NCBI RefSeq assembly: GCF_002090155.1
Contig: NZ_BBRM01000003.1
Coordinates: forward strand, 124,001 to 188,000
Direction: 5' to 3'
Source of the DNA: Demequina sp. NBRC 110056
GTDB lineage: Bacteria > Actinomycetota > Actinomycetes > Actinomycetales > Demequinaceae
DNA length: 64,000 nt
Shown: in pieces, positions 1 to 64,000 of the stretch
Position numbering within the stretch: the stretch's first letter is position 1
How the letters are laid out: the number at the start of each line of letters is the position of its first letter
The notes under the pieces: generated by a model
What the model was told of the DNA's origin: nothing
Databases searched by the model: none
The model's input: only the letters and a program-made list of their open reading frames with translations
Translations under genes and position numbers: made by a program

Positions 1-1
1 G

Positions 2-1891
2 ATGGGTGCCCGCCCGGTGGCCGGAATGGACGAGCTGCGCTTTGGCGACATCGACCACCCCGACACGGCGCGCGTGGTGCACGGCGTCGTGGGCGGCGTG
101 GGCGGCTACGGCAACTCGCTGGGCCTACCCAACATCGGCGGCGGCAGCGTGTTCGACGCGAGCTATCAGGGGAACCCCCTGGTCAACGCCCTGTGCGTGG
201 GCGTCATGAAGCACGAGGACATTCACCTCGCCTCCGCCGAGGGGGTGGGCAACAAGGTGGTGCTGTTCGGCGCGCGCACGGGCGGCGACGGCATCGGCGG
301 CGCGTCCATCCTGGCCTCCGAGACCTTCGAGGACGGCGTGCCCGCGAAGCGCCCGAGCGTCCAGGTGGGCGACCCCTTCATGGAGAAGGTGCTCATCGAG
401 TGCTGCCTCGAGCTGTTCCGCGCGGACGTGGTGCAGGGCATCCAGGACCTGGGCGCGGCGGGCATCTCGTGCGCGACCAGCGAGCTCGCGAGCAACGGCT
501 CGGGCGGCATGCACGTGTGGCTCGACGACGTCCTGCTGCGCGACCCCACCCTCAACGCCGGCGAGATCCTCATGTCGGAGTCGCAGGAGCGCATGATGGC
601 GGTCGTCACGCCGGACAAGCTCGACGAGTTCATGGCGATCACGCGCAAGTGGGACGTCGAGTCCGCCGTCGTGGGCGAGGTCAACGACTCGGGGCGTCTC
701 ACCATCGACCACCACGGCGAGCGCATCGTCGACGTGGACCCGCGCACGGTCGCCCACGAGGGCCCCACCTACGACCGCCCGTTCGCTCGCCCCGCGTGGA
801 TGGACGGACTGCAGGCCGATGCGTTCGCCGGCTCCCTGCCCGCGTCCGGCTCCGAGCTGGGCTCGGCCCTGGTCGCGCTCATGTCCTCGCCGAACCTCGC
901 CGACCGCTCGTGGATCACCGACCAGTACGACCGCTACGTGCAGGGCAACACCGCGCTCGCGCGCCCCGACACGGTCGGCGTGGTCCGTGTCGACGAGGAG
1001 ACCGGTCGCGGCGTCGCGATCGCCACGAGGTCCAACGACCGCTACACCAAGCTGGACCCGTATGCGGGCGCCCAGCAGTCCGTGGTCGCGGCCTACCGCG
1101 CTGTCGCCGTCGCGGGTGCGGTGCCGACCGCGATCACCGACGGTCTGAACTTCGGCTCGCCCGAGGACCCCGACGCCATGTGGCAGTTCGTCGAGGCCAT
1201 CCGCGGCCTGGCCGACGCGTGCGCGTCGCTCGAGGTGCCCGTGACCGGCGGCAACGTCTCGCTCTACAACGGCACGGGTGAGCCCGGCCGCATCGACTCG
1301 TCGATCAACCCCACGGCCATCGTGGGCATGCTCGGCATCCTCGACACCGTCGAGCGCGCCACGCCCTCGGGCTGGCGCAAGGGCGGCCAGCTGCTCTACC
1401 TCCTGGGCGCCACGGGCGCCGACCTCGATGGGTCGCGCTTCGCCGAGCTCTCCGGCCACCTGGGTGGGCGCCCGCCGGCCGTGGACTTCGCCGCGGAGAA
1501 GGTGCTCGCGGAGGTGCTGGTGTCCGCATCGCGCGACGGGCTCATCGACGCGGCGCGCGAGGTGGGCGAGGGCGGCCTCGCGGCGGCGCTCGCTCAGGGC
1601 GCGCTGCGTTACGGCGTGGGCGCCCGCGTGGTGCTCGACGAGGTTTGCGAGCGCGACGGCGTGACCCCCGCGCAGGCGCTGTTCTCGGAGACCCAGGGCC
1701 GCGTGCTCCTCGCGCTGCCCCGCGACGAGGAGACCCGTCTGGTGGCGATGCTCGAGGCGCGTGGCGTACCCGCGATTCGCCTGGGCGTCACCGAGGAGGG
1801 CGAGACCCTCGAGGTGCAGGACCAGTTCTCGCTCGCGCTGGGCGACCTGCGATCCGCGTGGGCCGAGCCGCTGCGCGCGCACTTCGGCTGA
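2..1891 (+). CDS. purL: Phosphoribosylformylglycinamidine synthase subunit PurL (5'-truncated by window edge)
   Basis: This is the C-terminal 629 residues of PurL, which amidates FGAR to FGAM with ATP and glutamine-derived ammonia in purine synthesis, working with PurQ and PurS. The first in-frame ATG, at base 2, corresponds to the internal 'MGARPVA' segment, so the true start lies outside the window; the complete small-type PurL is usually about 740-770 residues. Visible family segments include [13 protein letters not shown] (residues 88-100), [10 protein letters not shown] and the second-half glycine-rich [15 protein letters not shown] copy of the dispersed motif with one changed base (bases 815-834) encodes ADAFAGS in the linker between the two halves. 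Identification is by family resemblance and by the purF-purM genes downstream. Confidence 0.96.
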
Positions 1892-1945
1892 CCGGCGTCT
1901 CGCCCGGTCCCCTTCCCACGGGTGAGTGCGGCGCTGGGCCGGCCC

Positions 1946-1955
1946 GCGCATCGGC
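1946..1955 (-). repeat. Dispersed GCCGATGCGC motif, intergenic copy after purL
   Basis: Exact core on the minus strand, followed by GGGCCGG as in the long consensus. It lies in the 235-bp gap between purL and the next gene, which otherwise shows only the imperfect hairpin at 2006-2033. Confidence 0.8.
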
Positions 1956-2005
1956 CCGGCGCGACCTTGCGACGGGTCGCGTCCGGCTTGCCCGCACGAA
2001 CGCAC

Positions 2006-2033
2006 GGACCAGCGTTGAGAATGACTGGTGTCC
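2006..2033 (+). terminator. Imperfect hairpin after purL
   Basis: GGACCAG (2006-2012) pairs with CTGGTGTCC (2025-2033) through a 2-base bulge. No T tract follows, so termination is only possible, not shown. Confidence 0.25.
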
Positions 2034-2126
2034 TGAGCGCGGCTCGTCGCCGGCCTCGGAGTTGATCCGCGACTTCGTGCAGGGCGGGATCGAGGGCGGG
2101 GCGCTCACTGTGCGACGCTAGTTGAC

Positions 2127-2552
2127 ATGCCTGCACGCCGCCGCATCGACCCCTCCGCAGGACGCGCCGCGCTTCGCGGCTGGCTCGCCTCGACGCGCGA
2201 GCCCGACCTGCACCAGCCGGGCGTCGCGATCGCTCAGGACGCCGCGCCGACGGTGGATCGCGCGACCATCGCGACCGCGGTGAGGTACGCCCTCGAGGAG
2301 CTCGCGGACGTCGCGCCCGGCGGCGCGCTCGAGGTGCGCGTGCCTCCCTTCGGCGCCGCCCAATGCGTCGCGGGCCGCCACCACCGACGCGGCACCCCGC
2401 CCGCCGTCGTCGAGATGGACGCCGCGACCTGGCTGGGACTGGTCACAGGCCGCGTCCGGTGGGCCGATGCGGTCGCCGAAGGCGCCGTCGACGCCTCGGG
2501 CGAGCGTAGCGATTTGTCCGAACTTCTCCCGCTACCAGGCGTGACGTCCTAG
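2127..2552 (+). CDS. Sterol carrier family protein (SCP2-like, 141 aa)
   Basis: This small protein resembles the actinobacterial 'sterol carrier family' proteins that sit between purL and purF in many genomes, for example the Rv0807-type protein of mycobacteria. The C-terminal half has the family pattern EMDAATWLGLVTGRVRWADAV (about residues 96-116), which resembles the SCP2-like domains of the mycothiol-dependent maleylpyruvate isomerase superfamily. Its biochemical role is unknown; its linkage to purine genes is the main known fact. The ATG at 2127 has no strong Shine-Dalgarno; a weak -10-like GACGCT lies at 2114, so a leaderless start is possible. A 9-base variant of the dispersed motif lies at 2463. 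Confidence 0.75.
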   Translation: MPARRRIDPSAGRAALRGWLASTREPDLHQPGVAIAQDAAPTVDRATIATAVRYALEELADVAPGGALEVRVPPFGAAQCVAGRHHRRGTPPAVVEMDAATWLGLVTGRVRWADAVAEGAVDASGERSDLSELLPLPGVTS

Positions 2553-2592
2553 TCGATCTCAGAAACGTCACGATTCGATGACGGTCGCGGAA

Positions 2593-2649
2593 TTGCTTGG
2601 CATCAGGCGTCGTCCCTGCATAAGGTGAGAATGCAAGCGCTGACATTGC
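2593..2649 (+). promoter_or_regulatory. Candidate promoter and operator of aglEFG
   Basis: The 180-bp gap before aglE has TTGCTT (2593-2598) and, 18 bases on, TGCATA as weak -35/-10 boxes. Just downstream is an operator-like stretch with GCAAGCGCT (2633-2641) and TTGC (2646-2649). LacI-family sites typically centre on CG within AGCGCT-like cores, so a LacI-type regulator is plausible. None is encoded next to this operon. Confidence 0.35.
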
Positions 2650-2730
2650 GGTCCGCTCCCGTGGATCGCGGCCAGCACGTCTCTGCGTGGGACCTCTGAG
2701 CGCAGGGACGCCACTCGAAGAGGAGGAGCG

Positions 2731-4125
2731 TTGCGCATGAAGAGAAGGTTCATCGGCCCGGCCGCGGCGTTGGCCGCAGCGGGCCTGGTCCTGGCGGGCT
2801 GTTCGTCGTCTGACGGCGACACCGAGCCCGACAGCTCAGGTTCTGACGGCGGCGGTGGCGGCGGCGAGGTCGCGGCCGGCTGCGAGGACTACGCCGACTA
2901 CGGCACGTTCGACGGCGGTGAGGTCGAGGTCTACACGACCATCACCGGCATCGAGCTCGGCCAGCTCGAGGACAGCTTCACGGACTTCGAGGGCTGCACC
3001 GGACTGACCGTCAACGTCGTGAGCTCGGACGAGTTCGAGACGGAGATCAACATTCGCGTCGAGGGCGGCAACCCGCCTGACCTCGCGATCGTGCCCCAGC
3101 CCGGACTGCTGCAGACCCTCGTCGGCACCGGCTCGGTCGTGGCCGCACCGGAGTCCGTCGCCGCGAACGTCGACGAGTTCTGGTCCGAGGACTGGAAGAA
3201 CTACGGCACCGTCGGTCAGACGTTCTACGCCGCGCCGCTGATGGCGTCGGTCAAGGGCTACGTCTGGTACTCGCCGGCTGACTTCGAGGCCAACGGCTAC
3301 GAGGTCCCGACCACGTGGGACGGGCTCATGGAGCTCACCGACACGATGGTCGCGAACGGCGGCGAGGGCGACAACTACAAGCCCTGGTGCATCGGCTTCG
3401 AGTCGGGCACGGCGACCGGCTGGCCCGGCACGGACTGGATCGAGGACCTCGTCCTCCGCCAGCACGGCGCGGACCAGTACGACGCATGGGTCGCGGGTGA
3501 CCTCGACTTCAACTCGGCCGAGATCAAGGAGTCGTTCGAGGCGTTCGGCAACATCGCCCTGAACGAGGACTACGTCAACGGTGGCCTGGGCGGCTCGTCG
3601 TCGATCGTCGACACCGCGTTCCAGGAGGGCGGCCTGCCCATCCTCGACGGTTCGTGCTCGCTGCACCACCAGGCCTCGTTCTACGAGGCGCAGTGGCCTG
3701 AGGCGAACCCCGACATCGTGGTCGCGCCCGACGGCGACATCTGGGCGTTCCTGACCCCGCCGATCAACGAGGGCGACCCCGCGGCCGTCACCGGTGGTGG
3801 CGAGTTCGTGGCCGCCTTCAGCGACTCCGACGAGGTCGCCGCGGTGCAGACCTACATGTCCTCGGACACGTGGGCCAACAACCGCGTCGAGCTGGGAGGC
3901 GTCATCTCCGCGAACAAGGGCCTCGACCCGAGCCTCGCATCGTCCGACCTCGGACGTGCGTCGATCGAGATCCTGCAGGGCGAGGACACGGTGTTCCGCT
4001 TCGACGGCTCCGACCTCATGCCGTCCGCGGTGGGTGCCTCGGCGTTCTGGACCGAGATGGTCGAGTACGTCAACGGCAAGAACATCGACACGGTGCTGAC
4101 GGACATCGAGGCCGCTTGGCCGTAA
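2731..4125 (+). CDS. aglE: ABC transporter substrate-binding lipoprotein, alpha-glucoside type (AglE-like)
   Basis: This is an extracellular solute-binding protein of family 1, anchored outside the membrane as a lipoprotein. The signal peptide ends in a lipobox (LVLAGC, Cys about 24), followed by a Gly/Ser/Asp-rich linker. The body matches AglE-type alpha-glucoside binders, with a NPPDLAIVPQPG segment, a PWCIGFESGTATGWPGTDW segment and GDIWAFLTPP. It delivers sugar to the AglF/AglG permeases. AGGAGG at 2721-2726 fits either the TTG at 2731 (4-nt spacing) or the ATG at 2737 (10-nt spacing); the mature protein is the same. The exact substrate (maltose, sucrose, trehalose or another glucoside) cannot be read from sequence. 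Confidence 0.88.
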   Translation: MRMKRRFIGPAAALAAAGLVLAGCSSSDGDTEPDSSGSDGGGGGGEVAAGCEDYADYGTFDGGEVEVYTTITGIELGQLEDSFTDFEGCTGLTVNVVSSDEFETEINIRVEGGNPPDLAIVPQPGLLQTLVGTGSVVAAPESVAANVDEFWSEDWKNYGTVGQTFYAAPLMASVKGYVWYSPADFEANGYEVPTTWDGLMELTDTMVANGGEGDNYKPWCIGFESGTATGWPGTDWIEDLVLRQHGADQYDAWVAGDLDFNSAEIKESFEAFGNIALNEDYVNGGLGGSSSIVDTAFQEGGLPILDGSCSLHHQASFYEAQWPEANPDIVVAPDGDIWAFLTPPINEGDPAAVTGGGEFVAAFSDSDEVAAVQTYMSSDTWANNRVELGGVISANKGLDPSLASSDLGRASIEILQGEDTVFRFDGSDLMPSAVGASAFWTEMVEYVNGKNIDTVLTDIEAAWP

Positions 4126-4145
4126 GCCGCACCACGAGGTGACCG

Positions 4146-4174
4146 GCCGGGTCCCGCTTCGCGCGGGACCCGGC
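4146..4174 (+). terminator. Perfect 12-bp hairpin between aglE and aglF
   Basis: GCCGGGTCCCGC (4146-4157) pairs perfectly with 4163-4174 around the loop TTCGC, with no T tract. In importer operons such a hairpin after the binding-protein gene usually stabilises the upstream message or attenuates the permeases, giving excess binding protein. That role is inferred here. Confidence 0.6.
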
Positions 4175-4218
4175 TGGTCGCACCGGTCAGCTGTTCATTC
4201 AAAGGAGAAGAGGCACTG

Positions 4219-5283
4219 ATGACGGTTCTTGCCGCCGCGTCGCGGCCGCTGCCGATGGCAGGGCTGGACGCCAACTTCTGGTCGGAGCAGGGCAGCAAGC
4301 TCATCCTCGCGGCCCTGGCGATCATCGTGTTCATCGCGGTGGTCGCTCTCATCATGTTCGGCGCCGACCTGGTCAAGGGGCGCAAGCGCGACAAGGTGCA
4401 GCTGGTGGTGCTCATCACCCCGGTGCTGCTGCTGCTCGCGATCGGACTGATCTACCCGGCGATCGACACGGTGTGGCTGTCGTTCACCGAGATCGTCAAG
4501 GAGCCTGACCCGGTCACGGGCATCAACACGGAGTCCATGAACTTCGTGGGGCTCGACAACTACATCTTCGCGTTCACCGACCCGACGATGCTGCGCACGA
4601 TCCTCAACACCATCGCGTGGATCATCCTGGTGCCGCTGATGTCGACCATCGTCGGTCTCGCCTACGCCGTCTTCATCGACCGCGCCCGAGGCGAGAAGCA
4701 GCTTAAGTCGCTCGTGTTCATGCCCATGGCGATCTCGTTCGTCGGCGCCTCGGTCATCTGGGGCTCGATCATGTACGACTACAACCAGACGGGCTCCCAG
4801 ACCGGCATGATCAACGCGGTGCTCGGGGTGTTCGGCATCGACCCGATCAACTTCCTCGCCACCGAGCCGTGGAACACGTTCTTCCTCATCGTCATCCTCG
4901 CGTGGATCCAGACCGGATTCGCGATGGTCATCATCTCGGCGGCCATCAAGGGCGTCCCGGTCGAGATCATCGAGGCGGCCTCGCTCGACGGGGCCAACGC
5001 CTGGCAGCGGTTCTGGTCGGTCACGATCCCGTCGATCCGCGGCACCCTCGTGGTGGTGCTGACGACCATCACGATCGCCACGCTGAAGGTCTACGACATC
5101 GTCCGCACCCTGACGCAGGGTCGCAACAACACGGACGTGGTCGCGAACAAGATGTACGTCCTGTCCTTCGTCGAGCAACGACAACCGCTGGGTGCTGCAC
5201 TCGCGGTGATCCTCTTCATATTCGTCATCCCGGTCGTCATCTACAACGTGCGATCGCTCCAGAAGGTGAAGGAGACCCGCTGA
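4219..5283 (+). CDS. aglF: Sugar ABC transporter permease, AglF-like
   Basis: This is a 354-residue inner-membrane permease of the MalF/AglF type with about seven hydrophobic segments, including an unusually early N-terminal helix (residues 30-50) before the main bundle. The EAA loop that contacts the ATPase is visible as EIIEAASLDGANAWQRFWSV (about residues 252-271). The start is fixed by AAAGGAG about 13 bases upstream of the ATG at 4219. The stop overlaps the aglG start by one base, so the two permeases are translationally coupled. It would form a heterodimer with AglG. No ATPase gene is present in the operon. Confidence 0.88.
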   Translation: MTVLAAASRPLPMAGLDANFWSEQGSKLILAALAIIVFIAVVALIMFGADLVKGRKRDKVQLVVLITPVLLLLAIGLIYPAIDTVWLSFTEIVKEPDPVTGINTESMNFVGLDNYIFAFTDPTMLRTILNTIAWIILVPLMSTIVGLAYAVFIDRARGEKQLKSLVFMPMAISFVGASVIWGSIMYDYNQTGSQTGMINAVLGVFGIDPINFLATEPWNTFFLIVILAWIQTGFAMVIISAAIKGVPVEIIEAASLDGANAWQRFWSVTIPSIRGTLVVVLTTITIATLKVYDIVRTLTQGRNNTDVVANKMYVLSFVEQRQPLGAALAVILFIFVIPVVIYNVRSLQKVKETR

Positions 5284-6212
5284 TGACCACTCCCGCACCC
5301 GCGATCCCCGACAAGACCGCGACCGCCCCCGAGAAGACCCGCTCGCAGAAGGCCAAGGAGAGGCTCACCTCGCCCTGGGCCACCGCGGCGGCGATCATCA
5401 TCGCCGTGCTGTGGACCATCCCCACGGTCGGTCTGCTGATGACGTCCCTGGTTCCCGGCCAGTACTACCGCACCGACGCCTGGTGGACGGTGATGCTCGA
5501 GGGCAACCTCACGTTCGAGAACTTCGGCATCGTCCTGTTCGACTCGTTCGGCGACAGCTCGAGCTCCGACCCGCTGCTGGGCAACCTCATCAACTCGATC
5601 GTGGTGACGGTGCCGACGGTGGTCTTCCCGCTCGTGCTGGCGCTCATGGCCGCCTACGCGTTCGCGTGGATCCCCTTCAAGGGCTCGGGCTTCCTGTTCG
5701 TGCTGATCTTCGCGCTCCAGGTGGTGCCGATCCAGCTCGCGCTGATCCCGCTGCTGCGCCTGCTCGGCCCAGAGAACCTCGGCATCGCCGGCGAGTTCCC
5801 CGGCGTCTGGCTCGCGCATACGATCTTCGCGCTGCCACTCGCGGTGTTCCTGTTGCACAACTTCATCGCGCAGATCCCGAGCGACGTCATCGAGGCGGCC
5901 CGGGTGGACGGCGCGAGCCACACGCAGGTGTTCTTCCGCATCATTATCCCGCTGTCGCTGCCGGCGATCGCCTCGCTTGCGATCTTCCAGTTCCTGTGGG
6001 TGTGGAACGACCTGCTGGTCTCCGCGGTGTTCGGCTCCATCGACACCTATCCGCTCACCTACCCGATCTCGAACCTCGCGGGCAGCTATGGCGCCACGGC
6101 CTACCTGGTGCCGCCCGCGGCGTTCATCTCGATGATCATCCCGCTGATCGTGTTCTTCTCGCTGCAGCGGTACTTCGTGCGAGGTCTGCTGGCTGGCTCG
6201 ACCAAGGGCTGA
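5283..6212 (+). CDS. aglG: Sugar ABC transporter permease, AglG-like
   Basis: This is the second permease (309 residues) of the alpha-glucoside-type importer, MalG family, with six predicted transmembrane helices after a charged cytoplasmic N-terminus. The EAA motif reads VIEAARVDGASHTQVFFRI. The ATG at 5283 shares a base with the aglF stop (TGATG). A perfect terminator follows the stop, closing the aglEFG unit without an ATP-binding subunit. By precedent in actinobacteria (MsiK), a shared ATPase encoded elsewhere probably energises it; that is inference. Confidence 0.88.
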   Translation: MTTPAPAIPDKTATAPEKTRSQKAKERLTSPWATAAAIIIAVLWTIPTVGLLMTSLVPGQYYRTDAWWTVMLEGNLTFENFGIVLFDSFGDSSSSDPLLGNLINSIVVTVPTVVFPLVLALMAAYAFAWIPFKGSGFLFVLIFALQVVPIQLALIPLLRLLGPENLGIAGEFPGVWLAHTIFALPLAVFLLHNFIAQIPSDVIEAARVDGASHTQVFFRIIIPLSLPAIASLAIFQFLWVWNDLLVSAVFGSIDTYPLTYPISNLAGSYGATAYLVPPAAFISMIIPLIVFFSLQRYFVRGLLAGSTKG

Positions 6213-6227
6213 CGGGCTGGGGGACGG

Positions 6228-6267
6228 GCGGCCCGTGTCGCACCTTGACGGGTGCGACACGGGCCGC
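6228..6267 (+). terminator. Terminator hairpin of aglEFG
   Basis: A perfect 17-bp stem (6228-6244 with 6251-6267) with a 6-base loop lies 15 bases after the aglG stop and is followed by only a short TTG. It closes the importer operon and separates it from the GH6 gene. Confidence 0.75.
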
Positions 6268-6279
6268 TTGCATGTGGTC

Positions 6280-7344
6280 ATGCCGTCACGGACGTCCGCA
6301 GCGCCGATGCGCGGGCTGGCTCTCGCCGCCGCCGTGGGTCTCGCTCTGGTCGGGTGCTCGGCGGACGCGCCCGATGCGGAAGCGTCGACCCCGGCGCCGT
6401 TGCTGTCCGGGACGCTCCAGCCCGACGCCGAGCCCTCGCCGGTGGCCGGCACCGAGTCCGCGGCCGTCCCCGATCCATCGGAGACGCTGGCGTGGTCCAC
6501 GGCGGGGCGCGCGGCCTTCTACGACGCCGGCACCCAGGCGGACGGCGCCTACGCGCAGCTCGTCGCCGAGGGCCGGGCTGACGACGCCGCGCTCGTCGAA
6601 CGCATCGCCCGCGAGCCGCAGGCGGTGTGGGTGGGAGAGTGGATCGCGGACCCTGCCGCGACGGTCGCGTCGGTGACCTCTGCCGCCGCCGCGGCCGACG
6701 AGGTCGCGCTGCTGGTGGTCTACGCGATCCCGGGGCGCGACTGCGGCCTGCACTCGGCAGGCGGCGTCGCGCAGGACCGCTACGTGGACTTCGTGCAGTC
6801 GCTCGCCGGCGCGATGGATCCCGCCGCGGAGGCGTGGGTGGTGCTCGAGCCCGATGCGCTCGCCCAGATGGGCGACTGCGACGGCCAGGGCGACCGGGCG
6901 GCGCTGCTCGCCGCGGGAGCGCAGGCGTTGGCGTCGGGCGGTGCCCGGGTCTACCTGGACATCGGCCACTCGGGGTGGCTGAGCGTCGACGAGGCCCTCG
7001 AGCGCATCGACCGCGTGGGCCTCGAGAGCATCGCCGGCTTCGCGACCAACACCTCCAACTACCAGGCGCTCGCGGACGAGCGGGCGTGGGCGGATCAGAT
7101 CGCCGGCGCGACGGGGCTTGGGTATCTGGTCGACACCTCCCGCAACGGCAACGGCTCCAACGGCGAGTGGTGCAACGCCCGTGGGCGAGCGCTCGGCGAG
7201 CCGCCCGCGGTCCTGCGCGAGTGGCCGCTCGAGGCGACCGCGTGGGTCAAGCCGCCGGGCGAGTCGGACGGCGCGTGCAACGGCGGCCCCGCCGCGGGCC
7301 AGTGGTGGCTCGAGGTTGCCCTCGAGCTCGCGGGCAACGCCTAG
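6280..7344 (+). CDS. Glycoside hydrolase family 6 lipoprotein (endoglucanase or cellobiohydrolase)
   Basis: This is a secreted, lipid-anchored cellulase that cleaves beta-1,4-glucan with inversion. The lipobox LALVGC gives Cys 26, then a Pro/Ala/Ser linker, then a single GH6 domain; no carbohydrate-binding module is present. Family signatures are VVYAIPGRDCG (Asp 154), VLEPDALAQ (Asp 192, the general acid position in family members), DIGHSGWL, NTSNYQ and WVKPPGESDGAC. The start is uncertain: ATG 6280 or ATG 6307, the latter lying inside a copy of the dispersed motif (6303-6312); neither has a good Shine-Dalgarno. The gene ends in TAG that doubles as the -10 box of the next gene. It could feed glucosides to the neighbouring importer. 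Confidence 0.88.
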   Translation: MPSRTSAAPMRGLALAAAVGLALVGCSADAPDAEASTPAPLLSGTLQPDAEPSPVAGTESAAVPDPSETLAWSTAGRAAFYDAGTQADGAYAQLVAEGRADDAALVERIAREPQAVWVGEWIADPAATVASVTSAAAAADEVALLVVYAIPGRDCGLHSAGGVAQDRYVDFVQSLAGAMDPAAEAWVVLEPDALAQMGDCDGQGDRAALLAAGAQALASGGARVYLDIGHSGWLSVDEALERIDRVGLESIAGFATNTSNYQALADERAWADQIAGATGLGYLVDTSRNGNGSNGEWCNARGRALGEPPAVLREWPLEATAWVKPPGESDGACNGGPAAGQWWLEVALELAGNA

Positions 7345-7347
7345 ACT
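7342..7347 (+). promoter_or_regulatory. Leaderless -10 box TAGACT overlapping a stop codon
   Basis: TAGACT ends 7 bases before the GTG at 7355, and its first three bases are the stop codon of the GH6 gene. Confidence 0.65.
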
Positions 7348-7354
7348 TGGGCCC

Positions 7355-7741
7355 GTGAGCGACGTCCCCGACAGCACCTCCGCGCCTTCGGCCGAGGAGC
7401 TCGAGCGCACCGCCCTCCCGGCGACGCTACGTCGCGCGCCACGCTTCGCCCGCGTCATCGGCACGGGCGCCGTGGCCGGATTCGTGGTCGGCTTCCTGTG
7501 CGGCCTGCTCCTGCCCAACTCGACGGGCGTGGGCCGCGGCACCGTCGGCCTCGTCGTCGGGTTCGGCTTCGCCTGCTTCGCGGGCCTCATCGCGGCCCTG
7601 GTCGCCGTGTGGCTGGACCGCGGCAGCCCCGCCCACCTCAAGGAGGTCAAGGAGCGCGAGGCGGCCGCGACCGCGTGGGCGAGTCAGGACGAGGAGCCTA
7701 CGAGCGCATCGGCGCCCACCATGGACGAGGAGGGACGCTGA
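7355..7741 (+). CDS. Small membrane protein upstream of purF (128 aa)
   Basis: The function is not recognised. The protein has an acidic N-terminus, two adjacent hydrophobic segments (about residues 38-58 and 64-90, Gly-rich: AVAGFVVGFLCGLLLP and TVGLVVGFGFACFAG) and a charged C-terminal tail. Similar two-helix proteins precede purF in other actinobacteria. The GTG start is chosen because TAGACT lies 7 bases upstream, the leaderless pattern seen repeatedly here. The stop overlaps the purF start by one base, so it is coupled to purF. The C-terminal tail carries a dispersed-motif copy (7704-7713, minus strand). Confidence 0.75.
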   Translation: MSDVPDSTSAPSAEELERTALPATLRRAPRFARVIGTGAVAGFVVGFLCGLLLPNSTGVGRGTVGLVVGFGFACFAGLIAALVAVWLDRGSPAHLKEVKEREAAATAWASQDEEPTSASAPTMDEEGR

Positions 7742-9219
7742 TGGGCCGAGGTGACGGACGTCTCAACCACGACCTGCTTCCCGGCGAGAAGGGACCGCAG
7801 GACGCGTGCGGGGTCTTCGGCATCTGGGCCCCCGACGAGGAGGTCGCGAAGCTCACCTACTTCGGCCTCTACGCGCTCCAGCACCGCGGACAGGAGTCCG
7901 CCGGCATCGCGACGTCTATGGGCGACAAGATCCTCGTGTTCAAGGACATGGGGCTCGTGTCGCAGGTGTTCGACGAGGGGGCGCTCGAGGCGCTCCAGGG
8001 CCACATCGCCGTGGGCCACGCGCGCTACTCGACGACGGGCGCGTCGACGTGGGCGAACGCCCAGCCGACTCTTGGGCCCACCAAGCACGGGACCGTGGCG
8101 CTGGGCCACAACGGCAACCTCACCAACACCCGCGAGCTGCTCGATCTCGTGGGCGAGCGGCTCGGCGCCGAGCGGCGCGCGGACATGGAGGCGCGCGGCG
8201 CCTCCGACACGATGATCGTCACGGCCCTGCTGGGCTGGGACCGCTACGACACCCTCACCGAGACCGCGCTCGAGCTGCTGCCGCACATCGCCGGAGCGTT
8301 CTCGCTGGTCTTCATGGACGAGACCACGCTGTATGCGGCGCGCGACCCGCAGGGCGTGCGTCCGCTCGTGCTCGGCGAGATGCCGTCGGGCGGCTTCGTC
8401 GTCGCCTCCGAGACCCCCGCTCTCGACATCGTCGGCGCGCGGTTGGTGCGCGAGGTCGAGCCCGGCGAGTTCCTCACCATCGATGCCGACGGCGTCCACT
8501 CCCAGCGCTTCGCGCAGGCGGACCCCAAGGGTTGCGTCTTCGAGTACGTCTACCTGGCGCGTCCCGACACCAGCATCGGCGGGCGCTCGATCCACGCCGC
8601 GCGCGTCGAGATGGGCCGCGCCCTCGCGCGCGAGCACCCCGTCGAGGCGGACATGGTCATGCCGACGCCCGAGTCCGGCACCCCCGCGGCCGTGGGCTAC
8701 GCGCAGCAGTCGGGCATCCCGTTCGGCCAGGGCCTCACCAAGAACGCGTACGTGGGTCGCACCTTCATCCAGCCGTCGCAGACCCTGCGCCAGCTGGGCA
8801 TCCGCCTCAAGCTCAACCCGCTGCGCGAGCAGATCGAGGGCAAGCGGCTCGTCGTCGTCGACGACTCGATCGTGCGCGGCAACACCCAGCGCGCCATCGT
8901 GTCGATGCTGCGCGAGGCCGGCGCCGCCGAGGTGCACGTGCGCATCTCCTCGCCTCCGGTCCAGTGGCCGTGCTTCTACGGCATCGACTTCGCGACTCGC
9001 GAGGAGCTCGCGGCCGTCGGTCACACCGTCGACGAGATCCGCGACCAGCTCGGGGCCGACTCGCTCGGCTACATCTCTGCCGAGGGCATGATTGCCGCGA
9101 CCGAGCAGGCGCAGGAGCGGCTGTGCACGGCGTGCTTCACGGGCGAGTATCCGATCGCGCCGCCCGTCGACGCGAGGCACCTGCTCGCGATCCAGCCCGT
9201 GGAGGTGGCTCCCCTGTGA
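7741..9219 (+). CDS. purF: Amidophosphoribosyltransferase PurF
   Basis: It catalyses the first committed step of purine synthesis, PRPP plus glutamine to phosphoribosylamine. The 492-residue protein has a 22-residue propeptide before the N-terminal nucleophile Cys 23 (DACGVFG), a class II glutamine amidotransferase domain (QHRGQES; GHARYSTTG; HNGNLTN), then a PRTase domain with the PRPP loop LVVVDDSIVRGNT. Cysteines in KGCVF, WPCFYG and LCTAC correspond to the four [4Fe-4S] ligands of Bacillus-type PurF. The start is set by the overlap with the upstream gene and by GAGGAGG just before it. The 3' end overlaps purM by 4 bases. Confidence 0.97.
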   Translation: MGRGDGRLNHDLLPGEKGPQDACGVFGIWAPDEEVAKLTYFGLYALQHRGQESAGIATSMGDKILVFKDMGLVSQVFDEGALEALQGHIAVGHARYSTTGASTWANAQPTLGPTKHGTVALGHNGNLTNTRELLDLVGERLGAERRADMEARGASDTMIVTALLGWDRYDTLTETALELLPHIAGAFSLVFMDETTLYAARDPQGVRPLVLGEMPSGGFVVASETPALDIVGARLVREVEPGEFLTIDADGVHSQRFAQADPKGCVFEYVYLARPDTSIGGRSIHAARVEMGRALAREHPVEADMVMPTPESGTPAAVGYAQQSGIPFGQGLTKNAYVGRTFIQPSQTLRQLGIRLKLNPLREQIEGKRLVVVDDSIVRGNTQRAIVSMLREAGAAEVHVRISSPPVQWPCFYGIDFATREELAAVGHTVDEIRDQLGADSLGYISAEGMIAATEQAQERLCTACFTGEYPIAPPVDARHLLAIQPVEVAPL

Positions 9220-10319
9220 CCGAACCGATCACGTACGCCGGCGCCGGCGTCGACACCGAGGCCGGCGACAAGGCCGTCGAGCTGATGAAGTCGGCCGTCG
9301 CCCGCACCCACGGACCGGAGGTGCTCGGCGGCATCGGCGCGTTCGCGGGCATGTTCGACGCCTCGGCCCTCAAGGACTACGAGCGGCCGCTGCTGGCCTC
9401 GTCCACCGACGGCGTGGGCACCAAGATCGTCATCGCCCGCTCGCTCGACGTGCACGACACCATCGGCCAGGACCTGGTCGCGATGGTCGTCGACGACATC
9501 GTCGTGTGCGGCGCGAAGCCCCTCGTCATGACGGACTACATCGCGTGCGGCAAGGTCGTGCCGGAGCGCATCGCGGACATCGTCCGCGGCATCGCCGAGG
9601 GCTGCGAGATGGCCGGCGTGGCGCTCGTGGGCGGCGAGACCGCCGAGCACCCCGGCGTCATGGACGCCGACGACTACGACGTCGCCGGCGCGGCGATCGG
9701 CGTGGTCGAGGCGTCCGCGCTGCTCGGCCCCGACCGCGTCGCCGAGGGCGACGTGGTGGTCGCGATGGCGTCCTCGGGCCTGCACTCCAACGGGTACTCG
9801 CTCGTGCGCCGCGTGATCGAGCACGCGGGTTGGGGCCTGGATCAGCACGTCAGCGACCTGGGCCGCACCATCGGCGAGGAGCTCCTCGAGCCCACCCGCA
9901 TCTACGCGAAGCTGTGCGTCGCCCTCGCCGAGGACACTCCTGGGCTCCGGGCCTTCTCGCACGTCACTGGCGGCGGGCTCGCCGCGAACGTGGCGCGCGT
10001 CATGCCCACCGGGCTGGCCGCGACCATCGCCCGCGACGCCTGGCAGCTGCCGGCTGTGTTCTCGACGGTGCAGGACGCTGGCGCTGTGCCGACGTCCGAC
10101 CTCGAGTCGACGCTCAACATGGGCGTGGGCATGGTCGCGATCGTCGCCCCGGAGGACGCGGACGGCCTCATCGCGGCGTCGAAGGCCGCGGGTGTGGACG
10201 CGTGGGTCCTCGGCGACGTGAGCGCCGACGACGGCCGACCTGCGAGCCCCGACACCGTACGCGGTGCGAAGGGCGTGGTCGGTGGCGCGGTGCACCTCAC
10301 CGGCGACTACCGCCGGTAG
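9216..10319 (+). CDS. purM: Phosphoribosylformylglycinamidine cyclo-ligase PurM
   Basis: AIR synthetase converts FGAM to aminoimidazole ribotide with ATP, the step after PurL. The 367-residue length is normal for the family. Recognisable segments are LLASSTDGVGTK, DLVAMVVDDIVVCGAKPL, GGETAEHPGV and SSGLHSNGYSLVR, plus FSHVTGGGL near the C-terminal domain. The GTG start at 9216 overlaps the purF stop (GTGA), showing translational coupling. The gene ends in a convergent gap facing DUF3073. Confidence 0.97.
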   Translation: MTEPITYAGAGVDTEAGDKAVELMKSAVARTHGPEVLGGIGAFAGMFDASALKDYERPLLASSTDGVGTKIVIARSLDVHDTIGQDLVAMVVDDIVVCGAKPLVMTDYIACGKVVPERIADIVRGIAEGCEMAGVALVGGETAEHPGVMDADDYDVAGAAIGVVEASALLGPDRVAEGDVVVAMASSGLHSNGYSLVRRVIEHAGWGLDQHVSDLGRTIGEELLEPTRIYAKLCVALAEDTPGLRAFSHVTGGGLAANVARVMPTGLAATIARDAWQLPAVFSTVQDAGAVPTSDLESTLNMGVGMVAIVAPEDADGLIAASKAAGVDAWVLGDVSADDGRPASPDTVRGAKGVVGGAVHLTGDYRR

Positions 10320-10335
10320 GAAAGCGAACCAGCGA

Positions 10336-10351
10336 GCGCATCGGCGCCGAT
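10336..10351 (-). repeat. Dispersed motif forming a GGCGCC-centred palindrome after purM
   Basis: The exact core lies at 10336-10345 on the minus strand, followed by TCGCTGG. Adjacent bases extend it to a perfect 12-bp palindrome (10340-10351) immediately after purM, so it could form the tip of a terminator hairpin. Confidence 0.7.
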
Positions 10352-10355
10352 CAGT

Positions 10356-10446
10356 GCGGTTGATTCTGGTCGCTCAACCCCCGCTAACCCAGCCAAATGG
10401 ATCCAAATGGCTGGTCTAAGGGCGTAGAGCCGTCAGAATCAACCGC
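10356..10446. repeat. Nested intergenic inverted repeat (purM / DUF3073 convergent gap)
   Basis: The outer arms GCGGTTGATTCTG (10356-10368) and 10434-10446 are perfect over 13 bp. An inner hairpin (CCAGCCA at 10389, TGGCTGG at 10408) surrounds GGATCC. It sits between convergent genes, fitting a bidirectional terminator, though no T tract is present. Confidence 0.65.
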
Positions 10447-10461
10447 GGGGACAGCCGAGGC

Positions 10462-10653
10462 TCAGCGCTCGTCGTCCGCCCAGCGGTCGTAGAACTCGTC
10501 GTCGGTGTCGGTGGCCGAGGTGGCGGACGGCGTGGACTCCGCGGAACCGGAGATCAGCTCTCGCTCCAGGTCGCGAAGGTCCGCGCCATGGTTCGAGTAC
10601 TTGAGCTGACGCGCGATCTTCGCGTCCTTTGCCTTCTGACGGCCGCGCCCCAT
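10462..10653 (-). CDS. DUF3073 domain-containing protein (63 aa)
   Basis: This very small basic-then-acidic protein is conserved next to bldC across actinobacteria. The N-terminus MGRGRQKAKDAKIARQLKYS is the characteristic DUF3073 start and fixes the ATG at 10653. The C-terminal half is acidic and Ser/Thr-rich and ends DEFYDRWADDER. Its function is unknown; the charge split suggests nucleic-acid or protein binding, which is speculative. It is divergent from bldC over a 225-bp gap and convergent with purM. The usual actinobacterial synteny is preserved here. Confidence 0.9.
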   Translation of the reverse strand: MGRGRQKAKDAKIARQLKYSNHGADLRDLERELISGSAESTPSATSATDTDDEFYDRWADDER

Positions 10654-10878
10654 GTCGCCGTCCCTTCCCGGGTTGCTTCGCGGGCGCGCACGTACTGCGG
10701 GCCCTGCGGTTTGAGTCCTGACACGTACTTTACAACGCACGCGACGATGCTTGCGAGTCCCTCCGATGCGTCCGTTTTGAGAAATCCTCGACAAACGTCG
10801 TCATAATCGAGAACGTCGGACCTCTCATCATTCGATGACCCGCACGGGTCTGACACGATAACCGAGGGGAAATCAAGG

Positions 10879-11085
10879 ATGATGGCTGACACAGTCCAGG
10901 AGCCGGACAAGCTGCTGACGCCCAGCGAAGTTGCTGCGATCTTCAGGGTCGACCCGAAGACCGTCACGCGGTGGGCCAAGGTCGGCAAGCTGTCCTCCAT
11001 CCGCACCCTGGGCGGCCACCGTCGTTTCCGCGAGGCCGAGGTTCAGGCCCTCCTCGCCGAGGCACAGGAACAGCGTCGCCCGTAG
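10879..11085 (+). CDS. bldC: BldC-like MerR-type developmental regulator
   Basis: This 68-residue DNA-binding protein is the winged-helix domain of MerR proteins without an effector domain, as in Streptomyces BldC. The motif LLTPSEVAAIFRVDPKTVTR, followed by WAKVGKLSSIRTLGGHRRFRE, covers the helix-turn-helix and wing. BldC binds direct repeats cooperatively and controls development in Streptomyces; in a non-sporulating relative the regulon is unknown. Two consecutive ATGs (10879, 10882) are possible starts, with AGGGG upstream. The DUF3073-bldC pair beside purM is classic actinobacterial synteny. A hairpin at 11102 follows. Confidence 0.93.
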   Translation: MMADTVQEPDKLLTPSEVAAIFRVDPKTVTRWAKVGKLSSIRTLGGHRRFREAEVQALLAEAQEQRRP

Positions 11086-11101
11086 CACCGCCACTGGATT
11101 C

Positions 11102-11129
11102 GGCCCTCGTCCCGCAAGGGGCGGGGGCC
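11102..11129 (+). terminator. Terminator hairpin after bldC
   Basis: GGCCCTCGTCCC pairs with GGGGCGGGGGCC around GCAA (with a G-T pair) and is followed by GTTCTTCGTC. It is the likely end of the bldC transcript. Confidence 0.65.
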
Positions 11130-11160
11130 GTTCTTCGTCATGCAGGGCCGTTCTTCGTCA
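11125..11160 (+). repeat. Tandem 16-bp direct repeat, period 20
   Basis: GGGCCGTTCTTCGTCA occurs at 11125-11140 and again at 11145-11160, so the terminator's downstream arm and T-rich tail are duplicated. It looks like a small local duplication. Confidence 0.7.
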
Positions 11161-11216
11161 CGTGGACCGGCACGGCAGGTGCCAGTTGGGGTCCCAGCGG
11201 CCACCGGGCGCGGCCG

Positions 11217-11222
11217 TAGCCT
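11217..11222 (+). promoter_or_regulatory. Leaderless -10 box TAGCCT
   Basis: TAGCCT lies exactly 6 bases before the ATG at 11229. No Shine-Dalgarno is present. Confidence 0.65.
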
Positions 11223-11228
11223 TGTCGC

Positions 11229-11837
11229 ATGTCCTCGACCCTCACCTCGGCGCGCTTCGCGACCGACTTCGGTGAGCTGAACGTCATCGCGGACGACGGC
11301 GTCGTGGTCGCCGCCGGGTTCCTGCCGCTGGCCGAGGTGATCACGCACCTGCCGAGCGCCGAGGCGCGGGCCGGCATCGAGGCCGGAGAGCTGCCCGGGA
11401 TCGCCGATGCGGTCGCGGCCTGGGAGGACGGCGACGCCGACGCGATCACGAGGGTTCCGGTCCGCCTCGCGGGCAGCCCGTTCTTCACCGAGGTGTGGGA
11501 GACGCTGCGCACGGTGCCCGGCGGCGAGGTCGTCAGCTACGCGGAGCTCGCGGGCATGGCGGGCCGTCCTCGCGCGATGCGTGCCGCCGGCACCGCGTGC
11601 GCGCGCAACGCGGTGGGCCTGTTCGTGCCGTGCCACCGCGTCATCGCCGCGCGCGGCCGCCTGGGCAGCTACGGCTTCGGCGGCTCGGGCATCAAGGCCG
11701 CGATGCTCGCCCACGAGGGCGTCGCCATCGCGCGCGGGCCGGTCACCGAGGAGACCTTGGTGGGCGCCGATGCGCGCGCGGCCGCCGCACGCACCGCCCC
11801 TCGCGTACGAGTCGAGCGTCCGGACGGTGAGTGGTGA
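11229..11837 (+). CDS. ogt: Methylated-DNA--[protein]-cysteine S-methyltransferase
   Basis: This suicide DNA-repair protein removes alkyl groups from O6-alkylguanine. The active-site PCHRV has Cys 135, preceded by the helix-turn-helix recognition region (GGEVVSYAELAGMAGRPRAMRAAG) and the conserved ARNAVGLFVPCHRV run. At 202 residues it is longer than typical Ogt because of a C-terminal tail (about 30 residues) with no family match. That tail contains a dispersed-motif copy (11766-11775) encoding ADARA. The start is supported by the leaderless TAGCCT box. The stop overlaps the start of the EamA exporter. Confidence 0.93.
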   Translation: MSSTLTSARFATDFGELNVIADDGVVVAAGFLPLAEVITHLPSAEARAGIEAGELPGIADAVAAWEDGDADAITRVPVRLAGSPFFTEVWETLRTVPGGEVVSYAELAGMAGRPRAMRAAGTACARNAVGLFVPCHRVIAARGRLGSYGFGGSGIKAAMLAHEGVAIARGPVTEETLVGADARAAAARTAPRVRVERPDGEW

Positions 11838-12775
11838 GCCCCCTGTCCGACGTGCCCCTGCGCGCGTGGCTGCCGTACTTCCTGGGCGTCTCGCTCGCGT
11901 GGGGCTCGAGCTTCTTGTTCATCGCGGTGGCTCTGCGCGAGTTCGCGCCGGCGCAGGTGGGCCTGGGCCGCCTGCTGTTCGGCGCCGTGGTGCTGATCGC
12001 GATGGTGGCAGCGCTCCGACGCCTGCCGCGCCTCACCTGGCGCGCGGTGGTGTCGCTGGGAGTCGTGGGCGCCTTCATGTCGGGCATCCCGCTGATCCTC
12101 ATCCCGCTCGCGCAGCAGCACCTGACGAGCATCCTCGCGAGTCTGCTCAACGCGACCACGCCGCTGTGGACCGCGCTGTTCGTGGCCCTGCTGATCCCGA
12201 GCGAGCGCGTGAGCCGGCTGCAGCTGGTGGGCCTCGTGCTCGGCGCGGCGGGCATCGCGGTGCTGCTGGGGGCGTGGAACGTCGCCGACTTCCCCGCGGT
12301 GGGCGCCGGGCTCATGCTCGCCGCGACCGCCTGCTACGGCATCGGCTCCACGCTGTCGCGGGTGCTCCTGAACCGCGTGCACGAGTCGCCCGTGGTGCTG
12401 TCCGCGACGCAGATCTCGCTGTCGGTGCTCATCGTGGCGCCGTTCGCGCTCGCGGCGCCCGCGCCCGAGGCGGGCGCGATCGCGCTGGACTCGGTGTCTC
12501 TGTGGGCGATCATCGCGCTGGGCGTCACGGGCACGAGCTTCGCCTACGTGTGGTTCTGGAAGATCGTGAAGGCCGCCGGAGCCACGACCGCCACCTCGGT
12601 GACCTACGTGGTGCCCGTCGTCGCCACCGTGTTGGGCGTGGTGGTGCTGGGGGAGCGGCTGCACTGGTACGAGCCGGTGGGCGCCGCGATCGTGCTCACG
12701 GGCGTGTGGCTTGCGCAGCGCAAGCCCAAGCCGCGGCCCGAGGTCATGCAGGAGCTCAAGGGTTCGCCCGCCTGA
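11834..12775 (+). CDS. EamA-family (DMT superfamily) membrane transporter
   Basis: This is a ten-helix integral membrane protein with two repeated EamA halves, typical of drug/metabolite exporters such as RhaT and YdcZ relatives. The hydrophobic profile shows ten segments between residues 12 and 290, and the C-terminal half ends VLGERLHWYEPVGAAIVLTGVWLA, a strong family signature. The substrate is unknown. GTG codons at 11831 and 11834 are both possible; the reading overlaps the ogt stop, so it is probably translated from the same leaderless message. It ends 12 bases from the convergent holin-like gene. Confidence 0.88.
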   Translation: MSPLSDVPLRAWLPYFLGVSLAWGSSFLFIAVALREFAPAQVGLGRLLFGAVVLIAMVAALRRLPRLTWRAVVSLGVVGAFMSGIPLILIPLAQQHLTSILASLLNATTPLWTALFVALLIPSERVSRLQLVGLVLGAAGIAVLLGAWNVADFPAVGAGLMLAATACYGIGSTLSRVLLNRVHESPVVLSATQISLSVLIVAPFALAAPAPEAGAIALDSVSLWAIIALGVTGTSFAYVWFWKIVKAAGATTATSVTYVVPVVATVLGVVVLGERLHWYEPVGAAIVLTGVWLAQRKPKPRPEVMQELKGSPA

Positions 12776-12787
12776 GTGGGCGCGAGG

Positions 12788-13159
12788 TCAGAACGAGTCC
12801 TTGATCCGCTCGATCGAGGCGGCGGGGAAGATGTCCTTGTTCTTCTTGATCTTCGCCGCGCCCCACAGGCCGAACACGAGGATCCAGAACAGCAGTCCAC
12901 CGGCAACGATGAGGGCGGCGAGCCACGGCGACACGACGTTCGACAGTCCGAGCACTGCGGCCGCGATGAGGACCGCGAGCATCCAGAAGGCGAGGATGGC
13001 CGCAGCGGCGACGAGCCCGACTCCGGCGCCCAGCTGCCGGCTCTTGTACTTGAGCTCGACCTTGACGATCTCGACCTCGGTCTTGATGGTCGCGACCCAC
13101 TGCCCGGCGATCGCGCCGAGGATGGCGTTGACGAACATCTTCCCGTAGCTCGAGGCCAT
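12788..13159 (-). CDS. Phage holin family / actinobacterial holin superfamily III protein
   Basis: This 123-residue membrane protein has two long hydrophobic hairpin segments (about residues 45-72 and 77-103) flanked by an amphipathic N-terminus and a basic tail (AAKIKKNKDIFP). It matches the DUF1469/'phage holin family' proteins that are chromosomal in most actinobacteria and are not part of prophages; no other phage gene is nearby. Its function is uncertain, perhaps in envelope homeostasis. The start ATG at 13159 is preceded by GGGAGGAACC, a good ribosome site. Confidence 0.82.
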   Translation of the reverse strand: MASSYGKMFVNAILGAIAGQWVATIKTEVEIVKVELKYKSRQLGAGVGLVAAAAILAFWMLAVLIAAAVLGLSNVVSPWLAALIVAGGLLFWILVFGLWGAAKIKKNKDIFPAASIERIKDSF

Positions 13160-13249
13160 GGTTCCTCCCAGGTTGGCGTGCTCCTAGTACACCGTCTATC
13201 GGCACACCAGCGCAAACGCGTGAGGCGAGCGCACGGTGGGACCGTGCCC

Positions 13250-13259
13250 GCGCATCGGC
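13250..13259 (-). repeat. Dispersed GCCGATGCGC motif, intergenic copy before the tRNA cluster
   Basis: Exact core on the minus strand, followed by GGGCACGG. It lies in the 155-bp gap between the holin-like gene and the tRNA cluster; the gap also holds the tRNA terminator. Confidence 0.8.
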
Positions 13260-13277
13260 TCTCACCGGGAAAAGCAG

Positions 13278-13306
13278 AAGGCCCCGCTCCTTGAGGAGCG
13301 GGGCCT
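13278..13306 (-). terminator. Rho-independent terminator of the tRNA cluster
   Basis: A strong 12-13 bp stem (AAGGCCCCGCTCC with its complement) and a 4-base loop are followed on the minus strand by CTGCTTTT. It ends the Glu-Asp-Phe transcript. Confidence 0.85.
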
Positions 13307-13314
13307 TCCCGATG

Positions 13315-13387
13315 TGGCTCCGACCGGCGTCGATCCGGTGACCTTTCGATTTTCAGTCGAACGCTCTACCAACTGAGCTACAGAGCC
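13315..13387 (-). tRNA. tRNA-Phe (GAA)
   Basis: This is a 73-nt cloverleaf: acceptor GGCTCTG, D-loop AGCTCAGTTGGTAGAGC, anticodon loop CTGAAAA with anticodon GAA, T-loop GGTTCGA-like (GGATCGACGCC). CCA is not encoded. It is last in the minus-strand tRNA Glu-Asp-Phe cluster and is followed by a rho-independent terminator. Confidence 0.95.
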
Positions 13388-13419
13388 TGGTCGCAGGGGA
13401 GTGACCCCCACTGAGCAGA

Positions 13420-13443
13420 ATGCCCCTTGCGAACAAGGGGCAT
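13420..13443 (-). terminator. Hairpin between tRNA-Asp and tRNA-Phe
   Basis: A perfect 10-bp stem (ATGCCCCTTG with its complement) around a 4-base loop, followed on the minus strand by TCTGCTC. It could be a terminator or an RNA-processing hairpin within the tRNA transcript. Confidence 0.55.
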
Positions 13444-13452
13444 CGCCACTCG

Positions 13453-13526
13453 CGACCCTGACGGGACTTGAACCCGCGACCTCCGCCGTGACAGGGCGGC
13501 GCGCTAACCAACTGCGCCACAGGGCC
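13453..13526 (-). tRNA. tRNA-Asp (GTC)
   Basis: This 74-nt gene has acceptor GGCCCTG pairing with CAGGGTC (one G-T pair), D-stem GCGCAGTTGGTTAGCGC, anticodon loop CTGTCAC with GTC, and T-loop GGTTCAAGTCCC. It is the middle gene of the cluster. Confidence 0.95.
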
Positions 13527-13646
13527 TTGCTGTGTCCCACCTCGCGAGAAGTGGGCCGAAGAAGATTGTAGACCATCCCGGAGGCTGTGTCGTACCCCGA
13601 GCGCGAACCGGTGATCTGGCTCACACTCGAGCACCTTCTTCGGTGG

Positions 13647-13719
13647 TACCCCCAACGGGATTCGAACCCGTGCTACCGCCGTGAAAGGGCGGCGTCCTAG
13701 GCCGCTAGACGATGAGGGC
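13647..13719 (-). tRNA. tRNA-Glu (TTC)
   Basis: This 73-nt gene has D-region GTCTAGCGGCCTAGGAC, anticodon loop CTTTCAC with TTC, and T-loop GGTTCGAATCCC. The G1-T72 acceptor pairing is typical of actinobacterial tRNA-Glu. It is the first gene of the minus-strand cluster. Confidence 0.95.
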
Positions 13720-13809
13720 GCCGTCCGACTCTCGGTCTCCCGAGCGCCGTGGACCCGCCTATCGTACGGGGCGCGCGCACGTGCCCACAAACCGCGCCGC
13801 CCGCGGAGG

Positions 13810-13819
13810 GCCGATGCGC
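13810..13819 (+). repeat. Dispersed GCCGATGCGC motif, intergenic copy before the metallopeptidase
   Basis: Exact core preceded by GAGG and followed by TCGCTGGGCT, matching the extended consensus. It ends 14 bases upstream of the GAGAAT box of the next gene. Confidence 0.8.
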
Positions 13820-13845
13820 TCGCTGGGCTTTGCGAGAATGTCGCC

Positions 13846-14199
13846 ATGGTGGAGATGACGAGCGAGGCCTTCGAGGAGGCCGTCGACGACGCGATCGACT
13901 CGATCCCGGAGGAGCTGCTCGCCTTGGTCGACAACGTGGTGATCCTCATCGAGGAGGAGGCGCCGGAGAACGAGCCCGACCTGCTGGGCCTCTACGACGG
14001 CGTCGCGCTGACCGACCGCGGCTCCGAGTGGGGCCTGGGCGACCTGCCCGACCGCATCTTCATCTACCGCAACCCGACGCTGCGCTTCTGCGAGGACACG
14101 GATCACGTGCGCGAGGAGGTCGCGGTGACCGTCGTGCACGAGATCGCCCACCACTTCGGCATCGACGACGAGCGCCTGCACGAGCTCGGCTGGGGCTGA
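13846..14199 (+). CDS. Metallopeptidase family protein (minimal zincin, 117 aa)
   Basis: This is a small predicted metalloprotease of the DUF1025/PF06262 family. The zinc-binding HEIAHH motif lies at residues 98-103 and is followed by FGIDDERLHELGW, where the downstream acidic residues serve as the third ligand region in family members. The N-terminus is acidic (FEEAVDDAIDSIPEELLALVDNVVILIEEE). These proteins are cytoplasmic, widespread in actinobacteria and mostly uncharacterised. The ATG at 13846 is supported by GAGAAT 6 bases upstream (weak leaderless pattern). It is convergent with the small gene at 14203. Confidence 0.88.
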   Translation: MVEMTSEAFEEAVDDAIDSIPEELLALVDNVVILIEEEAPENEPDLLGLYDGVALTDRGSEWGLGDLPDRIFIYRNPTLRFCEDTDHVREEVAVTVVHEIAHHFGIDDERLHELGWG

Positions 14200-14202
14200 C
14201 CC

Positions 14203-14418
14203 CTAGTCCGTGATCTGCCAGCCCTGACGCTGCAGGTCGAACACCCACTTCTGGAGGACGGCCTGGGCCTCAGCGTCGTTCTCGCACTGCTCGTAGCCCA
14301 CGTGCGGGGGACGCTCGGGGTGCGCGGTGTCGGTGGTCGTCGTGACGAGGGTGGCGCCCTCGTCCTCCGTGTGGAACACCTTGACCTGGGTTCCCTGGCT
14401 CATGCTGAACGGCTCCAT
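14203..14418 (-). CDS. Hypothetical protein (71 aa), leaderless
   Basis: The function is not recognised. The 71-residue acidic protein contains a Thr-rich stretch (LVTTTTDTAHPERPPH) and ends in an amphipathic helix with aromatic residues (LQKWVFDLQRQGWQI). A single Cys is present. The start at 14418 is well supported by TACGCT 6 bases upstream on the minus strand, which is the leaderless pattern; an internal ATG at 14403 is less likely. It is divergent from ridA with only 36 bp between the two start codons. Confidence 0.68.
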   Translation of the reverse strand: MEPFSMSQGTQVKVFHTEDEGATLVTTTTDTAHPERPPHVGYEQCENDAEAQAVLQKWVFDLQRQGWQITD

Positions 14419-14424
14419 CGGGCC

Positions 14425-14448
14425 AGCGTACGCGGGCGGGCGTAGCGT
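14425..14448. promoter_or_regulatory. Divergent pair of leaderless -10 boxes
   Basis: TACGCT on the minus strand (14425-14430) lies 6 bases before the start at 14418, and TAGCGT on the plus strand (14443-14448) lies 6 bases before the ATG at 14455. The two promoters must overlap in their -35 regions, so they probably compete. Confidence 0.7.
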
Positions 14449-14454
14449 GAGTCC

Positions 14455-14829
14455 ATGAGGCAGAACTTCGGCTCCGGCGGGCCGTTCGAGGACATGTACG
14501 GGTACTCCCGCGCGGTGCGCGTCGGGGCGCACGTGTGGGTCTCCGGCTCGTGCGCTCGCGACGAGGCGATCGTGCCCGACGCGTACGCCCAGGCGGTGGA
14601 CGCGCTGCGCGTCATCGAGCGCGTGCTCGCAGAGGCAGGAGCGTCGCTCGCCGACGTCGTCCGCACCACCACCTACGTCACCGACATCCGCGACACCGAG
14701 AAGGTGGCGGCCGCGCATCGGCGCTCCTTCGGCGACGTGCTGCCCGCGGCGACGCTGGTCGAGGTGTCTGCGCTCGCGGACCCGCACTACCTGGTGGAGA
14801 TCCAGGCGGACGCCTACGTCGAGGAGTAG
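14455..14829 (+). CDS. RidA family protein (reactive imine deaminase-like)
   Basis: This is a 124-residue YjgF/RidA-fold trimer subunit, a group that hydrolyses reactive enamines/imines released by PLP enzymes. The family features RAVRVGAHVWVSGSC, AEAGASLADVVRTTTYVTDI and the C-terminal VSALADPHYLVEIQADAYV are visible. The residue corresponding to the carboxylate-binding Arg of RidA (R105 in the E. coli numbering) is not obvious, so it may be a RidA-like paralog (Rid4-7 group) with another activity. The start is supported by leaderless TAGCGT. A dispersed-motif copy (14713, minus strand) encodes AAHRRSF. Confidence 0.85.
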   Translation: MRQNFGSGGPFEDMYGYSRAVRVGAHVWVSGSCARDEAIVPDAYAQAVDALRVIERVLAEAGASLADVVRTTTYVTDIRDTEKVAAAHRRSFGDVLPAATLVEVSALADPHYLVEIQADAYVEE

Positions 14830-14852
14830 GCCTCCGGTCTGCGTTCGCTCCC

Positions 14853-15074
14853 CTACGGCGCGAGGTTGCTGATGACTCCCGCACGCGACTCGTCCTCGCT
14901 GGCGAGGACGCCGCCGTTCGCGACGATGTCCGGCGTGATCTCCTCGAACACGATCCGCACGTCCTGTGCGCGGGCGCCGAGCGTGGTCACCGCGCTCTCC
15001 GTCACCTCCTGGACGAAGGCGCGGCGCTGGTCGATGTCGCGACCCTTGAGCAGCTGAACGGTGATGTTGGGCAT
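14853..15074 (-). CDS. 4-oxalocrotonate tautomerase family protein
   Basis: This 73-residue tautomerase-fold protein has the catalytic N-terminal proline exposed after Met removal (MPNITVQLLKGRD). The pattern DQRRAFVQEVTESAV followed by VRIVFEEITPD is that of 4-OT monomers, which form hexamers; a substrate-binding Arg (R17 or R18 region) is present. It lies just downstream of the IclR gene on the same strand (18-bp gap), so it is probably co-transcribed with it and may act on an aromatic or uronate-derived enol, which is inference. Confidence 0.85.
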   Translation of the reverse strand: MPNITVQLLKGRDIDQRRAFVQEVTESAVTTLGARAQDVRIVFEEITPDIVANGGVLASEDESRAGVISNLAP

Positions 15075-15092
15075 CGGTGTCTCTCTTTCTTC

Positions 15093-15893
15093 TCAGGATG
15101 TGCGTGATGGCCCGCGCTGGGCGAGCTCGTCTCGGGTGGCGAGCAGGAGAGCGATCATCTCCTCCTCGCGCGCGGCGTCGAGCCGTGCGTAGGGGACGGA
15201 GAAGCTGATCGCGTCTCGCGACGGAGAGCTGAACGGAAGGGTCACCGCGAAGCAGCGCAGGCCCAGTGCAGCCTCCTGGTCGTCCACGGCGTATCCGCGG
15301 GCGCGCACCTCGGCGAGGCTGGCGACCACCGCTGCCGGCGACGTGATGGTGTGCTCCGTGAGCTCGTCGAGCGGCGCGCGAAGGGTCTCGAGCACGCGAT
15401 CGTCGTCCATCTCCGCCAGCATCGCCTTGCCGAGAGCGGTGGCGTGCGCAGGAAGCCGACGCCCGATCGCGGAGAACATGCGAAGCGGGTGGCGCGACTC
15501 TCGCTTCGCGAGATAGACCACGTCATCACCCTCGAGGCGGCCGAGGTGGACGGTCTCGCCGGTCTTGGCGGCCAGGGAGTCGAGAGCCTCCGCCGTGCGC
15601 GTGACGATGAAGTCCTGGTCGACGTAGGACGCGCCCGTCAGCAGCGCGTTCATCCCCAGATGGAACTCCGAGCGCGACGCGTCGGCCTCGATCCAGCCGC
15701 GGTGCTCGAGCGTGCGGAGGATGCTGTGGAGGCTGCTCTTGGGGATGCCGAGGCTTCGCGTCAGCTCGACGAGCCCCGCCGAGCTGTGGGCGGAGAGGTA
15801 CTCCAACACGTCGAGCGCACGGTCTGCGGACTTCACGGGCGTGAAGTCCTGGACGGCGCCAGCGCCTTCCTGAGGCGTCTCTGCGTTCAACAT
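15093..15893 (-). CDS. IclR-family transcriptional regulator (KdgR-like) of the kdu operon
   Basis: This is a repressor-type regulator with an N-terminal winged helix-turn-helix (VLEYLSAHSSAGLVELTRSLGIPKSSLHSILRTLEHRGWIE) and a C-terminal IclR effector domain (KTGETVHLGRL; GRRLPAHATALGKAML; DDQEAALGLRCFAVTLP). The context, divergent from kduI with an 88-100 bp gap, suggests control by a keto-deoxy sugar acid as for KdgR. Start choice: an ATG at 15893 has TATGGT 7 bases upstream (leaderless-like), while an ATG at 15905 would place that box inside the gene; the shorter form is chosen. The 3' end is followed by the tautomerase gene. Confidence 0.88.
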   Translation of the reverse strand: MLNAETPQEGAGAVQDFTPVKSADRALDVLEYLSAHSSAGLVELTRSLGIPKSSLHSILRTLEHRGWIEADASRSEFHLGMNALLTGASYVDQDFIVTRTAEALDSLAAKTGETVHLGRLEGDDVVYLAKRESRHPLRMFSAIGRRLPAHATALGKAMLAEMDDDRVLETLRAPLDELTEHTITSPAAVVASLAEVRARGYAVDDQEAALGLRCFAVTLPFSSPSRDAISFSVPYARLDAAREEEMIALLLATRDELAQRGPSRTS

Positions 15894-15900
15894 GCTGAAC

Positions 15901-15983
15901 ACCATACACGTACTTGACCCATGCGGCTAGGGTCGCTACTGTTCGAGTGTACGGAATCCGGAACGACGTTCAAATAGCCGAAC
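15901..15983 (+). promoter_or_regulatory. Promoter and candidate operator of the kdu operon
   Basis: TTGACC (15914-15919) and TACTGT (15937-15942) are separated by exactly 17 bases, a good sigma-A promoter. Downstream, GTTC and GAAC form dyads: GTTC at 15941 with GAAC at 15961, and GTTC-N8-GAAC at 15968-15983. IclR-type repressors often bind such GTTC/GAAC palindromes overlapping transcription starts. The minus-strand TATGGT (15901-15906) is the likely -10 of the regulator. Confidence 0.6.
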
Positions 15984-15993
15984 AAGAGGATCA

Positions 15994-16815
15994 ATGATGA
16001 TCGAGCTTCGCCACGCGGCAGGACCAGAGTCGATGAGCCGCGCGACCACTCAGGAGCTGCGCGAGCGGTTCCTGGTCGACACCCTGTTCTCCACTGGGGA
16101 GTTCCGCGCAGTCCTTGCCGGTCTTGACCGCATGCTGATCGCGGGCGTCGTGCCCGGCGAGAGCGAGGTGGTGCCGAGCGGGCTCGACCTCATCGGGGCG
16201 GACACGCTGCTCGAGCGCCGCGAGCTTGGCGTCATCAACCTCGGCCAGCCGGGATACGTGCTCGTCGATGGTGAGCGTCACGAGCTCGGCCACCACGACG
16301 GCCTCTACGTCGGGCGTGGACACGATGTCGCCTTCGGTGGAGCCGGCGCGATCTTCTATCTGATCTCCGCGACGGCGCACGCCGACCATCCGACCGCGGT
16401 GATCCCCCACGCCTCCGTCGAGCCCGTGGAGATCGAGGACCCGCGCGGTGCCGGCAGCCGTCGCCTGTACCGCTACGTCTGGGGAGGAGGCCACGCCTCG
16501 TGCCAGCTGCAGTTCGGCATCACGATCCTCGAGCCCCGCGCAGCCTGGAACACCATCCCGCCGCACCTCCACACCCGGCGCACGGAGATCTACCTCTACA
16601 CCGAGCTCGGCGAGGACGACCGCGTGATGCACTTCATGGGCGAGCCGGATCAGACGCGGCACCTCGTGGTCGGCAACCACGAGGCGGTCATCGCACCGCC
16701 GTGGTCGGTTCACTTCGGTGCCGGCTCGACTCCCTACGCGTTCGTCTGGGCCATGGCGGGCGAGAACACGGACTACGGCGACCTCCAGCCGGTGGCCCTG
16801 CGAGACCTCCGGTGA
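15994..16815 (+). CDS. kduI: 5-dehydro-4-deoxy-D-glucuronate isomerase KduI
   Basis: KduI isomerises 5-keto-4-deoxyuronate (from pectin or other unsaturated uronides) to 2,5-diketo-3-deoxygluconate. The 273-residue cupin has the family's zinc-site segment PPHLHTRRTEIYLYTEL and the flanking FGITILEPRAAWNTIPPH and VMHFMGEPDQTRHLVVGNHEAVI segments. AGAGGA precedes two in-frame ATGs (15994, 15997). It is the first gene of a seven-gene operon and overlaps kduD by 4 bases. Divergence from an IclR regulator supports substrate-inducible uronate catabolism. Confidence 0.95.
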   Translation: MMIELRHAAGPESMSRATTQELRERFLVDTLFSTGEFRAVLAGLDRMLIAGVVPGESEVVPSGLDLIGADTLLERRELGVINLGQPGYVLVDGERHELGHHDGLYVGRGHDVAFGGAGAIFYLISATAHADHPTAVIPHASVEPVEIEDPRGAGSRRLYRYVWGGGHASCQLQFGITILEPRAAWNTIPPHLHTRRTEIYLYTELGEDDRVMHFMGEPDQTRHLVVGNHEAVIAPPWSVHFGAGSTPYAFVWAMAGENTDYGDLQPVALRDLR

Positions 16816-17582
16816 TCACGGCGGAGGTGCGTGAGCTCTTCTCGCTCGAGGGGCGCACCGCGCTGATCACCGGCGCCGGTCGCGGCATCGGCAAGGCGAT
16901 CGCCTGCGGCCTCGCAGGCGCTGGAGCAGACGTCGTGCTCGCGGGCCGCAACGGCTCCGTCGAGCGCACCGCCGAGCTGCTGACCGAGCAGGGCTACGCG
17001 GCCTCGACCGTCGCCTGGGACCTCGAGCACACGGACACCCTCCAACAGGAGGCCCGCGAGCTCGCTCAGGAGCGATCGATCGACATCCTCGTCAACAACG
17101 CCGGGATCATCGAACGCACCCCGAGCGTGGAGGTGAGCCAGGCCCAGTGGCGGCGCGTGCTGTCCGTGAATCTCGACGCGGCGTTCGTGCTGAGCCAGGC
17201 GTTCGGCGCGGCGATGATCGAGCGCGGCCACGGCAAGGTCATCAACGTCGCAAGCCTGCTCGCCTTCCAAGGCGGGCTGCGGGTGGCGAGCTATTCCGCG
17301 AGCAAGCACGGGATCATGGCCGTCACCCAGGCGCTGTCGAACGAGTGGGCTCAGCACGGCGTGCAGGTGAACGCGATCGCTCCTGGCTACATCGCGACGG
17401 CGAACACCGAGGAGCTGCGCGAGGACTCCGCGCGCTCCGCCGAGATCCTCGCGCGCATCCCGAGCGCGCGCTGGGGTGAGCCCACGGACATCAGCGGCGC
17501 GGCGGTGTTCCTCGCATCGCGGGCGTCCGACTACGTCACGGGCCACACGTTGGTGGTGGATGGGGGCTGGATGGCGCGATGA
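16812..17582 (+). CDS. kduD: 2-dehydro-3-deoxy-D-gluconate 5-dehydrogenase KduD (SDR)
   Basis: This is a 256-residue classical short-chain dehydrogenase. TGAGRGIGKAI binds NAD(P), NNAG is at about 92, the catalytic Ser lies in NVASLLAF and Tyr/Lys in YSASKHG, and the C-terminus is YVTGHTLVVDGGWMAR. In this position it should reduce 2,5-diketo-3-deoxygluconate to KDG, the step following KduI. The GTG start overlaps the kduI stop (GTGA). KDG kinase and KDPG aldolase, which would finish the pathway, are not in the window. Confidence 0.92.
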   Translation: MITAEVRELFSLEGRTALITGAGRGIGKAIACGLAGAGADVVLAGRNGSVERTAELLTEQGYAASTVAWDLEHTDTLQQEARELAQERSIDILVNNAGIIERTPSVEVSQAQWRRVLSVNLDAAFVLSQAFGAAMIERGHGKVINVASLLAFQGGLRVASYSASKHGIMAVTQALSNEWAQHGVQVNAIAPGYIATANTEELREDSARSAEILARIPSARWGEPTDISGAAVFLASRASDYVTGHTLVVDGGWMAR

Positions 17583-17641
17583 CGGTGCAGATCGAGCAGG
17601 AACCACCACAGACACTCATGTCCATAGAATGGAGAATCACA

Positions 17642-18775
17642 GTGAACTCAATGATGCGTTCGCGCCGAGGGATGGCCTTGGCGACGGCGGCTGGATCGCT
17701 GCTCATCCTGAGCGGTTGCAGCGCCGGCACGGAGGGGACCGAGACCGACGTCACGAGCGACGCCGGCTCGACGGAGACGCCCGACTCGTCCGCAGGCGGC
17801 ACCTGCGCGCCTGAGGAGATCCAGCTCATCGGTCAGGTCCGCAACGAGACCAACCCGTACGAGAAGGCATGGCTCGACGGCGGCGACGCCTTCGCCGAGT
17901 CGGTCGGTCTCACCCAGACCCGCCTCACCTACGACGGCGAGTCCCCCAAGCAGCAGGAGCAGCTGCGTCAGACCCTGAGCACCGGCAACCCGGAGTGCAT
18001 GGTCCTCAACGTGCTGCCGAACGGCGACTCCGACACCGCTCCGATCGTGGCCGAGGTCGACGCCGCCGGCGCCTACCTCGTCACCCACTGGAACAAGCCC
18101 GCTGACCTGAACCCGTGGGACGGGCACGACACCTGGATCTCGCACATCACCTTCGACGGCGTGGACGCCGGCGCTCAGATCGCCGACGCGATCTTCGAGG
18201 AGATGGGCGGCGAGGGCGGCATCATCGCTCTCCAGGGCATCCTCGACACGAGCGCAGCCAAGGACCGCTTCATCGGTCTCGAGAACTCGCTCGAGGCGAA
18301 TCCCGGGATCACGCTGCTGGACCAGCAGGCGGCCGACTTCGACCGCACGTCGGCGTTCAACATCACCAAGACCCTCATCACCAAGCACGGTGACGAGATC
18401 AAGGGCGTGTGGGCGGCGAACGACGACATGGCGCTCGGCGCCCTGCAGGCCCTCGAGGCGGCAGGCATGTCCGACGTGGCCGTGGCCGGCATCGATGCCG
18501 TCCCCGAGGCCGTGCAGGCGGTCGCAGACGGCACCATGACCGCGACCGTGTCGGTCGACGGTCCCTGGCAGGGCGGCATCGGCCTGGCGATGGGCTACTG
18601 CGTGCTGACGGGCGGCCTCGACATGGCGGACGTCACGCAGGAGCAGCGCGCGTTCTTCGCACGCCAGACCTTGATCTCGGCCGAGAACGCCGAGGAGAAC
18701 CTCACCCCGACGGCGAACCTCGCCGACTTCGAGTGTGGCAACCTCTTCGACCGCGTCACCGGACCGGTGAGCTAA
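17642..18775 (+). CDS. Ribose-type (CUT2) ABC transporter substrate-binding lipoprotein
   Basis: This is a periplasmic-binding-protein-like (Peripla_BP_4) lipoprotein. The signal peptide MMRSRRGMALATAAGSLLIL ends in the lipobox LILSGC, followed by an acidic Thr/Ser linker. The body shows the two-lobed pattern with ALQGILDTSAAKDRF, GVWAANDDMALGALQAL and VAGIDAVPEAVQAV, typical of RbsB/XylF-like sugar binders. GTG 17642 is chosen because GGAG lies 7 bases upstream; an ATG at 17579 overlapping the kduD stop is an alternative but would add an unlikely N-terminus. Operon context suggests a uronate or uronate-derived monomer as ligand. Confidence 0.88.
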   Translation: MNSMMRSRRGMALATAAGSLLILSGCSAGTEGTETDVTSDAGSTETPDSSAGGTCAPEEIQLIGQVRNETNPYEKAWLDGGDAFAESVGLTQTRLTYDGESPKQQEQLRQTLSTGNPECMVLNVLPNGDSDTAPIVAEVDAAGAYLVTHWNKPADLNPWDGHDTWISHITFDGVDAGAQIADAIFEEMGGEGGIIALQGILDTSAAKDRFIGLENSLEANPGITLLDQQAADFDRTSAFNITKTLITKHGDEIKGVWAANDDMALGALQALEAAGMSDVAVAGIDAVPEAVQAVADGTMTATVSVDGPWQGGIGLAMGYCVLTGGLDMADVTQEQRAFFARQTLISAENAEENLTPTANLADFECGNLFDRVTGPVS

Positions 18776-18776
18776 G

Positions 18777-19796
18777 GTGGCGCCCGCCCGGCTCGGGCAA
18801 GCCCCGCCCGAGACCGGGCGGGCACCCGCCCGCTCGCGTCGCCGCGCGAGCCTCCTCGCGGACTACGGTCCGCTGGGTGCCCTCGTGCTGCTGTGCCTGA
18901 CGTTCTCGGTGCTGAGCCCGCAGTTCGCGACGTGGGGCAACCTGCGCAACGTCCTGGACTCGGCGGCGGTCCTCGCCGTCATCACCGTCGGACTCACCTT
19001 CGTCCTGATGCTCGGCGCGATCGACCTGTCGATCGAGGGAGTGATGGCGACGGCGGCGTTGAGCGTGGCGCTGCTGATCGCGAACACGCGCAACGACATC
19101 GACCTGGGCTTCCTTGCCATCGTCGCGGCGGTGGCGCTCGGCGCCTGCTTCGGCCTTGCGACGGGGTTGCTGTCGACGGGCCTGAAGATCCCATCGTTCA
19201 TGACGACCCTAGGCATGTCGGCGATCGGCATCGGCATCGCGACCGTGCTCTTCGCCGGCGTGCAGCCCAGCGTCACGTCGCCGGCGATGGGCGAATGGGC
19301 GTCCGGCCAGTGGTTCGGCCTCACCCGCCTGACCTTCGTGGCGATCGGCGTGGTGATCGTGGGCCTGCTGGTCCAGCACTACACGCGACTGGGCCGCTAC
19401 GCCCGCGCGATCGGCGGCGCTGAGGACCTCGCGCTGCTGTCCGGCATCCGCGTGCGCCGCTACAAGACCATCGCCTTCACCTTCGCCGGCGCCGTGTACG
19501 GCCTCGCCGGCGTCATGGTCACGATCCAGCTCGGCTCGGGGATCGTGCAGGCCGGAGTGGGGCAGAACTTCGCAGCGATCACCGCTGCGGTCGTCGGCGG
19601 CACGCTGCTGTCGGGCGGCCGTGGCGGGGTCCTGCACTCGATCGTGGGAGTGCTCATCGTGACCGTGCTCGTCAACGGACTCGTGCTGATCGGCGTCAGT
19701 CCCTACGTCCAGGGTGCCGTGCAGGGCGTGATCGTCGTCGCGGCGGTCGCGATCACCGCGTGGCCCCTGCGCCAGCGTCTGCGAGTCGTCAAGTGA
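18777..19796 (+). CDS. Ribose-type ABC transporter permease (first)
   Basis: This RbsC-family permease has 339 residues and eight to ten hydrophobic segments after a basic N-terminal extension (about 30 residues, Arg/Pro/Ala-rich). Family landmarks are VITVGLTFVLMLGAIDLSIEG, IPSFMTTLGM, GRYARAIGGAEDLALLSGI and AAVVGGTLLSGGRGGV. The GTG start is one base after the binding-protein stop, and the 3' end overlaps the ATPase start. It pairs with the second permease at 21319 to form the channel. Confidence 0.9.
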   Translation: MAPARLGQAPPETGRAPARSRRRASLLADYGPLGALVLLCLTFSVLSPQFATWGNLRNVLDSAAVLAVITVGLTFVLMLGAIDLSIEGVMATAALSVALLIANTRNDIDLGFLAIVAAVALGACFGLATGLLSTGLKIPSFMTTLGMSAIGIGIATVLFAGVQPSVTSPAMGEWASGQWFGLTRLTFVAIGVVIVGLLVQHYTRLGRYARAIGGAEDLALLSGIRVRRYKTIAFTFAGAVYGLAGVMVTIQLGSGIVQAGVGQNFAAITAAVVGGTLLSGGRGGVLHSIVGVLIVTVLVNGLVLIGVSPYVQGAVQGVIVVAAVAITAWPLRQRLRVVK

Positions 19797-21319
19797 GCGC
19801 CCCGGCCGAGGCCCCGGTCCTCGCGGTCCACGACGTCCGCAAGACTTTCGGCGAGACGACTGCGCTCGACGGGCTGTCCTTCGAGGTGCGGCGCCACGAG
19901 GTCGTGGGCCTCATCGGCGAGAACGGCGCCGGCAAGTCGACGCTGCTGAAGATGCTCATCGGACTGGAGCAGCCCGACTCCGGCTCGATCGCACTGCGAG
20001 GCGAGCAGATCAAGATGCGCGGCATCGCGCAGGCCGGTGCCGCGGGCATCGGCATGGTGTTCCAGGAGCAGTCGCTCATCCCCAACCTCACCGTCGCCGA
20101 GAACATCCTGTTCGGCGCGGAAGGAGACGCCATCGTCGGGGGGATGTACCGCTGGAAGACCCTGCGTCAGCGCGCCCAGGCGCAGCTCGACAAGATCGGC
20201 TCGACCATCGACGTCGATGCCATGGCTGAGGACCTCACCTTCGCCGAGCGCCAGCTCGTCGAGATCGCGAAGGTCCTCGCCACCGAAGAGCGGACGAACG
20301 CCGAGCCGGTGGTCCTCCTCGACGAGCCGACCTCTGTGCTGGACCGGGACGAGGCGGAGGTGCTGTTCGCGCAGATCGAGAGGCTGCGCACTCGCGCCTC
20401 GGTCGTGTTCGTCTCTCACAGGCTCGACGAGGTGCTGCAGGTCTCGGACCGCGTCTACGTGCTGCGCAATGGCAGCAGCGTCGCGGAGTGCGTGCCGGGA
20501 GAGGTCGATGAGGCGGAGCTGCGTCGGCTGATGATCGGCCGCGATCTCGAAGGCAGTCACTACAGCGAGGAGCGGCAGCTTCCGGTGCAGGACGAGGTTC
20601 GGCTCCGGGTGCGCGACCTGTCCGTCAAGGGCGTGTGCGAGAGCGTCGACTTCGACCTGCACGTCGGCGAGATCCTCGGGATCGCGGGTGTGCAGGGCTC
20701 CGGCCGCGAGGAGCTGTGCCGGGGAATCTTCGGCGCGTCCGCCACCCGGGGGTCGCTCGAGATGGACGGTCGACCCATCAGGACCTCCTCGCCGCGGTCG
20801 GCGATCTCCTCGGACATCGGCTTCGTCCCTGCCGAGCGCCGCCGCGAAGGCATGGTCGGCACCATGTCCGTGGCGGAGAACATCACGCTTCCGCACATCG
20901 CAGACGTCTGTGCCGGTCCCGTGCTGCAGCGCAGCAAGGAGCGCCGGCTCGCCGACGACTGGATCGAGCGACTGCGCATCCGCACGGCGTCGGCGGCGGC
21001 GCCGCTCGCGTCGCTCTCGGGCGGCAACCAGCAGAAGGCCGTGCTCGCGCGCTGGATGGTGTCGGACTCTCTCAAGCTGCTGATCCTCGACCATCCCACG
21101 CGCGGCCTCGACGTCGGCGCGAAGAGCGAGGTGTACCGGCTCATCCGGGAGCTCACCGCCTCCGGGGTGTCGGTGCTGCTGATGGCGGACAGCCTGGAGG
21201 AGCTGATCGCGATGAGCCATCGCGTCTTGGTGATGAAGGACGGCCGAGTGACCGACGTCGTCGACGCCCCGGTGGGAGCCAAGCCCACCCCGGTCACGGT
21301 TCTGGAGCGGATGATCTGA
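19793..21319 (+). CDS. Ribose-type ABC transporter ATP-binding protein (double ABC domain)
   Basis: This 508-residue RbsA-like ATPase has two fused nucleotide-binding domains. The first has Walker A GENGAGKSTLLK (about 42-53) and Walker B VVLLDEPTSVLD; the signature is degenerate (DLTFAERQLVEIAKVL) as is usual for the family. The second lacks a canonical Walker A (GVQGSGREELCR) but keeps LSGGNQQKAVLARWM and LLILDHPTRGLD, where a His replaces the common Glu, so hydrolysis may be asymmetric. It overlaps both neighbouring permease genes by 4 and 1 bases. Confidence 0.93.
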   Translation: MSAPAEAPVLAVHDVRKTFGETTALDGLSFEVRRHEVVGLIGENGAGKSTLLKMLIGLEQPDSGSIALRGEQIKMRGIAQAGAAGIGMVFQEQSLIPNLTVAENILFGAEGDAIVGGMYRWKTLRQRAQAQLDKIGSTIDVDAMAEDLTFAERQLVEIAKVLATEERTNAEPVVLLDEPTSVLDRDEAEVLFAQIERLRTRASVVFVSHRLDEVLQVSDRVYVLRNGSSVAECVPGEVDEAELRRLMIGRDLEGSHYSEERQLPVQDEVRLRVRDLSVKGVCESVDFDLHVGEILGIAGVQGSGREELCRGIFGASATRGSLEMDGRPIRTSSPRSAISSDIGFVPAERRREGMVGTMSVAENITLPHIADVCAGPVLQRSKERRLADDWIERLRIRTASAAAPLASLSGGNQQKAVLARWMVSDSLKLLILDHPTRGLDVGAKSEVYRLIRELTASGVSVLLMADSLEELIAMSHRVLVMKDGRVTDVVDAPVGAKPTPVTVLERMI

Positions 21320-22320
21320 TGAGCGTCGTGGACAAGGTGGAGACCACCACCGAACAGCGGGAGAAGCTGCGGATGCCGCGGATGTCCCGTCGGCAGCTGC
21401 TGCTGACGATCATGCCGGTCGCCGTCCTCGTGTGCCTGGTGGGCGCGATCTCGATCGCCAACCCGAACTTCCTGCGCCCAGCGAGCATCTGGACGGTCCT
21501 CGACTCCTCGGTGCCGCTGCTGATCCTCGCGCTCGGCGCGATGCTGGTGATCCTGTGCGGCGGCATCGATCTCTCGGTCGCCGCGCTCGCGTCGATGGCG
21601 TCGGTGCTGGTCGCCCTGTGGGTGCCCGCGCTGGAAGGTTGGGCGGTGGTCCTCGTGGTGCTGGTCTGCGCGCTCGCCGGGCTCATCCAGGGGGTGGTCC
21701 ACGTCGTGGCGCAGATCCCGTCCTTCCTCGTGACCCTCGGTGGTCTCGCCGTGTGGTCGGGGATCGCGCTGGTCGTCTCGGGCGCCGCGACCATCGGCGT
21801 CTCGGGCGACACCCTCGCCTGGACCTTCACCCGCCTCACGGGCTGGAACATCCCGAGCGCGGTCCTCATCGGCGCGGCGGTCGTCGCGGTGCTGGGGCTC
21901 GTCATGTTGCTCACTCCGGTGCGCCGCTGGCTCATCGCGATCGGCAGCAACGAGCCGGCGGCCCTGCTTGCAGGCGTGCCCGTCGCGCGCACCAAGATCG
22001 GCGCCTTCATCGTCTCCGGAGCGTGCGCGGGCTTCGCCGGCGTGATGCTCGTCGGTCGGACGTACAGCGGGGCGCCGACCCTCGCCGACTCCCTGCTCCT
22101 GCCCGTCGTCGCCGCGATCGTGGTGGGCGGCACTGCCATCACCGGCGGGTTCGGCGGGGTGGGACGCACCGTCATCGGCGTCCTGATCATCACGGTGCTT
22201 CGCGTCGGACTGTCCGTCGCTGGCGTCGACCCGTCGTACGTGCAGATCTTCTACGGCGCACTCGTGATCGCCGCCGTCGCCCTGACCATCGACCGCTCCA
22301 AGCTCCTGTTCGTCAAGTGA
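21319..22320 (+). CDS. Ribose-type ABC transporter permease (second)
   Basis: This is the second RbsC-family permease (333 residues), with LLILALGAMLVILCGGIDLSV and PSFLVTLGGLAVWSG as family landmarks and RRWLIAIGSNEPAALLAGVPV before the final helices. Together with the first permease it makes a heterodimeric channel, so the operon encodes a complete importer, unlike aglEFG. The ATG shares a base with the ATPase stop. A 23-bp gap with AAAGGA separates it from the aldehyde dehydrogenase. Confidence 0.9.
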   Translation: MSVVDKVETTTEQREKLRMPRMSRRQLLLTIMPVAVLVCLVGAISIANPNFLRPASIWTVLDSSVPLLILALGAMLVILCGGIDLSVAALASMASVLVALWVPALEGWAVVLVVLVCALAGLIQGVVHVVAQIPSFLVTLGGLAVWSGIALVVSGAATIGVSGDTLAWTFTRLTGWNIPSAVLIGAAVVAVLGLVMLLTPVRRWLIAIGSNEPAALLAGVPVARTKIGAFIVSGACAGFAGVMLVGRTYSGAPTLADSLLLPVVAAIVVGGTAITGGFGGVGRTVIGVLIITVLRVGLSVAGVDPSYVQIFYGALVIAAVALTIDRSKLLFVK

Positions 22321-22343
22321 CGTTCCCCAAGAAAGGACACCTC

Positions 22344-23828
22344 ATGACCACCGACGCCCTTCTCCCCAGCGTCGCCTCGTTCGTCAGCGCACCCAAGCAG
22401 CTGCTGATCGACGGCGAGCTTCGCGACGCCGCTGACGGTCGCACCTTCGCGACGGTCGACCCGGCCACCGAGAACGAGATCACCCAGGTCGCGCAGGCCG
22501 GCGCCGAGGACGTCAACCGGGCCGTCGCATCGGCTCGTCGCGCCTTCGAGCACGGCTCGGACTGGAACCGCTTCACGCCGCGCCAGCGCGGCCGGCTGAT
22601 GTGGAGGATCGCGGACCTCCTCGAGGAGCACGCGGACGAGTTCGCTCAGCTCGAGGCGCTCGACGGAGGCAAGCCTTTCGTCGGCGCGCGCGACGGAGAC
22701 GTGGCGACGGCTGCGGAGCTGTTCCGATACTTCGCCGGGTGGGCGAACAAGATCGAAGGGACCACGATCCCGCTGTCGAGCGAGACGGCGGACTTCCTCG
22801 CGTACACGGTGCGCGAGCCGATCGGCGTCGTCGCCGGGATCGTCCCGTGGAACTTCCCGCTCACGATGGCGGCGTTCAAGATCGTGCCCGCCATCACGGT
22901 GGGCAACACGGTGATCCTCAAGCCGGCGGAGCAGACTCCGCTCAGCGCGCTGCGCCTGGGCGAGCTCATGCTCGAGGCCGGCCTACCCGCCGGCGTCGTC
23001 AACGTCCTTCCCGGCTTCGGCGACACCGGTGCCGCGCTCGTCGATCACATCGACGTCGATAAGGTCGCCTTCACCGGCTCCACCGCGGTCGGCAAGGTCA
23101 TCGCGGCGGCTGCCAGCCGCAACCTCAAGAAGGTCTCGCTCGAGCTCGGCGGCAAGGCCCCGAACATCGTGTTCGACGACGCGGATCTGTCCAAGGCGAT
23201 CCCGGGCTCGGCGCACGCCGCGTTCTTCAACCAGGGCCAATGCTGCGTCAACGGCTCGCGCCTGTACGTGCAGCGCGGGGTGTACGACGAGGTCGTCGCC
23301 GGCATCTCCGAGATCGCGAAGGGCATCACCGTCGGCAGCGCGTTCGACGAGCGCACCGACATGGGCCCGCTCATCTCGGACGAGCAGTTTTCGAAGGTCA
23401 CGGGCTACCTCGAAGCGGGCGTCGCGGCGGGCGCCACCGTGGCCGAGGGTGGCGTGCGAGTGGGCGACCGGGGCTACTTCGTGCGCCCCACGGTGTTCAC
23501 CGATGTGAGCGAGCAGATGTCGATCCAGACCGACGAGATCTTCGGTCCCGTCGTCACCGCGGTGCCCTTCGACACCGAGGAGCAGGCCATCGCCGCCGCG
23601 AACAACACGCGCTACGGGCTGGCGGCCGGGGTCTGGTCGCGGGACATCGGCACGGCGCACCGTGTCGGCGGTCGCCTGCGCGCCGGCACCGTCTGGCTCA
23701 ACTCGTGGCACGCGGACGACGTCACGCTGCCGCGCGGCGGCTACAAGGAGTCCGGCTGGGGCCGCGAGCTCGGTTCGTTCGGCGTCGAGGACTACACCGA
23801 GCTGAAGACCATCATCGCTGAGCTGTAG
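22344..23828 (+). CDS. NAD(P)-dependent aldehyde dehydrogenase, last gene of the kdu operon
   Basis: This 494-residue ALDH has PWNFPLTMAAFKIVPAI, the cofactor FTGSTAVGK, the general base Glu 267 in LELGGKAPN, the catalytic Cys 301 in GQCCVNGS and EIFGPVV. It resembles betaine-aldehyde/phenylacetaldehyde/gamma-glutamyl-type ALDHs, so the substrate cannot be named. In a uronate operon it might oxidise a lactaldehyde- or semialdehyde-type product. AAAGGA precedes the ATG with good spacing. It is convergent with galE, with only 6 bases between the stops and no terminator visible. Confidence 0.9.
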   Translation: MTTDALLPSVASFVSAPKQLLIDGELRDAADGRTFATVDPATENEITQVAQAGAEDVNRAVASARRAFEHGSDWNRFTPRQRGRLMWRIADLLEEHADEFAQLEALDGGKPFVGARDGDVATAAELFRYFAGWANKIEGTTIPLSSETADFLAYTVREPIGVVAGIVPWNFPLTMAAFKIVPAITVGNTVILKPAEQTPLSALRLGELMLEAGLPAGVVNVLPGFGDTGAALVDHIDVDKVAFTGSTAVGKVIAAAASRNLKKVSLELGGKAPNIVFDDADLSKAIPGSAHAAFFNQGQCCVNGSRLYVQRGVYDEVVAGISEIAKGITVGSAFDERTDMGPLISDEQFSKVTGYLEAGVAAGATVAEGGVRVGDRGYFVRPTVFTDVSEQMSIQTDEIFGPVVTAVPFDTEEQAIAAANNTRYGLAAGVWSRDIGTAHRVGGRLRAGTVWLNSWHADDVTLPRGGYKESGWGRELGSFGVEDYTELKTIIAEL

Positions 23829-23834
23829 CGGCCG

Positions 23835-24812
23835 TCAGCCCTCGTCAGGGGCTGCCGCCCAGGCGGAGGAGGCCATCTCCTCGATGGTGTGGGCCATCTT
23901 CCACTCGATGTCGTCCGCGGCGAGCTCGCCGGTGGCGACGATGCGGGCGGGGTCGCCGGGGCGGCGCTCCTTGACGATGGGCTCGAGGTCGGAGTCGGCG
24001 GCTTCGAGGAGGCTGCCGACGATCTCGCGCACCGACGTGCCGTCGCCGGAGCCGAGGTTGTAGACCGGCGCCAGGGGCTTGCCGAAGTCGAGCATCCTGG
24101 CCGCCGCCACGTGGCTGTGCGCGAGGTCTTGGACGTGGACGTAGTCGCGCACGCACGTGCCGTCAGCGGTGTCGTAGTCGTCGCCGAAGATCAGCGGCGC
24201 CTGGCCGGCCTTGATGGCGCGGATCACCTTGGGGAACAGGTTGTGGGGCGACGCGTCGTAGACGTCTGGCGTGCCTGAGCCGACCACGTTGAAGTAGCGC
24301 AGGCTCGTCGCCTTCAGCGGTGCGTCGGTGTCGGCGGTGGCGCGTACCTGGTCGCGGATGAGCCACTCGCCGATGAGCTTGGACTCGCCGTAGGGCGACT
24401 CGGGCGTGGTGCCTGTCTCCTCGGTCACGACCGCCTCCGAGGGCGTGCCGTAGACGCCAGCGGACGAGGAGAAGACCAGGCGGGTCACGCCGGCGTCGGC
24501 CATCGCCTCGAGCAGGCACGCGGTGCCCTCGACGTTCTGGCGGTAGGTGTGGATGGGGAACTTCACCGACTCGCCGGCGTACTTGTAGCCCGCGCAGTGG
24601 ATCACGCCGGACACGCCGTGCTCGACCATCGCGGCACGCACCGTGTCGGTGTCCAGGATGCTGGCCTTGACGAACGGCACGCCTGAGGGGATGAACTTCT
24701 CGAAGCCGGACGACAGGTCGTCGAGGACCACCGCGTCGATGCCGGCGTCGGTCAGCGCCCGCACCACGTGCGAGCCGATGTAGCCGGCTCCGCCGGTCAC
24801 CATCCAAGCCAT
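23835..24812 (-). CDS. galE: UDP-glucose 4-epimerase GalE
   Basis: GalE interconverts UDP-glucose and UDP-galactose using tightly bound NAD. The 325-residue extended SDR starts with the Rossmann TGGAGYIGSHV, then has VIHCAGYKYAGESV, the catalytic Ser in FSSSAGVYG and Tyr/Lys in SPYGESK, and CVRDYVHVQDLAHSH. It is slightly short for the family (about 335). It lies downstream of galK on the same strand (30-bp gap), so galKE form one transcript of the Leloir pathway; galT is not in the window. A short gap before it contains AGGAG-like CAAAAGGAGC. Confidence 0.95.
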   Translation of the reverse strand: MAWMVTGGAGYIGSHVVRALTDAGIDAVVLDDLSSGFEKFIPSGVPFVKASILDTDTVRAAMVEHGVSGVIHCAGYKYAGESVKFPIHTYRQNVEGTACLLEAMADAGVTRLVFSSSAGVYGTPSEAVVTEETGTTPESPYGESKLIGEWLIRDQVRATADTDAPLKATSLRYFNVVGSGTPDVYDASPHNLFPKVIRAIKAGQAPLIFGDDYDTADGTCVRDYVHVQDLAHSHVAAARMLDFGKPLAPVYNLGSGDGTSVREIVGSLLEAADSDLEPIVKERRPGDPARIVATGELAADDIEWKMAHTIEEMASSAWAAAPDEG

Positions 24813-24842
24813 GAGAGCTCCTTTTGAGGACTGTGGTGAGTA

Positions 24843-26003
24843 CTAGATGTCGCGCCTGGCACCCTGGGAGGGCGTGACGGTGAAGATGGTCGGCTCACGC
24901 AGGCCGGCGTCGGCCAGGGCGGTGGTGACCGCCGCAGCCACGGCATCGGTCTTGTCCGCCGGCACGAGCGCGATGGAGGATCCGCCGAAGCCCCCACCGG
25001 TCATGCGCGCGCCGATCGCGCCGGCCGCGACCGCGGCCTCGCTCGCGAGGTCGATCTCGGGCACGGTGATCTCGAAGTCGTCGCGCATGGACGCCTGCGA
25101 GGCGCCCATCAGCTCGCCGATGGCGCGCGGGCCGGCCTTGCCCAGCGTGTCCACGGTGTCCAGGACCCGCTGGTTCTCGGTGACGACGTGGCGCACGCGG
25201 CGGTAGGTCTCCTCGTCCAGCACCTCCTCCGCGCGGGCCAGGTCGGCCTGGCCGATCTCCCGCAGCGTCGTCACTCCGAGCGCCGTGGCGCCGTTGGCAC
25301 AGGACGCGAAGCGGTCGCCATACCCACCCGTGGCGTGCTCGTGCTCGACGTTGGAGTTCATCACCAGGATCTGCAGACCCTCCTCGCGCAGGTGCAGCGC
25401 GACGGGGCGGGCATCCTCGGTGTCGCAGTCGAGGAACACCACGTGGTCCTCCTCGCCGAGCATGGAGGCCGCCTGGTCCAGCAGCCCGGTGGGGGCGCCG
25501 ACGGCCTTGTTCTCCGCGACACGGCCGATGCGGGCCAGGGCGAGCTTGTCCAGGCCCAGCCCCCACAGCTCATCGAAGGCCTTGCCCACGGCGCACTCGA
25601 GGGCCGCCGACGACGACAGCCCCGCACCGACCGGCACGTCCGAGTCGATCAGGATGTCCAGGCCGGTCGCGCCAGACAGGTCGATGCCGGAGTCGGCCAT
25701 CGCCCACGCGACGCCCAGCACGTAGGCGCTCCAGCCGTCCATCGTGTCCGGGCTCAGGGCGTCCAGCGACGCGACGATCTCCTCGTCGGCGAACGTCGAG
25801 CGCAGGCGCACCGTGCGGTCCTCGCGGACGCCCACGGCGGCCCAGGTGCGGCGGTCGATCGCGAAGGGGAGGACGTACCCGTTGTTGTAGTCGGTGTGCT
25901 CTCCGATGAGGTTCACCCGGCCCGGGGCCGACCAGATCCCCGTGGGGGAGTGACCGTAGGCGGCCTCGAAGGCAGCCGTCACGGAGGCAAGGTGGTCAGT
26001 CAT
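24843..26003 (-). CDS. galK: Galactokinase GalK
   Basis: This GHMP-family kinase phosphorylates galactose at C1. It has 386 residues, with the galactokinase signature GRVNLIGEHTDYNNGYVLP near the N-terminus, the ATP-binding loop VGAGLSSSAALECA and the C-terminal MTGGGFGGSSIALV. The start at 26003 is preferred over the GTG at 26015 because the latter contains the GGAG that sits 6 bases before the ATG. A variant of the dispersed motif lies at 25524. The promoter with an overlapping palindrome is at 26062-26099. Confidence 0.96.
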   Translation of the reverse strand: MTDHLASVTAAFEAAYGHSPTGIWSAPGRVNLIGEHTDYNNGYVLPFAIDRRTWAAVGVREDRTVRLRSTFADEEIVASLDALSPDTMDGWSAYVLGVAWAMADSGIDLSGATGLDILIDSDVPVGAGLSSSAALECAVGKAFDELWGLGLDKLALARIGRVAENKAVGAPTGLLDQAASMLGEEDHVVFLDCDTEDARPVALHLREEGLQILVMNSNVEHEHATGGYGDRFASCANGATALGVTTLREIGQADLARAEEVLDEETYRRVRHVVTENQRVLDTVDTLGKAGPRAIGELMGASQASMRDDFEITVPEIDLASEAAVAAGAIGARMTGGGFGGSSIALVPADKTDAVAAAVTTALADAGLREPTIFTVTPSQGARRDI

Positions 26004-26061
26004 CGGTGGCTCCACTTCGTCGTCGGCCGCTAGGGCGCGCGGGTGCTGAGTGCTGGTGTCC

Positions 26062-26099
26062 AGTATCGCAGGCTCGGGGCACCCTGTGACCGGTCACAG
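26062..26099 (-). promoter_or_regulatory. galK promoter with overlapping perfect palindromic operator
   Basis: On the minus strand GATACT (26062-26067) is a -10 box and GTCACA (26085-26090), 17 bases upstream, a 4/6 -35 box. CTGTGACCGGTCACAG (26084-26099) is a perfect 16-bp palindrome with a central CG, the symmetry of LacI/GalR-family operators, and it covers the -35 box. The divergent LacI-family gene is the obvious candidate repressor. Confidence 0.7.
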
Positions 26100-26126
26100 T
26101 CCAGTCTACCGACCGCTCCCAGCCTT

Positions 26127-26190
26127 CCGCGAAATGGATCCGAATCGCTGCTCCAAGGCCTGAGACCAGCGATTCGGATCCATCTCGCGG
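26127..26190. repeat. Long intergenic inverted repeat between galK and the lacI-family gene
   Basis: Two 24-bp arms (26127-26150 and 26167-26190) match with one mismatch around a 16-base spacer; each arm contains ATGGATCCGAATCGCTG or its complement. It lies in the 290-bp divergent gap, upstream of the galK operator relative to the regulator. Confidence 0.75.
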
Positions 26191-26293
26191 TTCTCGGGGC
26201 GTGCGAGAGACGCTCGGTAAACCCGCTTCGGGCAAGGCTCCGCGGCCGCGGCCCCGCCGCGCACTAGTGTGAACGTGCGACAGGGAGGCACCA

Positions 26294-27292
26294 GTGGCGA
26301 ACGGCAATCGCGGTCCGAGCATGCACGACGTGGCGGCGCGCGCTGGCGTGTCCCACCAGACCGTCAGCCGCGTGCTCAACGACTTCCCGGGGATCCGGCC
26401 CGAGACCCGCGACAAGGTGCTCGAGGCGATCGAGGAGCTGGGCTACCGGCGCAACCTCGCGGCGCGTGCCCTCGTGACGGGACGGTCGCAGACCATCGGC
26501 ATGATCGGCCCGGAGATCCCCGACATCGGCCCGCTGTCCACGCTGCACGCCGTCGAGCGTGCCGCGCGCGATGCCGGCCTGCACACGATGATGACGAGCG
26601 CGGACCCGTCCGCGGCGAGCGTGCGCGACGCCCTCGAGTTCCTGGTGGGCCGCAGCGTCGACGCGATCGTGCTCGTCGCCCAGCAGCGCTCCGTGCTCGA
26701 GGCGCTCGCCGGCGTCGACCCGCGCGTCCCGGTGATCCACCTGCTGACAGGCGGCGAGCCCGCCGGGTCCGCCGCATCGATCGACCAGCGGGCGGGAGCG
26801 CGGTTCGCGGTCGACCACCTCATCGGCCTGGGCCACACGCGCATCCAGCACGTGGCCGGTCCGTTGACCTACATCGAGGCGCAGCTGCGCCGCGACGAGT
26901 TCCGTTCAGCGACCGCCGAGGCCGGCCTGCCCGAGCTCGAGATACTCGAGGGCGACTGGACCACCGACTCCGGCTTCGCGGCCGGCGCGCGGCTCGACCC
27001 GAGCGCCACCGCGGTCTTCTGCGCGAACGACGACATGGCCTTTGGGCTCATCCACGCCCTCGCCACCGCAGGCCGCTCGGTGCCGGGCGACCTCTCGGTG
27101 GTCGGCTACGACGACACGGCGACGTCGCGGCACTCGCTGCCGCCGCTCACGACGGTGCGCCAGGACTTCGAGGCGGTGGGACGGCGCGCGGTCGAGCTCG
27201 TGGTCGCGCACGTCGCGGGAGAGTCTCCCGCCGCGCAGCTCATCGCGCCCGAGCTCGTCGTGCGCGCCTCGACCGCCGCGCCGAGCTCCTAG
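26294..27292 (+). CDS. LacI-family transcriptional regulator (putative gal repressor)
   Basis: This 332-residue regulator has an N-terminal LacI helix-turn-helix and hinge (MHDVAARAGVSHQTVSRVLN and YRRNLAARALVTGRSQTIG), then a periplasmic-binding-like effector domain with the family signature DLSVVGYDDTATSRHSLPPL and TTVRQDFEAVGRRAVEL. AGGGAGG lies 5 bases before the GTG start. It is divergent from galK, with a palindromic CG-centred operator overlapping the galK -35 box, so control of galKE is the simplest reading. Its stop overlaps that of the convergent SDR within a shared CTAG. Confidence 0.92.
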   Translation: MANGNRGPSMHDVAARAGVSHQTVSRVLNDFPGIRPETRDKVLEAIEELGYRRNLAARALVTGRSQTIGMIGPEIPDIGPLSTLHAVERAARDAGLHTMMTSADPSAASVRDALEFLVGRSVDAIVLVAQQRSVLEALAGVDPRVPVIHLLTGGEPAGSAASIDQRAGARFAVDHLIGLGHTRIQHVAGPLTYIEAQLRRDEFRSATAEAGLPELEILEGDWTTDSGFAAGARLDPSATAVFCANDDMAFGLIHALATAGRSVPGDLSVVGYDDTATSRHSLPPLTTVRQDFEAVGRRAVELVVAHVAGESPAAQLIAPELVVRASTAAPSS

Positions 27293-28056
27293 CTGAGCGC
27301 GACCCCCGTCACCCGCTCGAGCTCGGAGATCAGCCCAGCACGCGCATCGGCGTCCTCGACGAGGGGGTTGGGCGTGAGGGTCTGGCGGCGCTTCACGTAA
27401 CGGCCGGTGCGCAGCGCCTCCGCGTCGTCCGACACCGCGAGCCACACCTGGGTCTCGGCGCCGTCCTCGACGGGGTCCCATGCGTCGGGTCCGCCCATCC
27501 GGGTGCGGATCCAGCCCGGATCCACCACGTTCACGATCGCGTCCGGGTGTCGCTCGGCGACCTCGAAGGCGAGCATCGAGTCGTAGACCTTCGAGTCGGC
27601 GTACGCCTGGTGGCCGTTCCACTCGCGGGCGGTCCACTGCAGGTCCTCGGGGGTCCACGCCCCGTCAGCCTCAAGGCCGCTGGTGAGGTAGACCATCCGG
27701 GGCGCGACCGGCATGAGCGCCGTCAGCAGGTACGGGGCGACGACGTTGACCTGGAACAGCCGCGAGAGGCCGTCCTCGGTCTCGACGCGCTCGGAGCCGC
27801 CGCCGAGTCCCGCGTTGTGGATGATCGCGTCGTACGGTCCGTGATCGTTCGCGGCCGATGCGATCGCCCGGGTCTGCCCGAGGCTCGCCAGGTCTCCCGT
27901 CACCACGGCCAGGGCGCCGGGGTTGGCCTCGAGCGCGGCCCGGGCGCGCTCGTCGTCGCGAGCGTGCAGGACCACCTCGTGGCCGAGGTCGAGGAGCTGG
28001 CGGGCGCACTCGGCGCCGATGCCTTGCGAGGATCCGGTGATGAGGACGCGTGCCAT
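27289..28056 (-). CDS. Short-chain dehydrogenase/reductase (paralog 1)
   Basis: This 255-residue SDR resembles the light-dependent protochlorophyllide-reductase/retinol-dehydrogenase-like group. It has TGSSQGIGAECARQL for NADP, HNAGLGGG, the YxxxK catalytic pair in AYADSKVYDS and a long C-terminal substrate segment ending VEDADARAGLISELERVTGV. Substrate unknown. TACGCT lies 6 bases before the ATG at 28056, a leaderless start. Bases 27342-27351 carry a dispersed-motif copy encoding ADARAG near the C-terminus. It is a tandem duplicate of the next gene. Confidence 0.85.
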   Translation of the reverse strand: MARVLITGSSQGIGAECARQLLDLGHEVVLHARDDERARAALEANPGALAVVTGDLASLGQTRAIASAANDHGPYDAIIHNAGLGGGSERVETEDGLSRLFQVNVVAPYLLTALMPVAPRMVYLTSGLEADGAWTPEDLQWTAREWNGHQAYADSKVYDSMLAFEVAERHPDAIVNVVDPGWIRTRMGGPDAWDPVEDGAETQVWLAVSDDAEALRTGRYVKRRQTLTPNPLVEDADARAGLISELERVTGVALS

Positions 28057-28062
28057 GCGACC

Positions 28063-28068
28063 AGCGTA
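28063..28068 (-). promoter_or_regulatory. Leaderless -10 box TACGCT of SDR 1
   Basis: It lies on the minus strand exactly 6 bases before the start codon, in the 35-bp gap between the two SDR genes; SDR 1 therefore has its own promoter. Confidence 0.65.
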
Positions 28069-28091
28069 GACACGCCTGGGCGCCCGCGCGG

Positions 28092-28859
28092 TCAGCTGGT
28101 CGGCAGCACCAGTCCGGTGAGCTCCTCGAGACGGGCGACGACGGCGGCCCGAGCATCCTGGTCGAGCGAGGCCGGGTTGACGTCCTCCGCGGCGCGCTCG
28201 TGCACGAACGCGCCCGAGCCGAGCGCGAGGTCGTCGTCGCTCGTCGCCATCCACACGGGGGTGTCGGCGCCGTCCTCGAGTGGCAGCGCCGCACCCGGCC
28301 CGCCCATGGCGGAGCGCACCCAGCCGGGGTGCACGATGTTGACGGCCGCGTGCGTGGCGCTCGCCGCCAGCTCGAACACCCACATCTGCAGCAGCAGCTT
28401 CGAGTCCGCGTAGGCCTGCCCGCCGTCCCAGCCGGACGCCGCGCTATCGAAGGTGACCGTGCCGTAGCGGTGCGCGTCCGAGCCGATGTAGACCATGCGC
28501 GGCGCGAGCGGCATGAGGCACGTGAGCACGTACGGCGCGACGACGTTGATCTGCAGCATGCGTTCGAGGCCGTCGACCGTGGTCACCGGCTCGGGCTGGT
28601 CGGGCCCGAGCGCCGCGTTGTGGATCACGACGTCGAAGGGGCCGGCCCGTCGCGCCGCCGAGGCGAGCTCGCGCACCGAGGCCAGCGAGTCGAAGTCGCC
28701 CACCACCACGGCCGATGCGCCGGGCACCGCGGCGAGTGCCGCATCGGCCCTCTCGGGGGTGCGGCCGTGGACGACCACGTCGTGGCCGAGCGCGGCGAGG
28801 TCGCGCGCGGTCTGGGCGCCGATGCCCTGGGCGGATCCGGTGACGAGGATGCGAGCCAT
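28092..28859 (-). CDS. Short-chain dehydrogenase/reductase (paralog 2)
   Basis: This is the tandem paralog of the preceding gene, identical in length (255 residues) and aligned throughout: TGSAQGIGAQTARDL, HNAALG, AYADSKLLLQ and NIVHPGWVRSAMGGPG. It differs in the C-terminal substrate region, which suggests different substrates after duplication. TAGGGT lies 6 bases before the ATG at 28859, so this copy is also leaderless. Exact and 9-base copies of the dispersed motif lie at 28711 and 28740. Confidence 0.85.
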   Translation of the reverse strand: MARILVTGSAQGIGAQTARDLAALGHDVVVHGRTPERADAALAAVPGASAVVVGDFDSLASVRELASAARRAGPFDVVIHNAALGPDQPEPVTTVDGLERMLQINVVAPYVLTCLMPLAPRMVYIGSDAHRYGTVTFDSAASGWDGGQAYADSKLLLQMWVFELAASATHAAVNIVHPGWVRSAMGGPGAALPLEDGADTPVWMATSDDDLALGSGAFVHERAAEDVNPASLDQDARAAVVARLEELTGLVLPTS

Positions 28860-28865
28860 GCGACC

Positions 28866-28871
28866 ACCCTA
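28866..28871 (-). promoter_or_regulatory. Leaderless -10 box TAGGGT of SDR 2
   Basis: It lies on the minus strand, 6 bases before the start codon at 28859. Confidence 0.65.
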
Positions 28872-28973
28872 CGGACGCGGGGCTGCCAGGCGCGAAACCG
28901 AGGCCGCACTCCACCGGAACGGCACACAACGCCCAGAGAAGTACGGCCTCGGCATGCTCAGCGTACGCGCCAG

Positions 28974-28979
28974 TAGGCT
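28974..28979 (+). promoter_or_regulatory. Candidate -10 box of the carbonic anhydrase gene
   Basis: TAGGCT would give a leader of about 68 bases that includes the AAGGAG ribosome site. The rest of this 194-bp gap holds only a weak 9-bp inverted repeat (28898-28906 with 28944-28952). Confidence 0.4.
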
Positions 28980-29053
28980 GGGCGCACCGGACCATTCGTC
29001 CCGCCGCGGGCGAACGTCCGATGAACCCCCCCGGATCTTGCAAGGAGTCACCC

Positions 29054-29542
29054 ATGGGCATCGCCGATGAGCTGATCGAGAACAACGCCGCCTACGCCAC
29101 CGACTACGCCCCCGACCGGCCGCTGCCCCCGCGCCGCGAGCTCGCGGTCGTCGCGTGCATGGACTCCCGTCTGGACGTGTTCGCCCTGCTGGGCCTCGAG
29201 GTGGGCGACGCGCACATCATGCGCAACGCCGGCGGCGTCATCACGGACGACATGATCCGCTCGCTGGTCATCTCGCAGCGCAAGCTGGGCACCCGCGAGA
29301 TCATCCTGATCCACCACACCGACTGCGGCGCCCTGACCTTCACCGACGACGAGCTGCGCAACCAGCTGCTCGACGAGACCGGCCTCAAGCCCACGTGGAG
29401 CCCCGAGTCGTTCCGCGACCTCGACGCGGACCTGCGCCAGTCGATGGAGCGCCTGCGCCGCAACCCGTTCCTGGTGGACTCGTCGCAGGTGCGCGGCTTC
29501 GTGTTCGACGTGCACACGGGCAAGCTGCGCGAGGTCGTCTAG
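29054..29542 (+). CDS. Beta-class carbonic anhydrase
   Basis: This zinc enzyme hydrates CO2 to bicarbonate. The compact 162-residue form has the metal and active-site pairs ACMDSRLD (Cys-x-Asp-x-Arg) and HHTDCGAL (His-x-x-Cys), with HIMRNAGG between them. Such short beta-CAs are common in actinobacteria. AAGGAG lies 7 bases before the ATG at 29054, which fixes the start; the in-frame ATG at 29021 lacks a ribosome site. It is followed after 62 bp by a small membrane protein on the same strand. Confidence 0.93.
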   Translation: MGIADELIENNAAYATDYAPDRPLPPRRELAVVACMDSRLDVFALLGLEVGDAHIMRNAGGVITDDMIRSLVISQRKLGTREIILIHHTDCGALTFTDDELRNQLLDETGLKPTWSPESFRDLDADLRQSMERLRRNPFLVDSSQVRGFVFDVHTGKLREVV

Positions 29543-29604
29543 CCCCATGACGGCGCCCGGGGTTACCGTGGACGCCTAGGGACGTGAGACCCAGGAGGTG
29601 TCCC

Positions 29605-29862
29605 ATGTGGTGGAAGTTCTTCCAGGCGGTGCGCCGCGGCGAGTACAAGCTCGCGCCCATGACGTGGCTCACGGCGATCGCCGCCGTCATCTACACCGCG
29701 ATCCCCGTGGACCTGATCCCGGAGATGTTCCTCGGGCCGCTGGGCTTCATCGACGACCTGGGCGTGTGGGGCGTGTTCGTGATGCTCGCCACCCGTGAGA
29801 AGAACCAGTGGGAGGCGAGCCTGCAGCACGCCACGGACTACGTGGACGTGACTCCGCGCTAG
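29605..29862 (+). CDS. YkvA-like (DUF1232) small membrane protein
   Basis: This 85-residue protein carries the DUF1232 signature YTAIPVDLIPEM and GFIDDLGVWGVFV, with two short hydrophobic helices. Its function is unknown; family members are widespread small membrane proteins. AGGAGGTG precedes the ATG at 29605 with good spacing. It lies between carbonic anhydrase and a flavoprotein, all on the plus strand but each with its own ribosome site. Confidence 0.85.
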   Translation: MWWKFFQAVRRGEYKLAPMTWLTAIAAVIYTAIPVDLIPEMFLGPLGFIDDLGVWGVFVMLATREKNQWEASLQHATDYVDVTPR

Positions 29863-29955
29863 CCGGCACGCGCGGGCGCGGGTGGCGCTCCCGTGCGAAC
29901 CGTCCGCAGGAATAGGCGGGCGCCGCCGAGCGTCGCACCTCCAGGAGGTACGACG

Positions 29956-30690
29956 ATGACCAACCCCGCTCCCGAGCTCGACTTCTCCGGCCTCAAGGCC
30001 GTGTTCGTCAACTGCACGCTCAAGCCCAACCCGGCGCTCAGCCACACCCAGGGCCTGATGGAGGACTCCGTCAGGATCATGGAGGACCAGGGCGTCTCCG
30101 TGGACCAGATCCGGCTCGCGGACTTCGACGTCCCGCCCGGCGTCTACCCCGACATGCGCGAGGACGTCCCCGGCGGCAACCAGGCCGCGGACGACTGGCC
30201 CGAGCTCGCCGAGCGGATCCTCGCCGCGGACATCCTGGTCATCGGCACCCCGCTGTGGCTCGGGGAGAAGTCGTCGATCGCGACCCGGCTCATCGAGCGC
30301 CTCTACGGATTGTCGGGTGACACCAACGACCGCGGCCAGTTCCTGTACTACGGCCGCACCGGCGGCGTGATCGTCACGGGCAACGAGGACGGCGTCAAGC
30401 ACGCCTCGATGAACATCCTGTACTCGCTGCAGCACCTGGGCTACGTCATCCCGCCCAACGCCGATGCGGGGTGGATCGGCGCGATCGGGCCGGGCCCGTC
30501 CTACCTTGACGAGGGCTCGGGCGGCCCCGAGACCGAGTTCACGCAGCGCAACCTCACCTTCATGACGTGGAACCTCCTGCACACCGCGGCCTGGCTCAAG
30601 GCCTCGGGCGGCTTCCCGGCAGGCGGGAACTCCTCGGAGGCGTGGAGCGACGGCGAGCGCTTTGGCCACCCCAACCCCGAGTACCGCTGA
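29956..30690 (+). CDS. Flavodoxin-fold NAD(P)H-dependent FMN oxidoreductase
   Basis: This 244-residue protein of the NADPH-dependent FMN reductase/WrbA-like fold has AVFVNCTLKPNPALSHT at the FMN phosphate loop, ADILVIGTPLWLGEKSSI and GVIVTGNEDGVKHASMNI as family segments. The C-terminal FMTWNLLHTAAWLKA is typical of actinobacterial members. Substrate unknown; a role in quinone or redox stress is possible. AGGAGGTA lies 6-7 bases before the ATG at 29956. The gap after it contains two facing copies of the dispersed motif. Confidence 0.87.
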   Translation: MTNPAPELDFSGLKAVFVNCTLKPNPALSHTQGLMEDSVRIMEDQGVSVDQIRLADFDVPPGVYPDMREDVPGGNQAADDWPELAERILAADILVIGTPLWLGEKSSIATRLIERLYGLSGDTNDRGQFLYYGRTGGVIVTGNEDGVKHASMNILYSLQHLGYVIPPNADAGWIGAIGPGPSYLDEGSGGPETEFTQRNLTFMTWNLLHTAAWLKASGGFPAGGNSSEAWSDGERFGHPNPEYR

Positions 30691-30707
30691 GTCGACCGGG
30701 ACGGAGC

Positions 30708-30771
30708 GCCGATGCGCGTGCCGTCCCGAGTGCACCCCTCACCTGGGAGGGGGGCCGGCGAGCGCATCGGT
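30708..30771. repeat. Facing pair of dispersed motifs (possible terminator)
   Basis: The exact core on the plus strand (30708-30717) faces a one-mismatch copy on the minus strand (30762-30771). Together with flanking CGTGCCG and CGGCGAG they could form a stem around a 44-base spacer, immediately after the flavoprotein gene. Inverted pairs of uptake sequences serve as terminators in Neisseria and Haemophilus; the same may hold here. Confidence 0.65.
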
Positions 30772-30796
30772 CCTGTTCAGGTGGGCCGTGCAGCAC

Positions 30797-30802
30797 TAGC
30801 CT
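30797..30802 (+). promoter_or_regulatory. Leaderless -10 box TAGCCT
   Basis: It lies 6 bases before the ATG at 30809. Confidence 0.65.
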
Positions 30803-30808
30803 GCAGGG

Positions 30809-31312
30809 ATGGCCGAGTTCCGGATCGCGCGACGGGCGCCCGTCGCGTACGTCGGGCTCCCCGTCGAGACCACCCTCGAGACGCTTCCCGCAGACGTCGG
30901 CGCCGGCTTCGAGGAGCTGGACAGGTACGTCGAGATGCGGGGCATCGACCTCGCCGGCCCGTCCCTCCTGCGCTACCGCGACTTCTCGTACGAGGGCACG
31001 TTCACGGTCGAGGTGGGGCTGGCACTGTCGGGGCGCGGCGACCGGCCGCGCGTGCGCGATCCCTTCGTCCTCGACGAGCTCGCGAAGGGCCACTTCGCGG
31101 TCGCCGAGCAGCGCGGCCCCTACGCGTGGATCGGCGGGCTCACCCGCGAGCTGATGACGTGGGGCGAGTCGCGCGGCATGGACTACGCGGTGTCCGGCGC
31201 GGACGGGGTCGACACCTGGGAGTGTTGGTACGAGTGGTACCCCGAGCCGCCCGTCGAGAGCGCGTCCGGTCTCGAGGGCCCTGTCGAGGTGTGTCTGCTG
31301 CTACGGGCGTGA
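30809..31312 (+). CDS. GyrI-like / AraC-effector-binding domain protein
   Basis: This 167-residue stand-alone small-molecule-binding domain of the SHS2/GyrI fold has a VAYVGLPVETTLETL start, a central RDFSYEGTFTVEVGLAL strand pair and a C-terminal DTWECWYEWYPEPP that carries the family's conserved Glu and aromatic residues. Such proteins bind hydrophobic or cationic drugs, or hydrolyse cyclopropanoids, so it may bind a xenobiotic. The start is leaderless. Its last 12 bases overlap the convergent gene at 31301. Confidence 0.75.
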   Translation: MAEFRIARRAPVAYVGLPVETTLETLPADVGAGFEELDRYVEMRGIDLAGPSLLRYRDFSYEGTFTVEVGLALSGRGDRPRVRDPFVLDELAKGHFAVAEQRGPYAWIGGLTRELMTWGESRGMDYAVSGADGVDTWECWYEWYPEPPVESASGLEGPVEVCLLLRA

Positions 31313-31864
31313 GGCGCGCAGGCTGACCAGCTGGGCGAGGGCCCGGAGGCGGTCCGCCTCGACGGCCGCCGTCGCGGCCAGGTCCCGCGCGACGCGCACC
31401 AGGTCGGCCGAGCCGCCGTGGGGTGCGTAGGCGCCAGCGAGCACCACGGAGCGCAGCTGGTGGCCCGCAAGGGACCGGAGGGCGTGTGCCTGCGCCTGGG
31501 CGTCGCGCTCGCGCTCGAGCACCACTGACGAGTGATGGTCGGCAAGCGAGTCGAAGCCTCGGGCGCGCAGCCAGTCGCTGACCGTCGAGCGCACGTGCTC
31601 GGACTCCGCGGCGACCTGGAAGCACTCGGCCTGGACCGTCACGTCCGTGCCGGGCATGCGCGCGATCTGCAACGCCAACGCGGTCGTGTCCGCGGCGTGC
31701 GGCACGACCTGCTCCGCGAAGTGGAGGTCGGCGCTGCCCGTGGTGATCTGCGGGAGCTCGCGGCGGCGCATGGGTCGCTCCTTGCGCTTCGAGGGTGCGG
31801 GCGACGGCGAGGTCGCGGTCGGACGGGCCGAGGGCGGGCGCAAGGAGGTGGCGGGTGCGGTCAT
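31301..31864 (-). CDS. Hypothetical protein (187 aa), convergent overlap
   Basis: No family is recognised. The N-terminal 35 residues are Pro/Ser/Thr-rich and basic, then there is a long Ala-rich helical region with many His and Arg residues (AEQVVPHAADTTALALQIA; RDAQAQAHALRSLAGHQLRS). It lacks Cys except one. GGAG lies 7 bases before the ATG at 31864; an internal ATG (31771) would remove the low-complexity start. It overlaps the 3' end of the GyrI-like gene by 12 bases. Confidence 0.6.
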   Translation of the reverse strand: MTAPATSLRPPSARPTATSPSPAPSKRKERPMRRRELPQITTGSADLHFAEQVVPHAADTTALALQIARMPGTDVTVQAECFQVAAESEHVRSTVSDWLRARGFDSLADHHSSVVLERERDAQAQAHALRSLAGHQLRSVVLAGAYAPHGGSADLVRVARDLAATAAVEADRLRALAQLVSLRASRP

Positions 31865-31998
31865 GGCGGGCTCCGGGCAGGGTCGGAAGGGGGCTCACTT
31901 CGACCGTAGGAAAGCGCGTGCCGAATCGCGACGGACCTTTGTCCTGACTGTCAACAAACTTCCGGTGACGGGGCCGTGACGAGTCGCTGGCGCCGCGA

Positions 31999-32004
31999 TA
32001 GCGT
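31999..32004 (+). promoter_or_regulatory. Leaderless -10 box TAGCGT of pxpA
   Basis: It lies 7 bases before the GTG at 32012. The rest of the 147-bp gap shows no strong structure. Confidence 0.6.
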
Positions 32005-32011
32005 GAGCCTC

Positions 32012-32806
32012 GTGATCGACCTCAACGCGGACCTGGGCGAGGGCTTCGGGCGGTGGAGCCTGACCGACGACGCGGGGCTCCTCGCCTCGGTGACGAGCGC
32101 CAACGTGGCCTGCGGCTTCCACGGCGGCGACCCGGTCACGATGCGCCGGGTGTGCGCCGATGCGGTCTCCGGGTCCGTGGCGATCGGCGCCCAGGTCTCC
32201 TACCGCGACCTCGCCGGCTTCGGCCGCCGGGCGATGGACATGCCCGCCGACGAGCTCGCCGCCGAGGTCGCCTACCAGGTGGGTGCGCTCGAAGTCTTCG
32301 CCGCAGGGGCAGGCGGCGGGGTCGACTACGTCAAGCCGCACGGCGCGCTCTACAACCGCGTGGTCGCGGACGCGGAGCAGGCCAAGGCCGTCGTCGACGG
32401 CGTGCTGCTCGCGTCCACCGCGTTCGGCGAGGCGCTTCCCGTGCTCGGGCTGCCGGGCTCGGAGCTGCTACGACTCGCGGCCGCCGCGGGCCTGCCGATC
32501 GTCGCCGAGGCCTTCCCCGACCGCGCCTACCTGCCGGACGGCACGCTCGTGCCGCGCTCGCGCGAGGGCGCGGTCATCGAGGACGCCGACGCGGTGGTGG
32601 ACCGTGCGGTCGCCGTCGCGACCGGCCGCGCCGTGACCGCGATCGACGGCACGCCGCTGTCCATCGAGGCCGAGTCGCTGTGCGTGCACGGCGACACCGC
32701 CGGCGCGGTCGAGGTCGCCGCGCGCGTGCGTGCGGCGCTCGCCGAGGCCGGCGTCGACGTGCGGCCGTTCGTCGGCGTCGCCGATGCTGGCGACGGGGCC
32801 TGGTGA
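32012..32806 (+). CDS. pxpA: 5-oxoprolinase subunit PxpA (LamB/YcsF family)
   Basis: PxpA works with PxpB and PxpC to open 5-oxoproline to glutamate with ATP. The 264-residue protein begins VIDLNADLGEGFGRW, a near-universal family start, followed by NVACGFHGGDP, YVKPHGALYN and EAFPDRAYLPDGTLVPRS. The GTG at 32012 is chosen because DLNADLGEG immediately follows and TAGCGT lies 7 bases upstream; longer in-frame starts add residues absent from the family. The pxpB-pxpC fusion lies 97 bp downstream. A variant of the dispersed motif lies at 32156 (encoding ADAVSGS). Confidence 0.95.
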   Translation: MIDLNADLGEGFGRWSLTDDAGLLASVTSANVACGFHGGDPVTMRRVCADAVSGSVAIGAQVSYRDLAGFGRRAMDMPADELAAEVAYQVGALEVFAAGAGGGVDYVKPHGALYNRVVADAEQAKAVVDGVLLASTAFGEALPVLGLPGSELLRLAAAAGLPIVAEAFPDRAYLPDGTLVPRSREGAVIEDADAVVDRAVAVATGRAVTAIDGTPLSIEAESLCVHGDTAGAVEVAARVRAALAEAGVDVRPFVGVADAGDGAW

Positions 32807-32903
32807 GGCTCGCGTGAGCGCCGCCTGCACGCGCCCGCGCCCGCGACCGGTGCGTCCTCAGCCGCGCTGCGCGACGCGCCCTGCTGTCTGCGGACGCTGA
32901 GCC

Positions 32904-34568
32904 ATGGGCCGCGAGGTGCGACCCGTGATCGGCCGCGTCCTGCCCGTCGGCGAGGACGGCCTCCTGGTCGAGGTGGAGACGGCCGATGCGGTCGCCGCTG
33001 TCGCGCAGACCGCGCGGTCGCGGTTGGTTGCCGGCACCGGCACCGGCACCGGCACCGGCACCGGCACGTGCACGGACGCGGACACGGACACGGACGCGAG
33101 CGCGGCATGGTCGGCCCGGGAGATCGTCCCAGGTGCGACGACCGTGCTGATCGACGGCATCGAGGGAGTCGACCGCGATGCGCTCGCGGTCGAGATCCCG
33201 CGGTGGGAGGTGGCGTCTCTCGCGGGGGGTGACGGTCCGCTCGTTGAGGTGCCCATCGCGTTCGACGGGCCGGACCTCGACGCGGTCGCGAGCCTGTGGG
33301 GGGTCGAGGCCGAGGTCGTGATCGAGCGGCTGCTCGCGACCGAGCTGCTCGTCGCCTTCAGCGGGTTCGCGCCAGGATTTCCCTACCTCACCGGTCTGCC
33401 CGACGCGTGGGCGGTGCCGCGCCGCGCGTCGCCCCGCACCCGGGTTCCGGCCGGTGCGCTCGGACTGGCGGGTGCGTACGCGGGCATCTATCCGCGGGAG
33501 TCGCCGGGCGGCTGGCAGCTCGTGGGCCGCGCCGTCGACGTGACGCTGTGGGACTCGCTTCGCGAGCCGCCGGCGCTGCTCGCACCGGGCGTGCGGGTGC
33601 GCCTCGTGGACGCAGGGGCGCGCGCGGCAACGAGCTCGTCCACGGCTCCCGCAGCTGTGCCCGCAGCGGCGCAGTCGGAGCCATCGCACGCGCTCGAGGT
33701 GGTGCGCGCGGGCGCCCTCACGACGATTCAGGACTCCGGTCGGCGGGGGCACGCACACCTGGGTGTGCCGCGGTCCGGTGCGGCGGACGGTCCGGCGCGC
33801 GAGCGCGCCAACGCGCTGGTGGGCAACGAGGCAGACGCCGCGGTGCTCGAGACCACCCTCGACGGCTGCGCGATCCGCGTCCGGGCTCCGGCGGTGGTGG
33901 CCGTCACCGGGGCGACGGCGCCCGTGTGGGTCGGCGACGTTCCTGCGCCGCACGGTTCACCGCTGCGCCTCGCCGCCGGCCAGGTCATCGAGATCGGGAC
34001 GGCGGATGCGGGGCTGCGCAGCTACCTCGCAGTGCGCGGCGGCGTCGCCGTCGAGCCGGTCCTCGGCAGCCGATCGACCGACGTGCTGTCCGGGCTCGGA
34101 CCCGCGCCGCTGCGAGACGGCGACGCGCTCCCGGTGGGGACGGCCGCGTCCCTCGACCACGAAGGATTCGCACGCCTGCGCGCCCTCGCCGCGGCCCAGG
34201 TGCCGGAACGCGAGGAGCCGGCGAGCGCATCGGCCGTCTGTCTGAGGGTCCTTCCAGGACCCCGTGGCGACTGGTTCGCGCCGGCCGCGCTCGAGACGCT
34301 TCGGAGTGCGACCTACGAGGTGTCCGGCGACTCGAATCGTGTGGGCGTGAGGCTCGCGGGCCCGGCGCTCGAGCGGGCCGCGACGGCCGAGCTGGCGAGC
34401 GAGGGCATGGTGCTCGGCGCGATCCAGGTGCCGCCCAGCGGGCAGCCCGTCATCTTCCTCGCGGACCACCCGACCACGGGCGGCTACCCGGTGATCGGGG
34501 TGCTCGACGCGGACTCCGCGGCGCGCGCAGCACAGCTGCGCCCCGGCGACCGCGTCCGGTTCGTGTAG
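32904..34568 (+). CDS. Fused 5-oxoprolinase subunits PxpB-PxpC (KipI-KipA)
   Basis: This 554-residue protein joins PxpB/KipI (residues 1-250; SGFAPGFPYLTGLP, PRTRVPAGALGLAG and YPRESPGGWQLVGR) to PxpC/KipA (from about 270; TIQDSGRRGHAHLGVPRSG, RSYLAVRGGV and PPSGQPVIFLADHPTTGGYP). It completes the 5-oxoprolinase with PxpA. An unusual feature is a GTGTGTGTGT repeat followed by DADTDTDAS (residues 43-65) inside PxpB, encoded by a hexanucleotide repeat. The interdomain and C-terminal linker regions are Ala/Pro-rich, and one carries a dispersed-motif copy (34225). No clear ribosome site precedes the ATG. The stop codon lies inside an inverted-repeat arm. Confidence 0.9.
   Translation: MGREVRPVIGRVLPVGEDGLLVEVETADAVAAVAQTARSRLVAGTGTGTGTGTGTCTDADTDTDASAAWSAREIVPGATTVLIDGIEGVDRDALAVEIPRWEVASLAGGDGPLVEVPIAFDGPDLDAVASLWGVEAEVVIERLLATELLVAFSGFAPGFPYLTGLPDAWAVPRRASPRTRVPAGALGLAGAYAGIYPRESPGGWQLVGRAVDVTLWDSLREPPALLAPGVRVRLVDAGARAATSSSTAPAAVPAAAQSEPSHALEVVRAGALTTIQDSGRRGHAHLGVPRSGAADGPARERANALVGNEADAAVLETTLDGCAIRVRAPAVVAVTGATAPVWVGDVPAPHGSPLRLAAGQVIEIGTADAGLRSYLAVRGGVAVEPVLGSRSTDVLSGLGPAPLRDGDALPVGTAASLDHEGFARLRALAAAQVPEREEPASASAVCLRVLPGPRGDWFAPAALETLRSATYEVSGDSNRVGVRLAGPALERAATAELASEGMVLGAIQVPPSGQPVIFLADHPTTGGYPVIGVLDADSAARAAQLRPGDRVRFV
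33031..33096 (+). repeat. In-frame hexanucleotide microsatellite inside pxpB-pxpC
   Basis: CCGGCA is repeated six times (33031-33066), then degenerates to CGGACR units to about 33096. The unit is a multiple of three, so copy-number changes keep frame and only lengthen the Gly-Thr loop. Confidence 0.9.
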
Positions 34569-34690
34569 ACGTCGCCCACATCACGGGCTCCGGCGACTCC
34601 TGCGTGTAGATCTGGACACGGGTGGTCGAACCCGGCCATTCACGCAGCGCGCACTCAAACGCGAGATGTGGGCGACGTCTACACGAACCG
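34557..34690. repeat. Perfect 26-bp inverted repeat spanning the pxpB-pxpC stop codon
   Basis: The arms at 34557-34582 and 34665-34690 are exact complements with an 82-base spacer. The left arm encodes the last residues and the stop of the fusion gene. The right end runs into CGCGGGG, as in other inverted repeats here. Confidence 0.85.
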
Positions 34691-34722
34691 CGGGGAAAGG
34701 GGAGGGCGGCCGAGTGGACGGC

Positions 34723-34743
34723 TATTCTATTGAACGTTAACAT
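34723..34743 (+). promoter_or_regulatory. Promoter and operator of araDBA
   Basis: TATTCT (34723-34728) is a likely -10 box. It is overlapped by the AT-rich dyad TTGAACGTTAACAT (34730-34743), centred on AACGTT, which resembles LacI-type sites such as those of arabinose repressors. No regulator gene is adjacent. Confidence 0.55.
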
Positions 34744-34750
34744 TGAGGGC

Positions 34751-35461
34751 ATGACCGATCTCGAAGCCGCGATCCAGAAGGTCCGTGAGGACGTCGCCGC
34801 CCTGCATGCGGAGCTGGTCCGCTACAACCTCATCGTGTGGACCGGGGGCAACGTCTCCGGTCGCGTACCCGGTGCCGACCTGTTCGTCATCAAGCCCTCG
34901 GGTGTGAGCTACGACGACCTCGCCCCGGACAACATGATCCTGTGCGACCTCGACGGCAACGTCATCCCGGGCACCCCGGGATCCGAGCGCAGCCCGTCCT
35001 CCGACACCGCCGCGCACGCCTACGTGTACCGCCACATGCCCGAGGTGGGCGGCGTGGTGCACACCCACTCGACGTACGGCGTCGCGTGGGCGGCCCGCGG
35101 CGAGGAGATCCCGTGCGTCATCACCGCGATGGCCGACGAGTTCGGCGGACCCATCCCGGTGGGGCCGTTCGCGATCATCGGCGACGACTCGATCGGCCGC
35201 GGCATCGTCGAGACGCTGCGCGGCCACCGCTCGCGCGGCGTGCTCATGCAGAACCACGGGCCGTTCACCATCGGCTCGTCCGCGAAGGACGCCGTCAAGG
35301 CCGCGGTCATGCTCGAGGATGTCGCCCGCACCGTGCACATCGCACAGCAGGGCGGCGACCTCATCCCCATCCCGCAGGAGGCGATCGACTCCCTCTACGC
35401 GCGCTACCAGAACGTCTACGGGCAGGCGTCCGACGACCGGCGCGACGGCGAGTCCGCCTGA
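34751..35461 (+). CDS. araD: L-ribulose-5-phosphate 4-epimerase AraD
   Basis: AraD converts L-ribulose-5-phosphate to D-xylulose-5-phosphate, feeding the pentose phosphate pathway. The 236-residue class II aldolase fold has WTGGNVSGR, SSDTAAHAYVYRHMPEVGGVVHTHS with the metal-binding His-x-His, and VLMQNHGPF. The ATG at 34751 is preceded by GAGGG; a longer in-frame reading from 34622 lacks family similarity. Its stop overlaps the araB start (TGATG). The gene order araD-araB-araA with a shared promoter forms the arabinose operon. Confidence 0.95.
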   Translation: MTDLEAAIQKVREDVAALHAELVRYNLIVWTGGNVSGRVPGADLFVIKPSGVSYDDLAPDNMILCDLDGNVIPGTPGSERSPSSDTAAHAYVYRHMPEVGGVVHTHSTYGVAWAARGEEIPCVITAMADEFGGPIPVGPFAIIGDDSIGRGIVETLRGHRSRGVLMQNHGPFTIGSSAKDAVKAAVMLEDVARTVHIAQQGGDLIPIPQEAIDSLYARYQNVYGQASDDRRDGESA

Positions 35462-37056
35462 TGACGGCCGATGCGCTGGCCGGGTCGCGTACCGCACAGG
35501 GCTCATCAACAGCACTGGGCATTGAGCTGGGGTCGACGAGGATCAAGGCCTGCCTGATCGACGTGGACACCGCTGAGGTGCTCGCCGTGGGTTCCCACGC
35601 CTGGGAGAACCAGTACGCCGACGGGCTATGGACGTACACGCTCGAGGACGTGTGGGCCGGACTGCAGTCCGCCTACGCCGCGCTCGTCGCGGACGCGCGC
35701 TCCCGCCACGGGGTCGCGCCTACGAGTTACGGCGCCATCGGCGTCAGCGCGATGATGCACGGCTACCTGGCCTTCGACTCGGACGGCGAGCTGCTCACCC
35801 CCTTCCGCACCTGGCGCAACACGAACACCGGCGTCGCGGCCGCGGAGCTGACCGAGGCGCTCGGCGTGAACATCCCGCTGCGCTGGTCCATCGCGCACCT
35901 GCACCAGGCCGTGCTCGACGGCGAGGCCCACGTGGGCCGGCTCGACCACATCACGACCCTCGCGGGCTACGTGCACTGGCGCCTCACGGGCGAGAAGGTG
36001 CTGGGCGTGGGCGACGCGTCGGGCATGTTCCCCATCGACTCCGCCACCCGGGACTACGACGCGGCGATGCTCGACGCGTACGACGCGCTCGCGGCCGGTC
36101 GAGTCGACGCCCGCGCCCTGCTGCCCGAGGTCCGCGTCGCCGGCGCCGACGCCGGCGTGCTGACGGCCGAGGGAGCCGCGCTGCTCGACCCCACCGGGGC
36201 ATTGCAGGCCGGGATCCCGCTCGCGCCTCCCGAGGGCGACGCGGGCACGGGCATGGTCGCGACCAACGCCGTCGCACCTCGGACCGGCAACGTCTCCGCA
36301 GGCACGTCGATCTTCGCCATGGTGGTGCTCGAGCGACCCCTCGCCAGCGCGCACGAGGAGATCGATCTCGTGACGACGCCGGTGGGCGACGCCGTCGCGA
36401 TGGTGCACTGCAACAACGGCGCCTCCGAGCTGGGCGCGTGGGCGTCGCTGTTCACCCGGTTCGCCGAGGCGAGCGGGCAGCCGGCCGATGCGGACGCCGT
36501 CTTCGCGACGCTGCTCACCGAGGCGCTCGAGGCCGAGGCCGACGCGGGTGGCCTGCTGGCCTACAACACCCTCGCGGGGGAGCCCATCGCCGACCTCCCC
36601 GAGGGCCGGCCGCTTGTGGTCCGCACGCCCGACAGCCGCTTCACGCTCGCCAACTTCATGCGCGCCCAGGTGTACGGCGTGTTCGGCACGCTGAGCCTCG
36701 GCATGGAGGTGCTCGCGAGCGAGGACGTCGCGCTCGACCGGATGTTCGCGCACGGCGGCATCTTCCGCACCGCCGGGGTCGCGCAGCGCTTCCTCGCCGC
36801 GGCCGTGGGCGCCCCGGTAGCCGTGGGCGACACCGCCTCCGAGGGTGGCGCGTGGGGCATGGCCGTGCTCGCGGCGTTCCGCGCCGCCGGTCCCGACGCC
36901 GGTGACCTGCCCGCCTACCTCGATACCCAGATCTTCGCGGACGCCGAGGTGTCCGTCGTCGACCCGGACCCGGCCGACGTGGCCGGCTACACCGCCTACC
37001 TGGACCGCTACCGCGCCGGGCTCGCCGTCGAGCGCGCCGCCGCATCGGCCCTCTAG
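35461..37056 (+). CDS. araB: Ribulokinase AraB (FGGY family)
   Basis: This FGGY carbohydrate kinase phosphorylates L-ribulose. The 531-residue protein has the phosphate-binding [15 protein letters not shown] at about residues 20-34 and a C-terminal ATPase half with [12 protein letters not shown] and [20 protein letters not shown] and [12 protein letters not shown]. It belongs to the actinobacterial type (xylulokinase-like, longer than E. coli-like xylulokinases). The first residues [13 protein letters not shown] are encoded by a dispersed-motif copy (35467-35476) and are absent from the conserved fold; the last residues also lie in a partial copy (37041). It is translationally coupled to araD. 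Confidence 0.9.
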
Positions 37057-37082
37057 ACCCCCCAGACCCAAGGAGAACCCGC

Positions 37083-38597
37083 ATGACCCAGACCACGATC
37101 GCCCAGAATCCGCTGAGCCAGTACGAGATCTGGTTCGTCACCGGCAGCCAGAACCTCTACGGCGAGGAGACCCTGCGCCAGGTCGCCGAGCAGTCCCAGG
37201 AGGTCGTCGCCGGCCTCAACGGCCTGCCGGTGAAGGTCGTGTGGAAGCCTGTCCTCAAAGACACGGAGTCGATCCGTCGCCTCGCACTCGAGATCAACGC
37301 GCGCGACGACGTCATCGGCGTCATCGCCTGGATGCACACCTTCAGCCCCGCGAAGATGTGGATCACGGGGCTCGACGCGCTCCAGAAGCCGCTGCTGCAC
37401 CTCCACACGCAGGCGAACGTCGAGCTCCCGTGGGAGGACATCGACTTCGACTTCATGAACCTCAACCAGGCCGCGCACGGCGACCGCGAGTTCGGCTACA
37501 TCCAGTCGCGCATGGCGATCCCCCGCAAGACCGTCGTGGGCCACGTGTCCAACCCCGCGGTCACCGCGAAGATCGAGTCCTGGCAGCGCGCGTGCGCTGG
37601 CTGGGCCGCGGTGCGCACCCTCAAGCTGGCCCGCTTCGGCGACAACATGCGCCAGGTCGCCGTCACCGAGGGCGACAAGACCGAGGCAGAGATCCGTCTG
37701 GGCGTGCAGGTCAACACCTGGAGCGTCAACGAGCTCGCCGAGGCCGTCGCCGCGGCGACCGACGAGCAGGTCGACGCGCTCATCGAGGACTACCTCGCGA
37801 GCTACGACGTGGCCGAGGAGCTCCTGCCCGACGGCGACCGCCACCAGTCGCTGCGCGACGCCGCCGCCATCGAGGTGGGCCTGCGCTCGTTCCTCGAGGC
37901 CGGCGACTTCCACGCCTTCACGGACTCGTTCGAGGACCTCGGCGAGCTCAAGCAGCTTCCCGGGCTCGCGGTGCAGCGCCTCATGGCCGAGGGCTACGGC
38001 TTTGGCGCCGAGGGCGACTGGAAGACCGCGATCCTCGTCCGCGTCGCGAACGTCATGGGGGCGGGACTGCCCGGCGGCGCGAGCCTCATGGAGGACTACA
38101 CGTACGACCTGGTGCCGGGCAACGAGCGCATCCTTGGCGCCCACATGCTCGAGGTGAGCCCCTCGCTGTCGAGCCAGAAGGCGCGTCTCGAGATCCACCC
38201 GCTCGGCATCGGCGGCAAGGAGGACCCGGTGCGCCTGGTCTTCACCGCCGACCCGGGTCCCGCGCTCGTGGTCGCGATGAGCGACATGCGCGACCGCTTC
38301 CGTCTCACGGCCAACGTGGTCGAGAACGTCGACGCCCCCGACCTTCCCAAGCTGCCCGTGGGCCGCGCGGTGTGGAAGCCGGCGCCGGACTTCGCCACGA
38401 GCGCCGAGTGCTGGCTGACCGCCGGCGCCGCCCACCACACCGTCATGACCACCGCCGTGGGCATCGAGGTGTTCCGCGACTTCGCCGAGATCGCGCAGCT
38501 CGAGCTGCTCGAGATCGACGAGGAGACCACGGCGCGCGGCTTCCGCGACCAGGTCCGCTGGAACAAGGCCTACTACCGCCTCGCCCAGGGGCTGTAG
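37083..38597 (+). CDS. araA: L-arabinose isomerase AraA
   Basis: AraA converts L-arabinose to L-ribulose. The 504-residue length is typical. The start [31 protein letters not shown], the metal-site [15 protein letters not shown] and [18 protein letters not shown] are diagnostic. AAGGAG lies upstream of the ATG, 26 bp after araB. It is the last gene of araDBA and faces the BCCT gene across a strong hairpin. Arabinose release from hemicellulose or pectin fits the other carbohydrate genes here. Confidence 0.97.
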
Positions 38598-38616
38598 CCC
38601 TACCGCCAGCGCCCTG

Positions 38617-38665
38617 GAAGGCACTGAGTGCCGAAATCGGCTCGATTCCGGCACTCAGTGCCTTC
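38617..38665. terminator. Bidirectional terminator hairpin between araA and the BCCT gene
   Basis: A 23-bp stem with one mismatch (38617-38639 with 38643-38665) and a 3-base loop lies in the 96-bp convergent gap. Each arm contains the palindrome GGCACTGAGTGCC. Partial complementarity extends outward to 38604 and 38672. Confidence 0.75.
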
Positions 38666-38693
38666 TGGCGCGCGGGGTGAGTGACCGCGCGCG

Positions 38694-40868
38694 TCAGTCC
38701 TTGGGGTCGAGGTCCTCGGGCAGCGGCAGCACGATCTCGTCGGTGTGCATGGCCTCGTAGGCCGGCGGCTTCTCGTCGGCGCCCTCGGGGGCGTCGGTGT
38801 CCACCGGTCCCGGTGACGTGGGGATCTCCGCTCCCGGCGCCGCGGCGCCCGTCGGAGGGGCCGATGCGCCCGCCGGGTCCTCGCCCTCGGTCGCCTGGGC
38901 GGGGGGAGTCTGCTCGGGTGAGCCCGCCTCGACGGTGGCCGATGACTCGGCAGCGGCGCCGTCGGACTCGCCGGCGGTCTGCGCGACGGCGTCCTCCCAG
39001 GCCTGCGCCTCGGGAGTGTCCGAGCTGCCCGCGGACTCGACGCCAGGACGGCCTTCGTCTGCTCCGCTCCCATCGGTGGCCAGGTTCGCCGCCGAGGCGG
39101 CGCCAGCGACGCCCACCCCAGCCGCGCCGGAGGCGACGCCCGTGGGGGTCCCGGCGCGCGCATCGGCCTCCCGTCGGGAGCGCCCGGGGAGGTGCCAGCC
39201 CTTGGGATGCGGCAGGTGGGTCTTGGCGCCCTCGACGTCGATCTCGGCGGTGGTGGGCTCGAGCCCGTACTCCTCGCCGATGGTCTCCGTGATGTGGGAC
39301 ACGAAGTCCTCGCGGTTGGAGCGCAGGAAGGCGCTGTGCTCGCGTCTGAACGCCTTGATGGTGGCCAGACACATGCCGATCATCACCAGCGAGAACGGCA
39401 GCGCCGTGATGATCGCCGCGGTCTGCAGGGCGGACAGCCCACCGGACAGCAGCAGCGCGATCGCGACCAGCGCGGTGGTGCAGGCCCAGAAGACGCGGAT
39501 CCATCGGCGGGGGCTCTCGTCGCCACCGGTGGTGAGCATCGACAGCACCAGCGAGCCGGAGTCCGAGCTGGTGACGAAGAAGACCGCGATGAGGATCATC
39601 GCGCCGATCGTGAGCGCGGTCCCGCCGGGCAGCAGCTCGAGCATCGCGAACAACGAGCCGTTGTAGTCGACCGAGCCGTCGGGCAGCAGGATCCCGCCGC
39701 CGCCGTAGAGCTCCTCGTACAGCGCGGTGCCGCCCATGACCGAGAACCACAGCATGGTGATGAGGGTCGGGACCAGCAGGATGCCCCACACGAACTCGCG
39801 GACGGTGCGGCCCTTGGACACGCGCGCGATGAACACGCCGACGAAGGGCGCCCACGAGATCCACCAGCCCCAGTAGAACGTGGTCCACGACGCCTGCCAG
39901 GCCTCGCCCGCGGCGCCCTGGAAGGCGGAGACGTTGAACGCGAGGCCCACGAACTCCTGGATGTACGCGCCGATCGACTGCACGAACTCGCGCATGAGGA
40001 ACGCGGTGGGTCCGGCGAACAGGACGAACAGGAGCAGGAACAGCGCGAGCGCGAGGTTGATGTTCGACAGCCACTTCATGCCGCGCTGCAGGCCGGTCAC
40101 GAGCGAGAAGATCGTGACGATCGTGATCGCGATGATCAGGACGATCTGGGTCTCGGTGGACGGCTCGGCGATGCCGACCGACTCGAGTCCCGAGGAGATC
40201 TGCAGCACGCCCAGGCCCAGCGAGGTGGCGACGCCGAAGAGAGTTCCGACGACGGCCGTGATGTCGATGACGTCGCCCCACGCGCCCTTGATGTGCTTGC
40301 CGAGCAGCGGCTCGAGCGCGTAGCGGATGGACACCGGGCGGCCGCGCCGGTGCACCGCGTAGGCGATCGCGAGCCCGACGACGATGTAGATGGCCCACGC
40401 GTGGATGCCCCAGTGCAGGAAGGTCTGCGCCATGGCCTGCTGGGCGAGCCGCTCCGGCGAGCCGGTCACTCCGGGGCGGGGGTCGGAGAAGTGCGCGAGG
40501 GGCTCGGAGACGCCGTAGAACACGAGGCCGATGCCCATGCCGGCCGCGAACAGCAGCGCGAACCACGAGAACATCGTGAACTGCGGCTTGTCGTCGTCCT
40601 TGCCGAGGCGGATGTTGCCGAACTTGCTGAACCCCATCACCAGCGCGAAGGCCACGAAGAACGCGGCGATCAGCACGTAGTACCAGCCGAACGAGTTGAT
40701 GATGCCTGACTGGATGGCAGCGAAGAAGTCCTCGGCGACGGTGGGCGCGATGATCGCGAACAGGCAGAAGCTGAGGATGATGACGGCCGATGGCCAGAAC
40801 ACCCACTTCGCCAGCGTGGAGCGGGTCATCGGCTCGCGCCTGGTGGTCACACTGGTGCTGTCGCTCAT
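38694..40868 (-). CDS. BCCT-family (glycine betaine/choline/carnitine) transporter with long C-terminal tail
   Basis: This is a 12-helix sodium- or proton-coupled osmolyte transporter (residues about 20-530). Diagnostic are FSWFALLFAAGMGIGLVFYGVSEP and WTTFYWGWWISWAPFVGVFIAR with SKGRTVREFVWG, the Trp-rich substrate site and glycine motif. It imports betaine, choline or a relative. The protein is 724 residues, against about 550 for most members: after helix 12 there is a 170-residue acidic, Pro/Ala/Gly-rich cytoplasmic tail that includes two oppositely oriented dispersed-motif copies (39168, 38860). A C-terminal tail senses osmotic state in BetP, but this one is unrelated in sequence. Start by ATG with GGAGAG. 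Confidence 0.93.
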   Translation of the reverse strand: MSDSTSVTTRREPMTRSTLAKWVFWPSAVIILSFCLFAIIAPTVAEDFFAAIQSGIINSFGWYYVLIAAFFVAFALVMGFSKFGNIRLGKDDDKPQFTMFSWFALLFAAGMGIGLVFYGVSEPLAHFSDPRPGVTGSPERLAQQAMAQTFLHWGIHAWAIYIVVGLAIAYAVHRRGRPVSIRYALEPLLGKHIKGAWGDVIDITAVVGTLFGVATSLGLGVLQISSGLESVGIAEPSTETQIVLIIAITIVTIFSLVTGLQRGMKWLSNINLALALFLLLFVLFAGPTAFLMREFVQSIGAYIQEFVGLAFNVSAFQGAAGEAWQASWTTFYWGWWISWAPFVGVFIARVSKGRTVREFVWGILLVPTLITMLWFSVMGGTALYEELYGGGGILLPDGSVDYNGSLFAMLELLPGGTALTIGAMILIAVFFVTSSDSGSLVLSMLTTGGDESPRRWIRVFWACTTALVAIALLLSGGLSALQTAAIITALPFSLVMIGMCLATIKAFRREHSAFLRSNREDFVSHITETIGEEYGLEPTTAEIDVEGAKTHLPHPKGWHLPGRSRREADARAGTPTGVASGAAGVGVAGAASAANLATDGSGADEGRPGVESAGSSDTPEAQAWEDAVAQTAGESDGAAAESSATVEAGSPEQTPPAQATEGEDPAGASAPPTGAAAPGAEIPTSPGPVDTDAPEGADEKPPAYEAMHTDEIVLPLPEDLDPKD

Positions 40869-40939
40869 GTCTCTCCTCCGACCTCCACGCTAGTGCGACC
40901 AGGGCCGATGAGCGCGGTGACCCGTCCGGCTCCCCTCCA

Positions 40940-41002
40940 CGAAAGTGGGCCCACCTTCCTCGCCGCGCGCCTGTTGAGGATGAAAGTGGGCCCACTTTCG
41001 TC
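40940..41002. repeat. Inverted repeat with two copies of the AAAGTGGGCCCACTTT palindrome
   Basis: CGAAAGTGGGCCCAC (40940-40954) and the longer palindromic GATGAAAGTGGGCCCACTTTC (40979-40999, one further base pair out) face each other across a 24-base spacer. The same palindrome recurs at 45740. It lies in the 195-bp gap between ltrA and the BCCT gene. Confidence 0.8.
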
Positions 41003-41045
41003 GTGCGGAGGGGGTGGTGCGGGGAGCATGCGCACCGCCCGGAGC

Positions 41046-41055
41046 GCCGATGCGC
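41046..41055 (+). repeat. Dispersed GCCGATGCGC motif, intergenic copy at the ltrA 3' end
   Basis: Exact core preceded by GAGC and followed by GGGCCGGGTC, one of the best full-length matches to the extended consensus. It lies 8 bases past the ltrA stop. Confidence 0.8.
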
Positions 41056-41063
41056 GGGCCGGG

Positions 41064-42269
41064 TCAGTCGCCCGTGTCGCCGTGGTCCCCGGCCGCCACG
41101 GCGGTGGGCTCGCGGTGACGCGCCGCCGGGGTGATCCAGCCGACCGCCCCAAGCACGGCGACGGTGACCGCGATCGCCACGGTCGCGTCGAGCAGCGGCA
41201 GCCACAGCGCTCCGAGCGCGAAGAACACGGCGGACGCGGCGAGCCAGCGCCAGGTGCCACCCGCCACGCGCATGAGCACCGCGCACGTCGCGGCGAACAG
41301 CGTCGCTCCCGCGCAGATGAGCAGGGACGACGCCGTGGACGCCTCCTCCGCGTCGAGCGCGATCACCGCCTCCTCGTTGCCGGCCGCGACCAGGATGATG
41401 CCCATGAGCAGCGGCAGGTGCAGGTACGTGTAGGCGTCGCGGGCGATGTCGGCCTTGCGCTCGTGGTCCGCGTCGTCAAGCGCCTGCTCGAGGGTGGGGC
41501 CCACGTCCTTGAAGTACGGCCACCACAGCGCGACGGCGACGAGCACGCCGAGCAGCCCGAGCGCGACCAGCGCCGGGCTGGGGTCGAAGCCCGCGGCGGT
41601 GATGCCGACGGCGAGCACGGACTCGCCCAGCGCCAGGATGACGAGCAGGTCGAACCGCTCGGAGAAGTGCGATCCCGACTGCACGCGCCAGCCGGGCCCG
41701 CGCACCGACAGGATCCAGGTGCCGAGCACGTCGAGCGCGACGGTGCCCGCCCACCACCACAGCCGCTGGTCGGGCGGCAGTAGCGCGCCGACCACGAGCA
41801 GCGCCCCGGCGGGGATCCATGCGGCCGTGGTGAGCAGGATCTGGCGGGTGAGGCGCTCGTCGCCGCGCGCGCCCCACAGGTACACGGCGGCGTGGACCAC
41901 GCGGATGACGAGGTAGAGGGTTGCGAACGCCACGGGCGCGAACGAGCCGCCCTCGGCCTCCCAGATGCCCTGGATGGTGAGGGCGATGCCGAACACCGCG
42001 ACCATGGCCACGATGAACCCCGCGAGCGGCAGCCCTCGGTCCGCGCGCATGACGTTGCCGAGCCACGTCCACGCGATCCACACCCACCACAGGACGGCGA
42101 GGACCACGAGGCCCTCGGCGACCGCTCGCCACGTGTGCTCTCCCGCGATCCACGAGGTCACCTGGATGAACGCGTAGACGTAGACGACGTCGAACAGCAG
42201 CTCCATCGTCGTGACGCGGTGGTCCTCGTCGTTGATGTGGGCCGCGAGGCTCCAGCGCTTGAGGCTCAT
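41064..42269 (-). CDS. Low temperature requirement protein A (LtrA) family
   Basis: This 401-residue membrane protein has about eleven hydrophobic segments and the LtrA family signature VTTMELLFDVVYVYAFIQV at the N-terminus and HFSERFDLLVILALGESVLA in the middle. LtrA was named for cold growth of Listeria; the biochemical function is unknown. TAGTCT lies 6 bases before the ATG at 42269, so the gene is leaderless. It is downstream of a small gene and upstream of the BCCT gene on the same strand, but an inverted repeat separates it from the latter. Confidence 0.9.
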   Translation of the reverse strand: MSLKRWSLAAHINDEDHRVTTMELLFDVVYVYAFIQVTSWIAGEHTWRAVAEGLVVLAVLWWVWIAWTWLGNVMRADRGLPLAGFIVAMVAVFGIALTIQGIWEAEGGSFAPVAFATLYLVIRVVHAAVYLWGARGDERLTRQILLTTAAWIPAGALLVVGALLPPDQRLWWWAGTVALDVLGTWILSVRGPGWRVQSGSHFSERFDLLVILALGESVLAVGITAAGFDPSPALVALGLLGVLVAVALWWPYFKDVGPTLEQALDDADHERKADIARDAYTYLHLPLLMGIILVAAGNEEAVIALDAEEASTASSLLICAGATLFAATCAVLMRVAGGTWRWLAASAVFFALGALWLPLLDATVAIAVTVAVLGAVGWITPAARHREPTAVAAGDHGDTGD

Positions 42270-42275
42270 GCCTGC

Positions 42276-42281
42276 AGACTA
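42276..42281 (-). promoter_or_regulatory. Leaderless -10 box TAGTCT of ltrA
   Basis: It lies on the minus strand 6 bases before the ATG, overlapping the stop region of the gene at 42279. Confidence 0.65.
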
Positions 42282-42584
42282 GGCGCGAGGCCTGGTGAGG
42301 CGGCGGACGAGGGCCCGCGCGCGCATCGGCCCTCCCACGGGACGGATGCGGAAGGTGCCGACGTCCGCGTGACGGACCTCGACCCCGTGGCGCGGCCACG
42401 GGCCCGGCGGCGTCACCGCGAGCTCCGACAGCGGCAGCGTCCACTCGAGCCCCTCGCGCGGCACCCAGCGCAGGGTCGTCCCGGTCACCTCGATCAGGCC
42501 GGTGCGCTGGGCGGCGCCACGCGTGGCGCCCATCCCGTGGTCACCGCGGTCGAGCGTGGCCTCGCACTCCCAGCGCCGTGGCAT
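42279..42584 (-). CDS. Hypothetical protein (101 aa), leaderless
   Basis: No function is recognised. The 101-residue protein has an Arg- and His-rich composition, a beta-strand-like core (GLIEVTGTTLRWVPREGLEWTLPL) and a basic C-terminus. A dispersed-motif copy (42321-42330) encodes PMRARALVRR near the end. The start at 42584 is supported by TAGCCT 6 bases upstream; the TAG of that box is also the stop codon of the GH3 gene. It may be a small PH-like or beta-barrel protein, which is uncertain. Confidence 0.62.
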   Translation of the reverse strand: MPRRWECEATLDRGDHGMGATRGAAQRTGLIEVTGTTLRWVPREGLEWTLPLSELAVTPPGPWPRHGVEVRHADVGTFRIRPVGGPMRARALVRRLTRPRA

Positions 42585-42590
42585 GCGCCC

Positions 42591-42596
42591 AGGCTA
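42591..42596 (-). promoter_or_regulatory. Leaderless -10 box TAGCCT formed by the GH3 stop codon
   Basis: It lies on the minus strand 6 bases before the start at 42584; the TAG at 42594-42596 terminates the upstream GH3 gene. Confidence 0.65.
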
Positions 42597-45035
42597 GGTC
42601 AGCCCTGCCTCACCCCGCGCGGCCCGCTTGGCCTTCAGCCCCGTGGCGTTGAGGACCGTGAGCAGCGTGTCGAGCTGCGCGAACGACACCTTGCCCTCGG
42701 AGGCCATGGCGATCGCACGCAGCGGCATGTTGGTGATGAACGCCTCCATGGTGGTGCGCACCTCGTCCGGGGTGTCGTCGCCCACGGGCAGCATCTTGCC
42801 GATCTGCGCGGTGAGCACGGCCTTCACGCGACCGCCGAGCCAGGTCTGGTCGAGGTCGCCGATGACCGAGTCGTAGTGCAGCGGGAACGCCGGGCGCGAG
42901 GCGGGGATCGGCCGCCCGATCAGCCGCGCGAACTCGCTCGCGGTGGCGATGGCCGAGGCGGGCCGGGCGGCCTCGGTGACGACGTCGTCGGACGTGAGGC
43001 GAATGGACTTGGTGGCGACGATCTCGGTCGACGACAGGCCCACGCGGAGCTCGTAGTCGCCCGCCTCGACCTTCCAGGCGCCGTCGGCCGCGTCGTAGAC
43101 GGCGAACGAGCGCTCGTCGAGCTGCACCACCGCATCGGCGCTCTGACCGGGCTCGAGGGTGACCTTCGCGAAGCCCTTGAGCTCCTGCACCGGGCGGTGC
43201 AGGGTCGACACCGGGTCGTGCACGTAGACCTGCACGACGGTCGACCCGGCGCGGTCGCCGGTGTTGGTGACGGGCACCGTCACCTTGCGGGCAGCGCCGC
43301 GCCCGGTCACCTTCGGGGCGCCGAGCTCGAAGGTCGTGTACGACAGGCCGTGGCCGAACGCGAAGCGCGCGGGCACGCCGAACGTGTCGTGGAAGCGGTA
43401 GCCGACGTAGGGGCCCTCGCGGTACTGGACGAGGCGCGGGTCGTTCGCGAAGTCGTGGTTCGAGGGCAGGTCGGTCACCGCGACGGGGAAGGACTCCGCG
43501 AGGCGGCCGCCGGGCTCGGCGTCGCCGAACAGCACGTCCACGACGGCGCTGCCGGAGGCCTGGCCGCCCAGGTACGACTCGAGGATCGCGTTCGGGGCGT
43601 CCGCCCACGGCATGTCGACGGGCGCGCCGTTGGACAGCGTCACCACCACGCGGTCGTGTCGGGCGGTGATCGCCTGGATGAGGCGCACGTGCGAGGCGGG
43701 GACGTCGAGGTGGTCGCGGTCGTAGCCCTCGGACTCGAACGAGGTGGGCAGGCCGACCATGAGCACCACGGTGTCCGCGCCGTCGGCGGCGGCGAGGGCC
43801 TCCTGCAGCTGCGCGTCCGTCGCCTCGCCGGTCCCGGCGTCGTAGCCCGGCGCGTAGGTGAGCGTCGCGCCGTCGCCCAGGCGGGCGCGCATGGCCTCGA
43901 GCGCGGTGTCGAGCCGGGTGGTCTGGACGAGCGAGCTGCCGCCGCCCTGGTGACGCGGAGCCTCCGCGAAGGCGCCGATGAGGGCGATGCTGCCCTGGGG
44001 CGCGAGAGGCAGGATGCCGTCGTTGGTCAGCAGCACCGATCCCGCGGCGGCCGCGCGGCGGGCGAGCGCGTGGTGGTCGGCGTGCATCGCGTCGACGTGG
44101 GCGGCCGGGTGGCGGCTCGCCCGCTCCGCGGCGACGCGCAGCGCGAGCGCGATGACGCGCGCGGCGGCGGTGTCGAGGTCGCTCTCGCTCAGCTCGCCGG
44201 CGTCGATGGCCGCGCTCACGCGGGCGTCGAAGGCTCCCGTGCTCGACGGCATCTCGAGGTCGAGCCCGGCGTGCACCCCCACGGCGCGGTCGAAGGTCGC
44301 GATCCAGTCGGTCATCACCAGGCCGTCGAAGCCCCAGTCGTCGCGCAGGATCTCGGTGAGCAGCTTCCGGGACTCGCCCGCGTGCTCGCCGTTGACGAGG
44401 TTGTAGGCGCTCATGACGGTCCACGGCTGAGCCTCACGCACCGCGATCTCGAAGCCGGTGAGGTAGATCTCGCGCAGGGTGCGCTCGTCGACGATGGTGT
44501 CGAGCCCCATGCGGTTGGTCTCCTGGTTGTTGACCGCGTAGTGCTTGAGGCACGCGCCCACGCCCTCGGCCTGGATGCCGCGCACGAGCGCCGCGGCGGC
44601 GCGGCCGGCCAGCAGCGGGTCCTCGGACATGTACTCGAAGTTCCGGCCGCCGGCAGGGTGGCGCTTGATGTTGAGGCCGGGGCCCAGCAGCACGCCGATC
44701 TCCTCGGTGCGGGCCTCGAGCCCCAGGGCGTGCCCGACCTGCTCGAGGAGGTCGAGGTCCCACGTCGCGGCGAGCGCGCTGGCGGTGGGGAAGCAGGTGG
44801 CGGGCACGGACTCGTGCAGGCCGCCGTGGTCGCCGTCCCCGTTCTGCTTGCGCAGCCCGTGCGGGCCGTCGGTCATCATGAACGACGCCACGCCCTCGGA
44901 GTCGAGCGCCTCGGAGTACCACATGCTGGCTCCGGAGATGAGGCGGATGCGCTCCTCGCGGGGCAGGCGCGAGACGATCTCGAGGGCCTGCTCGGTGACC
45001 CCGTGGGGCAGGACGGGGGCGTCGGTGACGGTCAT
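42594..45035 (-). CDS. Glycoside hydrolase family 3 beta-glucosidase
   Basis: This 813-residue GH3 enzyme probably cleaves terminal beta-linked glucose or xylose. It has an N-terminal TIM barrel (GPGLNIKRHPAGGRNFEYMS; ACLKHYAVNNQETNRM), the nucleophile Asp in GFDGLVMTDWIA (about residue 230), a C-terminal sandwich with the PPRHQGGGSSLV-like loop (APRHQGGGSSLV), and a fibronectin-III-like domain (about residues 560-670). An extra 110-residue C-terminal segment follows. There is no signal peptide, so it acts in the cytoplasm on imported oligosaccharides. A TetR regulator is divergent with a palindromic operator between them. Confidence 0.93.
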   Translation of the reverse strand: MTVTDAPVLPHGVTEQALEIVSRLPREERIRLISGASMWYSEALDSEGVASFMMTDGPHGLRKQNGDGDHGGLHESVPATCFPTASALAATWDLDLLEQVGHALGLEARTEEIGVLLGPGLNIKRHPAGGRNFEYMSEDPLLAGRAAAALVRGIQAEGVGACLKHYAVNNQETNRMGLDTIVDERTLREIYLTGFEIAVREAQPWTVMSAYNLVNGEHAGESRKLLTEILRDDWGFDGLVMTDWIATFDRAVGVHAGLDLEMPSSTGAFDARVSAAIDAGELSESDLDTAAARVIALALRVAAERASRHPAAHVDAMHADHHALARRAAAAGSVLLTNDGILPLAPQGSIALIGAFAEAPRHQGGGSSLVQTTRLDTALEAMRARLGDGATLTYAPGYDAGTGEATDAQLQEALAAADGADTVVLMVGLPTSFESEGYDRDHLDVPASHVRLIQAITARHDRVVVTLSNGAPVDMPWADAPNAILESYLGGQASGSAVVDVLFGDAEPGGRLAESFPVAVTDLPSNHDFANDPRLVQYREGPYVGYRFHDTFGVPARFAFGHGLSYTTFELGAPKVTGRGAARKVTVPVTNTGDRAGSTVVQVYVHDPVSTLHRPVQELKGFAKVTLEPGQSADAVVQLDERSFAVYDAADGAWKVEAGDYELRVGLSSTEIVATKSIRLTSDDVVTEAARPASAIATASEFARLIGRPIPASRPAFPLHYDSVIGDLDQTWLGGRVKAVLTAQIGKMLPVGDDTPDEVRTTMEAFITNMPLRAIAMASEGKVSFAQLDTLLTVLNATGLKAKRAARGEAGLT

Positions 45036-45067
45036 GATGCTCCTTGTGGCGGCGGCGATGCCTTGCC

Positions 45068-45086
45068 TATCTAAGACAGTTAGATA
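45068..45086. promoter_or_regulatory. Palindromic operator between the GH3 and tetR-family genes
   Basis: TATCTAA-GACAG-TTAGATA is a perfect 7-bp inverted repeat with a 5-base centre in an AT-rich patch. TetR-family dimers bind such sites, so the divergent regulator probably represses both genes here. Confidence 0.75.
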
Positions 45087-45103
45087 AGGTGGAGTCTAGG
45101 CGG

Positions 45104-45113
45104 GCCGATGCGC
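45104..45113 (+). repeat. Dispersed GCCGATGCGC motif, intergenic copy upstream of the tetR-family gene
   Basis: Exact core followed by GCGCCGC, 17 bases downstream of the palindromic operator in the GH3/TetR gap. Confidence 0.8.
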
Positions 45114-45153
45114 GCGCCGCAAGTCTCGACCGGCACGTGGGGAGGTGGCTGGG

Positions 45154-45699
45154 GTGGCAGGACGCATGACGCCAGAGGCGCGTCGCGAGTGGATCCTCGA
45201 CGTGGCGCTCGCGGTCATCGACGCCGAGGGGCACCGCGGTCTCACGATGGCCGAGCTCGCCCGCCGGTGCGAGATGTCCACCCCGGGCCTCATGCACTAC
45301 TTCCCCGACCTCGACACGCTGCTGGTGGCGCTCGTGCGCCGCCGCGACGAGCGCGACGACGCGGCGATCGACTGGGAGCGCGCAGTCGCCGAAGGTCCGC
45401 GCGCGCTGCTCGACAGGACCGTGGAGAACATCGTCGCGCTGCCGCACGCGGCGCGGCTGTTCGCGATGGTCGAGGCGGACGCGCTCGACCCGTCGCACCC
45501 CGGCCACGCCTACTTCCGGGAGCGCGCGGCGATGCTCGAGGTCGGGCTCGCGGCCCTGCTCGACGGGCCCGATCCGCGCCGGCGTGCGCGGCGGATCTTC
45601 GCGGCCATGGACGGGCTCCAGCTGCACTACCTGCGCGATCCCGAGGGCTTCGACATGCGCGCCGAGTGGGCGGCGACGGCGGACGCCCTGCTCGCGTAG
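45154..45699 (+). CDS. TetR/AcrR-family transcriptional regulator of the GH3 gene
   Basis: This 181-residue regulator has the TetR N-terminal domain: RREWILDVALAVIDAEGHRG, TMAELARRCEMSTPGLMHYF, DLDTLLVALVRRRDERD. The ligand domain is divergent, as usual. It lies divergent from the GH3 glucosidase with a perfect palindrome in the gap, so it most likely senses a sugar or glycoside and represses that gene. GTG 45154 is chosen from GGAGG 8 bases upstream; ATG 45166 and GTG 45145 are alternatives. The 3' end faces the ROK regulator. Confidence 0.88.
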   Translation: MAGRMTPEARREWILDVALAVIDAEGHRGLTMAELARRCEMSTPGLMHYFPDLDTLLVALVRRRDERDDAAIDWERAVAEGPRALLDRTVENIVALPHAARLFAMVEADALDPSHPGHAYFRERAAMLEVGLAALLDGPDPRRRARRIFAAMDGLQLHYLRDPEGFDMRAEWAATADALLA

Positions 45700-45739
45700 C
45701 GCCCGCGCGGTGACTTCTTCACCTTCCGCGCGCCCGTCA

Positions 45740-45765
45740 CGATGAAAGTGGGCCCACTTTCATCG
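45740..45765. repeat. Perfect 26-bp palindrome (third AAAGTGGGCCCACTTT copy)
   Basis: The palindrome is centred on GGGCCC and is nearly the same sequence as at 40979-41002. It lies between the convergent tetR and ROK-regulator genes and could act as a bidirectional terminator or protein-binding site. Confidence 0.8.
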
Positions 45766-45822
45766 CGAGCGTGGGGTCGGCCAGGAGGAGAGGACCGCCA
45801 CGAGCAGAGGGCCTCCAGCAGC

Positions 45823-45832
45823 GCCGATGCGC
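45823..45832 (+). repeat. Dispersed GCCGATGCGC motif, intergenic copy (tetR/ROK convergent gap)
   Basis: Exact core followed by TCGTCGGCTC, ending 8 bases from the ROK stop. With the palindrome it fills the 141-bp convergent gap. Confidence 0.8.
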
Positions 45833-45840
45833 TCGTCGGC

Positions 45841-47061
45841 TCACAGCGCGTCGAGCGCCTCCCGCGTCAGGGTCCCCGGCGCTGGCGCGCCGGCGAGGGC
45901 GGACGGGTCCGCGCCCCAGCCCGCATAGAGGCCGTGCAGCGCGGTGACGGCGGCGCCCGCGGCGCCCGCGAGGTCGCCCAGCTCCGTGGCCACCACGCGT
46001 GGTGCGACGGTGAGCGTCGCCGCGAGCGCCTCCTCGTAGCGAGCGAGGTCGCCCGTGAGGGACTTCGCGATGCCCCCGCCGAGCACGATGACGTCGGGGT
46101 CGCTCGCCACCGCGACGGCGGCGAGCACGGTGGTGAGCGCCCGGTCGAAGTCGGCGCGCAGCGCGGCCGCCGGGCCGGGGCGGAACACCGCGGCCGGATC
46201 GTCGAGCGCGATGCCCGCGGCGACGGCGCGGGCCAGCAGGCCGGGTCCGGTGACGAGCGCCTCGAGCGTCAGCCCCTCGGGGCCCGCGGGGATCTGGCCG
46301 AACTCTCCGACGAGCCCGCGCCGACCGCGCACGATGGCCCCGTCGACCGCGAGCCCCACGCCGAGGCCCGCGCCGAGCGTGACCATCGCCGCGGACGTCG
46401 CATCGGCCGCCGCGCCCGCGTGCTGCTCGCCGACGAGGGCGAGGTTCGCATCGTTGTCCACCGCGACGAGCGCGCCCCCGGAGCCGGCCTCGAGCGCCTC
46501 GAGGAAGGCGGGGTCCTCGACCTGGCGGAGGTTGGCGGCATTCGAGATGCGGCGCACCGCGCCGGTCGCGGGGTCGGACGCTGCGGCGGCTACAGCGCCG
46601 GGCAGTCCCACGGCGAGGGCGAGGCCCCGCGGGGCAGGGGAGGGCCGCGCGCCGCCCGGGACCGCACCGGCGTCGCGTGCGCGGTCCCCGACCTCCTCTG
46701 CGATGTCCTGCAGCCACCGGGCTAGCTCCGCCGGACCGAGCGTGGCGGGCGTCGGCACGTCCGCGGTCGCGCGCGCCGTGCCCGTCGCGTCCACCGCGAC
46801 GGCCCGCGTGCGCGACGCGCCCAGGTCGATCCCGACGGCGAGCCCCGCGCCAGGAGCCACGTCGAGCAGCACCTCGCGGCGTCCGCGACGGTCGGCGGCG
46901 ACCTCCGCCACCTCGACCACGAGGCCCTCGGTCATCAGCGCGTCGACGGCGCGCGTCACTGTCGCGGGGGAGGCCCCGGTCGCGAGCGCGAGGCGCTTGC
47001 GGCTCGCAGGCCGCAGGCGCAGCAGCGCCGCGAAGATCCTGCCGCGGGTGCGGTCCACCAT
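45841..47061 (-). CDS. ROK-family transcriptional regulator (NagC/XylR-like)
   Basis: This 406-residue regulator has an N-terminal winged helix-turn-helix (RLRPASRKRLALATGASPATVTRAVDALMTEGLV) and a C-terminal ROK sugar-binding domain (GIDLGASRTRAVAVD; VTLGAGLGVGLAVDG; VIVLGGGIAKSL). Oddly, the ROK zinc motif GHxxxxxxxxxCxCGxxGCxE is missing: the position reads GEFGQIPAGPEGLTLEALVT with no Cys. Start 47061 has AGGAGG 8 bases upstream, whereas the ATG at 47109 has none. It is divergent from php with an AT-rich dyad in the gap and probably regulates php-ROK kinase-yhfX. Confidence 0.87.
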   Translation of the reverse strand: MVDRTRGRIFAALLRLRPASRKRLALATGASPATVTRAVDALMTEGLVVEVAEVAADRRGRREVLLDVAPGAGLAVGIDLGASRTRAVAVDATGTARATADVPTPATLGPAELARWLQDIAEEVGDRARDAGAVPGGARPSPAPRGLALAVGLPGAVAAAASDPATGAVRRISNAANLRQVEDPAFLEALEAGSGGALVAVDNDANLALVGEQHAGAAADATSAAMVTLGAGLGVGLAVDGAIVRGRRGLVGEFGQIPAGPEGLTLEALVTGPGLLARAVAAGIALDDPAAVFRPGPAAALRADFDRALTTVLAAVAVASDPDVIVLGGGIAKSLTGDLARYEEALAATLTVAPRVVATELGDLAGAAGAAVTALHGLYAGWGADPSALAGAPAPGTLTREALDAL

Positions 47062-47111
47062 GCGTTCGGCCTCCTCCGCGAGCCGACGTCGGCGGCCCGC
47101 TTGACGCATTT

Positions 47112-47128
47112 GTTTTCACCGCGCAAAC
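47112..47128. promoter_or_regulatory. Candidate ROK operator between the regulator and php
   Basis: GTTT-N9-AAAC is an inverted repeat in an AT-rich island of the 131-bp divergent gap. The minus-strand GATAGT (47127-47132) is a possible -10 for the regulator, overlapping the dyad and consistent with autoregulation. Confidence 0.45.
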
Positions 47129-47192
47129 TATCACGCACCCGCCGCCGCGACCCGCTGGGGCGAGCCGTCGAACGACCGCGAGAGGAGCCGTC

Positions 47193-48272
47193 GTGACCAC
47201 CGCACTGCCCGCCTCGTCCCCCAGCCCGGCCGGCGCATCGGCGCTGCCCACGGCAACGGTGCAGACCGTCCTCGGGCCGGTCGACCCGGCGACGCTGGGC
47301 CGCGTGATGGTCCATGAGCACCCGCTGTCGCTGGCGCCGGGCCCATGGACCACGGGCGGCGGCGACGTCGACGAGCACGCCATCGCGCTCGCGGCCTCTG
47401 CGCTCGCGCCGCTGCTGGATCACGGCATCGACGTCGTGGTCGACCTCAGTCCGTACGGCGTCGTCGGGAGAGCCGACCACGGCGAGAACATCGAGCTGCT
47501 GGCCGAGGTGTCGCGGCGCTCGGGGGTGCACATCGTCGCCGGCACGTCCGTCTACCTCGAGGCCTTCAGCCCCGCGTGGACCGTGGACGCCGGGCTCGAC
47601 GCGATGGCCGAACGGATGTCCGCCGACCTCACGCGCGGCATCGCGGGCACCGCCGTCCGGGCGGGCGTGCTCGGCGAGCAGGCGACCGGGCTCGGCGCGA
47701 TCACGCCCCACGAGGACAAGTGCCTGCGCGCGGCGGCCCGTGCCCACCTGCGCACCGGCGCCGCGATCATGACGCACACGACGCACGGCACCATGGCGCT
47801 CGAGCAGGTCGCGATCCTCCGGGACGAGGGCGCCGACCTGTCGCGCGTCGTCATCGGCCACATGGACATCCAGCCCGACATCGACGTCCTCGCCGCCGTC
47901 CTCGAGATGGGCGCGTGCCTCGCCCTCGACACCATCGGCAAGCAGCACTGGGACTTCTTCCTCGCCCCACAGCCCACCCCCGAGACGGACGGCGAGTACG
48001 GCAAGCGCGGCTACTTCCGCTCCGACCTGTCGCGAGCCCGCATCCTCGCCGAGCTGTGGCGACGCGGCTATGGCGACCAGATCCTCCTGGCCCAGGACCT
48101 CACCGGCGCCGAGGTGTCGCTCAACCCGACCACGCACGGCCAGTGGGGGTACGCCTACCTGCCCGCGGTCTTCCTGCCACTCGCCATGGAGCACGGGCTG
48201 CCGCCGGAGGCCGCCGACACGCTCCTGCGATCGACGCCGCTGCGCCTGCTCACGCTCGGAGGTGGCTCATGA
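47193..48272 (+). CDS. Phosphotriesterase-family hydrolase (Php-like)
   Basis: This 359-residue amidohydrolase-fold protein belongs to the phosphotriesterase homology group. The HxH metal motif is MVHEHPLSLAPG, the bridging-residue position lies in VLGEQATG (Glu, as in E. coli Php, rather than carboxylated Lys), followed by IMTHTTHGT, IGHMDIQPDID and the metal-binding Asp in LLAQDLTGAE. The natural substrates are probably lactones or esters; a phosphotriester is unlikely. GAGAGG precedes the GTG start. It overlaps the ROK kinase by 4 bases. The N-terminus includes a dispersed-motif copy (47233). Confidence 0.85.
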   Translation: MTTALPASSPSPAGASALPTATVQTVLGPVDPATLGRVMVHEHPLSLAPGPWTTGGGDVDEHAIALAASALAPLLDHGIDVVVDLSPYGVVGRADHGENIELLAEVSRRSGVHIVAGTSVYLEAFSPAWTVDAGLDAMAERMSADLTRGIAGTAVRAGVLGEQATGLGAITPHEDKCLRAAARAHLRTGAAIMTHTTHGTMALEQVAILRDEGADLSRVVIGHMDIQPDIDVLAAVLEMGACLALDTIGKQHWDFFLAPQPTPETDGEYGKRGYFRSDLSRARILAELWRRGYGDQILLAQDLTGAEVSLNPTTHGQWGYAYLPAVFLPLAMEHGLPPEAADTLLRSTPLRLLTLGGGS

Positions 48273-49183
48273 CGCTCGTCGTCGGGGTGGACCTCGGCGG
48301 CACCAAGGTGCGTGCCGCGATCGCCGACGCCCGCGGCGAGATCCTCGCCGTCGACGAGGTGCGCACGGCCGATGCGGGCGCCGGGCTCGCGGCGGCCGTC
48401 GCCGCCCTCGAGGGCCGGCTCGTCGCCCAGGTCGGGGCAGCGGCAGCCGACGTCGCCGTCACCGCCGTCGGCGGCGCGGGAGTGGTGACCGGGGACGGGT
48501 TCACGGACGCCCCGCACCTCGACGCGACCGCCGCGGCCACGCTCGGCGGCGACCTCGCTGTGCTCGTGGGCCACCCGGTGGCGCTCGAGAACGACGTCAA
48601 CGTCGCCGCGCTCGGGGCTCTGCACGCGCGCGAGGCCGGCGAGTCGTTCGCCTTCGTGTCGCTCGGCACCGGCATCGGCATGGGCCTCGTGATCGACGGT
48701 CGGATCGTGCGCGGCGCGCGCGGCGCCGCGGGCGAGATCGGCTACCTGCCCATGGGCGCCGATCCGACGGATCCCGACAACCACCGCCGCGGCGCCCTCG
48801 AGGAGGTCGCCGCTGGCGAGACCGTCGCTCAGCGCTACGCGGACCTCGCCGGCGTCGAGCTCGACACCGCGGAGGTGTTCGCGGCTGCCGCGCGCGGCGA
48901 CGCGGGCGCCGAGGCGGCCGTCGACGCCTACGCCCGCTGGGTCGCCCACGCGGTCGGCGCCGTCATCGCCGTCGTCGACCCCGCGCTCATCCTGCTCGGC
49001 GGCGGCATCGGCTCGCGGGAGGACCTCGCTCCGCGGGTGCGCGACTGGCTCGCCGCGCTGGGGTTCGTCGACACCGAGGTGCGCGCCAGCGCCCTCGGCG
49101 GCCGCGGGCCCCTCCTCGGCGCGGTGCGCCTCGCCCTGTCCACGTCCTCGCCCGAGCCAGCACGCGCATCGGCCCTCACCTAG
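48269..49183 (+). CDS. ROK-family sugar kinase (glucokinase-like)
   Basis: This 304-residue kinase has DLGGTKVRAAIAD for ATP phosphate binding, VALENDVNVAALGAL, SLGTGIGMGLVIDGRIVRGARG and LLGGGIGS. It probably phosphorylates a hexose or N-acyl sugar. Like the divergent regulator, it lacks the Cys-rich zinc motif: the position after GEIGYLPMG contains no Cys. It lies between php and yhfX with overlapping or near-overlapping ends, so the three are one operon. A dispersed-motif copy (49164-49173) encodes the last residues. Confidence 0.87.
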   Translation: MTLVVGVDLGGTKVRAAIADARGEILAVDEVRTADAGAGLAAAVAALEGRLVAQVGAAAADVAVTAVGGAGVVTGDGFTDAPHLDATAAATLGGDLAVLVGHPVALENDVNVAALGALHAREAGESFAFVSLGTGIGMGLVIDGRIVRGARGAAGEIGYLPMGADPTDPDNHRRGALEEVAAGETVAQRYADLAGVELDTAEVFAAAARGDAGAEAAVDAYARWVAHAVGAVIAVVDPALILLGGGIGSREDLAPRVRDWLAALGFVDTEVRASALGGRGPLLGAVRLALSTSSPEPARASALT

Positions 49184-49192
49184 GAGACACCC

Positions 49193-50389
49193 GTGTTCCT
49201 CGACGTCCTGCGACGCCGCAACCCCGCCCTCGTGCGCGACGCCGTCGCGCTGCACCAGGCCGGCGCGATCCCCGCCAACTGCACGGTGCTCGACCTCGAC
49301 ACGATCGGGCGCAACGCGGACGCGTTCGTGGCCGAGGCGAGCCGGCTGGGCCTCACGCCGTTCGCGATGACCAAGCAGATCGGCCGCAACCCGGACGTGT
49401 CGCGCGCGCTCGTCGCCCGCGGCATCACCCACGCCGTCGGCGTCGACCTCGAGTGCGCGATCGCCGCGGCGCACGGCGGGCTGTCCGTCGGGCACGTGGG
49501 GCACCTCGTGCAGGTCCCACGCCACCGGGCCGCGGACGCCGCCGCGCTGCGCCCGGCGTACTGGACCGTCTTCTCCTTCGACAAGGCACGGGAGGCGGGA
49601 GCCGCCGCGACGGCGCTCGGGCGGGAGCAGGCGGTCCTCGCGCGCATCACCGCCCCCGGCGACCGGTTCTATCGCGGCCACGAGGGCGGCTTCGACGCCG
49701 CCGACGTCGTGGCCGTGGCCGACGCGCTCGACGCGATCCCCGGCGTCCGCTTCGCGGGCGTGACGAGCTTCCCGGCGACGTTGTTCGACGCGGCGACGGG
49801 GCGCGCGGCCTCGACCCCCAACCTCGCGACCCTGACGCGCGCCAAGGAGGCGCTGCTCGCGGCCGGACGCGAGCACGTCGAGCTCAACGCGCCCGGCACG
49901 ACCTCGACGTCGATCCTCGAGACGCTCGCGGCGGCGGGCGCGACCCAGGTCGAGCCCGGACACGGGCTCACCGGCACCACTCCGCTGCACGCCGTCGAGG
50001 ACCTGGTCGAGGAGCCCGCGATCGCGTACATCAGCGAGGTCTCGCACCTGCACAGGGACGAGGCGTTCGTGTTCGGCGGCGGACTGTATGTCGACCCGGT
50101 GCTGGGCGACGCGTCGACGCGCGCGCTCGTGGTGGGCGCGGGCCAGGACCCCGCCGCCGTCGAGCCGCGGCCCGTCGACATGCCCGCGGCGAACGCCATC
50201 GACTACTACGCGACGGTGTCCGCCGCCGAGGTGAGCACCGGCGACACGGTCGTCATGGGCTTCCGCCCGCAGGTGTTCGTGTCGCGCTCGCTCACGGCCG
50301 CGATCAGCGGCGTCGGGACGGGCGCGCCCCGGGTCGAGGGCGTGTGGTCGGCGGACGGCTCGGCACCCCTGGCGGTGCCGTCGCGCTGA
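49193..50389 (+). CDS. YhfX-like PLP-dependent (alanine racemase-fold) protein
   Basis: This 398-residue fold-type III PLP protein resembles E. coli YhfX. The PLP lysine is in FAMTKQIGRNPDV (about residue 61), followed by WTVFSFDKAREAG, GVTSFPATLFDA and a C-terminal domain with AAISGVGTG. Its activity is unknown; family members are related to amino-acid racemases. AGGAGA precedes the GTG start, 9 bp after the kinase. It sits in a php/ROK/yhfX arrangement reminiscent of the E. coli yhf locus, which also contains php (yhfV) and yhfX. Confidence 0.83.
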   Translation: MFLDVLRRRNPALVRDAVALHQAGAIPANCTVLDLDTIGRNADAFVAEASRLGLTPFAMTKQIGRNPDVSRALVARGITHAVGVDLECAIAAAHGGLSVGHVGHLVQVPRHRAADAAALRPAYWTVFSFDKAREAGAAATALGREQAVLARITAPGDRFYRGHEGGFDAADVVAVADALDAIPGVRFAGVTSFPATLFDAATGRAASTPNLATLTRAKEALLAAGREHVELNAPGTTSTSILETLAAAGATQVEPGHGLTGTTPLHAVEDLVEEPAIAYISEVSHLHRDEAFVFGGGLYVDPVLGDASTRALVVGAGQDPAAVEPRPVDMPAANAIDYYATVSAAEVSTGDTVVMGFRPQVFVSRSLTAAISGVGTGAPRVEGVWSADGSAPLAVPSR

Positions 50390-50439
50390 TCTCAGGTGCG
50401 GGAGCGCCAGGCCGAGATTTTCGCAAGAGGGTGTTTGCT

Positions 50440-50445
50440 TATGAT
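50440..50445 (+). promoter_or_regulatory. Leaderless -10 box TATGAT
   Basis: It is the best -10 match in the window and lies 6 bases before the GTG at 50452. An imperfect stem (about 50391-50416) precedes it and may end the yhfX transcript. Confidence 0.7.
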
Positions 50446-50451
50446 GGGCGC

Positions 50452-51219
50452 GTGCCTGCACCGAATCGCCCCCCGCGCCCCGTCCGCACCGTCGCCGTCG
50501 TCCGCAAGGAGACGCTGAGCCCGACGATGGTGCGGGTGATCGTCGGCGGCCCGGCCATCGACGACCTTCCGCCGCTGAGCTACACGGACCACTACGTCAA
50601 GCTGAAGTTCGGCGACGTGACGCGCACGTACACGATCCGTTGGCTCGACCACGAGGCGCGCGAGATGGCGCTGGACTTCGTCATCCACGGCGACGAGGGC
50701 CTCGCGGGGCCGTGGGCGCGCGACGCGCAGGCCGGCGACGAGATCAGCTTCATGGGTCCCGGCGGCGCGTGGGCACCCCGCGGTGACGCAGACGTCCACC
50801 TGCTCGTGGGCGACGACTCGGCGCTGCCCGCGATCGCCGCCGCGCTCGAGGCGCTGCCGAGCCACGCGCGCGCCGAGGTCTTCCTCGAGGTGCCTGATGC
50901 GGCGTCACGCCAGGAGCTCCCCGTCACCGACGGCACCGTCGTCCACTGGGTCGAGCGCGACGCTCACGGCCTGGGCTACGGCGAGGCTCTGACCTACGCG
51001 GTGCAGACCGCCACGTTCCCGGAGGGCGACCTCGAGGCGTTCGTCCACGGCAACGCGGACATGATCAAGCCGCTGCGCCACTACCTCTTCAACGAGCGCG
51101 AGGTGCCGCGGGACAAGGTCTCCATCTCCGGCTACTGGCGCACCGGCATGAACGAGGACGGCTGGCAGTCGTCGAAGCGCGAGTTCGTCGCCGCGATGGA
51201 GGCCGAGCAGGACCGCTGA
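50452..51219 (+). CDS. Siderophore-interacting protein (FAD-binding, SIP family)
   Basis: This 255-residue flavoprotein of the ViuB/YqjH family reduces ferric siderophores in the cytoplasm to release iron. It has the FAD-binding barrel (RTYTIRWLDHEAREMALDFVIHG-like, with R-x-Y-T), GPWARDAQAGDEISFMGPGG and the C-terminal FVHGNADMIKPLRHYL and SGYWRTGMNEDGW. The GTG start is leaderless (TATGAT 6 bases upstream). No iron box was recognised. It ends 2 bases before a dispersed-motif copy. Confidence 0.93.
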   Translation: MPAPNRPPRPVRTVAVVRKETLSPTMVRVIVGGPAIDDLPPLSYTDHYVKLKFGDVTRTYTIRWLDHEAREMALDFVIHGDEGLAGPWARDAQAGDEISFMGPGGAWAPRGDADVHLLVGDDSALPAIAAALEALPSHARAEVFLEVPDAASRQELPVTDGTVVHWVERDAHGLGYGEALTYAVQTATFPEGDLEAFVHGNADMIKPLRHYLFNEREVPRDKVSISGYWRTGMNEDGWQSSKREFVAAMEAEQDR

Positions 51220-51221
51220 GC

Positions 51222-51231
51222 GCCGATGCGC
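51222..51231 (+). repeat. Dispersed GCCGATGCGC motif, intergenic copy after the SIP gene
   Basis: Exact core preceded by GAGC and followed by GGGCTGACC; it almost fills the 27-bp gap between two convergent stop codons. Confidence 0.8.
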
Positions 51232-51246
51232 GGGCTGACCCCTCGG

Positions 51247-52599
51247 TCACACGCGCCCGAGCAGCGGCGGCAGGATGAGGATCGCCACGACGGCCCACGC
51301 GCCGTAGACCACCAGCAGCCCGGTCTGCCAGCGCTCGAGGGCGCGTGTGGCGCCCGGGTGGTCCCGCAGCAACCGCACGAGCAGCCACCCGGTCACAGCG
51401 AGGTTCACGAGCAGGATCACGTTGATGCCCAGCACGACCGCGCGGTTGATGGTCCACCCGTCGTCGAGACGGCCCACGATGTTCACCAGGGCGACCGCGT
51501 CGAGCACGAGCGCGCCGCCCACCAGCGCCAGCTGGGTGCGCTCGAACCACCCCGCGACCGCGTCGTCCGGGCGGGCCGTGAGGCTGTAGAGCACCAGCGC
51601 GACGGCGATCACGAGCACCGCGTCGCACACGAGCAGCACGTCCCGGTCGAGGGCCAGCGCCTGACCGCTCAGCGCGACGACGGCCAAGAGGGCGACGAAC
51701 GTCAGCGCGAACAGCGGCGTGAACACGCGAGCGAGCACGGGCGCCATGTTCTCGATCACCGATTGCTTCGAGTCGACGAGCCACGCCGCGATGACCACGG
51801 CTCCGGCGGCGCCGGACGGGATCAGCCAGCCCTCGACGAACAGCCCCGCGTCCACGCCCGCCGCTTGTGACACGGCGACCGTCACGCCCGCGAGGGCGCC
51901 GCCCCCGGCGGCCAGCAGCGCCATGTAGATGACCCACTCGCCGGAGAACCGCACGGCCTCCATGCGTCCGTCGACGTCGCGCCACCGGCGACCGGCGTAC
52001 GCGACGCCCACCACCAGCCAGGTGAGGATCGGCACGTGCAGCGCGGTGACGAGCATCGCGTCGCTGTGCGCGTCCAGCGGCAGCACGTTCGCGACGACCG
52101 CTACCCCGACGAGGGCGCCCAGGGTTGCGAGCGCGAAGGTGCGGCCCTGGGGTCTGCGCCACAGCAGGTAGGCGACGAGCGCGGCGAGGCCGAGCAGCGA
52201 CGCGTTGCGCAGGTAGAGCTCCTCGCCCGCGCTCCACAGGCGCGGCACCTGCACCAGGAGTCCGCCGAGCACGGCGAAGGCGACGGCCGCGAGGCCCCCG
52301 GCGCGCGCATCGGCCCTCTGCGTGGGGGCTCCGCCGAGCACGAGCTGCTTCCACAGGCGCTTCGAGTTCTCCTGGGCGAACTCGCGGGCGATCGCGTCCT
52401 GGCTGCCGAGGCGCTTGACGGCCACGAGGAACGCCTCCTCGTCGCTCAGCCCGGCGTCGAGGAGGGCCTCGACGTGCCCGCGCAGGTGGTCCTCGAGCTC
52501 GTCGACGTCGGCGGTGCCCATGGCGCCGCGGCGCTCCAGGTGCGCGCGCCAGAGCCCGATCTGCCCGTCGAGGGCAGAGGCCTCCTCGGGCGCGCTCAC
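51247..52599 (-). CDS. Permease-prefix-domain membrane protein downstream of padR
   Basis: This 450-residue protein has a cytoplasmic N-terminal helical domain (DVDELEDHLRGHVEALLDAGLSDEEAFLVAVKRLGSQ, residues about 27-62), of the kind called permease prefix domain, then ten or so hydrophobic segments. No transport motif is recognised. Such proteins are regularly encoded next to PadR regulators. Its ATG overlaps the padR stop (ATGA), so it is translationally coupled. The linker after the prefix domain reads RADARAGG, encoded by a dispersed-motif copy (52305-52314). Confidence 0.78.
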   Translation of the reverse strand: MSAPEEASALDGQIGLWRAHLERRGAMGTADVDELEDHLRGHVEALLDAGLSDEEAFLVAVKRLGSQDAIAREFAQENSKRLWKQLVLGGAPTQRADARAGGLAAVAFAVLGGLLVQVPRLWSAGEELYLRNASLLGLAALVAYLLWRRPQGRTFALATLGALVGVAVVANVLPLDAHSDAMLVTALHVPILTWLVVGVAYAGRRWRDVDGRMEAVRFSGEWVIYMALLAAGGGALAGVTVAVSQAAGVDAGLFVEGWLIPSGAAGAVVIAAWLVDSKQSVIENMAPVLARVFTPLFALTFVALLAVVALSGQALALDRDVLLVCDAVLVIAVALVLYSLTARPDDAVAGWFERTQLALVGGALVLDAVALVNIVGRLDDGWTINRAVVLGINVILLVNLAVTGWLLVRLLRDHPGATRALERWQTGLLVVYGAWAVVAILILPPLLGRV

Positions 52600-52970
52600 G
52601 CGAGCGCCTCACGTGGTCCGGCGGCTGCGCGCAGCTCTGCCCGAGCGCCGTTCCACGCCGCGTCGAGCGCGGAGGCCACCGCGCTCCACTGCGCTCGATG
52701 GTCGGCGATGGCCGCCGTGCCGGAGGGGGTGATCGAGTAGTACTTCCGGCGCCTCCCGCTCTCGGAGGCGCCCCAGCGGCTGGCGACGAGCCCGTTGCGC
52801 TCGAGCCGGTGCAGCAGGGGATAGAGCAGGCCGTCCGTCCACTCGAGCTCTCCGCCGGACAGCTCGCCCACGCGCTTGATGATCGCGTAGCCGTAGCTGT
52901 CGGCATCGGCGAGGATGCTCAGCACCAGTGGCGCCGCACTCGCCGCCACCAAGTCCTTGGGGATGTCCAT
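52596..52970 (-). CDS. PadR-family transcriptional regulator
   Basis: This 124-residue PadR regulator starts DIPKDLVAASAAPLVLSILA, with the winged-helix segments YGYAIIKRVGEL, DGLLYPLLHRLERNGLVASRW and RRKYYSITPSGTAAI that define the family. It is probably autoregulatory and also controls the coupled membrane protein. The start at 52970 is preceded by GGAGGAGG. A near-consensus promoter lies at 53010-53038. Confidence 0.92.
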   Translation of the reverse strand: MDIPKDLVAASAAPLVLSILADADSYGYAIIKRVGELSGGELEWTDGLLYPLLHRLERNGLVASRWGASESGRRRKYYSITPSGTAAIADHRAQWSAVASALDAAWNGARAELRAAAGPREALA

Positions 52971-53009
52971 GGGTCGCCTCCTCCAGGATGCGCCGGCATC
53001 CCTTGAGGC

Positions 53010-53038
53010 AGTATGCATAGCAGTTCTAGGTATGTCAA
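53010..53038 (-). promoter_or_regulatory. Near-consensus promoter of padR with dyad-rich spacer
   Basis: On the minus strand TTGACA (53033-53038), a 17-base spacer and CATACT (53010-53015) form the best sigma-A promoter in the window. TATGCATA (palindrome) and TAGAACTGCTA (dyad) lie in and beside the spacer. PadR proteins commonly bind AT-rich dyads overlapping their own promoter, so autorepression is likely. Confidence 0.8.
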
Positions 53039-53051
53039 CGCGCGTGAGCCC

Positions 53052-53057
53052 TAGGGT
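53052..53057 (+). promoter_or_regulatory. Leaderless -10 box TAGGGT
   Basis: It lies 7 bases before the GTG at 53065, back to back with the padR promoter. Confidence 0.6.
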
Positions 53058-53064
53058 GGAGGGC

Positions 53065-53916
53065 GTGACGCCCTTCGCCCGGCTCGCCACCGCGGTCGCC
53101 GCGCTGCGATGCCCCGTCTGCCGCGAACGGCTGCACGCGGCCGAGTCCGGGCTGGAGTGCCAGCGGGGCCATCGCTTCGACGCGGCGCGCCAGGGGTACG
53201 TCAACCTGCGCTCGAGCGCTCGCCTCACCGGTTCCGCTGACACGCCGGCGATGGTCGCCGCCCGCGAGCGGCTCCAGGGCTCGGGTGCGTACGACGCCGT
53301 CGCGCAGGCGCTGACGGAGGCTGCCCTCCGCGCGGCGCCGCGCGACGGAGCCGAGCCCAGCGGCGTCGTGCTCGACCTCGCCGGCGGCACGGGCTTCTAC
53401 CTCGCTCGCGTGCTCGACGCGCTCCCGCAAGCCGAGGGCATCTGCCTCGACGCCTCCGTGCCAGCGCTCAAACGGGCGGCCCGCGCGCACCCGCGCGCCC
53501 TCGCCCTCGGCGCCGACGCACGTGCGGCGCTGCCGCTCGCGGACGGGTCCTGCGCGCTGGTCACGAGCGTGTTCGGCCCCCGCGATCCCGCCGAGGTGCG
53601 ACGCGTGCTGGCGCCGGGCGGCGCGCTCGTGGTCGTCACGCCCCGGCCGGAGCACCTGCGCGAGCTCGTGCGTGCGGTCAGCGGCGTCGAGGTGGACGAG
53701 CGCAAGGGCGAGCGCCTCGCGGAGCAGCTGCGCGCGTACGAGGTCGTGGAGTCGCGTGTCGTCGACACCGAGGTCGACTGGGACGCCACGCAGGCACGCG
53801 ACGCGCTCGCGATGGGACCGTCCGCCCACCACCTCGACGAGGCCGCGCTTGCCGCGGTGGGCGCGGTCTCGACGCGCCTCGCGGTCGACGTGGTCACGTA
53901 CGCGCCGCGCGCGTGA
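53065..53916 (+). CDS. rRNA guanine-N1 methyltransferase family protein (RlmA/TlrB-like)
   Basis: This 283-residue SAM-dependent methyltransferase has an N-terminal zinc finger (LRCPVCRERLHAAESGLECQ with RGHRFD: Cys-x2-Cys, Cys and His) as in RlmA-I/RlmA-II, then GYVNLR, the SAM loop VLDLAGGTGFYLARVLDAL and ARDALAMGPSAHHL near the C-terminus. It should methylate G745 or G748 of 23S rRNA; the latter can give tylosin-type resistance. The GTG start follows TAGGGT by 7 bases and begins VTPFARLATAV. Confidence 0.88.
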   Translation: MTPFARLATAVAALRCPVCRERLHAAESGLECQRGHRFDAARQGYVNLRSSARLTGSADTPAMVAARERLQGSGAYDAVAQALTEAALRAAPRDGAEPSGVVLDLAGGTGFYLARVLDALPQAEGICLDASVPALKRAARAHPRALALGADARAALPLADGSCALVTSVFGPRDPAEVRRVLAPGGALVVVTPRPEHLRELVRAVSGVEVDERKGERLAEQLRAYEVVESRVVDTEVDWDATQARDALAMGPSAHHLDEAALAAVGAVSTRLAVDVVTYAPRA

Positions 53917-53941
53917 GGCGCCGCTGCGCGAGGATGGCACC

Positions 53942-54496
53942 ATGGGACGCCTCATCTACTCCGCGATCATGTCGGCCGACGGCTACATCGCCGACGCGAC
54001 GGGCGACTTCGGCTGGGCCGAGCCGTCCGTCGACGCGCACCTCGCGATCAACGAGGTGGCGCGACCCGTGGGTACCTACGTGCTCGGCCGTCGCACCCAC
54101 GAGGTGATGGCGGTGTGGGACGAGCTCGACACCCCCGAGAACGAGGGGCCGATGCGCGAGTTCGCTCAGGTCTGGGCTGGCGCCGACAAGGTGGTCGTGT
54201 CGTCGACGCTCGAGGCGGTGAGCACCCGGCGCACCACGCTGCGCGGAGACCTCGACCTCGACTGGCTGCGCGCCCTCACCGCGGACGCCGACCGGGACGT
54301 CGCCATCGCCGGCCCCACCCTGGCCGCGCCCGCGATCCGCGCGGGCCTCGTCGACGAGCTCCAGCTGTGGATCGTGCCCGCGATCGTGGGCGGCGGACTC
54401 GCGGCGCTGCCCGAAGGGGCACGCGCGGACTACACGCTCGCCGAGACCCGCGAGGTCGGCGGCTTCGTCTTCCTGCGCCTCAGCGCGACCAGGTAG
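53942..54496 (+). CDS. Dihydrofolate reductase family protein (RibD C-terminal-like)
   Basis: This 184-residue protein has the DHFR/RibD_C fold: RLIYSAIMSADGYIADATG at the start, YVLGRRTHEVM, KVVVSSTLEAV, DVAIAGPTLAAPAIRAGLVDELQLWIVP and VGGGLAALP. These proteins reduce pterin- or flavin-like substrates, or have unknown substrates. GAGGAT lies 6 bases before the ATG (weak leaderless box). A dispersed-motif core at 54148 encodes GPMREF. It faces the aldo/keto reductase with 3 bases between stops. Confidence 0.85.
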   Translation: MGRLIYSAIMSADGYIADATGDFGWAEPSVDAHLAINEVARPVGTYVLGRRTHEVMAVWDELDTPENEGPMREFAQVWAGADKVVVSSTLEAVSTRRTTLRGDLDLDWLRALTADADRDVAIAGPTLAAPAIRAGLVDELQLWIVPAIVGGGLAALPEGARADYTLAETREVGGFVFLRLSATR

Positions 54497-54499
54497 CGC

Positions 54500-55348
54500 C
54501 TACATCTCCTCGTGCGTGTTGGGGTCGCCGTCGAACAGGCGCCCGTCCTCGCGGTGCAGACCGGAGATCGCGGCCATCTCCGCGTCGGTGAGCTCGAACG
54601 AGAACACGTCGAGGTTGGTCGCCTGACGCTCGGGCGTCGCGGACTTGGGCACCGGCACGTTGCCCAGCTGCACCTGCCAGCGCAGGATCACCTGACCCGG
54701 CGTGACGCCGTGTGCGGCGGCCGCATCGGCGACCGGCGGCTCGTCGAACGGCGCCTGGCGCTTGCCCAGCGGCGACCACGACTGCGTGAGGATGCCGCGC
54801 TCCGCGTGCACCGCGCGCATGCGCTCCTGGACGAAGTACGGGTGGAGCTCGACCTGGTTGATCGCCGGGGTGACGCCACTGTCGTCGACGATGTTCGCGA
54901 GGTGCTCGTCGGTGAAGTTGGAGACGCCGATGGTCCGTACCACGTCGCGGCGCTGCAGCTCGACCAGGCCGCGCCACGCGTCGCGGTACTTGTCGGTGAT
55001 CGGGTTGGGCCAGTGGATGAGCAGCACGTCGATCCGGCCGAGCCCCATGCGGTCCATGGACTCCATGCCCGAGGCGATCGCGGACTCGTAGTCGTGGTGG
55101 CGGCCGGGCAGCTTGGTCTGGACGGTGAGCTCGGAGCGGTCGACGCCGTTGGCCTTCAGCCAGTCGCCCGCGGCCTTGCCGACCTCGGCCTCGTTGCCAT
55201 AGTTCACGGCCGAGTCGAGCAGGCGGTACCCGGTGTCGAGCGCGGACGTGATCGCCGCGTGCGCCTCGTCCTCCTTGAGCGGGTAGGTCCCGAAGCCGAT
55301 CGCGGGGATCTCTTGGCCGTCGTTGAGGGTGCGCGTGGGAGCAGTCAT
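54500..55348 (-). CDS. Aldo/keto reductase (DkgA-like)
   Basis: This 282-residue NADPH-dependent reductase of the AKR5-like group has IPAIGFGTYPLKEDEA, the catalytic tetrad in GYRLLDSAVNYGNE (Asp, Tyr), LTVQTKLP (Lys) and LLIHWPNP (His), NQVELHPYF and IPVPKSATPERQ-like VPVPKSATPERQATN. 2,5-diketo-D-gluconate and methylglyoxal are typical substrates. TAGGTT lies 6 bases before the ATG, so it is leaderless. Confidence 0.93.
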   Translation of the reverse strand: MTAPTRTLNDGQEIPAIGFGTYPLKEDEAHAAITSALDTGYRLLDSAVNYGNEAEVGKAAGDWLKANGVDRSELTVQTKLPGRHHDYESAIASGMESMDRMGLGRIDVLLIHWPNPITDKYRDAWRGLVELQRRDVVRTIGVSNFTDEHLANIVDDSGVTPAINQVELHPYFVQERMRAVHAERGILTQSWSPLGKRQAPFDEPPVADAAAAHGVTPGQVILRWQVQLGNVPVPKSATPERQATNLDVFSFELTDAEMAAISGLHREDGRLFDGDPNTHEEM

Positions 55349-55354
55349 GTCTCC

Positions 55355-55360
55355 AACCTA
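55355..55360 (-). promoter_or_regulatory. Leaderless -10 box TAGGTT of the aldo/keto reductase
   Basis: It lies on the minus strand 6 bases before the ATG at 55348. Confidence 0.65.
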
Positions 55361-55390
55361 CGCCGGTCCACGGGGTGGCCCGGACGGAGG

Positions 55391-55400
55391 GCCGATGCGC
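55391..55400 (+). repeat. Dispersed GCCGATGCGC motif, intergenic copy after the cotH-like gene
   Basis: Exact core preceded by GAGG and followed by GCGCTAGCTG, in the 78-bp gap at the 3' end of the cotH-like gene. Confidence 0.8.
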
Positions 55401-55426
55401 GCGCTAGCTGCCCGTCCGGGCTCGCC

Positions 55427-56944
55427 TCAGGAGTCGAGGGCGGTCTCGAGGGCGTCGGCCTCGCTGCGGATCGTCGCCTCGGGCACGAGGGAGGAGGCGT
55501 CCGCGATGAGCAGCGAGCTCCACGCGGCGAGACGCTCGGCCGCGAGGCCCGACTCGATGAGCTCGGCCTCGAGGCGCTCGAGCTCCGCCTCGTAGAGCGC
55601 CGCGAACTCGTCGACTGCGAGGAAGCGCTCCGCGAGGATGTTGGAGCCGCCCATGCCGCCACCCATGCCGCCGCGTCCGCCGCCCGGGTTTCCCTCGCCG
55701 CCGGGCATGCCCTGAGCGCCCGCGGTCGCGTCTCCGGGCCGTGCCGGCATCTCGGCGCCGTCGGGGAGCTCGGTCAGGTCGCCGCCGCCGGGAAGGGTCG
55801 AGGGATCGAAGTCCTCGGGCAGGTCCGAGGGGTCGAAGCCCTCCGGCGGCGTGCCGCCGCGCTCGCCCCAGCCCTGCGGCGCCTCACCGTCCTGCCACTC
55901 GCCCACACCCTCGTCGGGAGCCGTGCCGTCGGGCGCGGCCCCCGCGCCCGCATCGGCCCTCCCGAAGCCGCCCCCGCCGCCGGGTGAGGCGCCGAACGCG
56001 AGGTTGAGGTCCCAGTTGACGACCGTCATCTGTGCGGCGTCGGGGTCCCAGTAGAGGTAGGCGTTGTTCCCGGGACCGTCGATGTCGTCGGTGTTGCCGA
56101 CCAGGTCCTGGAACGCGAGGTAGGTCGCGAAGGCGTCGACGTCGAGCCACGAGCCGAGGTCGGACGCGAAGGTCGCGTCGTCCGACTCGTTGACGAACTG
56201 GAGGAAGTCGATGAGCGGCTGGTAGTCGTCCTCGCCGCCCTCCTGGTCGAAGGACTCCGTGTAGAGCGACGGGTCCTCGCCCAGGTAGTCCCAGGTGCCG
56301 CCGGACTCCGCCTTCCACAGCAGGCCATCGCCCAGCTCGCGCTCCATCCAGGCGTCGTTGGGGTTCTCGACGATCAGCCGCAGCGTCTCCTCGGAGCCGT
56401 TCATGCTGACGGTCGCCGCGACGGCCTCCTCGGCCGCGAGTCCCGCCGCCTCGAGGAGGTCCAGCGCGAGCGCCTCGTTCAGAGACGTCTCCGACGAGTT
56501 CGAGCGGATCACCAGCTCGGTCGCTCCGTCGAGGGACTGGCCGTCGACGTACTTGTCGAGCCGGATGATCCACGGCAGCGTCTCCGGGTCGTCCTCCGCG
56601 CTCGCTCCCCGCAGCGAGGAGTTGCCCTTGAGCTTGAGGCCCACGTTCTCGAACGTCGTGCCGTCGATGGTCGCGGTCGCGGAGATCCACACCTTCTCCC
56701 CGGACTCCGTGTACGCAGACATGAGCGCCTCGTAGTCGGACTCGTCGTAGGCGAGCTCGATCGCGTGCAGCTCGGACGAGTCCCACACCTCGGGGGTGTC
56801 GGCGTCGAGGACCGCGACGTCGCCGGCCGCCGACGTCGCGCCCGCGAGGGACGCGGTCTCGCTCGAGGTCGCGGTGCACGAGGCGAGCACGAGCGAGCCG
56901 GCGATGACGGAGGCGGCGATGCGGACCGGGGTGGGGAATCTCAT
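55427..56944 (-). CDS. CotH-kinase-like lipoprotein
   Basis: This 505-residue secreted protein has a lipobox (LVLASC, Cys about 23) and CotH-like elements: ENVGLKLKGNSSLRG, LDKYVDGQSLDGATELVIRS, NPNDAWMERELGDGLLWKAE and the metal/active-site run NNAYLYWDPDAAQMTVVNWDL. CotH proteins phosphorylate coat or surface proteins in spore formers and fungi; here a cell-surface kinase role is inferred. An extended Gly/Pro/Asp-rich insert (about residues 320-430) is low complexity, with GGRGGMGGGMGG. A dispersed-motif variant lies at 55949. Confidence 0.8.
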   Translation of the reverse strand: MRFPTPVRIAASVIAGSLVLASCTATSSETASLAGATSAAGDVAVLDADTPEVWDSSELHAIELAYDESDYEALMSAYTESGEKVWISATATIDGTTFENVGLKLKGNSSLRGASAEDDPETLPWIIRLDKYVDGQSLDGATELVIRSNSSETSLNEALALDLLEAAGLAAEEAVAATVSMNGSEETLRLIVENPNDAWMERELGDGLLWKAESGGTWDYLGEDPSLYTESFDQEGGEDDYQPLIDFLQFVNESDDATFASDLGSWLDVDAFATYLAFQDLVGNTDDIDGPGNNAYLYWDPDAAQMTVVNWDLNLAFGASPGGGGGFGRADAGAGAAPDGTAPDEGVGEWQDGEAPQGWGERGGTPPEGFDPSDLPEDFDPSTLPGGGDLTELPDGAEMPARPGDATAGAQGMPGGEGNPGGGRGGMGGGMGGSNILAERFLAVDEFAALYEAELERLEAELIESGLAAERLAAWSSLLIADASSLVPEATIRSEADALETALDS

Positions 56945-57021
56945 GCCCGCCAGTCAACGGGGCATTCCTGGGAGCCGGCTGGGAACGGACGGGGAGTTGG
57001 GGCACAGCGCGTGAGTTCGGC

Positions 57022-57096
57022 ACTGACCGTTCGCACGAGCGTCAGTCGCGAGCGCCCGGATGCGCGGTCGCCGCCCACCGTCGCCGGACGGTCAGT
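57022..57096. repeat. Intergenic inverted repeat upstream of the cotH-like gene
   Basis: ACTGACCGT (57022-57030) is complementary to ACGGTCAGT (57088-57096), and a local dyad ACTGAC/GTCAGT spans 57022-57046. It lies in the 175-bp gap between the MFS and cotH-like genes and resembles the other intergenic inverted repeats in layout. Confidence 0.5.
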
Positions 57097-57119
57097 CGGG
57101 ACGGTGCGCGGGCCTCGGG

Positions 57120-58517
57120 TCAGAGGCGCCGGCCCTCGCGCAGCGCCTGTCGCAACGAGGGGATGACCACGCCGTCGCTGGCCATCAACGCGCGCGTCCG
57201 GCGTCGCGAGCGCAGGATCCCGGCGACACCGATCACCCAGGGCACGGCCATCGCGGTGAGCGCGATCCGATAGTCATCCAGGGTGTACTCCGAGGTGCCG
57301 GGGGAGACGACCTGAAGGACCGCGCCCACGAGCGCGACCGACAGCACGGTCGCCGCGAAGCCGCCGATGTTCGCGAAGCCCGTCGCGGTGCCGAGCCGCC
57401 CCCGAAGCCCGAAGGTGCGGGCATAGTCCATGCCGATGAGCGACGCCGGGCCGCCCGCCCCGAGGACGACGATGAGCGCGGCGAGCTGCCACATCGGCCG
57501 CGGCCCGGAGGGGATCAGCACCGTCGCCCACGCGATGGCCGTCGCCGTCGCCGCGCCGAGGCTCAGCCACGAACGGCGCAGCGGGTGGCGCGCCGTGAGG
57601 GTGCCGATGATGGGGGCGCTCGCGATGTTGGTGATCACCAGCAGCGTGAGCAGGCCCGACGCCTCGGCGGTCGACAGACCCTGACCCTGCACGAAGAACG
57701 GCACCCCCCACAGCAGGGCGACCGTGTTCGCGGAGAACAGGCCCGTCCAGTGGGTCCAGAAGCCCAGCCTGACCCCGGGAGGGCGGATGGCGTCGCGGAT
57801 GCTGGCGGGCGCATCGGCGCTGTGTGTTCCGGGGCTGTGTGCACTGGCGCTGTGGGAAGGAGTGGGAGGCCCAGCGGGCGCGACCTCGCCCTGCGCGCCG
57901 GCGACCGACGGCACGGCGTGGTGGGCGTGGTCGACGGGAGGCATGCGGATCTGCCACAGCGACATGGCCGCGGCGGCGAGGCCCAGGGCGGCGAGGATCG
58001 AGAACGCGGCGTTCCAGCCGCTCTGGTGCAGGAGCCACGCGACGGGGATGGCGCTCGCGATCTGACCGACCTGGCCGAGCATCCCCAGGATCTGGACCAT
58101 GAGCGGCGCGCGCCGCGGCGGGAACCACTCGGATACCAGGCGCGTCGCGGCCACGAAGATGGGCGCGTCGCCGGCGCCGATGAGCACCCGCGCGAGCAGC
58201 GCGAGCCAGATGGTGTCCGCGAAGGCGAGGGTGAGCTGGCCGGTGCCCATGATGAGCGAGCCGATGACGAGCATGCGCCGCGGGCCCAGACGGTCGAGGA
58301 GCGCGCCGGCAGGCAGCTGCAGCGACGCGTAGACGCTGATCTGCACCACCGACAGCATCGACAGGCCGATGGCCTCGACGCCGAACCGGTCGAGCGCTTC
58401 GACGCCCGCGATCCCGAGCGACGTGCGCTGCACGATGGCGACGAAGTAGATGAACGCCGCCGCGCCGAGGACGGCCCACGCGGCGCGGGGCGTGGCGCGT
58501 GCGGCGACGTGCGACAT
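57120..58517 (-). CDS. Major facilitator superfamily transporter
   Basis: This 465-residue protein has twelve hydrophobic segments in two halves. The first half carries FGVEAIGLSMLSVVQISVYA, PAGALLDRLGPRRMLVIGS (MFS motif A) and SEWFPPRRAPLMVQILGMLGQ. Substrate unknown; the SEWFP segment resembles organic-anion or hexuronate-type MFS proteins. The central cytoplasmic loop (about residues 200-255) is unusually long and His/Ser/Pro/Ala-rich (HSASAHSPGTHSADAPAS) and contains a dispersed-motif copy (57809). GAGGAG precedes the ATG. Confidence 0.88.
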   Translation of the reverse strand: MSHVAARATPRAAWAVLGAAAFIYFVAIVQRTSLGIAGVEALDRFGVEAIGLSMLSVVQISVYASLQLPAGALLDRLGPRRMLVIGSLIMGTGQLTLAFADTIWLALLARVLIGAGDAPIFVAATRLVSEWFPPRRAPLMVQILGMLGQVGQIASAIPVAWLLHQSGWNAAFSILAALGLAAAAMSLWQIRMPPVDHAHHAVPSVAGAQGEVAPAGPPTPSHSASAHSPGTHSADAPASIRDAIRPPGVRLGFWTHWTGLFSANTVALLWGVPFFVQGQGLSTAEASGLLTLLVITNIASAPIIGTLTARHPLRRSWLSLGAATATAIAWATVLIPSGPRPMWQLAALIVVLGAGGPASLIGMDYARTFGLRGRLGTATGFANIGGFAATVLSVALVGAVLQVVSPGTSEYTLDDYRIALTAMAVPWVIGVAGILRSRRRTRALMASDGVVIPSLRQALREGRRL

Positions 58518-58590
58518 GGCGGCTCCTCGGGTGACGGTCCTCCGCTAGTGTCCCAGCCCGCCCCGTCGTGCGTGACCGCGGTCGCAGCCC

Positions 58591-58600
58591 GCGCATCGGC
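58591..58600 (-). repeat. Dispersed GCCGATGCGC motif, intergenic copy upstream of the MFS gene
   Basis: Exact core on the minus strand, followed by GGGCTGC. It lies in the 201-bp divergent gap before the lipoprotein gene; TACAGT at about 58675 is a possible -10 for that gene. Confidence 0.8.
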
Positions 58601-58718
58601 GTCGCCTCTACTCATTCGCCCGCGCTCACTACTCAATCCCCCTGGTGAGCACCCATGCCCGCGCGCCGCGAACCTACAGTGACGGCGACAGCCGACGTGC
58701 CGAGAGTGGGGGCGGACC

Positions 58719-59384
58719 ATGGCGCTGAGTCGACAGGGGTGGGTACAAGCGGTCGCGGCGATCGGGATCGCCGGCATGCTGGCGAGCTGTGCCGCCGGCG
58801 ATGCCGAGGATGCGGGCGCTGAGGCACCCGCTGCCGAGGACCTCGCGCAGGTGGCGGACGAGCCCGAGGGTGCTGATGCTCCGGCGGCGGACGACGAGGC
58901 ATCACAGCGCATCGATGAGACGGCCGATGAAGCCGACGCGGCTCCCGCCGATGCCGCTGAGGACGCGGCCGGGAGCTCGTCGCAGGCGGGCGAGGCCACG
59001 CTCGAGCTCGACGGCAGGACCTACGGCTTCACTGCCACTGGCGAGGCCGTCGACGGCATCTGCCGGATCCTCTACGGCGGCATGGTCGCGTCGATGATCC
59101 TCACCTCGATCGATGGCGAGGAGGCGCCGGACGACGCCGGCCAGCTCCAGCTCACCGTGTACCCCGAGGACGTGGCCGCCGAGCAGGGCATCGTCAACGA
59201 GTTCGTGGCGAAGCTGCCCAGCTACGGCATGCTCGCCGCGTCCGATGAGGCGCTCCCGGGCTTCGGCGTCGAGCCGCCGCCGGTCGCCCTCACGTACGCC
59301 GACGCCTCGGTATCGGGTGAGCAGCCGCTGATCGACTTCACGGGAGCGAAATTCGAATCGAGCGTCGAGGTGGCGTGCTCATGA
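58719..59384 (+). CDS. Hypothetical lipoprotein (221 aa)
   Basis: No family is recognised. The signal peptide ends in a lipobox (GMLASC, Cys about 24). A long acidic Asp/Glu/Ala linker (residues 28-90) is followed by a compact domain (ATLELDGRTYGFTATGEAVDG, with a Cys-containing GICRILYGG and a final VEVACS), so a disulfide between the two non-lipobox cysteines is plausible. It is translationally coupled (ATGA) to the wall-anchored protein downstream; the pair probably forms one surface system. Confidence 0.75.
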   Translation: MALSRQGWVQAVAAIGIAGMLASCAAGDAEDAGAEAPAAEDLAQVADEPEGADAPAADDEASQRIDETADEADAAPADAAEDAAGSSSQAGEATLELDGRTYGFTATGEAVDGICRILYGGMVASMILTSIDGEEAPDDAGQLQLTVYPEDVAAEQGIVNEFVAKLPSYGMLAASDEALPGFGVEPPPVALTYADASVSGEQPLIDFTGAKFESSVEVACS

Positions 59385-60778
59385 GGCCAGCGGTGACGGC
59401 CGTGGCGACCGGGGCTCGCCAGCTCGCGGCGATCCTGGGGGCGACGCTGGTGCTCGCGCTCGGCGCGACGGCCGCGACCGCCGACGACAGCGAGGGCGGT
59501 GTGCTGCCTCCCGACCCAGCGTGGATCACCGCGTTCTCCTTCGATCCGGACATGATCGGCGCGAGCGATGACGTCTCCGAGCCCACGCGAGTGGGCTTCA
59601 GCGTGGGCGTGGCCACGTCCTGCGCTGACTTCGACTTCGAGGCGCAGTGCGCCAACTGGACCTTCCGCATCCGCAACATCGAGGTGTGGTCGCCATCCCT
59701 CACGCAGGTGGCCAGGGGGTCATTCACGCTCAGCAGCTATGGCTCGGGGCACGGTGTGGTGACCTTCCCCGCCAATCCCGAGGCCGGCACGTGGCGTCCG
59801 ATCCTCTACAACCTCGACGCCGGGCCCGACGGCGGCGGCGACTACGAGGTGAGGTTCACGGACCTGGTTCCGCCCGGCGTCGACGGCGGGATCGAGTACG
59901 TGGGCTTCCCCGACGCGCCGGCGGTCCAACCCGAGTTCGTCGTGCTCGCGTCCTGCGACGGTTGCGGCATCGACGACGTCGGGCCGGTGGTCACCGCTCT
60001 CGGGCTCAGCCCGGCGGCCGTGGCGCCCGGCGCAGCTGTCGAGGTCGCCGCGACCGTGTCCGATGCGGACACCGGCGGTGGCGTGATCGCGAGTGCGCAG
60101 TGGCGGATCGACGGAGGTGCGTGGTCGCCGATGAGCGCCGTCTCCGGCACCTTCGATGCCGTGACCGAGGACGTCGCGCACACGATCGACGGCGACGCGC
60201 TGCCCGGGGAGGGCGACCACGAGATCTGCGTGCGCGCCAGCGACGCGGCGGGCAACTCCGGGACGGAACGTTGCGAGACTCTCACCGTGTCGGCTGCCCC
60301 CACGGGAACCATCCGAGGACTGCTGACCGATGGCGCCACCGGCGAACCCATCGGGGGCGCGACCATCTCGGTGAATCCGCAGACCACCACGGGTCCCGAC
60401 GGGTCCTACGAGCTGACCGGGGTGCCCCTCGGCCCGGTTCAGGTCACGATCTCAGCGCCCGGCTACGGGACGCAGGTCGTCACGGTCGACGTCACCGAGG
60501 GGCAGGCCGTGAACCTCGACCTCGCGCTCATCTCCGTGGCCACCGCCCCGGACGAGCCGGCCACCGCGCCCGCGAACACGCCTGCCGATGCGCCTGCCGA
60601 CTCGGACACCGACGGTGCTTCGGGCGCGGCCCCGGCGACGCCCGTGGTGACGTCCACGGACCAGCTCGCGCTGACCGGACGGGCCGAGACCGCCGCGCTC
60701 CTCGCGCTCGCGTGCGCGCTGATCGTGACCGGCGTCGCGCTCCGCGTCAGGGGCGCGAGGCGCCTGGCTCCGCGCTAG
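59381..60778 (+). CDS. Secreted surface protein with LAXTG sortase signal and CarboxypepD_reg-like domain
   Basis: This 465-residue exported protein has a signal peptide (about residues 1-33, LAAILGATLVLALGATAATA), a beta-rich N-terminal domain, a Big-like domain (about 205-300; DVGPVVTALGLSPAAVAPGA) and a carboxypeptidase-regulatory-like domain (about 305-385; GTIRGLLTDGATGEPIGGA; TGPDGSYELTGVPLG). The C-terminus has LALTG, a hydrophobic helix and RVRGARRLAPR: an LAXTG sorting signal as used by class E sortases of high-GC Gram-positives. No sortase is in the window. ATG 59381 overlaps the lipoprotein stop. The 3' end overlaps the luxR-type gene by 32 bases. Confidence 0.82.
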   Translation: MRPAVTAVATGARQLAAILGATLVLALGATAATADDSEGGVLPPDPAWITAFSFDPDMIGASDDVSEPTRVGFSVGVATSCADFDFEAQCANWTFRIRNIEVWSPSLTQVARGSFTLSSYGSGHGVVTFPANPEAGTWRPILYNLDAGPDGGGDYEVRFTDLVPPGVDGGIEYVGFPDAPAVQPEFVVLASCDGCGIDDVGPVVTALGLSPAAVAPGAAVEVAATVSDADTGGGVIASAQWRIDGGAWSPMSAVSGTFDAVTEDVAHTIDGDALPGEGDHEICVRASDAAGNSGTERCETLTVSAAPTGTIRGLLTDGATGEPIGGATISVNPQTTTGPDGSYELTGVPLGPVQVTISAPGYGTQVVTVDVTEGQAVNLDLALISVATAPDEPATAPANTPADAPADSDTDGASGAAPATPVVTSTDQLALTGRAETAALLALACALIVTGVALRVRGARRLAPR

Positions 60779-63383
60779 CGGTCGCACCGCCGAGGAGGGC
60801 GGCGAGCTCGCGTCGCCCGGAGACCTCCCAGGCGCGGTACGCGGATCCCAGATGGTTGTCCACCGTGCGCACGGACAGGAACATGTCCTGGGCGATCTCC
60901 GCGCTCGATGTCCCCGCGGCGGCGGCGATCGCGACGTCGAGCACCCGCTCGGACACGCCCGGTGACGGCCGGGCCTCAATCGCGGGAGTGCGCATCGGCT
61001 GGCACGCTCGCTGCCACGCCGCCGACTGCACCGCGGCTCGGGCCGAGGCGGTCTGATCGCCCAGGTGCTCGAGCAGCATCGCTGCCTGAGCCTGCGTCTC
61101 GATCGCGAAGAGGTGCGCGCCGCAGGCGGCGAACCTGTGGGCGACGTGCTCGAGCTGCCCTGCGTCGCGAGCCGCGGTCGCACGCGCGTGATCCGTCATG
61201 ATGTCGAGCAGGCGCACCGCAGACGTCCCGTCACGAGCGAGCGCCATGCTCGAGGCGACCTCCGCGAGGTCGACCGAGCCGTGTGGCGCGGTGGGGGTCC
61301 ACAGCCGCACGGCATCGTGCAGCGCGTCGATGGCCCACGAACGGTGCTGTCGCTGGAGGGTGCGGTGGCCCGCCTCGACGGCGATCTCGCTCGCCAACCG
61401 AACGTCGCCACGCGCGGCCGCCATCCAGACACGTCCGCGGTCGATCCAGTGGCGATTGCGCACGTCGCCGCGGCGGGCCCATGCCTCCTCGACACCATGG
61501 AGGTCGCGCACGTCGCCGGCTAGCGCCCGCGCCATCGCGTCGGCGCCGAGCACCGAACCCTCGATGTCGAGGAGCGCGGCCGATGCGCGACGCGCGATCG
61601 CATCTGCGCTCGCTCGGCCGGCGTCCTCCGCTCGTCCGCGGGTGCAGGCGACCACCGTGGCGAACACCTGCCACAGCCAACGCATCTGTGCGCGCGACGG
61701 GTCGGCACTCGCGTCGGCGCACCGCACGCTCGCCTCCTCGCAGCGCCCGTCGAACAGCAGGCTCTGTGTCAGGGTGATCTCCAGCTGATCGCGGGCGAAC
61801 GGCATCGCCGGGCCGGCCCGCTTGGCGTACGTGAGACCCTGCTCGACGTCCTCCTCCATCGACGAGCAGGTCCCCCTCATCGCCTCCGCGACGGTCAGGC
61901 TCACGTAGGCGGACGCGAGCGTCGCGTGGTCCGCCTGGGGAAGCTCGAGGGTGCGCCGCGCCGCGGCGATGGCGGGCTCAAGGTCGCCACCCATGGCGGC
62001 GATCACGCCGCGTTCGGACTCGAGTCGCGCCGCGATGGGGCCTCCCGCCGTGCGTTCCTGACCAGCGCTCAGCACGGCATCGGCGGCCGCAGGGTCCTGG
62101 AGGCCGAAGGCGAGGTTGAACGCCCGCGCCGAGGCGACGTTGCCCGCGACCGGTGCGTCGACAGCCGCAGGCTCGATCTCAGCGAACGCCGCCTCGGCCT
62201 CCACGAAGCGCCTCTGCTGCATGAGCGCCAGCCCGCGCAGCAGCGCGCGCCGCGACCGCTCGATCCTGTCGGCGACTGTCGTGAGGAGCCGCTCCGCGAG
62301 CGCGCCATCCTGGCGGAAGAGCGCTGCCTCCACTCCGGACACCGCGACGTCGACATCCATCCGCTGTGCTGCCTCGTCCTGCCACAGCGCGGCGCGCAGC
62401 GGGTCGACGGACGCTCCGGTGGCCGCCGCGGCGCGCACCAGGCGGTGGCACAGCGCGCGCCTGCGGTCGGCGTCGATGCCGTCGCGCAGGACGTCGCCGT
62501 AGAGCGGATGCGCGGGCATCAGCACCTCCGCATCTCCCTGAGCGTCGACCTGGGCGGCGTGCCGCGCGAGGAGCGCGTCCACCGTCGCCCTGCTGGTGGC
62601 GTGCTCCAGCACGGGGTGAGGCACCGGCGCTCCCACCGCGAGCAGCTCCATCGCGTCCGAGAGCTCGGGTGGGAACGCCGCGAGGCGCTCCCGTGCGAGC
62701 GCGCGCAGGCGGGCGAGGGCGGGCAGCGCGGCGTCGCGCGCCACGGGTTCGGTGGGGGAGCCGGCGAAGGTTCCGTCGGCGAGCAGCTCGCGCACCATGA
62801 GCGGGTTGCCTTCGGTGAGGCTCCAGACGTCCTCGACCACGTCGACCGGCAGCCCCGCGACCATCTGGTCGGCGAGGGCGGCCGTCTCGTCACGTCGCAG
62901 CGGCTCCACTCGGACGCGCGCGACGATGTCCTGGCGCAGCGTCTCGGTGAGCGGAGGGGGCACGTCCGCGTCGTCGCGGACGGTCATGATGATGCGGGTC
63001 CCCGACGTGGAGGTCGCGACGGCGAGGAAGCCCACGGAGGTGGGATCGAGGTGGTGCGCGTCGTCGATCGCGATCAGGAGCCCTCGGTCGCCTCCGCGCG
63101 CGCGCGCGGCGGTGGCGAGCGTGGCCATGAGCAGCGACGGGTCGGAGGGCGGGGCCTGAGCGAGCAGTCCGACGAAGGGGCTCAACGGCACGTCCTGAGT
63201 CGCGGACGTGGCGAGGGTGTGGAACACCGAGCCACCGGAGCGCGCGTGGTGCCTCACGGCCTCTGCCAGCAGTCGCGACTTGCCCACGCCGGCGTCGCCA
63301 TGGAGGACCGTCACCGGGCTCGAGGCGAGGAGCGCTTGCAAGCGCGCAAGCTCGGCGTGGCGGCCCACCAGCTCCCAGCGCAT
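60747..63383 (-). CDS. Large LuxR-family ATP-binding regulator (LAL-type)
   Basis: This 878-residue regulator has an N-terminal STAND-type ATPase (Walker A GDAGVGKSRLLAEAV, about residues 29-43; Walker B LLIAIDDAHHLDPT), a long TPR-like helical middle (about 300-760) and a C-terminal LuxR helix-turn-helix (AAAGTSSAEIAQDMFLSVRT and VDNHLGSAYRAWEV). Such proteins are nucleotide-gated activators of secondary metabolism or sugar genes. The start is leaderless: TACGGT lies 6 bases before the ATG at 63383. Its 3' end overlaps the LAXTG gene by 32 bases, a tail-to-tail overlap. Dispersed-motif cores lie at 60990 and 61579. Confidence 0.9.
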   Translation of the reverse strand: MRWELVGRHAELARLQALLASSPVTVLHGDAGVGKSRLLAEAVRHHARSGGSVFHTLATSATQDVPLSPFVGLLAQAPPSDPSLLMATLATAARARGGDRGLLIAIDDAHHLDPTSVGFLAVATSTSGTRIIMTVRDDADVPPPLTETLRQDIVARVRVEPLRRDETAALADQMVAGLPVDVVEDVWSLTEGNPLMVRELLADGTFAGSPTEPVARDAALPALARLRALARERLAAFPPELSDAMELLAVGAPVPHPVLEHATSRATVDALLARHAAQVDAQGDAEVLMPAHPLYGDVLRDGIDADRRRALCHRLVRAAAATGASVDPLRAALWQDEAAQRMDVDVAVSGVEAALFRQDGALAERLLTTVADRIERSRRALLRGLALMQQRRFVEAEAAFAEIEPAAVDAPVAGNVASARAFNLAFGLQDPAAADAVLSAGQERTAGGPIAARLESERGVIAAMGGDLEPAIAAARRTLELPQADHATLASAYVSLTVAEAMRGTCSSMEEDVEQGLTYAKRAGPAMPFARDQLEITLTQSLLFDGRCEEASVRCADASADPSRAQMRWLWQVFATVVACTRGRAEDAGRASADAIARRASAALLDIEGSVLGADAMARALAGDVRDLHGVEEAWARRGDVRNRHWIDRGRVWMAAARGDVRLASEIAVEAGHRTLQRQHRSWAIDALHDAVRLWTPTAPHGSVDLAEVASSMALARDGTSAVRLLDIMTDHARATAARDAGQLEHVAHRFAACGAHLFAIETQAQAAMLLEHLGDQTASARAAVQSAAWQRACQPMRTPAIEARPSPGVSERVLDVAIAAAAGTSSAEIAQDMFLSVRTVDNHLGSAYRAWEVSGRRELAALLGGATASAEPGASRP

Positions 63384-63389
63384 GCGTTC

Positions 63390-63395
63390 ACCGTA
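63390..63395 (-). promoter_or_regulatory. Leaderless -10 box TACGGT of the LuxR regulator
   Basis: It lies on the minus strand 6 bases before the ATG. The rest of the 150-bp divergent gap shows no other clear feature. Confidence 0.65.
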
Positions 63396-63533
63396 GCCCG
63401 CGAGCCCTCCCGACCGCCGGGCTCGTCCCTCCGGGTGATGCCCCTCGTGCTTGCGGACGACGACGCGGAGCGGCCCCGCCGCCTACGTTGGTGGGCGACG
63501 GCGCGCCGCGCGCCGCCCGAGAGGAGCCCCGAC

Positions 63534-64000
63534 GTGAGTCGCGTGACGGACCTGCCTGAGCCCACGATGGTCGAGGACCTCCTCCTGCTGCTCTTCGATC
63601 CGCAGCGGGGCTCCATCCGCGGCGAGGGACGCCTGCACTTCCCGCTCGGCGGGGCGGTCCTGTCGCAGCTCGCGCTCGAGGAGCACGTCGAGATCGACGA
63701 TGGAGGCGCGTGGAAGGGTGCTCGCGTCATCGCGACGGGCTCCGGCCCCGAGGACCCGCTGCTGCGCGAGATGTGGCAGCGACTCGAGGCCAAGCCGCTC
63801 AAGGCGCAGAGCCTCCTGGCCGCTGCGGGCCCGAGGCTTCGCGGCCCCGTGCTCGACCGCCTCGTCGAGCGGGGCGACATCCGTCGCGAGCGCGGACGGT
63901 GGCTGAGGATCTTCCCGACCACGCACCTGAGCGACGGTGGAACGGGCCGGCGCGCCCAGGTGCTGGAGCCCCTCCAAGGGGTGCTGCTGGGCGGGGTGGA
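63534..64000 (+). CDS. GPP34-family protein (3' end beyond window)
   Basis: This is the first 155 codons of a Golgi phosphoprotein 3-like (GPP34) protein. In eukaryotes GOLPH3 binds PI4P; bacterial homologs are widespread in actinobacteria with unknown roles. Diagnostic are MVEDLLLLLFDPQRGSIRG, LHFPLGGAVLSQLALEEHVE, PLLREMWQRLEAKPLKAQSL and LVERGDIRRERGRWLRIFP. GAGAGGAG precedes the GTG at 63534. The gene runs off the window end, so the C-terminus and any downstream partner cannot be seen. Confidence 0.85.
   Translation, partial: MSRVTDLPEPTMVEDLLLLLFDPQRGSIRGEGRLHFPLGGAVLSQLALEEHVEIDDGGAWKGARVIATGSGPEDPLLREMWQRLEAKPLKAQSLLAAAGPRLRGPVLDRLVERGDIRRERGRWLRIFPTTHLSDGGTGRRAQVLEPLQGVLLGGV

Follow-up and report, generated by a model that had tools for sequence, protein, structure and literature searches.

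The locus described here lies in a window of 64,000 nucleotides, the whole stretch of DNA that was analysed, from a Demequina genome of 2.94 Mb which is 99.98% complete. It consists of a regulator gene and a divergent operon of three tightly packed genes, php, a ROK kinase gene and yhfX, in which every reading frame is intact. The regulator (45841-47109, minus strand) is a ROK-family transcriptional regulator of 422 aa with a winged-helix N terminus and a ROK domain; the Pfam ROK model matches at 91 bits, above its cut-off, and the HTH matches are weak. Its orthologue occupies the same position in the full type B loci defined below. Across a divergent region of 83 bases, the operon begins with php (47193-48272, plus strand), which has a GTG start and encodes PHP, a PTE-family metal hydrolase of 359 aa and a predicted amide hydrolase. 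PHP matches the Pfam PTE model at 184 bits, above cut-off, and its best solved relative is E. coli PHP (1bf6/4lef), at 33% identity. The ROK sugar kinase gene (48269-49183, plus strand; Pfam ROK 147 bits, above cut-off) overlaps the php stop with its ATG, and yhfX (49193-50389, plus strand) begins with a GTG 9 bases past the kinase stop and has an AGGAG-type ribosome site. YhfX is a PLP enzyme composed of a fold type III barrel and a YhfX-like C-terminal domain. Its Pfam matches are YhfX-like_C (PF21279), at 79.9 bits against a cut-off of 27, and Ala_racemase_N, at 51 bits and above cut-off; the best solved relative is E. coli YhfX (4kbx, E 2e-74; 38% identity to E. coli YhfX). The four genes named in an earlier sequence-only reading, the divergent ROK regulator and the packed php, ROK kinase and yhfX, are all confirmed by Pfam and by their coordinates.

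A scan of 84,980 species genomes yielded at least 584 YhfX loci, and the best 80 were kept with their flanks. Simple ORF calling in these high-GC loci gave spurious antisense ORFs, and gene contexts were therefore taken from tblastn. The cassettes that contain YhfX fall into two main types, A and B. The neighbourhoods of the best 80 of the at least 584 loci are strikingly uniform and mostly of type B, which comprises a ROK regulator, one or more CUT2 binding proteins, a PHP or M20 hydrolase, a ROK kinase, an RbsC-type permease, YhfX, a single-domain ABC ATPase and an SIS protein or NagB. The ROK kinase belongs mainly to the actinobacterial type B loci, and 73 of 81 loci have the complete CUT2 trio of binding protein, permease and ATPase. 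Type A corresponds to the E. coli genes yhfS, T, U, php, W, X and Z. In new, less biased samples it was found in 6 of 10 Pseudomonadota, 10 of 10 Spirochaetota and 7 of 13 Chloroflexota loci, and in two actinobacteria; some type A loci of those samples are without single genes, e.g., yhfW or php. Six Chloroflexota loci are of neither type, with M20 adjoining yhfX in two and an amino-acid permease in two. Type A cassettes contain no kinase and no deaminase, and many alphaproteobacterial loci have neither within reach. The hydrolase and YhfX are all that types A and B have in common. Near the window strain yhfX is scarce: it was found in 7 of 149 relatives and in 5 of 396 actinobacteria, with the window genome counted. 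Php and yhfX occur together in Actinomycetota, Pseudomonadota, Spirochaetota and Chloroflexota, and the recurrence in distant phyla that had been supposed for the pair extends past two lineages.

Two exchanges (REPLACEMENTS) distinguish operons that are otherwise equal: unrelated enzymes take the place of the hydrolase in one and of the deaminase in the other. On the sugar side, an SIS protein is present in 37 of the YhfX loci tested and NagB-I in 5, never both, and in the YhfX tree the NagB-I loci fall in two different places on branches apart from each other. NagB-II structures are the nearest to the SIS protein among characterised enzymes. The GlmS sugar-phosphate residues tested are kept in 36 of 36 SIS proteins (K603 in 35, with one gap), with small changes relative to GlmS at T352 and S401, whereas FrlB, the fructoselysine-6-P deglycase, is without S303, S349, K485 and K603. 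The NagB-I copies keep D72, H143, E148 and K208, but D141 of E. coli is not conserved in them; one of them scores above the TIGR00502 cut-off. Because NagB-I is exchanged for the SIS protein, which resembles NagB-II and keeps GlmS residues that FrlB lacks, deamination of GlcN-6-P is the best call for the predicted activity at this step. The window ROK kinase does not belong to the Zn-binding ROK sugar kinases as defined by motif: its motif region, GEIGYLP...RGALEE, contains no cysteines, so the CxCGxxGCxE motif is absent, and ExGY stands instead of ExGH.

The same set of enzymes could also be read as a route for glycated amino acids (Amadori or Heyns products), in which the kinase would phosphorylate the conjugate, the SIS protein or NagB would act as deglycase, YhfX would racemise the amino acid and the hydrolase would trim a peptide or lactone. 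SIS deglycases such as FrlB and FraB form the core of such pathways together with a kinase, the E. coli yhf locus adjoins frl, and a NagB-like enzyme could act on a Heyns product, since this is glucosamine with a substituted nitrogen. Against this, the SIS protein is of the NagB-II and not of the FrlB kind and keeps the four residues that FrlB lacks, an ordinary NagB-I substitutes for it in two lineages, and an amide hydrolase would not be needed, which makes a glycated substrate rather unlikely.

On the amino-acid side, K61 in the PLP lysine region is invariant in 25 YhfX sequences. A fold search with the AlphaFold model of YhfX (pLDDT 91) returned 4kbx at Z 52, D-threonine aldolase at Z 28, D-hydroxyaspartate aldolase/dehydratase at Z 25-27 and alanine racemase, a near tie, at about Z 25, differences which are too small to fix the chemistry of YhfX. 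The YhfX profile reaches D-threonine aldolase at 5e-6 and does not reach alanine racemase; this match covers the barrel only (residues 28-240), and the alignment ends before the metal-binding part of D-threonine aldolase-type enzymes. An APC amino-acid permease is encoded in or beside the operon at L038, L053, L070 and L089, the first of which has this permease and no ABC set, and directly upstream of yhfX in the Chloroflexota loci L191 and L192 (the L089 and L191 permeases were called by eye from translation). Given the fold type III PLP relatives and the adjoining amino-acid permeases, the substrate of YhfX is probably an amino acid, perhaps of D configuration, and racemisation, elimination and aldol cleavage are all candidate reactions.

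It is unlikely that YhfX works on the amino sugar itself, by epimerisation or elimination, or that it is a D-hydroxyamino-acid aldolase or dehydratase and not a racemase. The D-threonine aldolase and D-hydroxyaspartate enzymes do stand slightly above alanine racemase in the fold search, and the profile favours the former; nevertheless, the restriction of that match to the barrel weakens the case for an aldolase or dehydratase, and the neighbouring permeases agree with an amino acid as substrate under either chemistry. As a separate observation, 5-oxoprolinase genes lie just downstream of the operon at L031, a possible hint at glutamate or pyroglutamate which, as a single case, was set aside.

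The second replacement concerns the hydrolase. Among the YhfX loci tested, PHP is present in 36 (three type A loci of that set included) and M20 in 42, never both. The YhfX tree has at least three hydrolase changes forced by well-supported branches, among them change inside Actinomycetota, where both kinds occur. The M20 proteins match ArgE/DapE-type deacylase models and keep the metal and catalytic residues H83, D85, D121, E155, E156, D184 and H386. The window PHP keeps the metal ligands of the PTE family (PF02126), H41, H43, E162, H195, H223 and D302, where E162 is a Glu in place of the carboxylated Lys, as in E. coli PHP. The six ligands with the Glu bridge are kept by the PHPs of both cassette types, and T247 and K250 are invariant in type A and B PHPs, as against 3-7% in other PTE proteins sampled; a test does not reject a common origin of the two groups (p 0.62), nor does it establish one. 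At one locus (L046), the places of the ROK kinase and PHP are taken by a PfkB kinase and by a protein with weak likeness to CE4. It has been reported that mammalian PTER, a PTE-family enzyme whose metal residues include Glu169, hydrolyses the amide N-acetyltaurine (PMC11374699). The exchange with M20, the retained metal residues and the precedent of an amidase with a Glu ligand suggest that PHP, too, cleaves an amide.

The earlier proposal of a catabolic operon for a sugar-lactone or an amino-acid-sugar conjugate can be retained for catabolism and for the conjugate; its lactone branch is disfavoured, because an M20 amide hydrolase substitutes for PHP and the partner is a GlcN-6-P deaminase. 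Breakdown of a sugar-lactone by a lactonase-like PHP would agree with the lactonases known among PTE-family members and with a weak match of PHP to the NCBIfam phospho-furanose lactonase, and yet it is very unlikely, as PHP carries Glu where 22 of 29 other PTEs sampled have Lys and the cassettes examined contain no recognisable enzyme that forms lactones or acts on sugar acids.

The window operon is neither a full member of type B nor an E. coli-type locus, and on its gene content it is classed as a reduced type B operon, because its YhfX is of the B branch, yhfS/T/U/W/Z are absent and the transporter and deaminase genes are missing. In the YhfX tree the window protein groups with type B proteins of Demequina and Microbacteriaceae (support 99). 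With the E. coli proteins as tblastn queries, no YhfS, YhfT, YhfU, YhfW or YhfZ was found within 17 kb around the window operon; the same queries do find them in true type A loci. The type B features kept by the window are the divergent ROK regulator with its conserved operator, the PHP hydrolase, the ROK kinase and the B-branch YhfX. Absent from the operon are the CUT2 binding protein, permease and ATPase, whose genes are present in other Demequina loci, and the GlcN-6-P deaminase, NagB-II or NagB-I, which some other Demequina loci also lack. Elsewhere the window genome contains general CUT2 permeases only (best 35% identity), a weak SIS match (29% identity) and a NagB-I at C2:525263.

The intergenic regions between regulator and operon have in common the dyad TTTGATTGC-N4-TGAAATCAAA, which serves as the consensus of the predicted ROK operator. 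Its outer dyad, TTTGA-N13-TCAAA, is exact in 10 of 35 intergenic regions, as against at most 2 in shuffles, and most Micrococcales-type loci match the consensus at 15 or more of 19 positions, whereas 700 shuffled regions reached 14 just once. In the window, the predicted operator is ATAGTTTGCGCGGTGAAAACAAA at 47109-47131 (minus strand). A matrix built from 18 distinct sites of other loci, the window excluded, scores 20.8 there, as compared to 6.2 on the opposite strand at the same place and 2.5 for the next best site in the 64 kb. By its predicted operator, the window operon is placed in one regulon with the full cassettes. A lost transporter under such an operator was looked for in five further parts of the genome, which take in the nagB region and the best matches to the CUT2 permease outside the window; none gave a strong operator match (best 8.1).

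Purifying selection on the window genes is of about the same strength as in comparisons of full-cassette relatives with each other, and there is no sign of decay. In crude pairwise comparisons, pN/pS of the window against two such relatives, L110 and L107, is 0.44-0.49 for PHP, 0.29-0.32 for YhfX and 0.60-0.67 for the kinase; between L110 and L107 it is 0.42, 0.26 and 0.58, respectively (L108 was omitted, its alignments being partial). It is very unlikely that the operon is a decaying remnant left without present function after transporter loss. It does lack binding protein, permease, ATPase and deaminase, in a genome that offers only the distant permease and SIS matches above, but none of its three genes is disrupted, they still adjoin closely, the operator has persisted and pN/pS is close to that between full-cassette relatives.

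The reading that we prefer, with a rough probability of 0.45, is that the cassette breaks down a conjugate in which an amide joins an amino sugar to an amino acid, with the window operon as a shortened form of the cassette. In the full cassette, the CUT2 ABC transporter would import a small amino sugar-amino acid conjugate, and PHP, or the M20 deacylase in other lineages, would split the amide between its two halves. The ROK kinase would phosphorylate the amino sugar at O6, and NagB-II or NagB-I, as GlcN-6-P deaminase, would yield fructose-6-P and ammonia. YhfX, with its D-threonine-aldolase/alanine-racemase fold, would turn the released amino acid, probably a D- or unusual one, into a usable form, and the ROK regulator would sense the sugar and bind the operator at 47109-47131. 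For the window strain this would mean that import falls to one of several general sugar transporters, and deamination to the NagB-I encoded elsewhere in its genome. Gene content, replacements, predicted operator and catalytic residues are features of the sequences themselves. From them we infer the amide bond, the amino-sugar nature of the substrate and the order of the steps. The chemistry assigned to YhfX and the exact substrate are guesses.

Several points weigh against the amide-linked conjugate. The window operon has no transporter and deaminase genes, and therefore the pathway there needs genes elsewhere to be complete. Type A cassettes are without kinase and deaminase, and the core chemistry of PHP and YhfX could therefore do without an amino sugar. 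Peptides and other amides are likewise cleaved by M20 enzymes. The variation of the NagB-I copies at D141 and the many alphaproteobacterial loci with neither kinase nor deaminase nearby also count against it. A broader proposal is speculative and rather unlikely: amino sugars amide-linked to D- or unusual amino acids would form an undescribed class of nutrients, with the unrelated PHP, M20 and possibly CE4-like amide hydrolases interchangeable in a conserved cassette, and this would also explain the core of the E. coli yhf operon. Of the new findings, the hydrolase and deaminase swaps are the strongest, because they make of an orphan association a pathway that is specific and can be tested, in which PHP is predicted to be equivalent to an M20 deacylase as amide hydrolase, the sugar side to end at GlcN-6-P and YhfX to act on the amino acid side. 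As types A and B have only two enzymes in common, substrate screening is best begun with type B operons that are full and include a binding protein, not with E. coli.

Among the known systems closest to it is the E. coli locus yhfSTU-php-yhfWXYZ, of type A. The structures of E. coli YhfX and PHP have been solved (4kbx, 1bf6), but we know of no function for either, and the open literature searched contained nothing relevant on yhfX, yhfV or the yhf operon. The likeness seen from the window sequence is half right. Homologues of YhfX and PHP do stand together in both, and the PHPs of both carry Glu as metal ligand together with an invariant DTxGK stretch; in E. coli the two genes belong to one operon, although they are not immediate neighbours, yhfW standing between them. 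In contrast to E. coli, the window has a ROK regulator and a ROK kinase in place of YhfS/T/U/W/Z, its nearest relatives are CUT2-based cassettes, and identity is low for YhfX (only 38%) and PHP (only 33%). PTER resembles PHP as a PTE-family enzyme with a Glu ligand and in amide hydrolysis, the activity proposed for PHP; its substrate differs, and the likeness is drawn from its published description. The frl and fra operons for glycated amino acids likewise combine a sugar kinase, an SIS enzyme and a transporter for a sugar-amino acid conjugate, but the SIS protein of the cassettes is NagB-II-like and not FrlB-like, and a hydrolase and YhfX are additional. Nag-type catabolism (NagK/NagA/NagB) differs in having NagA where the cassettes have PHP or M20 as deacylase, and the cassettes add YhfX as an extra PLP enzyme and a CUT2 transporter, while the window operon is without the deaminase; the full cassettes, however, combine a kinase, a deacylase and a GlcN-6-P deaminase just as the nag system does.

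Variant forms of the yhfX cassette occur in other genomes. Two yhfX paralogues lie near one another in each of two loci, L033 (8001-10416) and L036 (8001-11221), and in the YhfX tree the second copies of both loci form a separate deep branch. This branching suggests that one pathway may employ two YhfX specificities. In a further locus, L046 (5572-7958), a PfkB kinase and a protein of 496 aa are flanked by an ABC ATPase gene and yhfX. The 496 aa protein has a weak match to polysaccharide deacetylase and is possibly a third kind of hydrolase within the cassette, besides PHP and the M20 deacylase. In L031, the 5-oxoprolinase genes PxpA and PxpBC (10046-12512) lie immediately 3′ of the type B operon, which is the form with a CUT2 sugar transporter.

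In the window, the yhfX operon is adjoined by a GH3 glycosidase and an adjacent TetR regulator (42594-45699). The top NCBIfam model for the glycosidase is exo-alpha-(1->6)-L-arabinopyranosidase, with a score of 745 bits, under the cut-off. At 40941-40999 and 45744-45761 the window has two copies of the perfect palindrome GAAAGTGGGCCCACTTTC and a further one with a single mismatch, where none is expected by chance. The copy at 45744 has the end of the TetR gene on one side and that of the ROK regulator gene on the other, and it resembles an interspersed bidirectional terminator or a REP-like element.

An apparent uronate gene cluster was also called by eye from translations at 15093-23828, comprising an IclR-type regulator, KduI-like and KduD-like genes, an aldehyde dehydrogenase, and for transport a sugar binding protein, two RbsC-type permeases, and an RbsA-type ATPase.

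The E. coli-type yhf cassette itself is present in actinobacteria, being complete (yhfW, X, S, php, T, U, and Z) in the loci L112 and L113.
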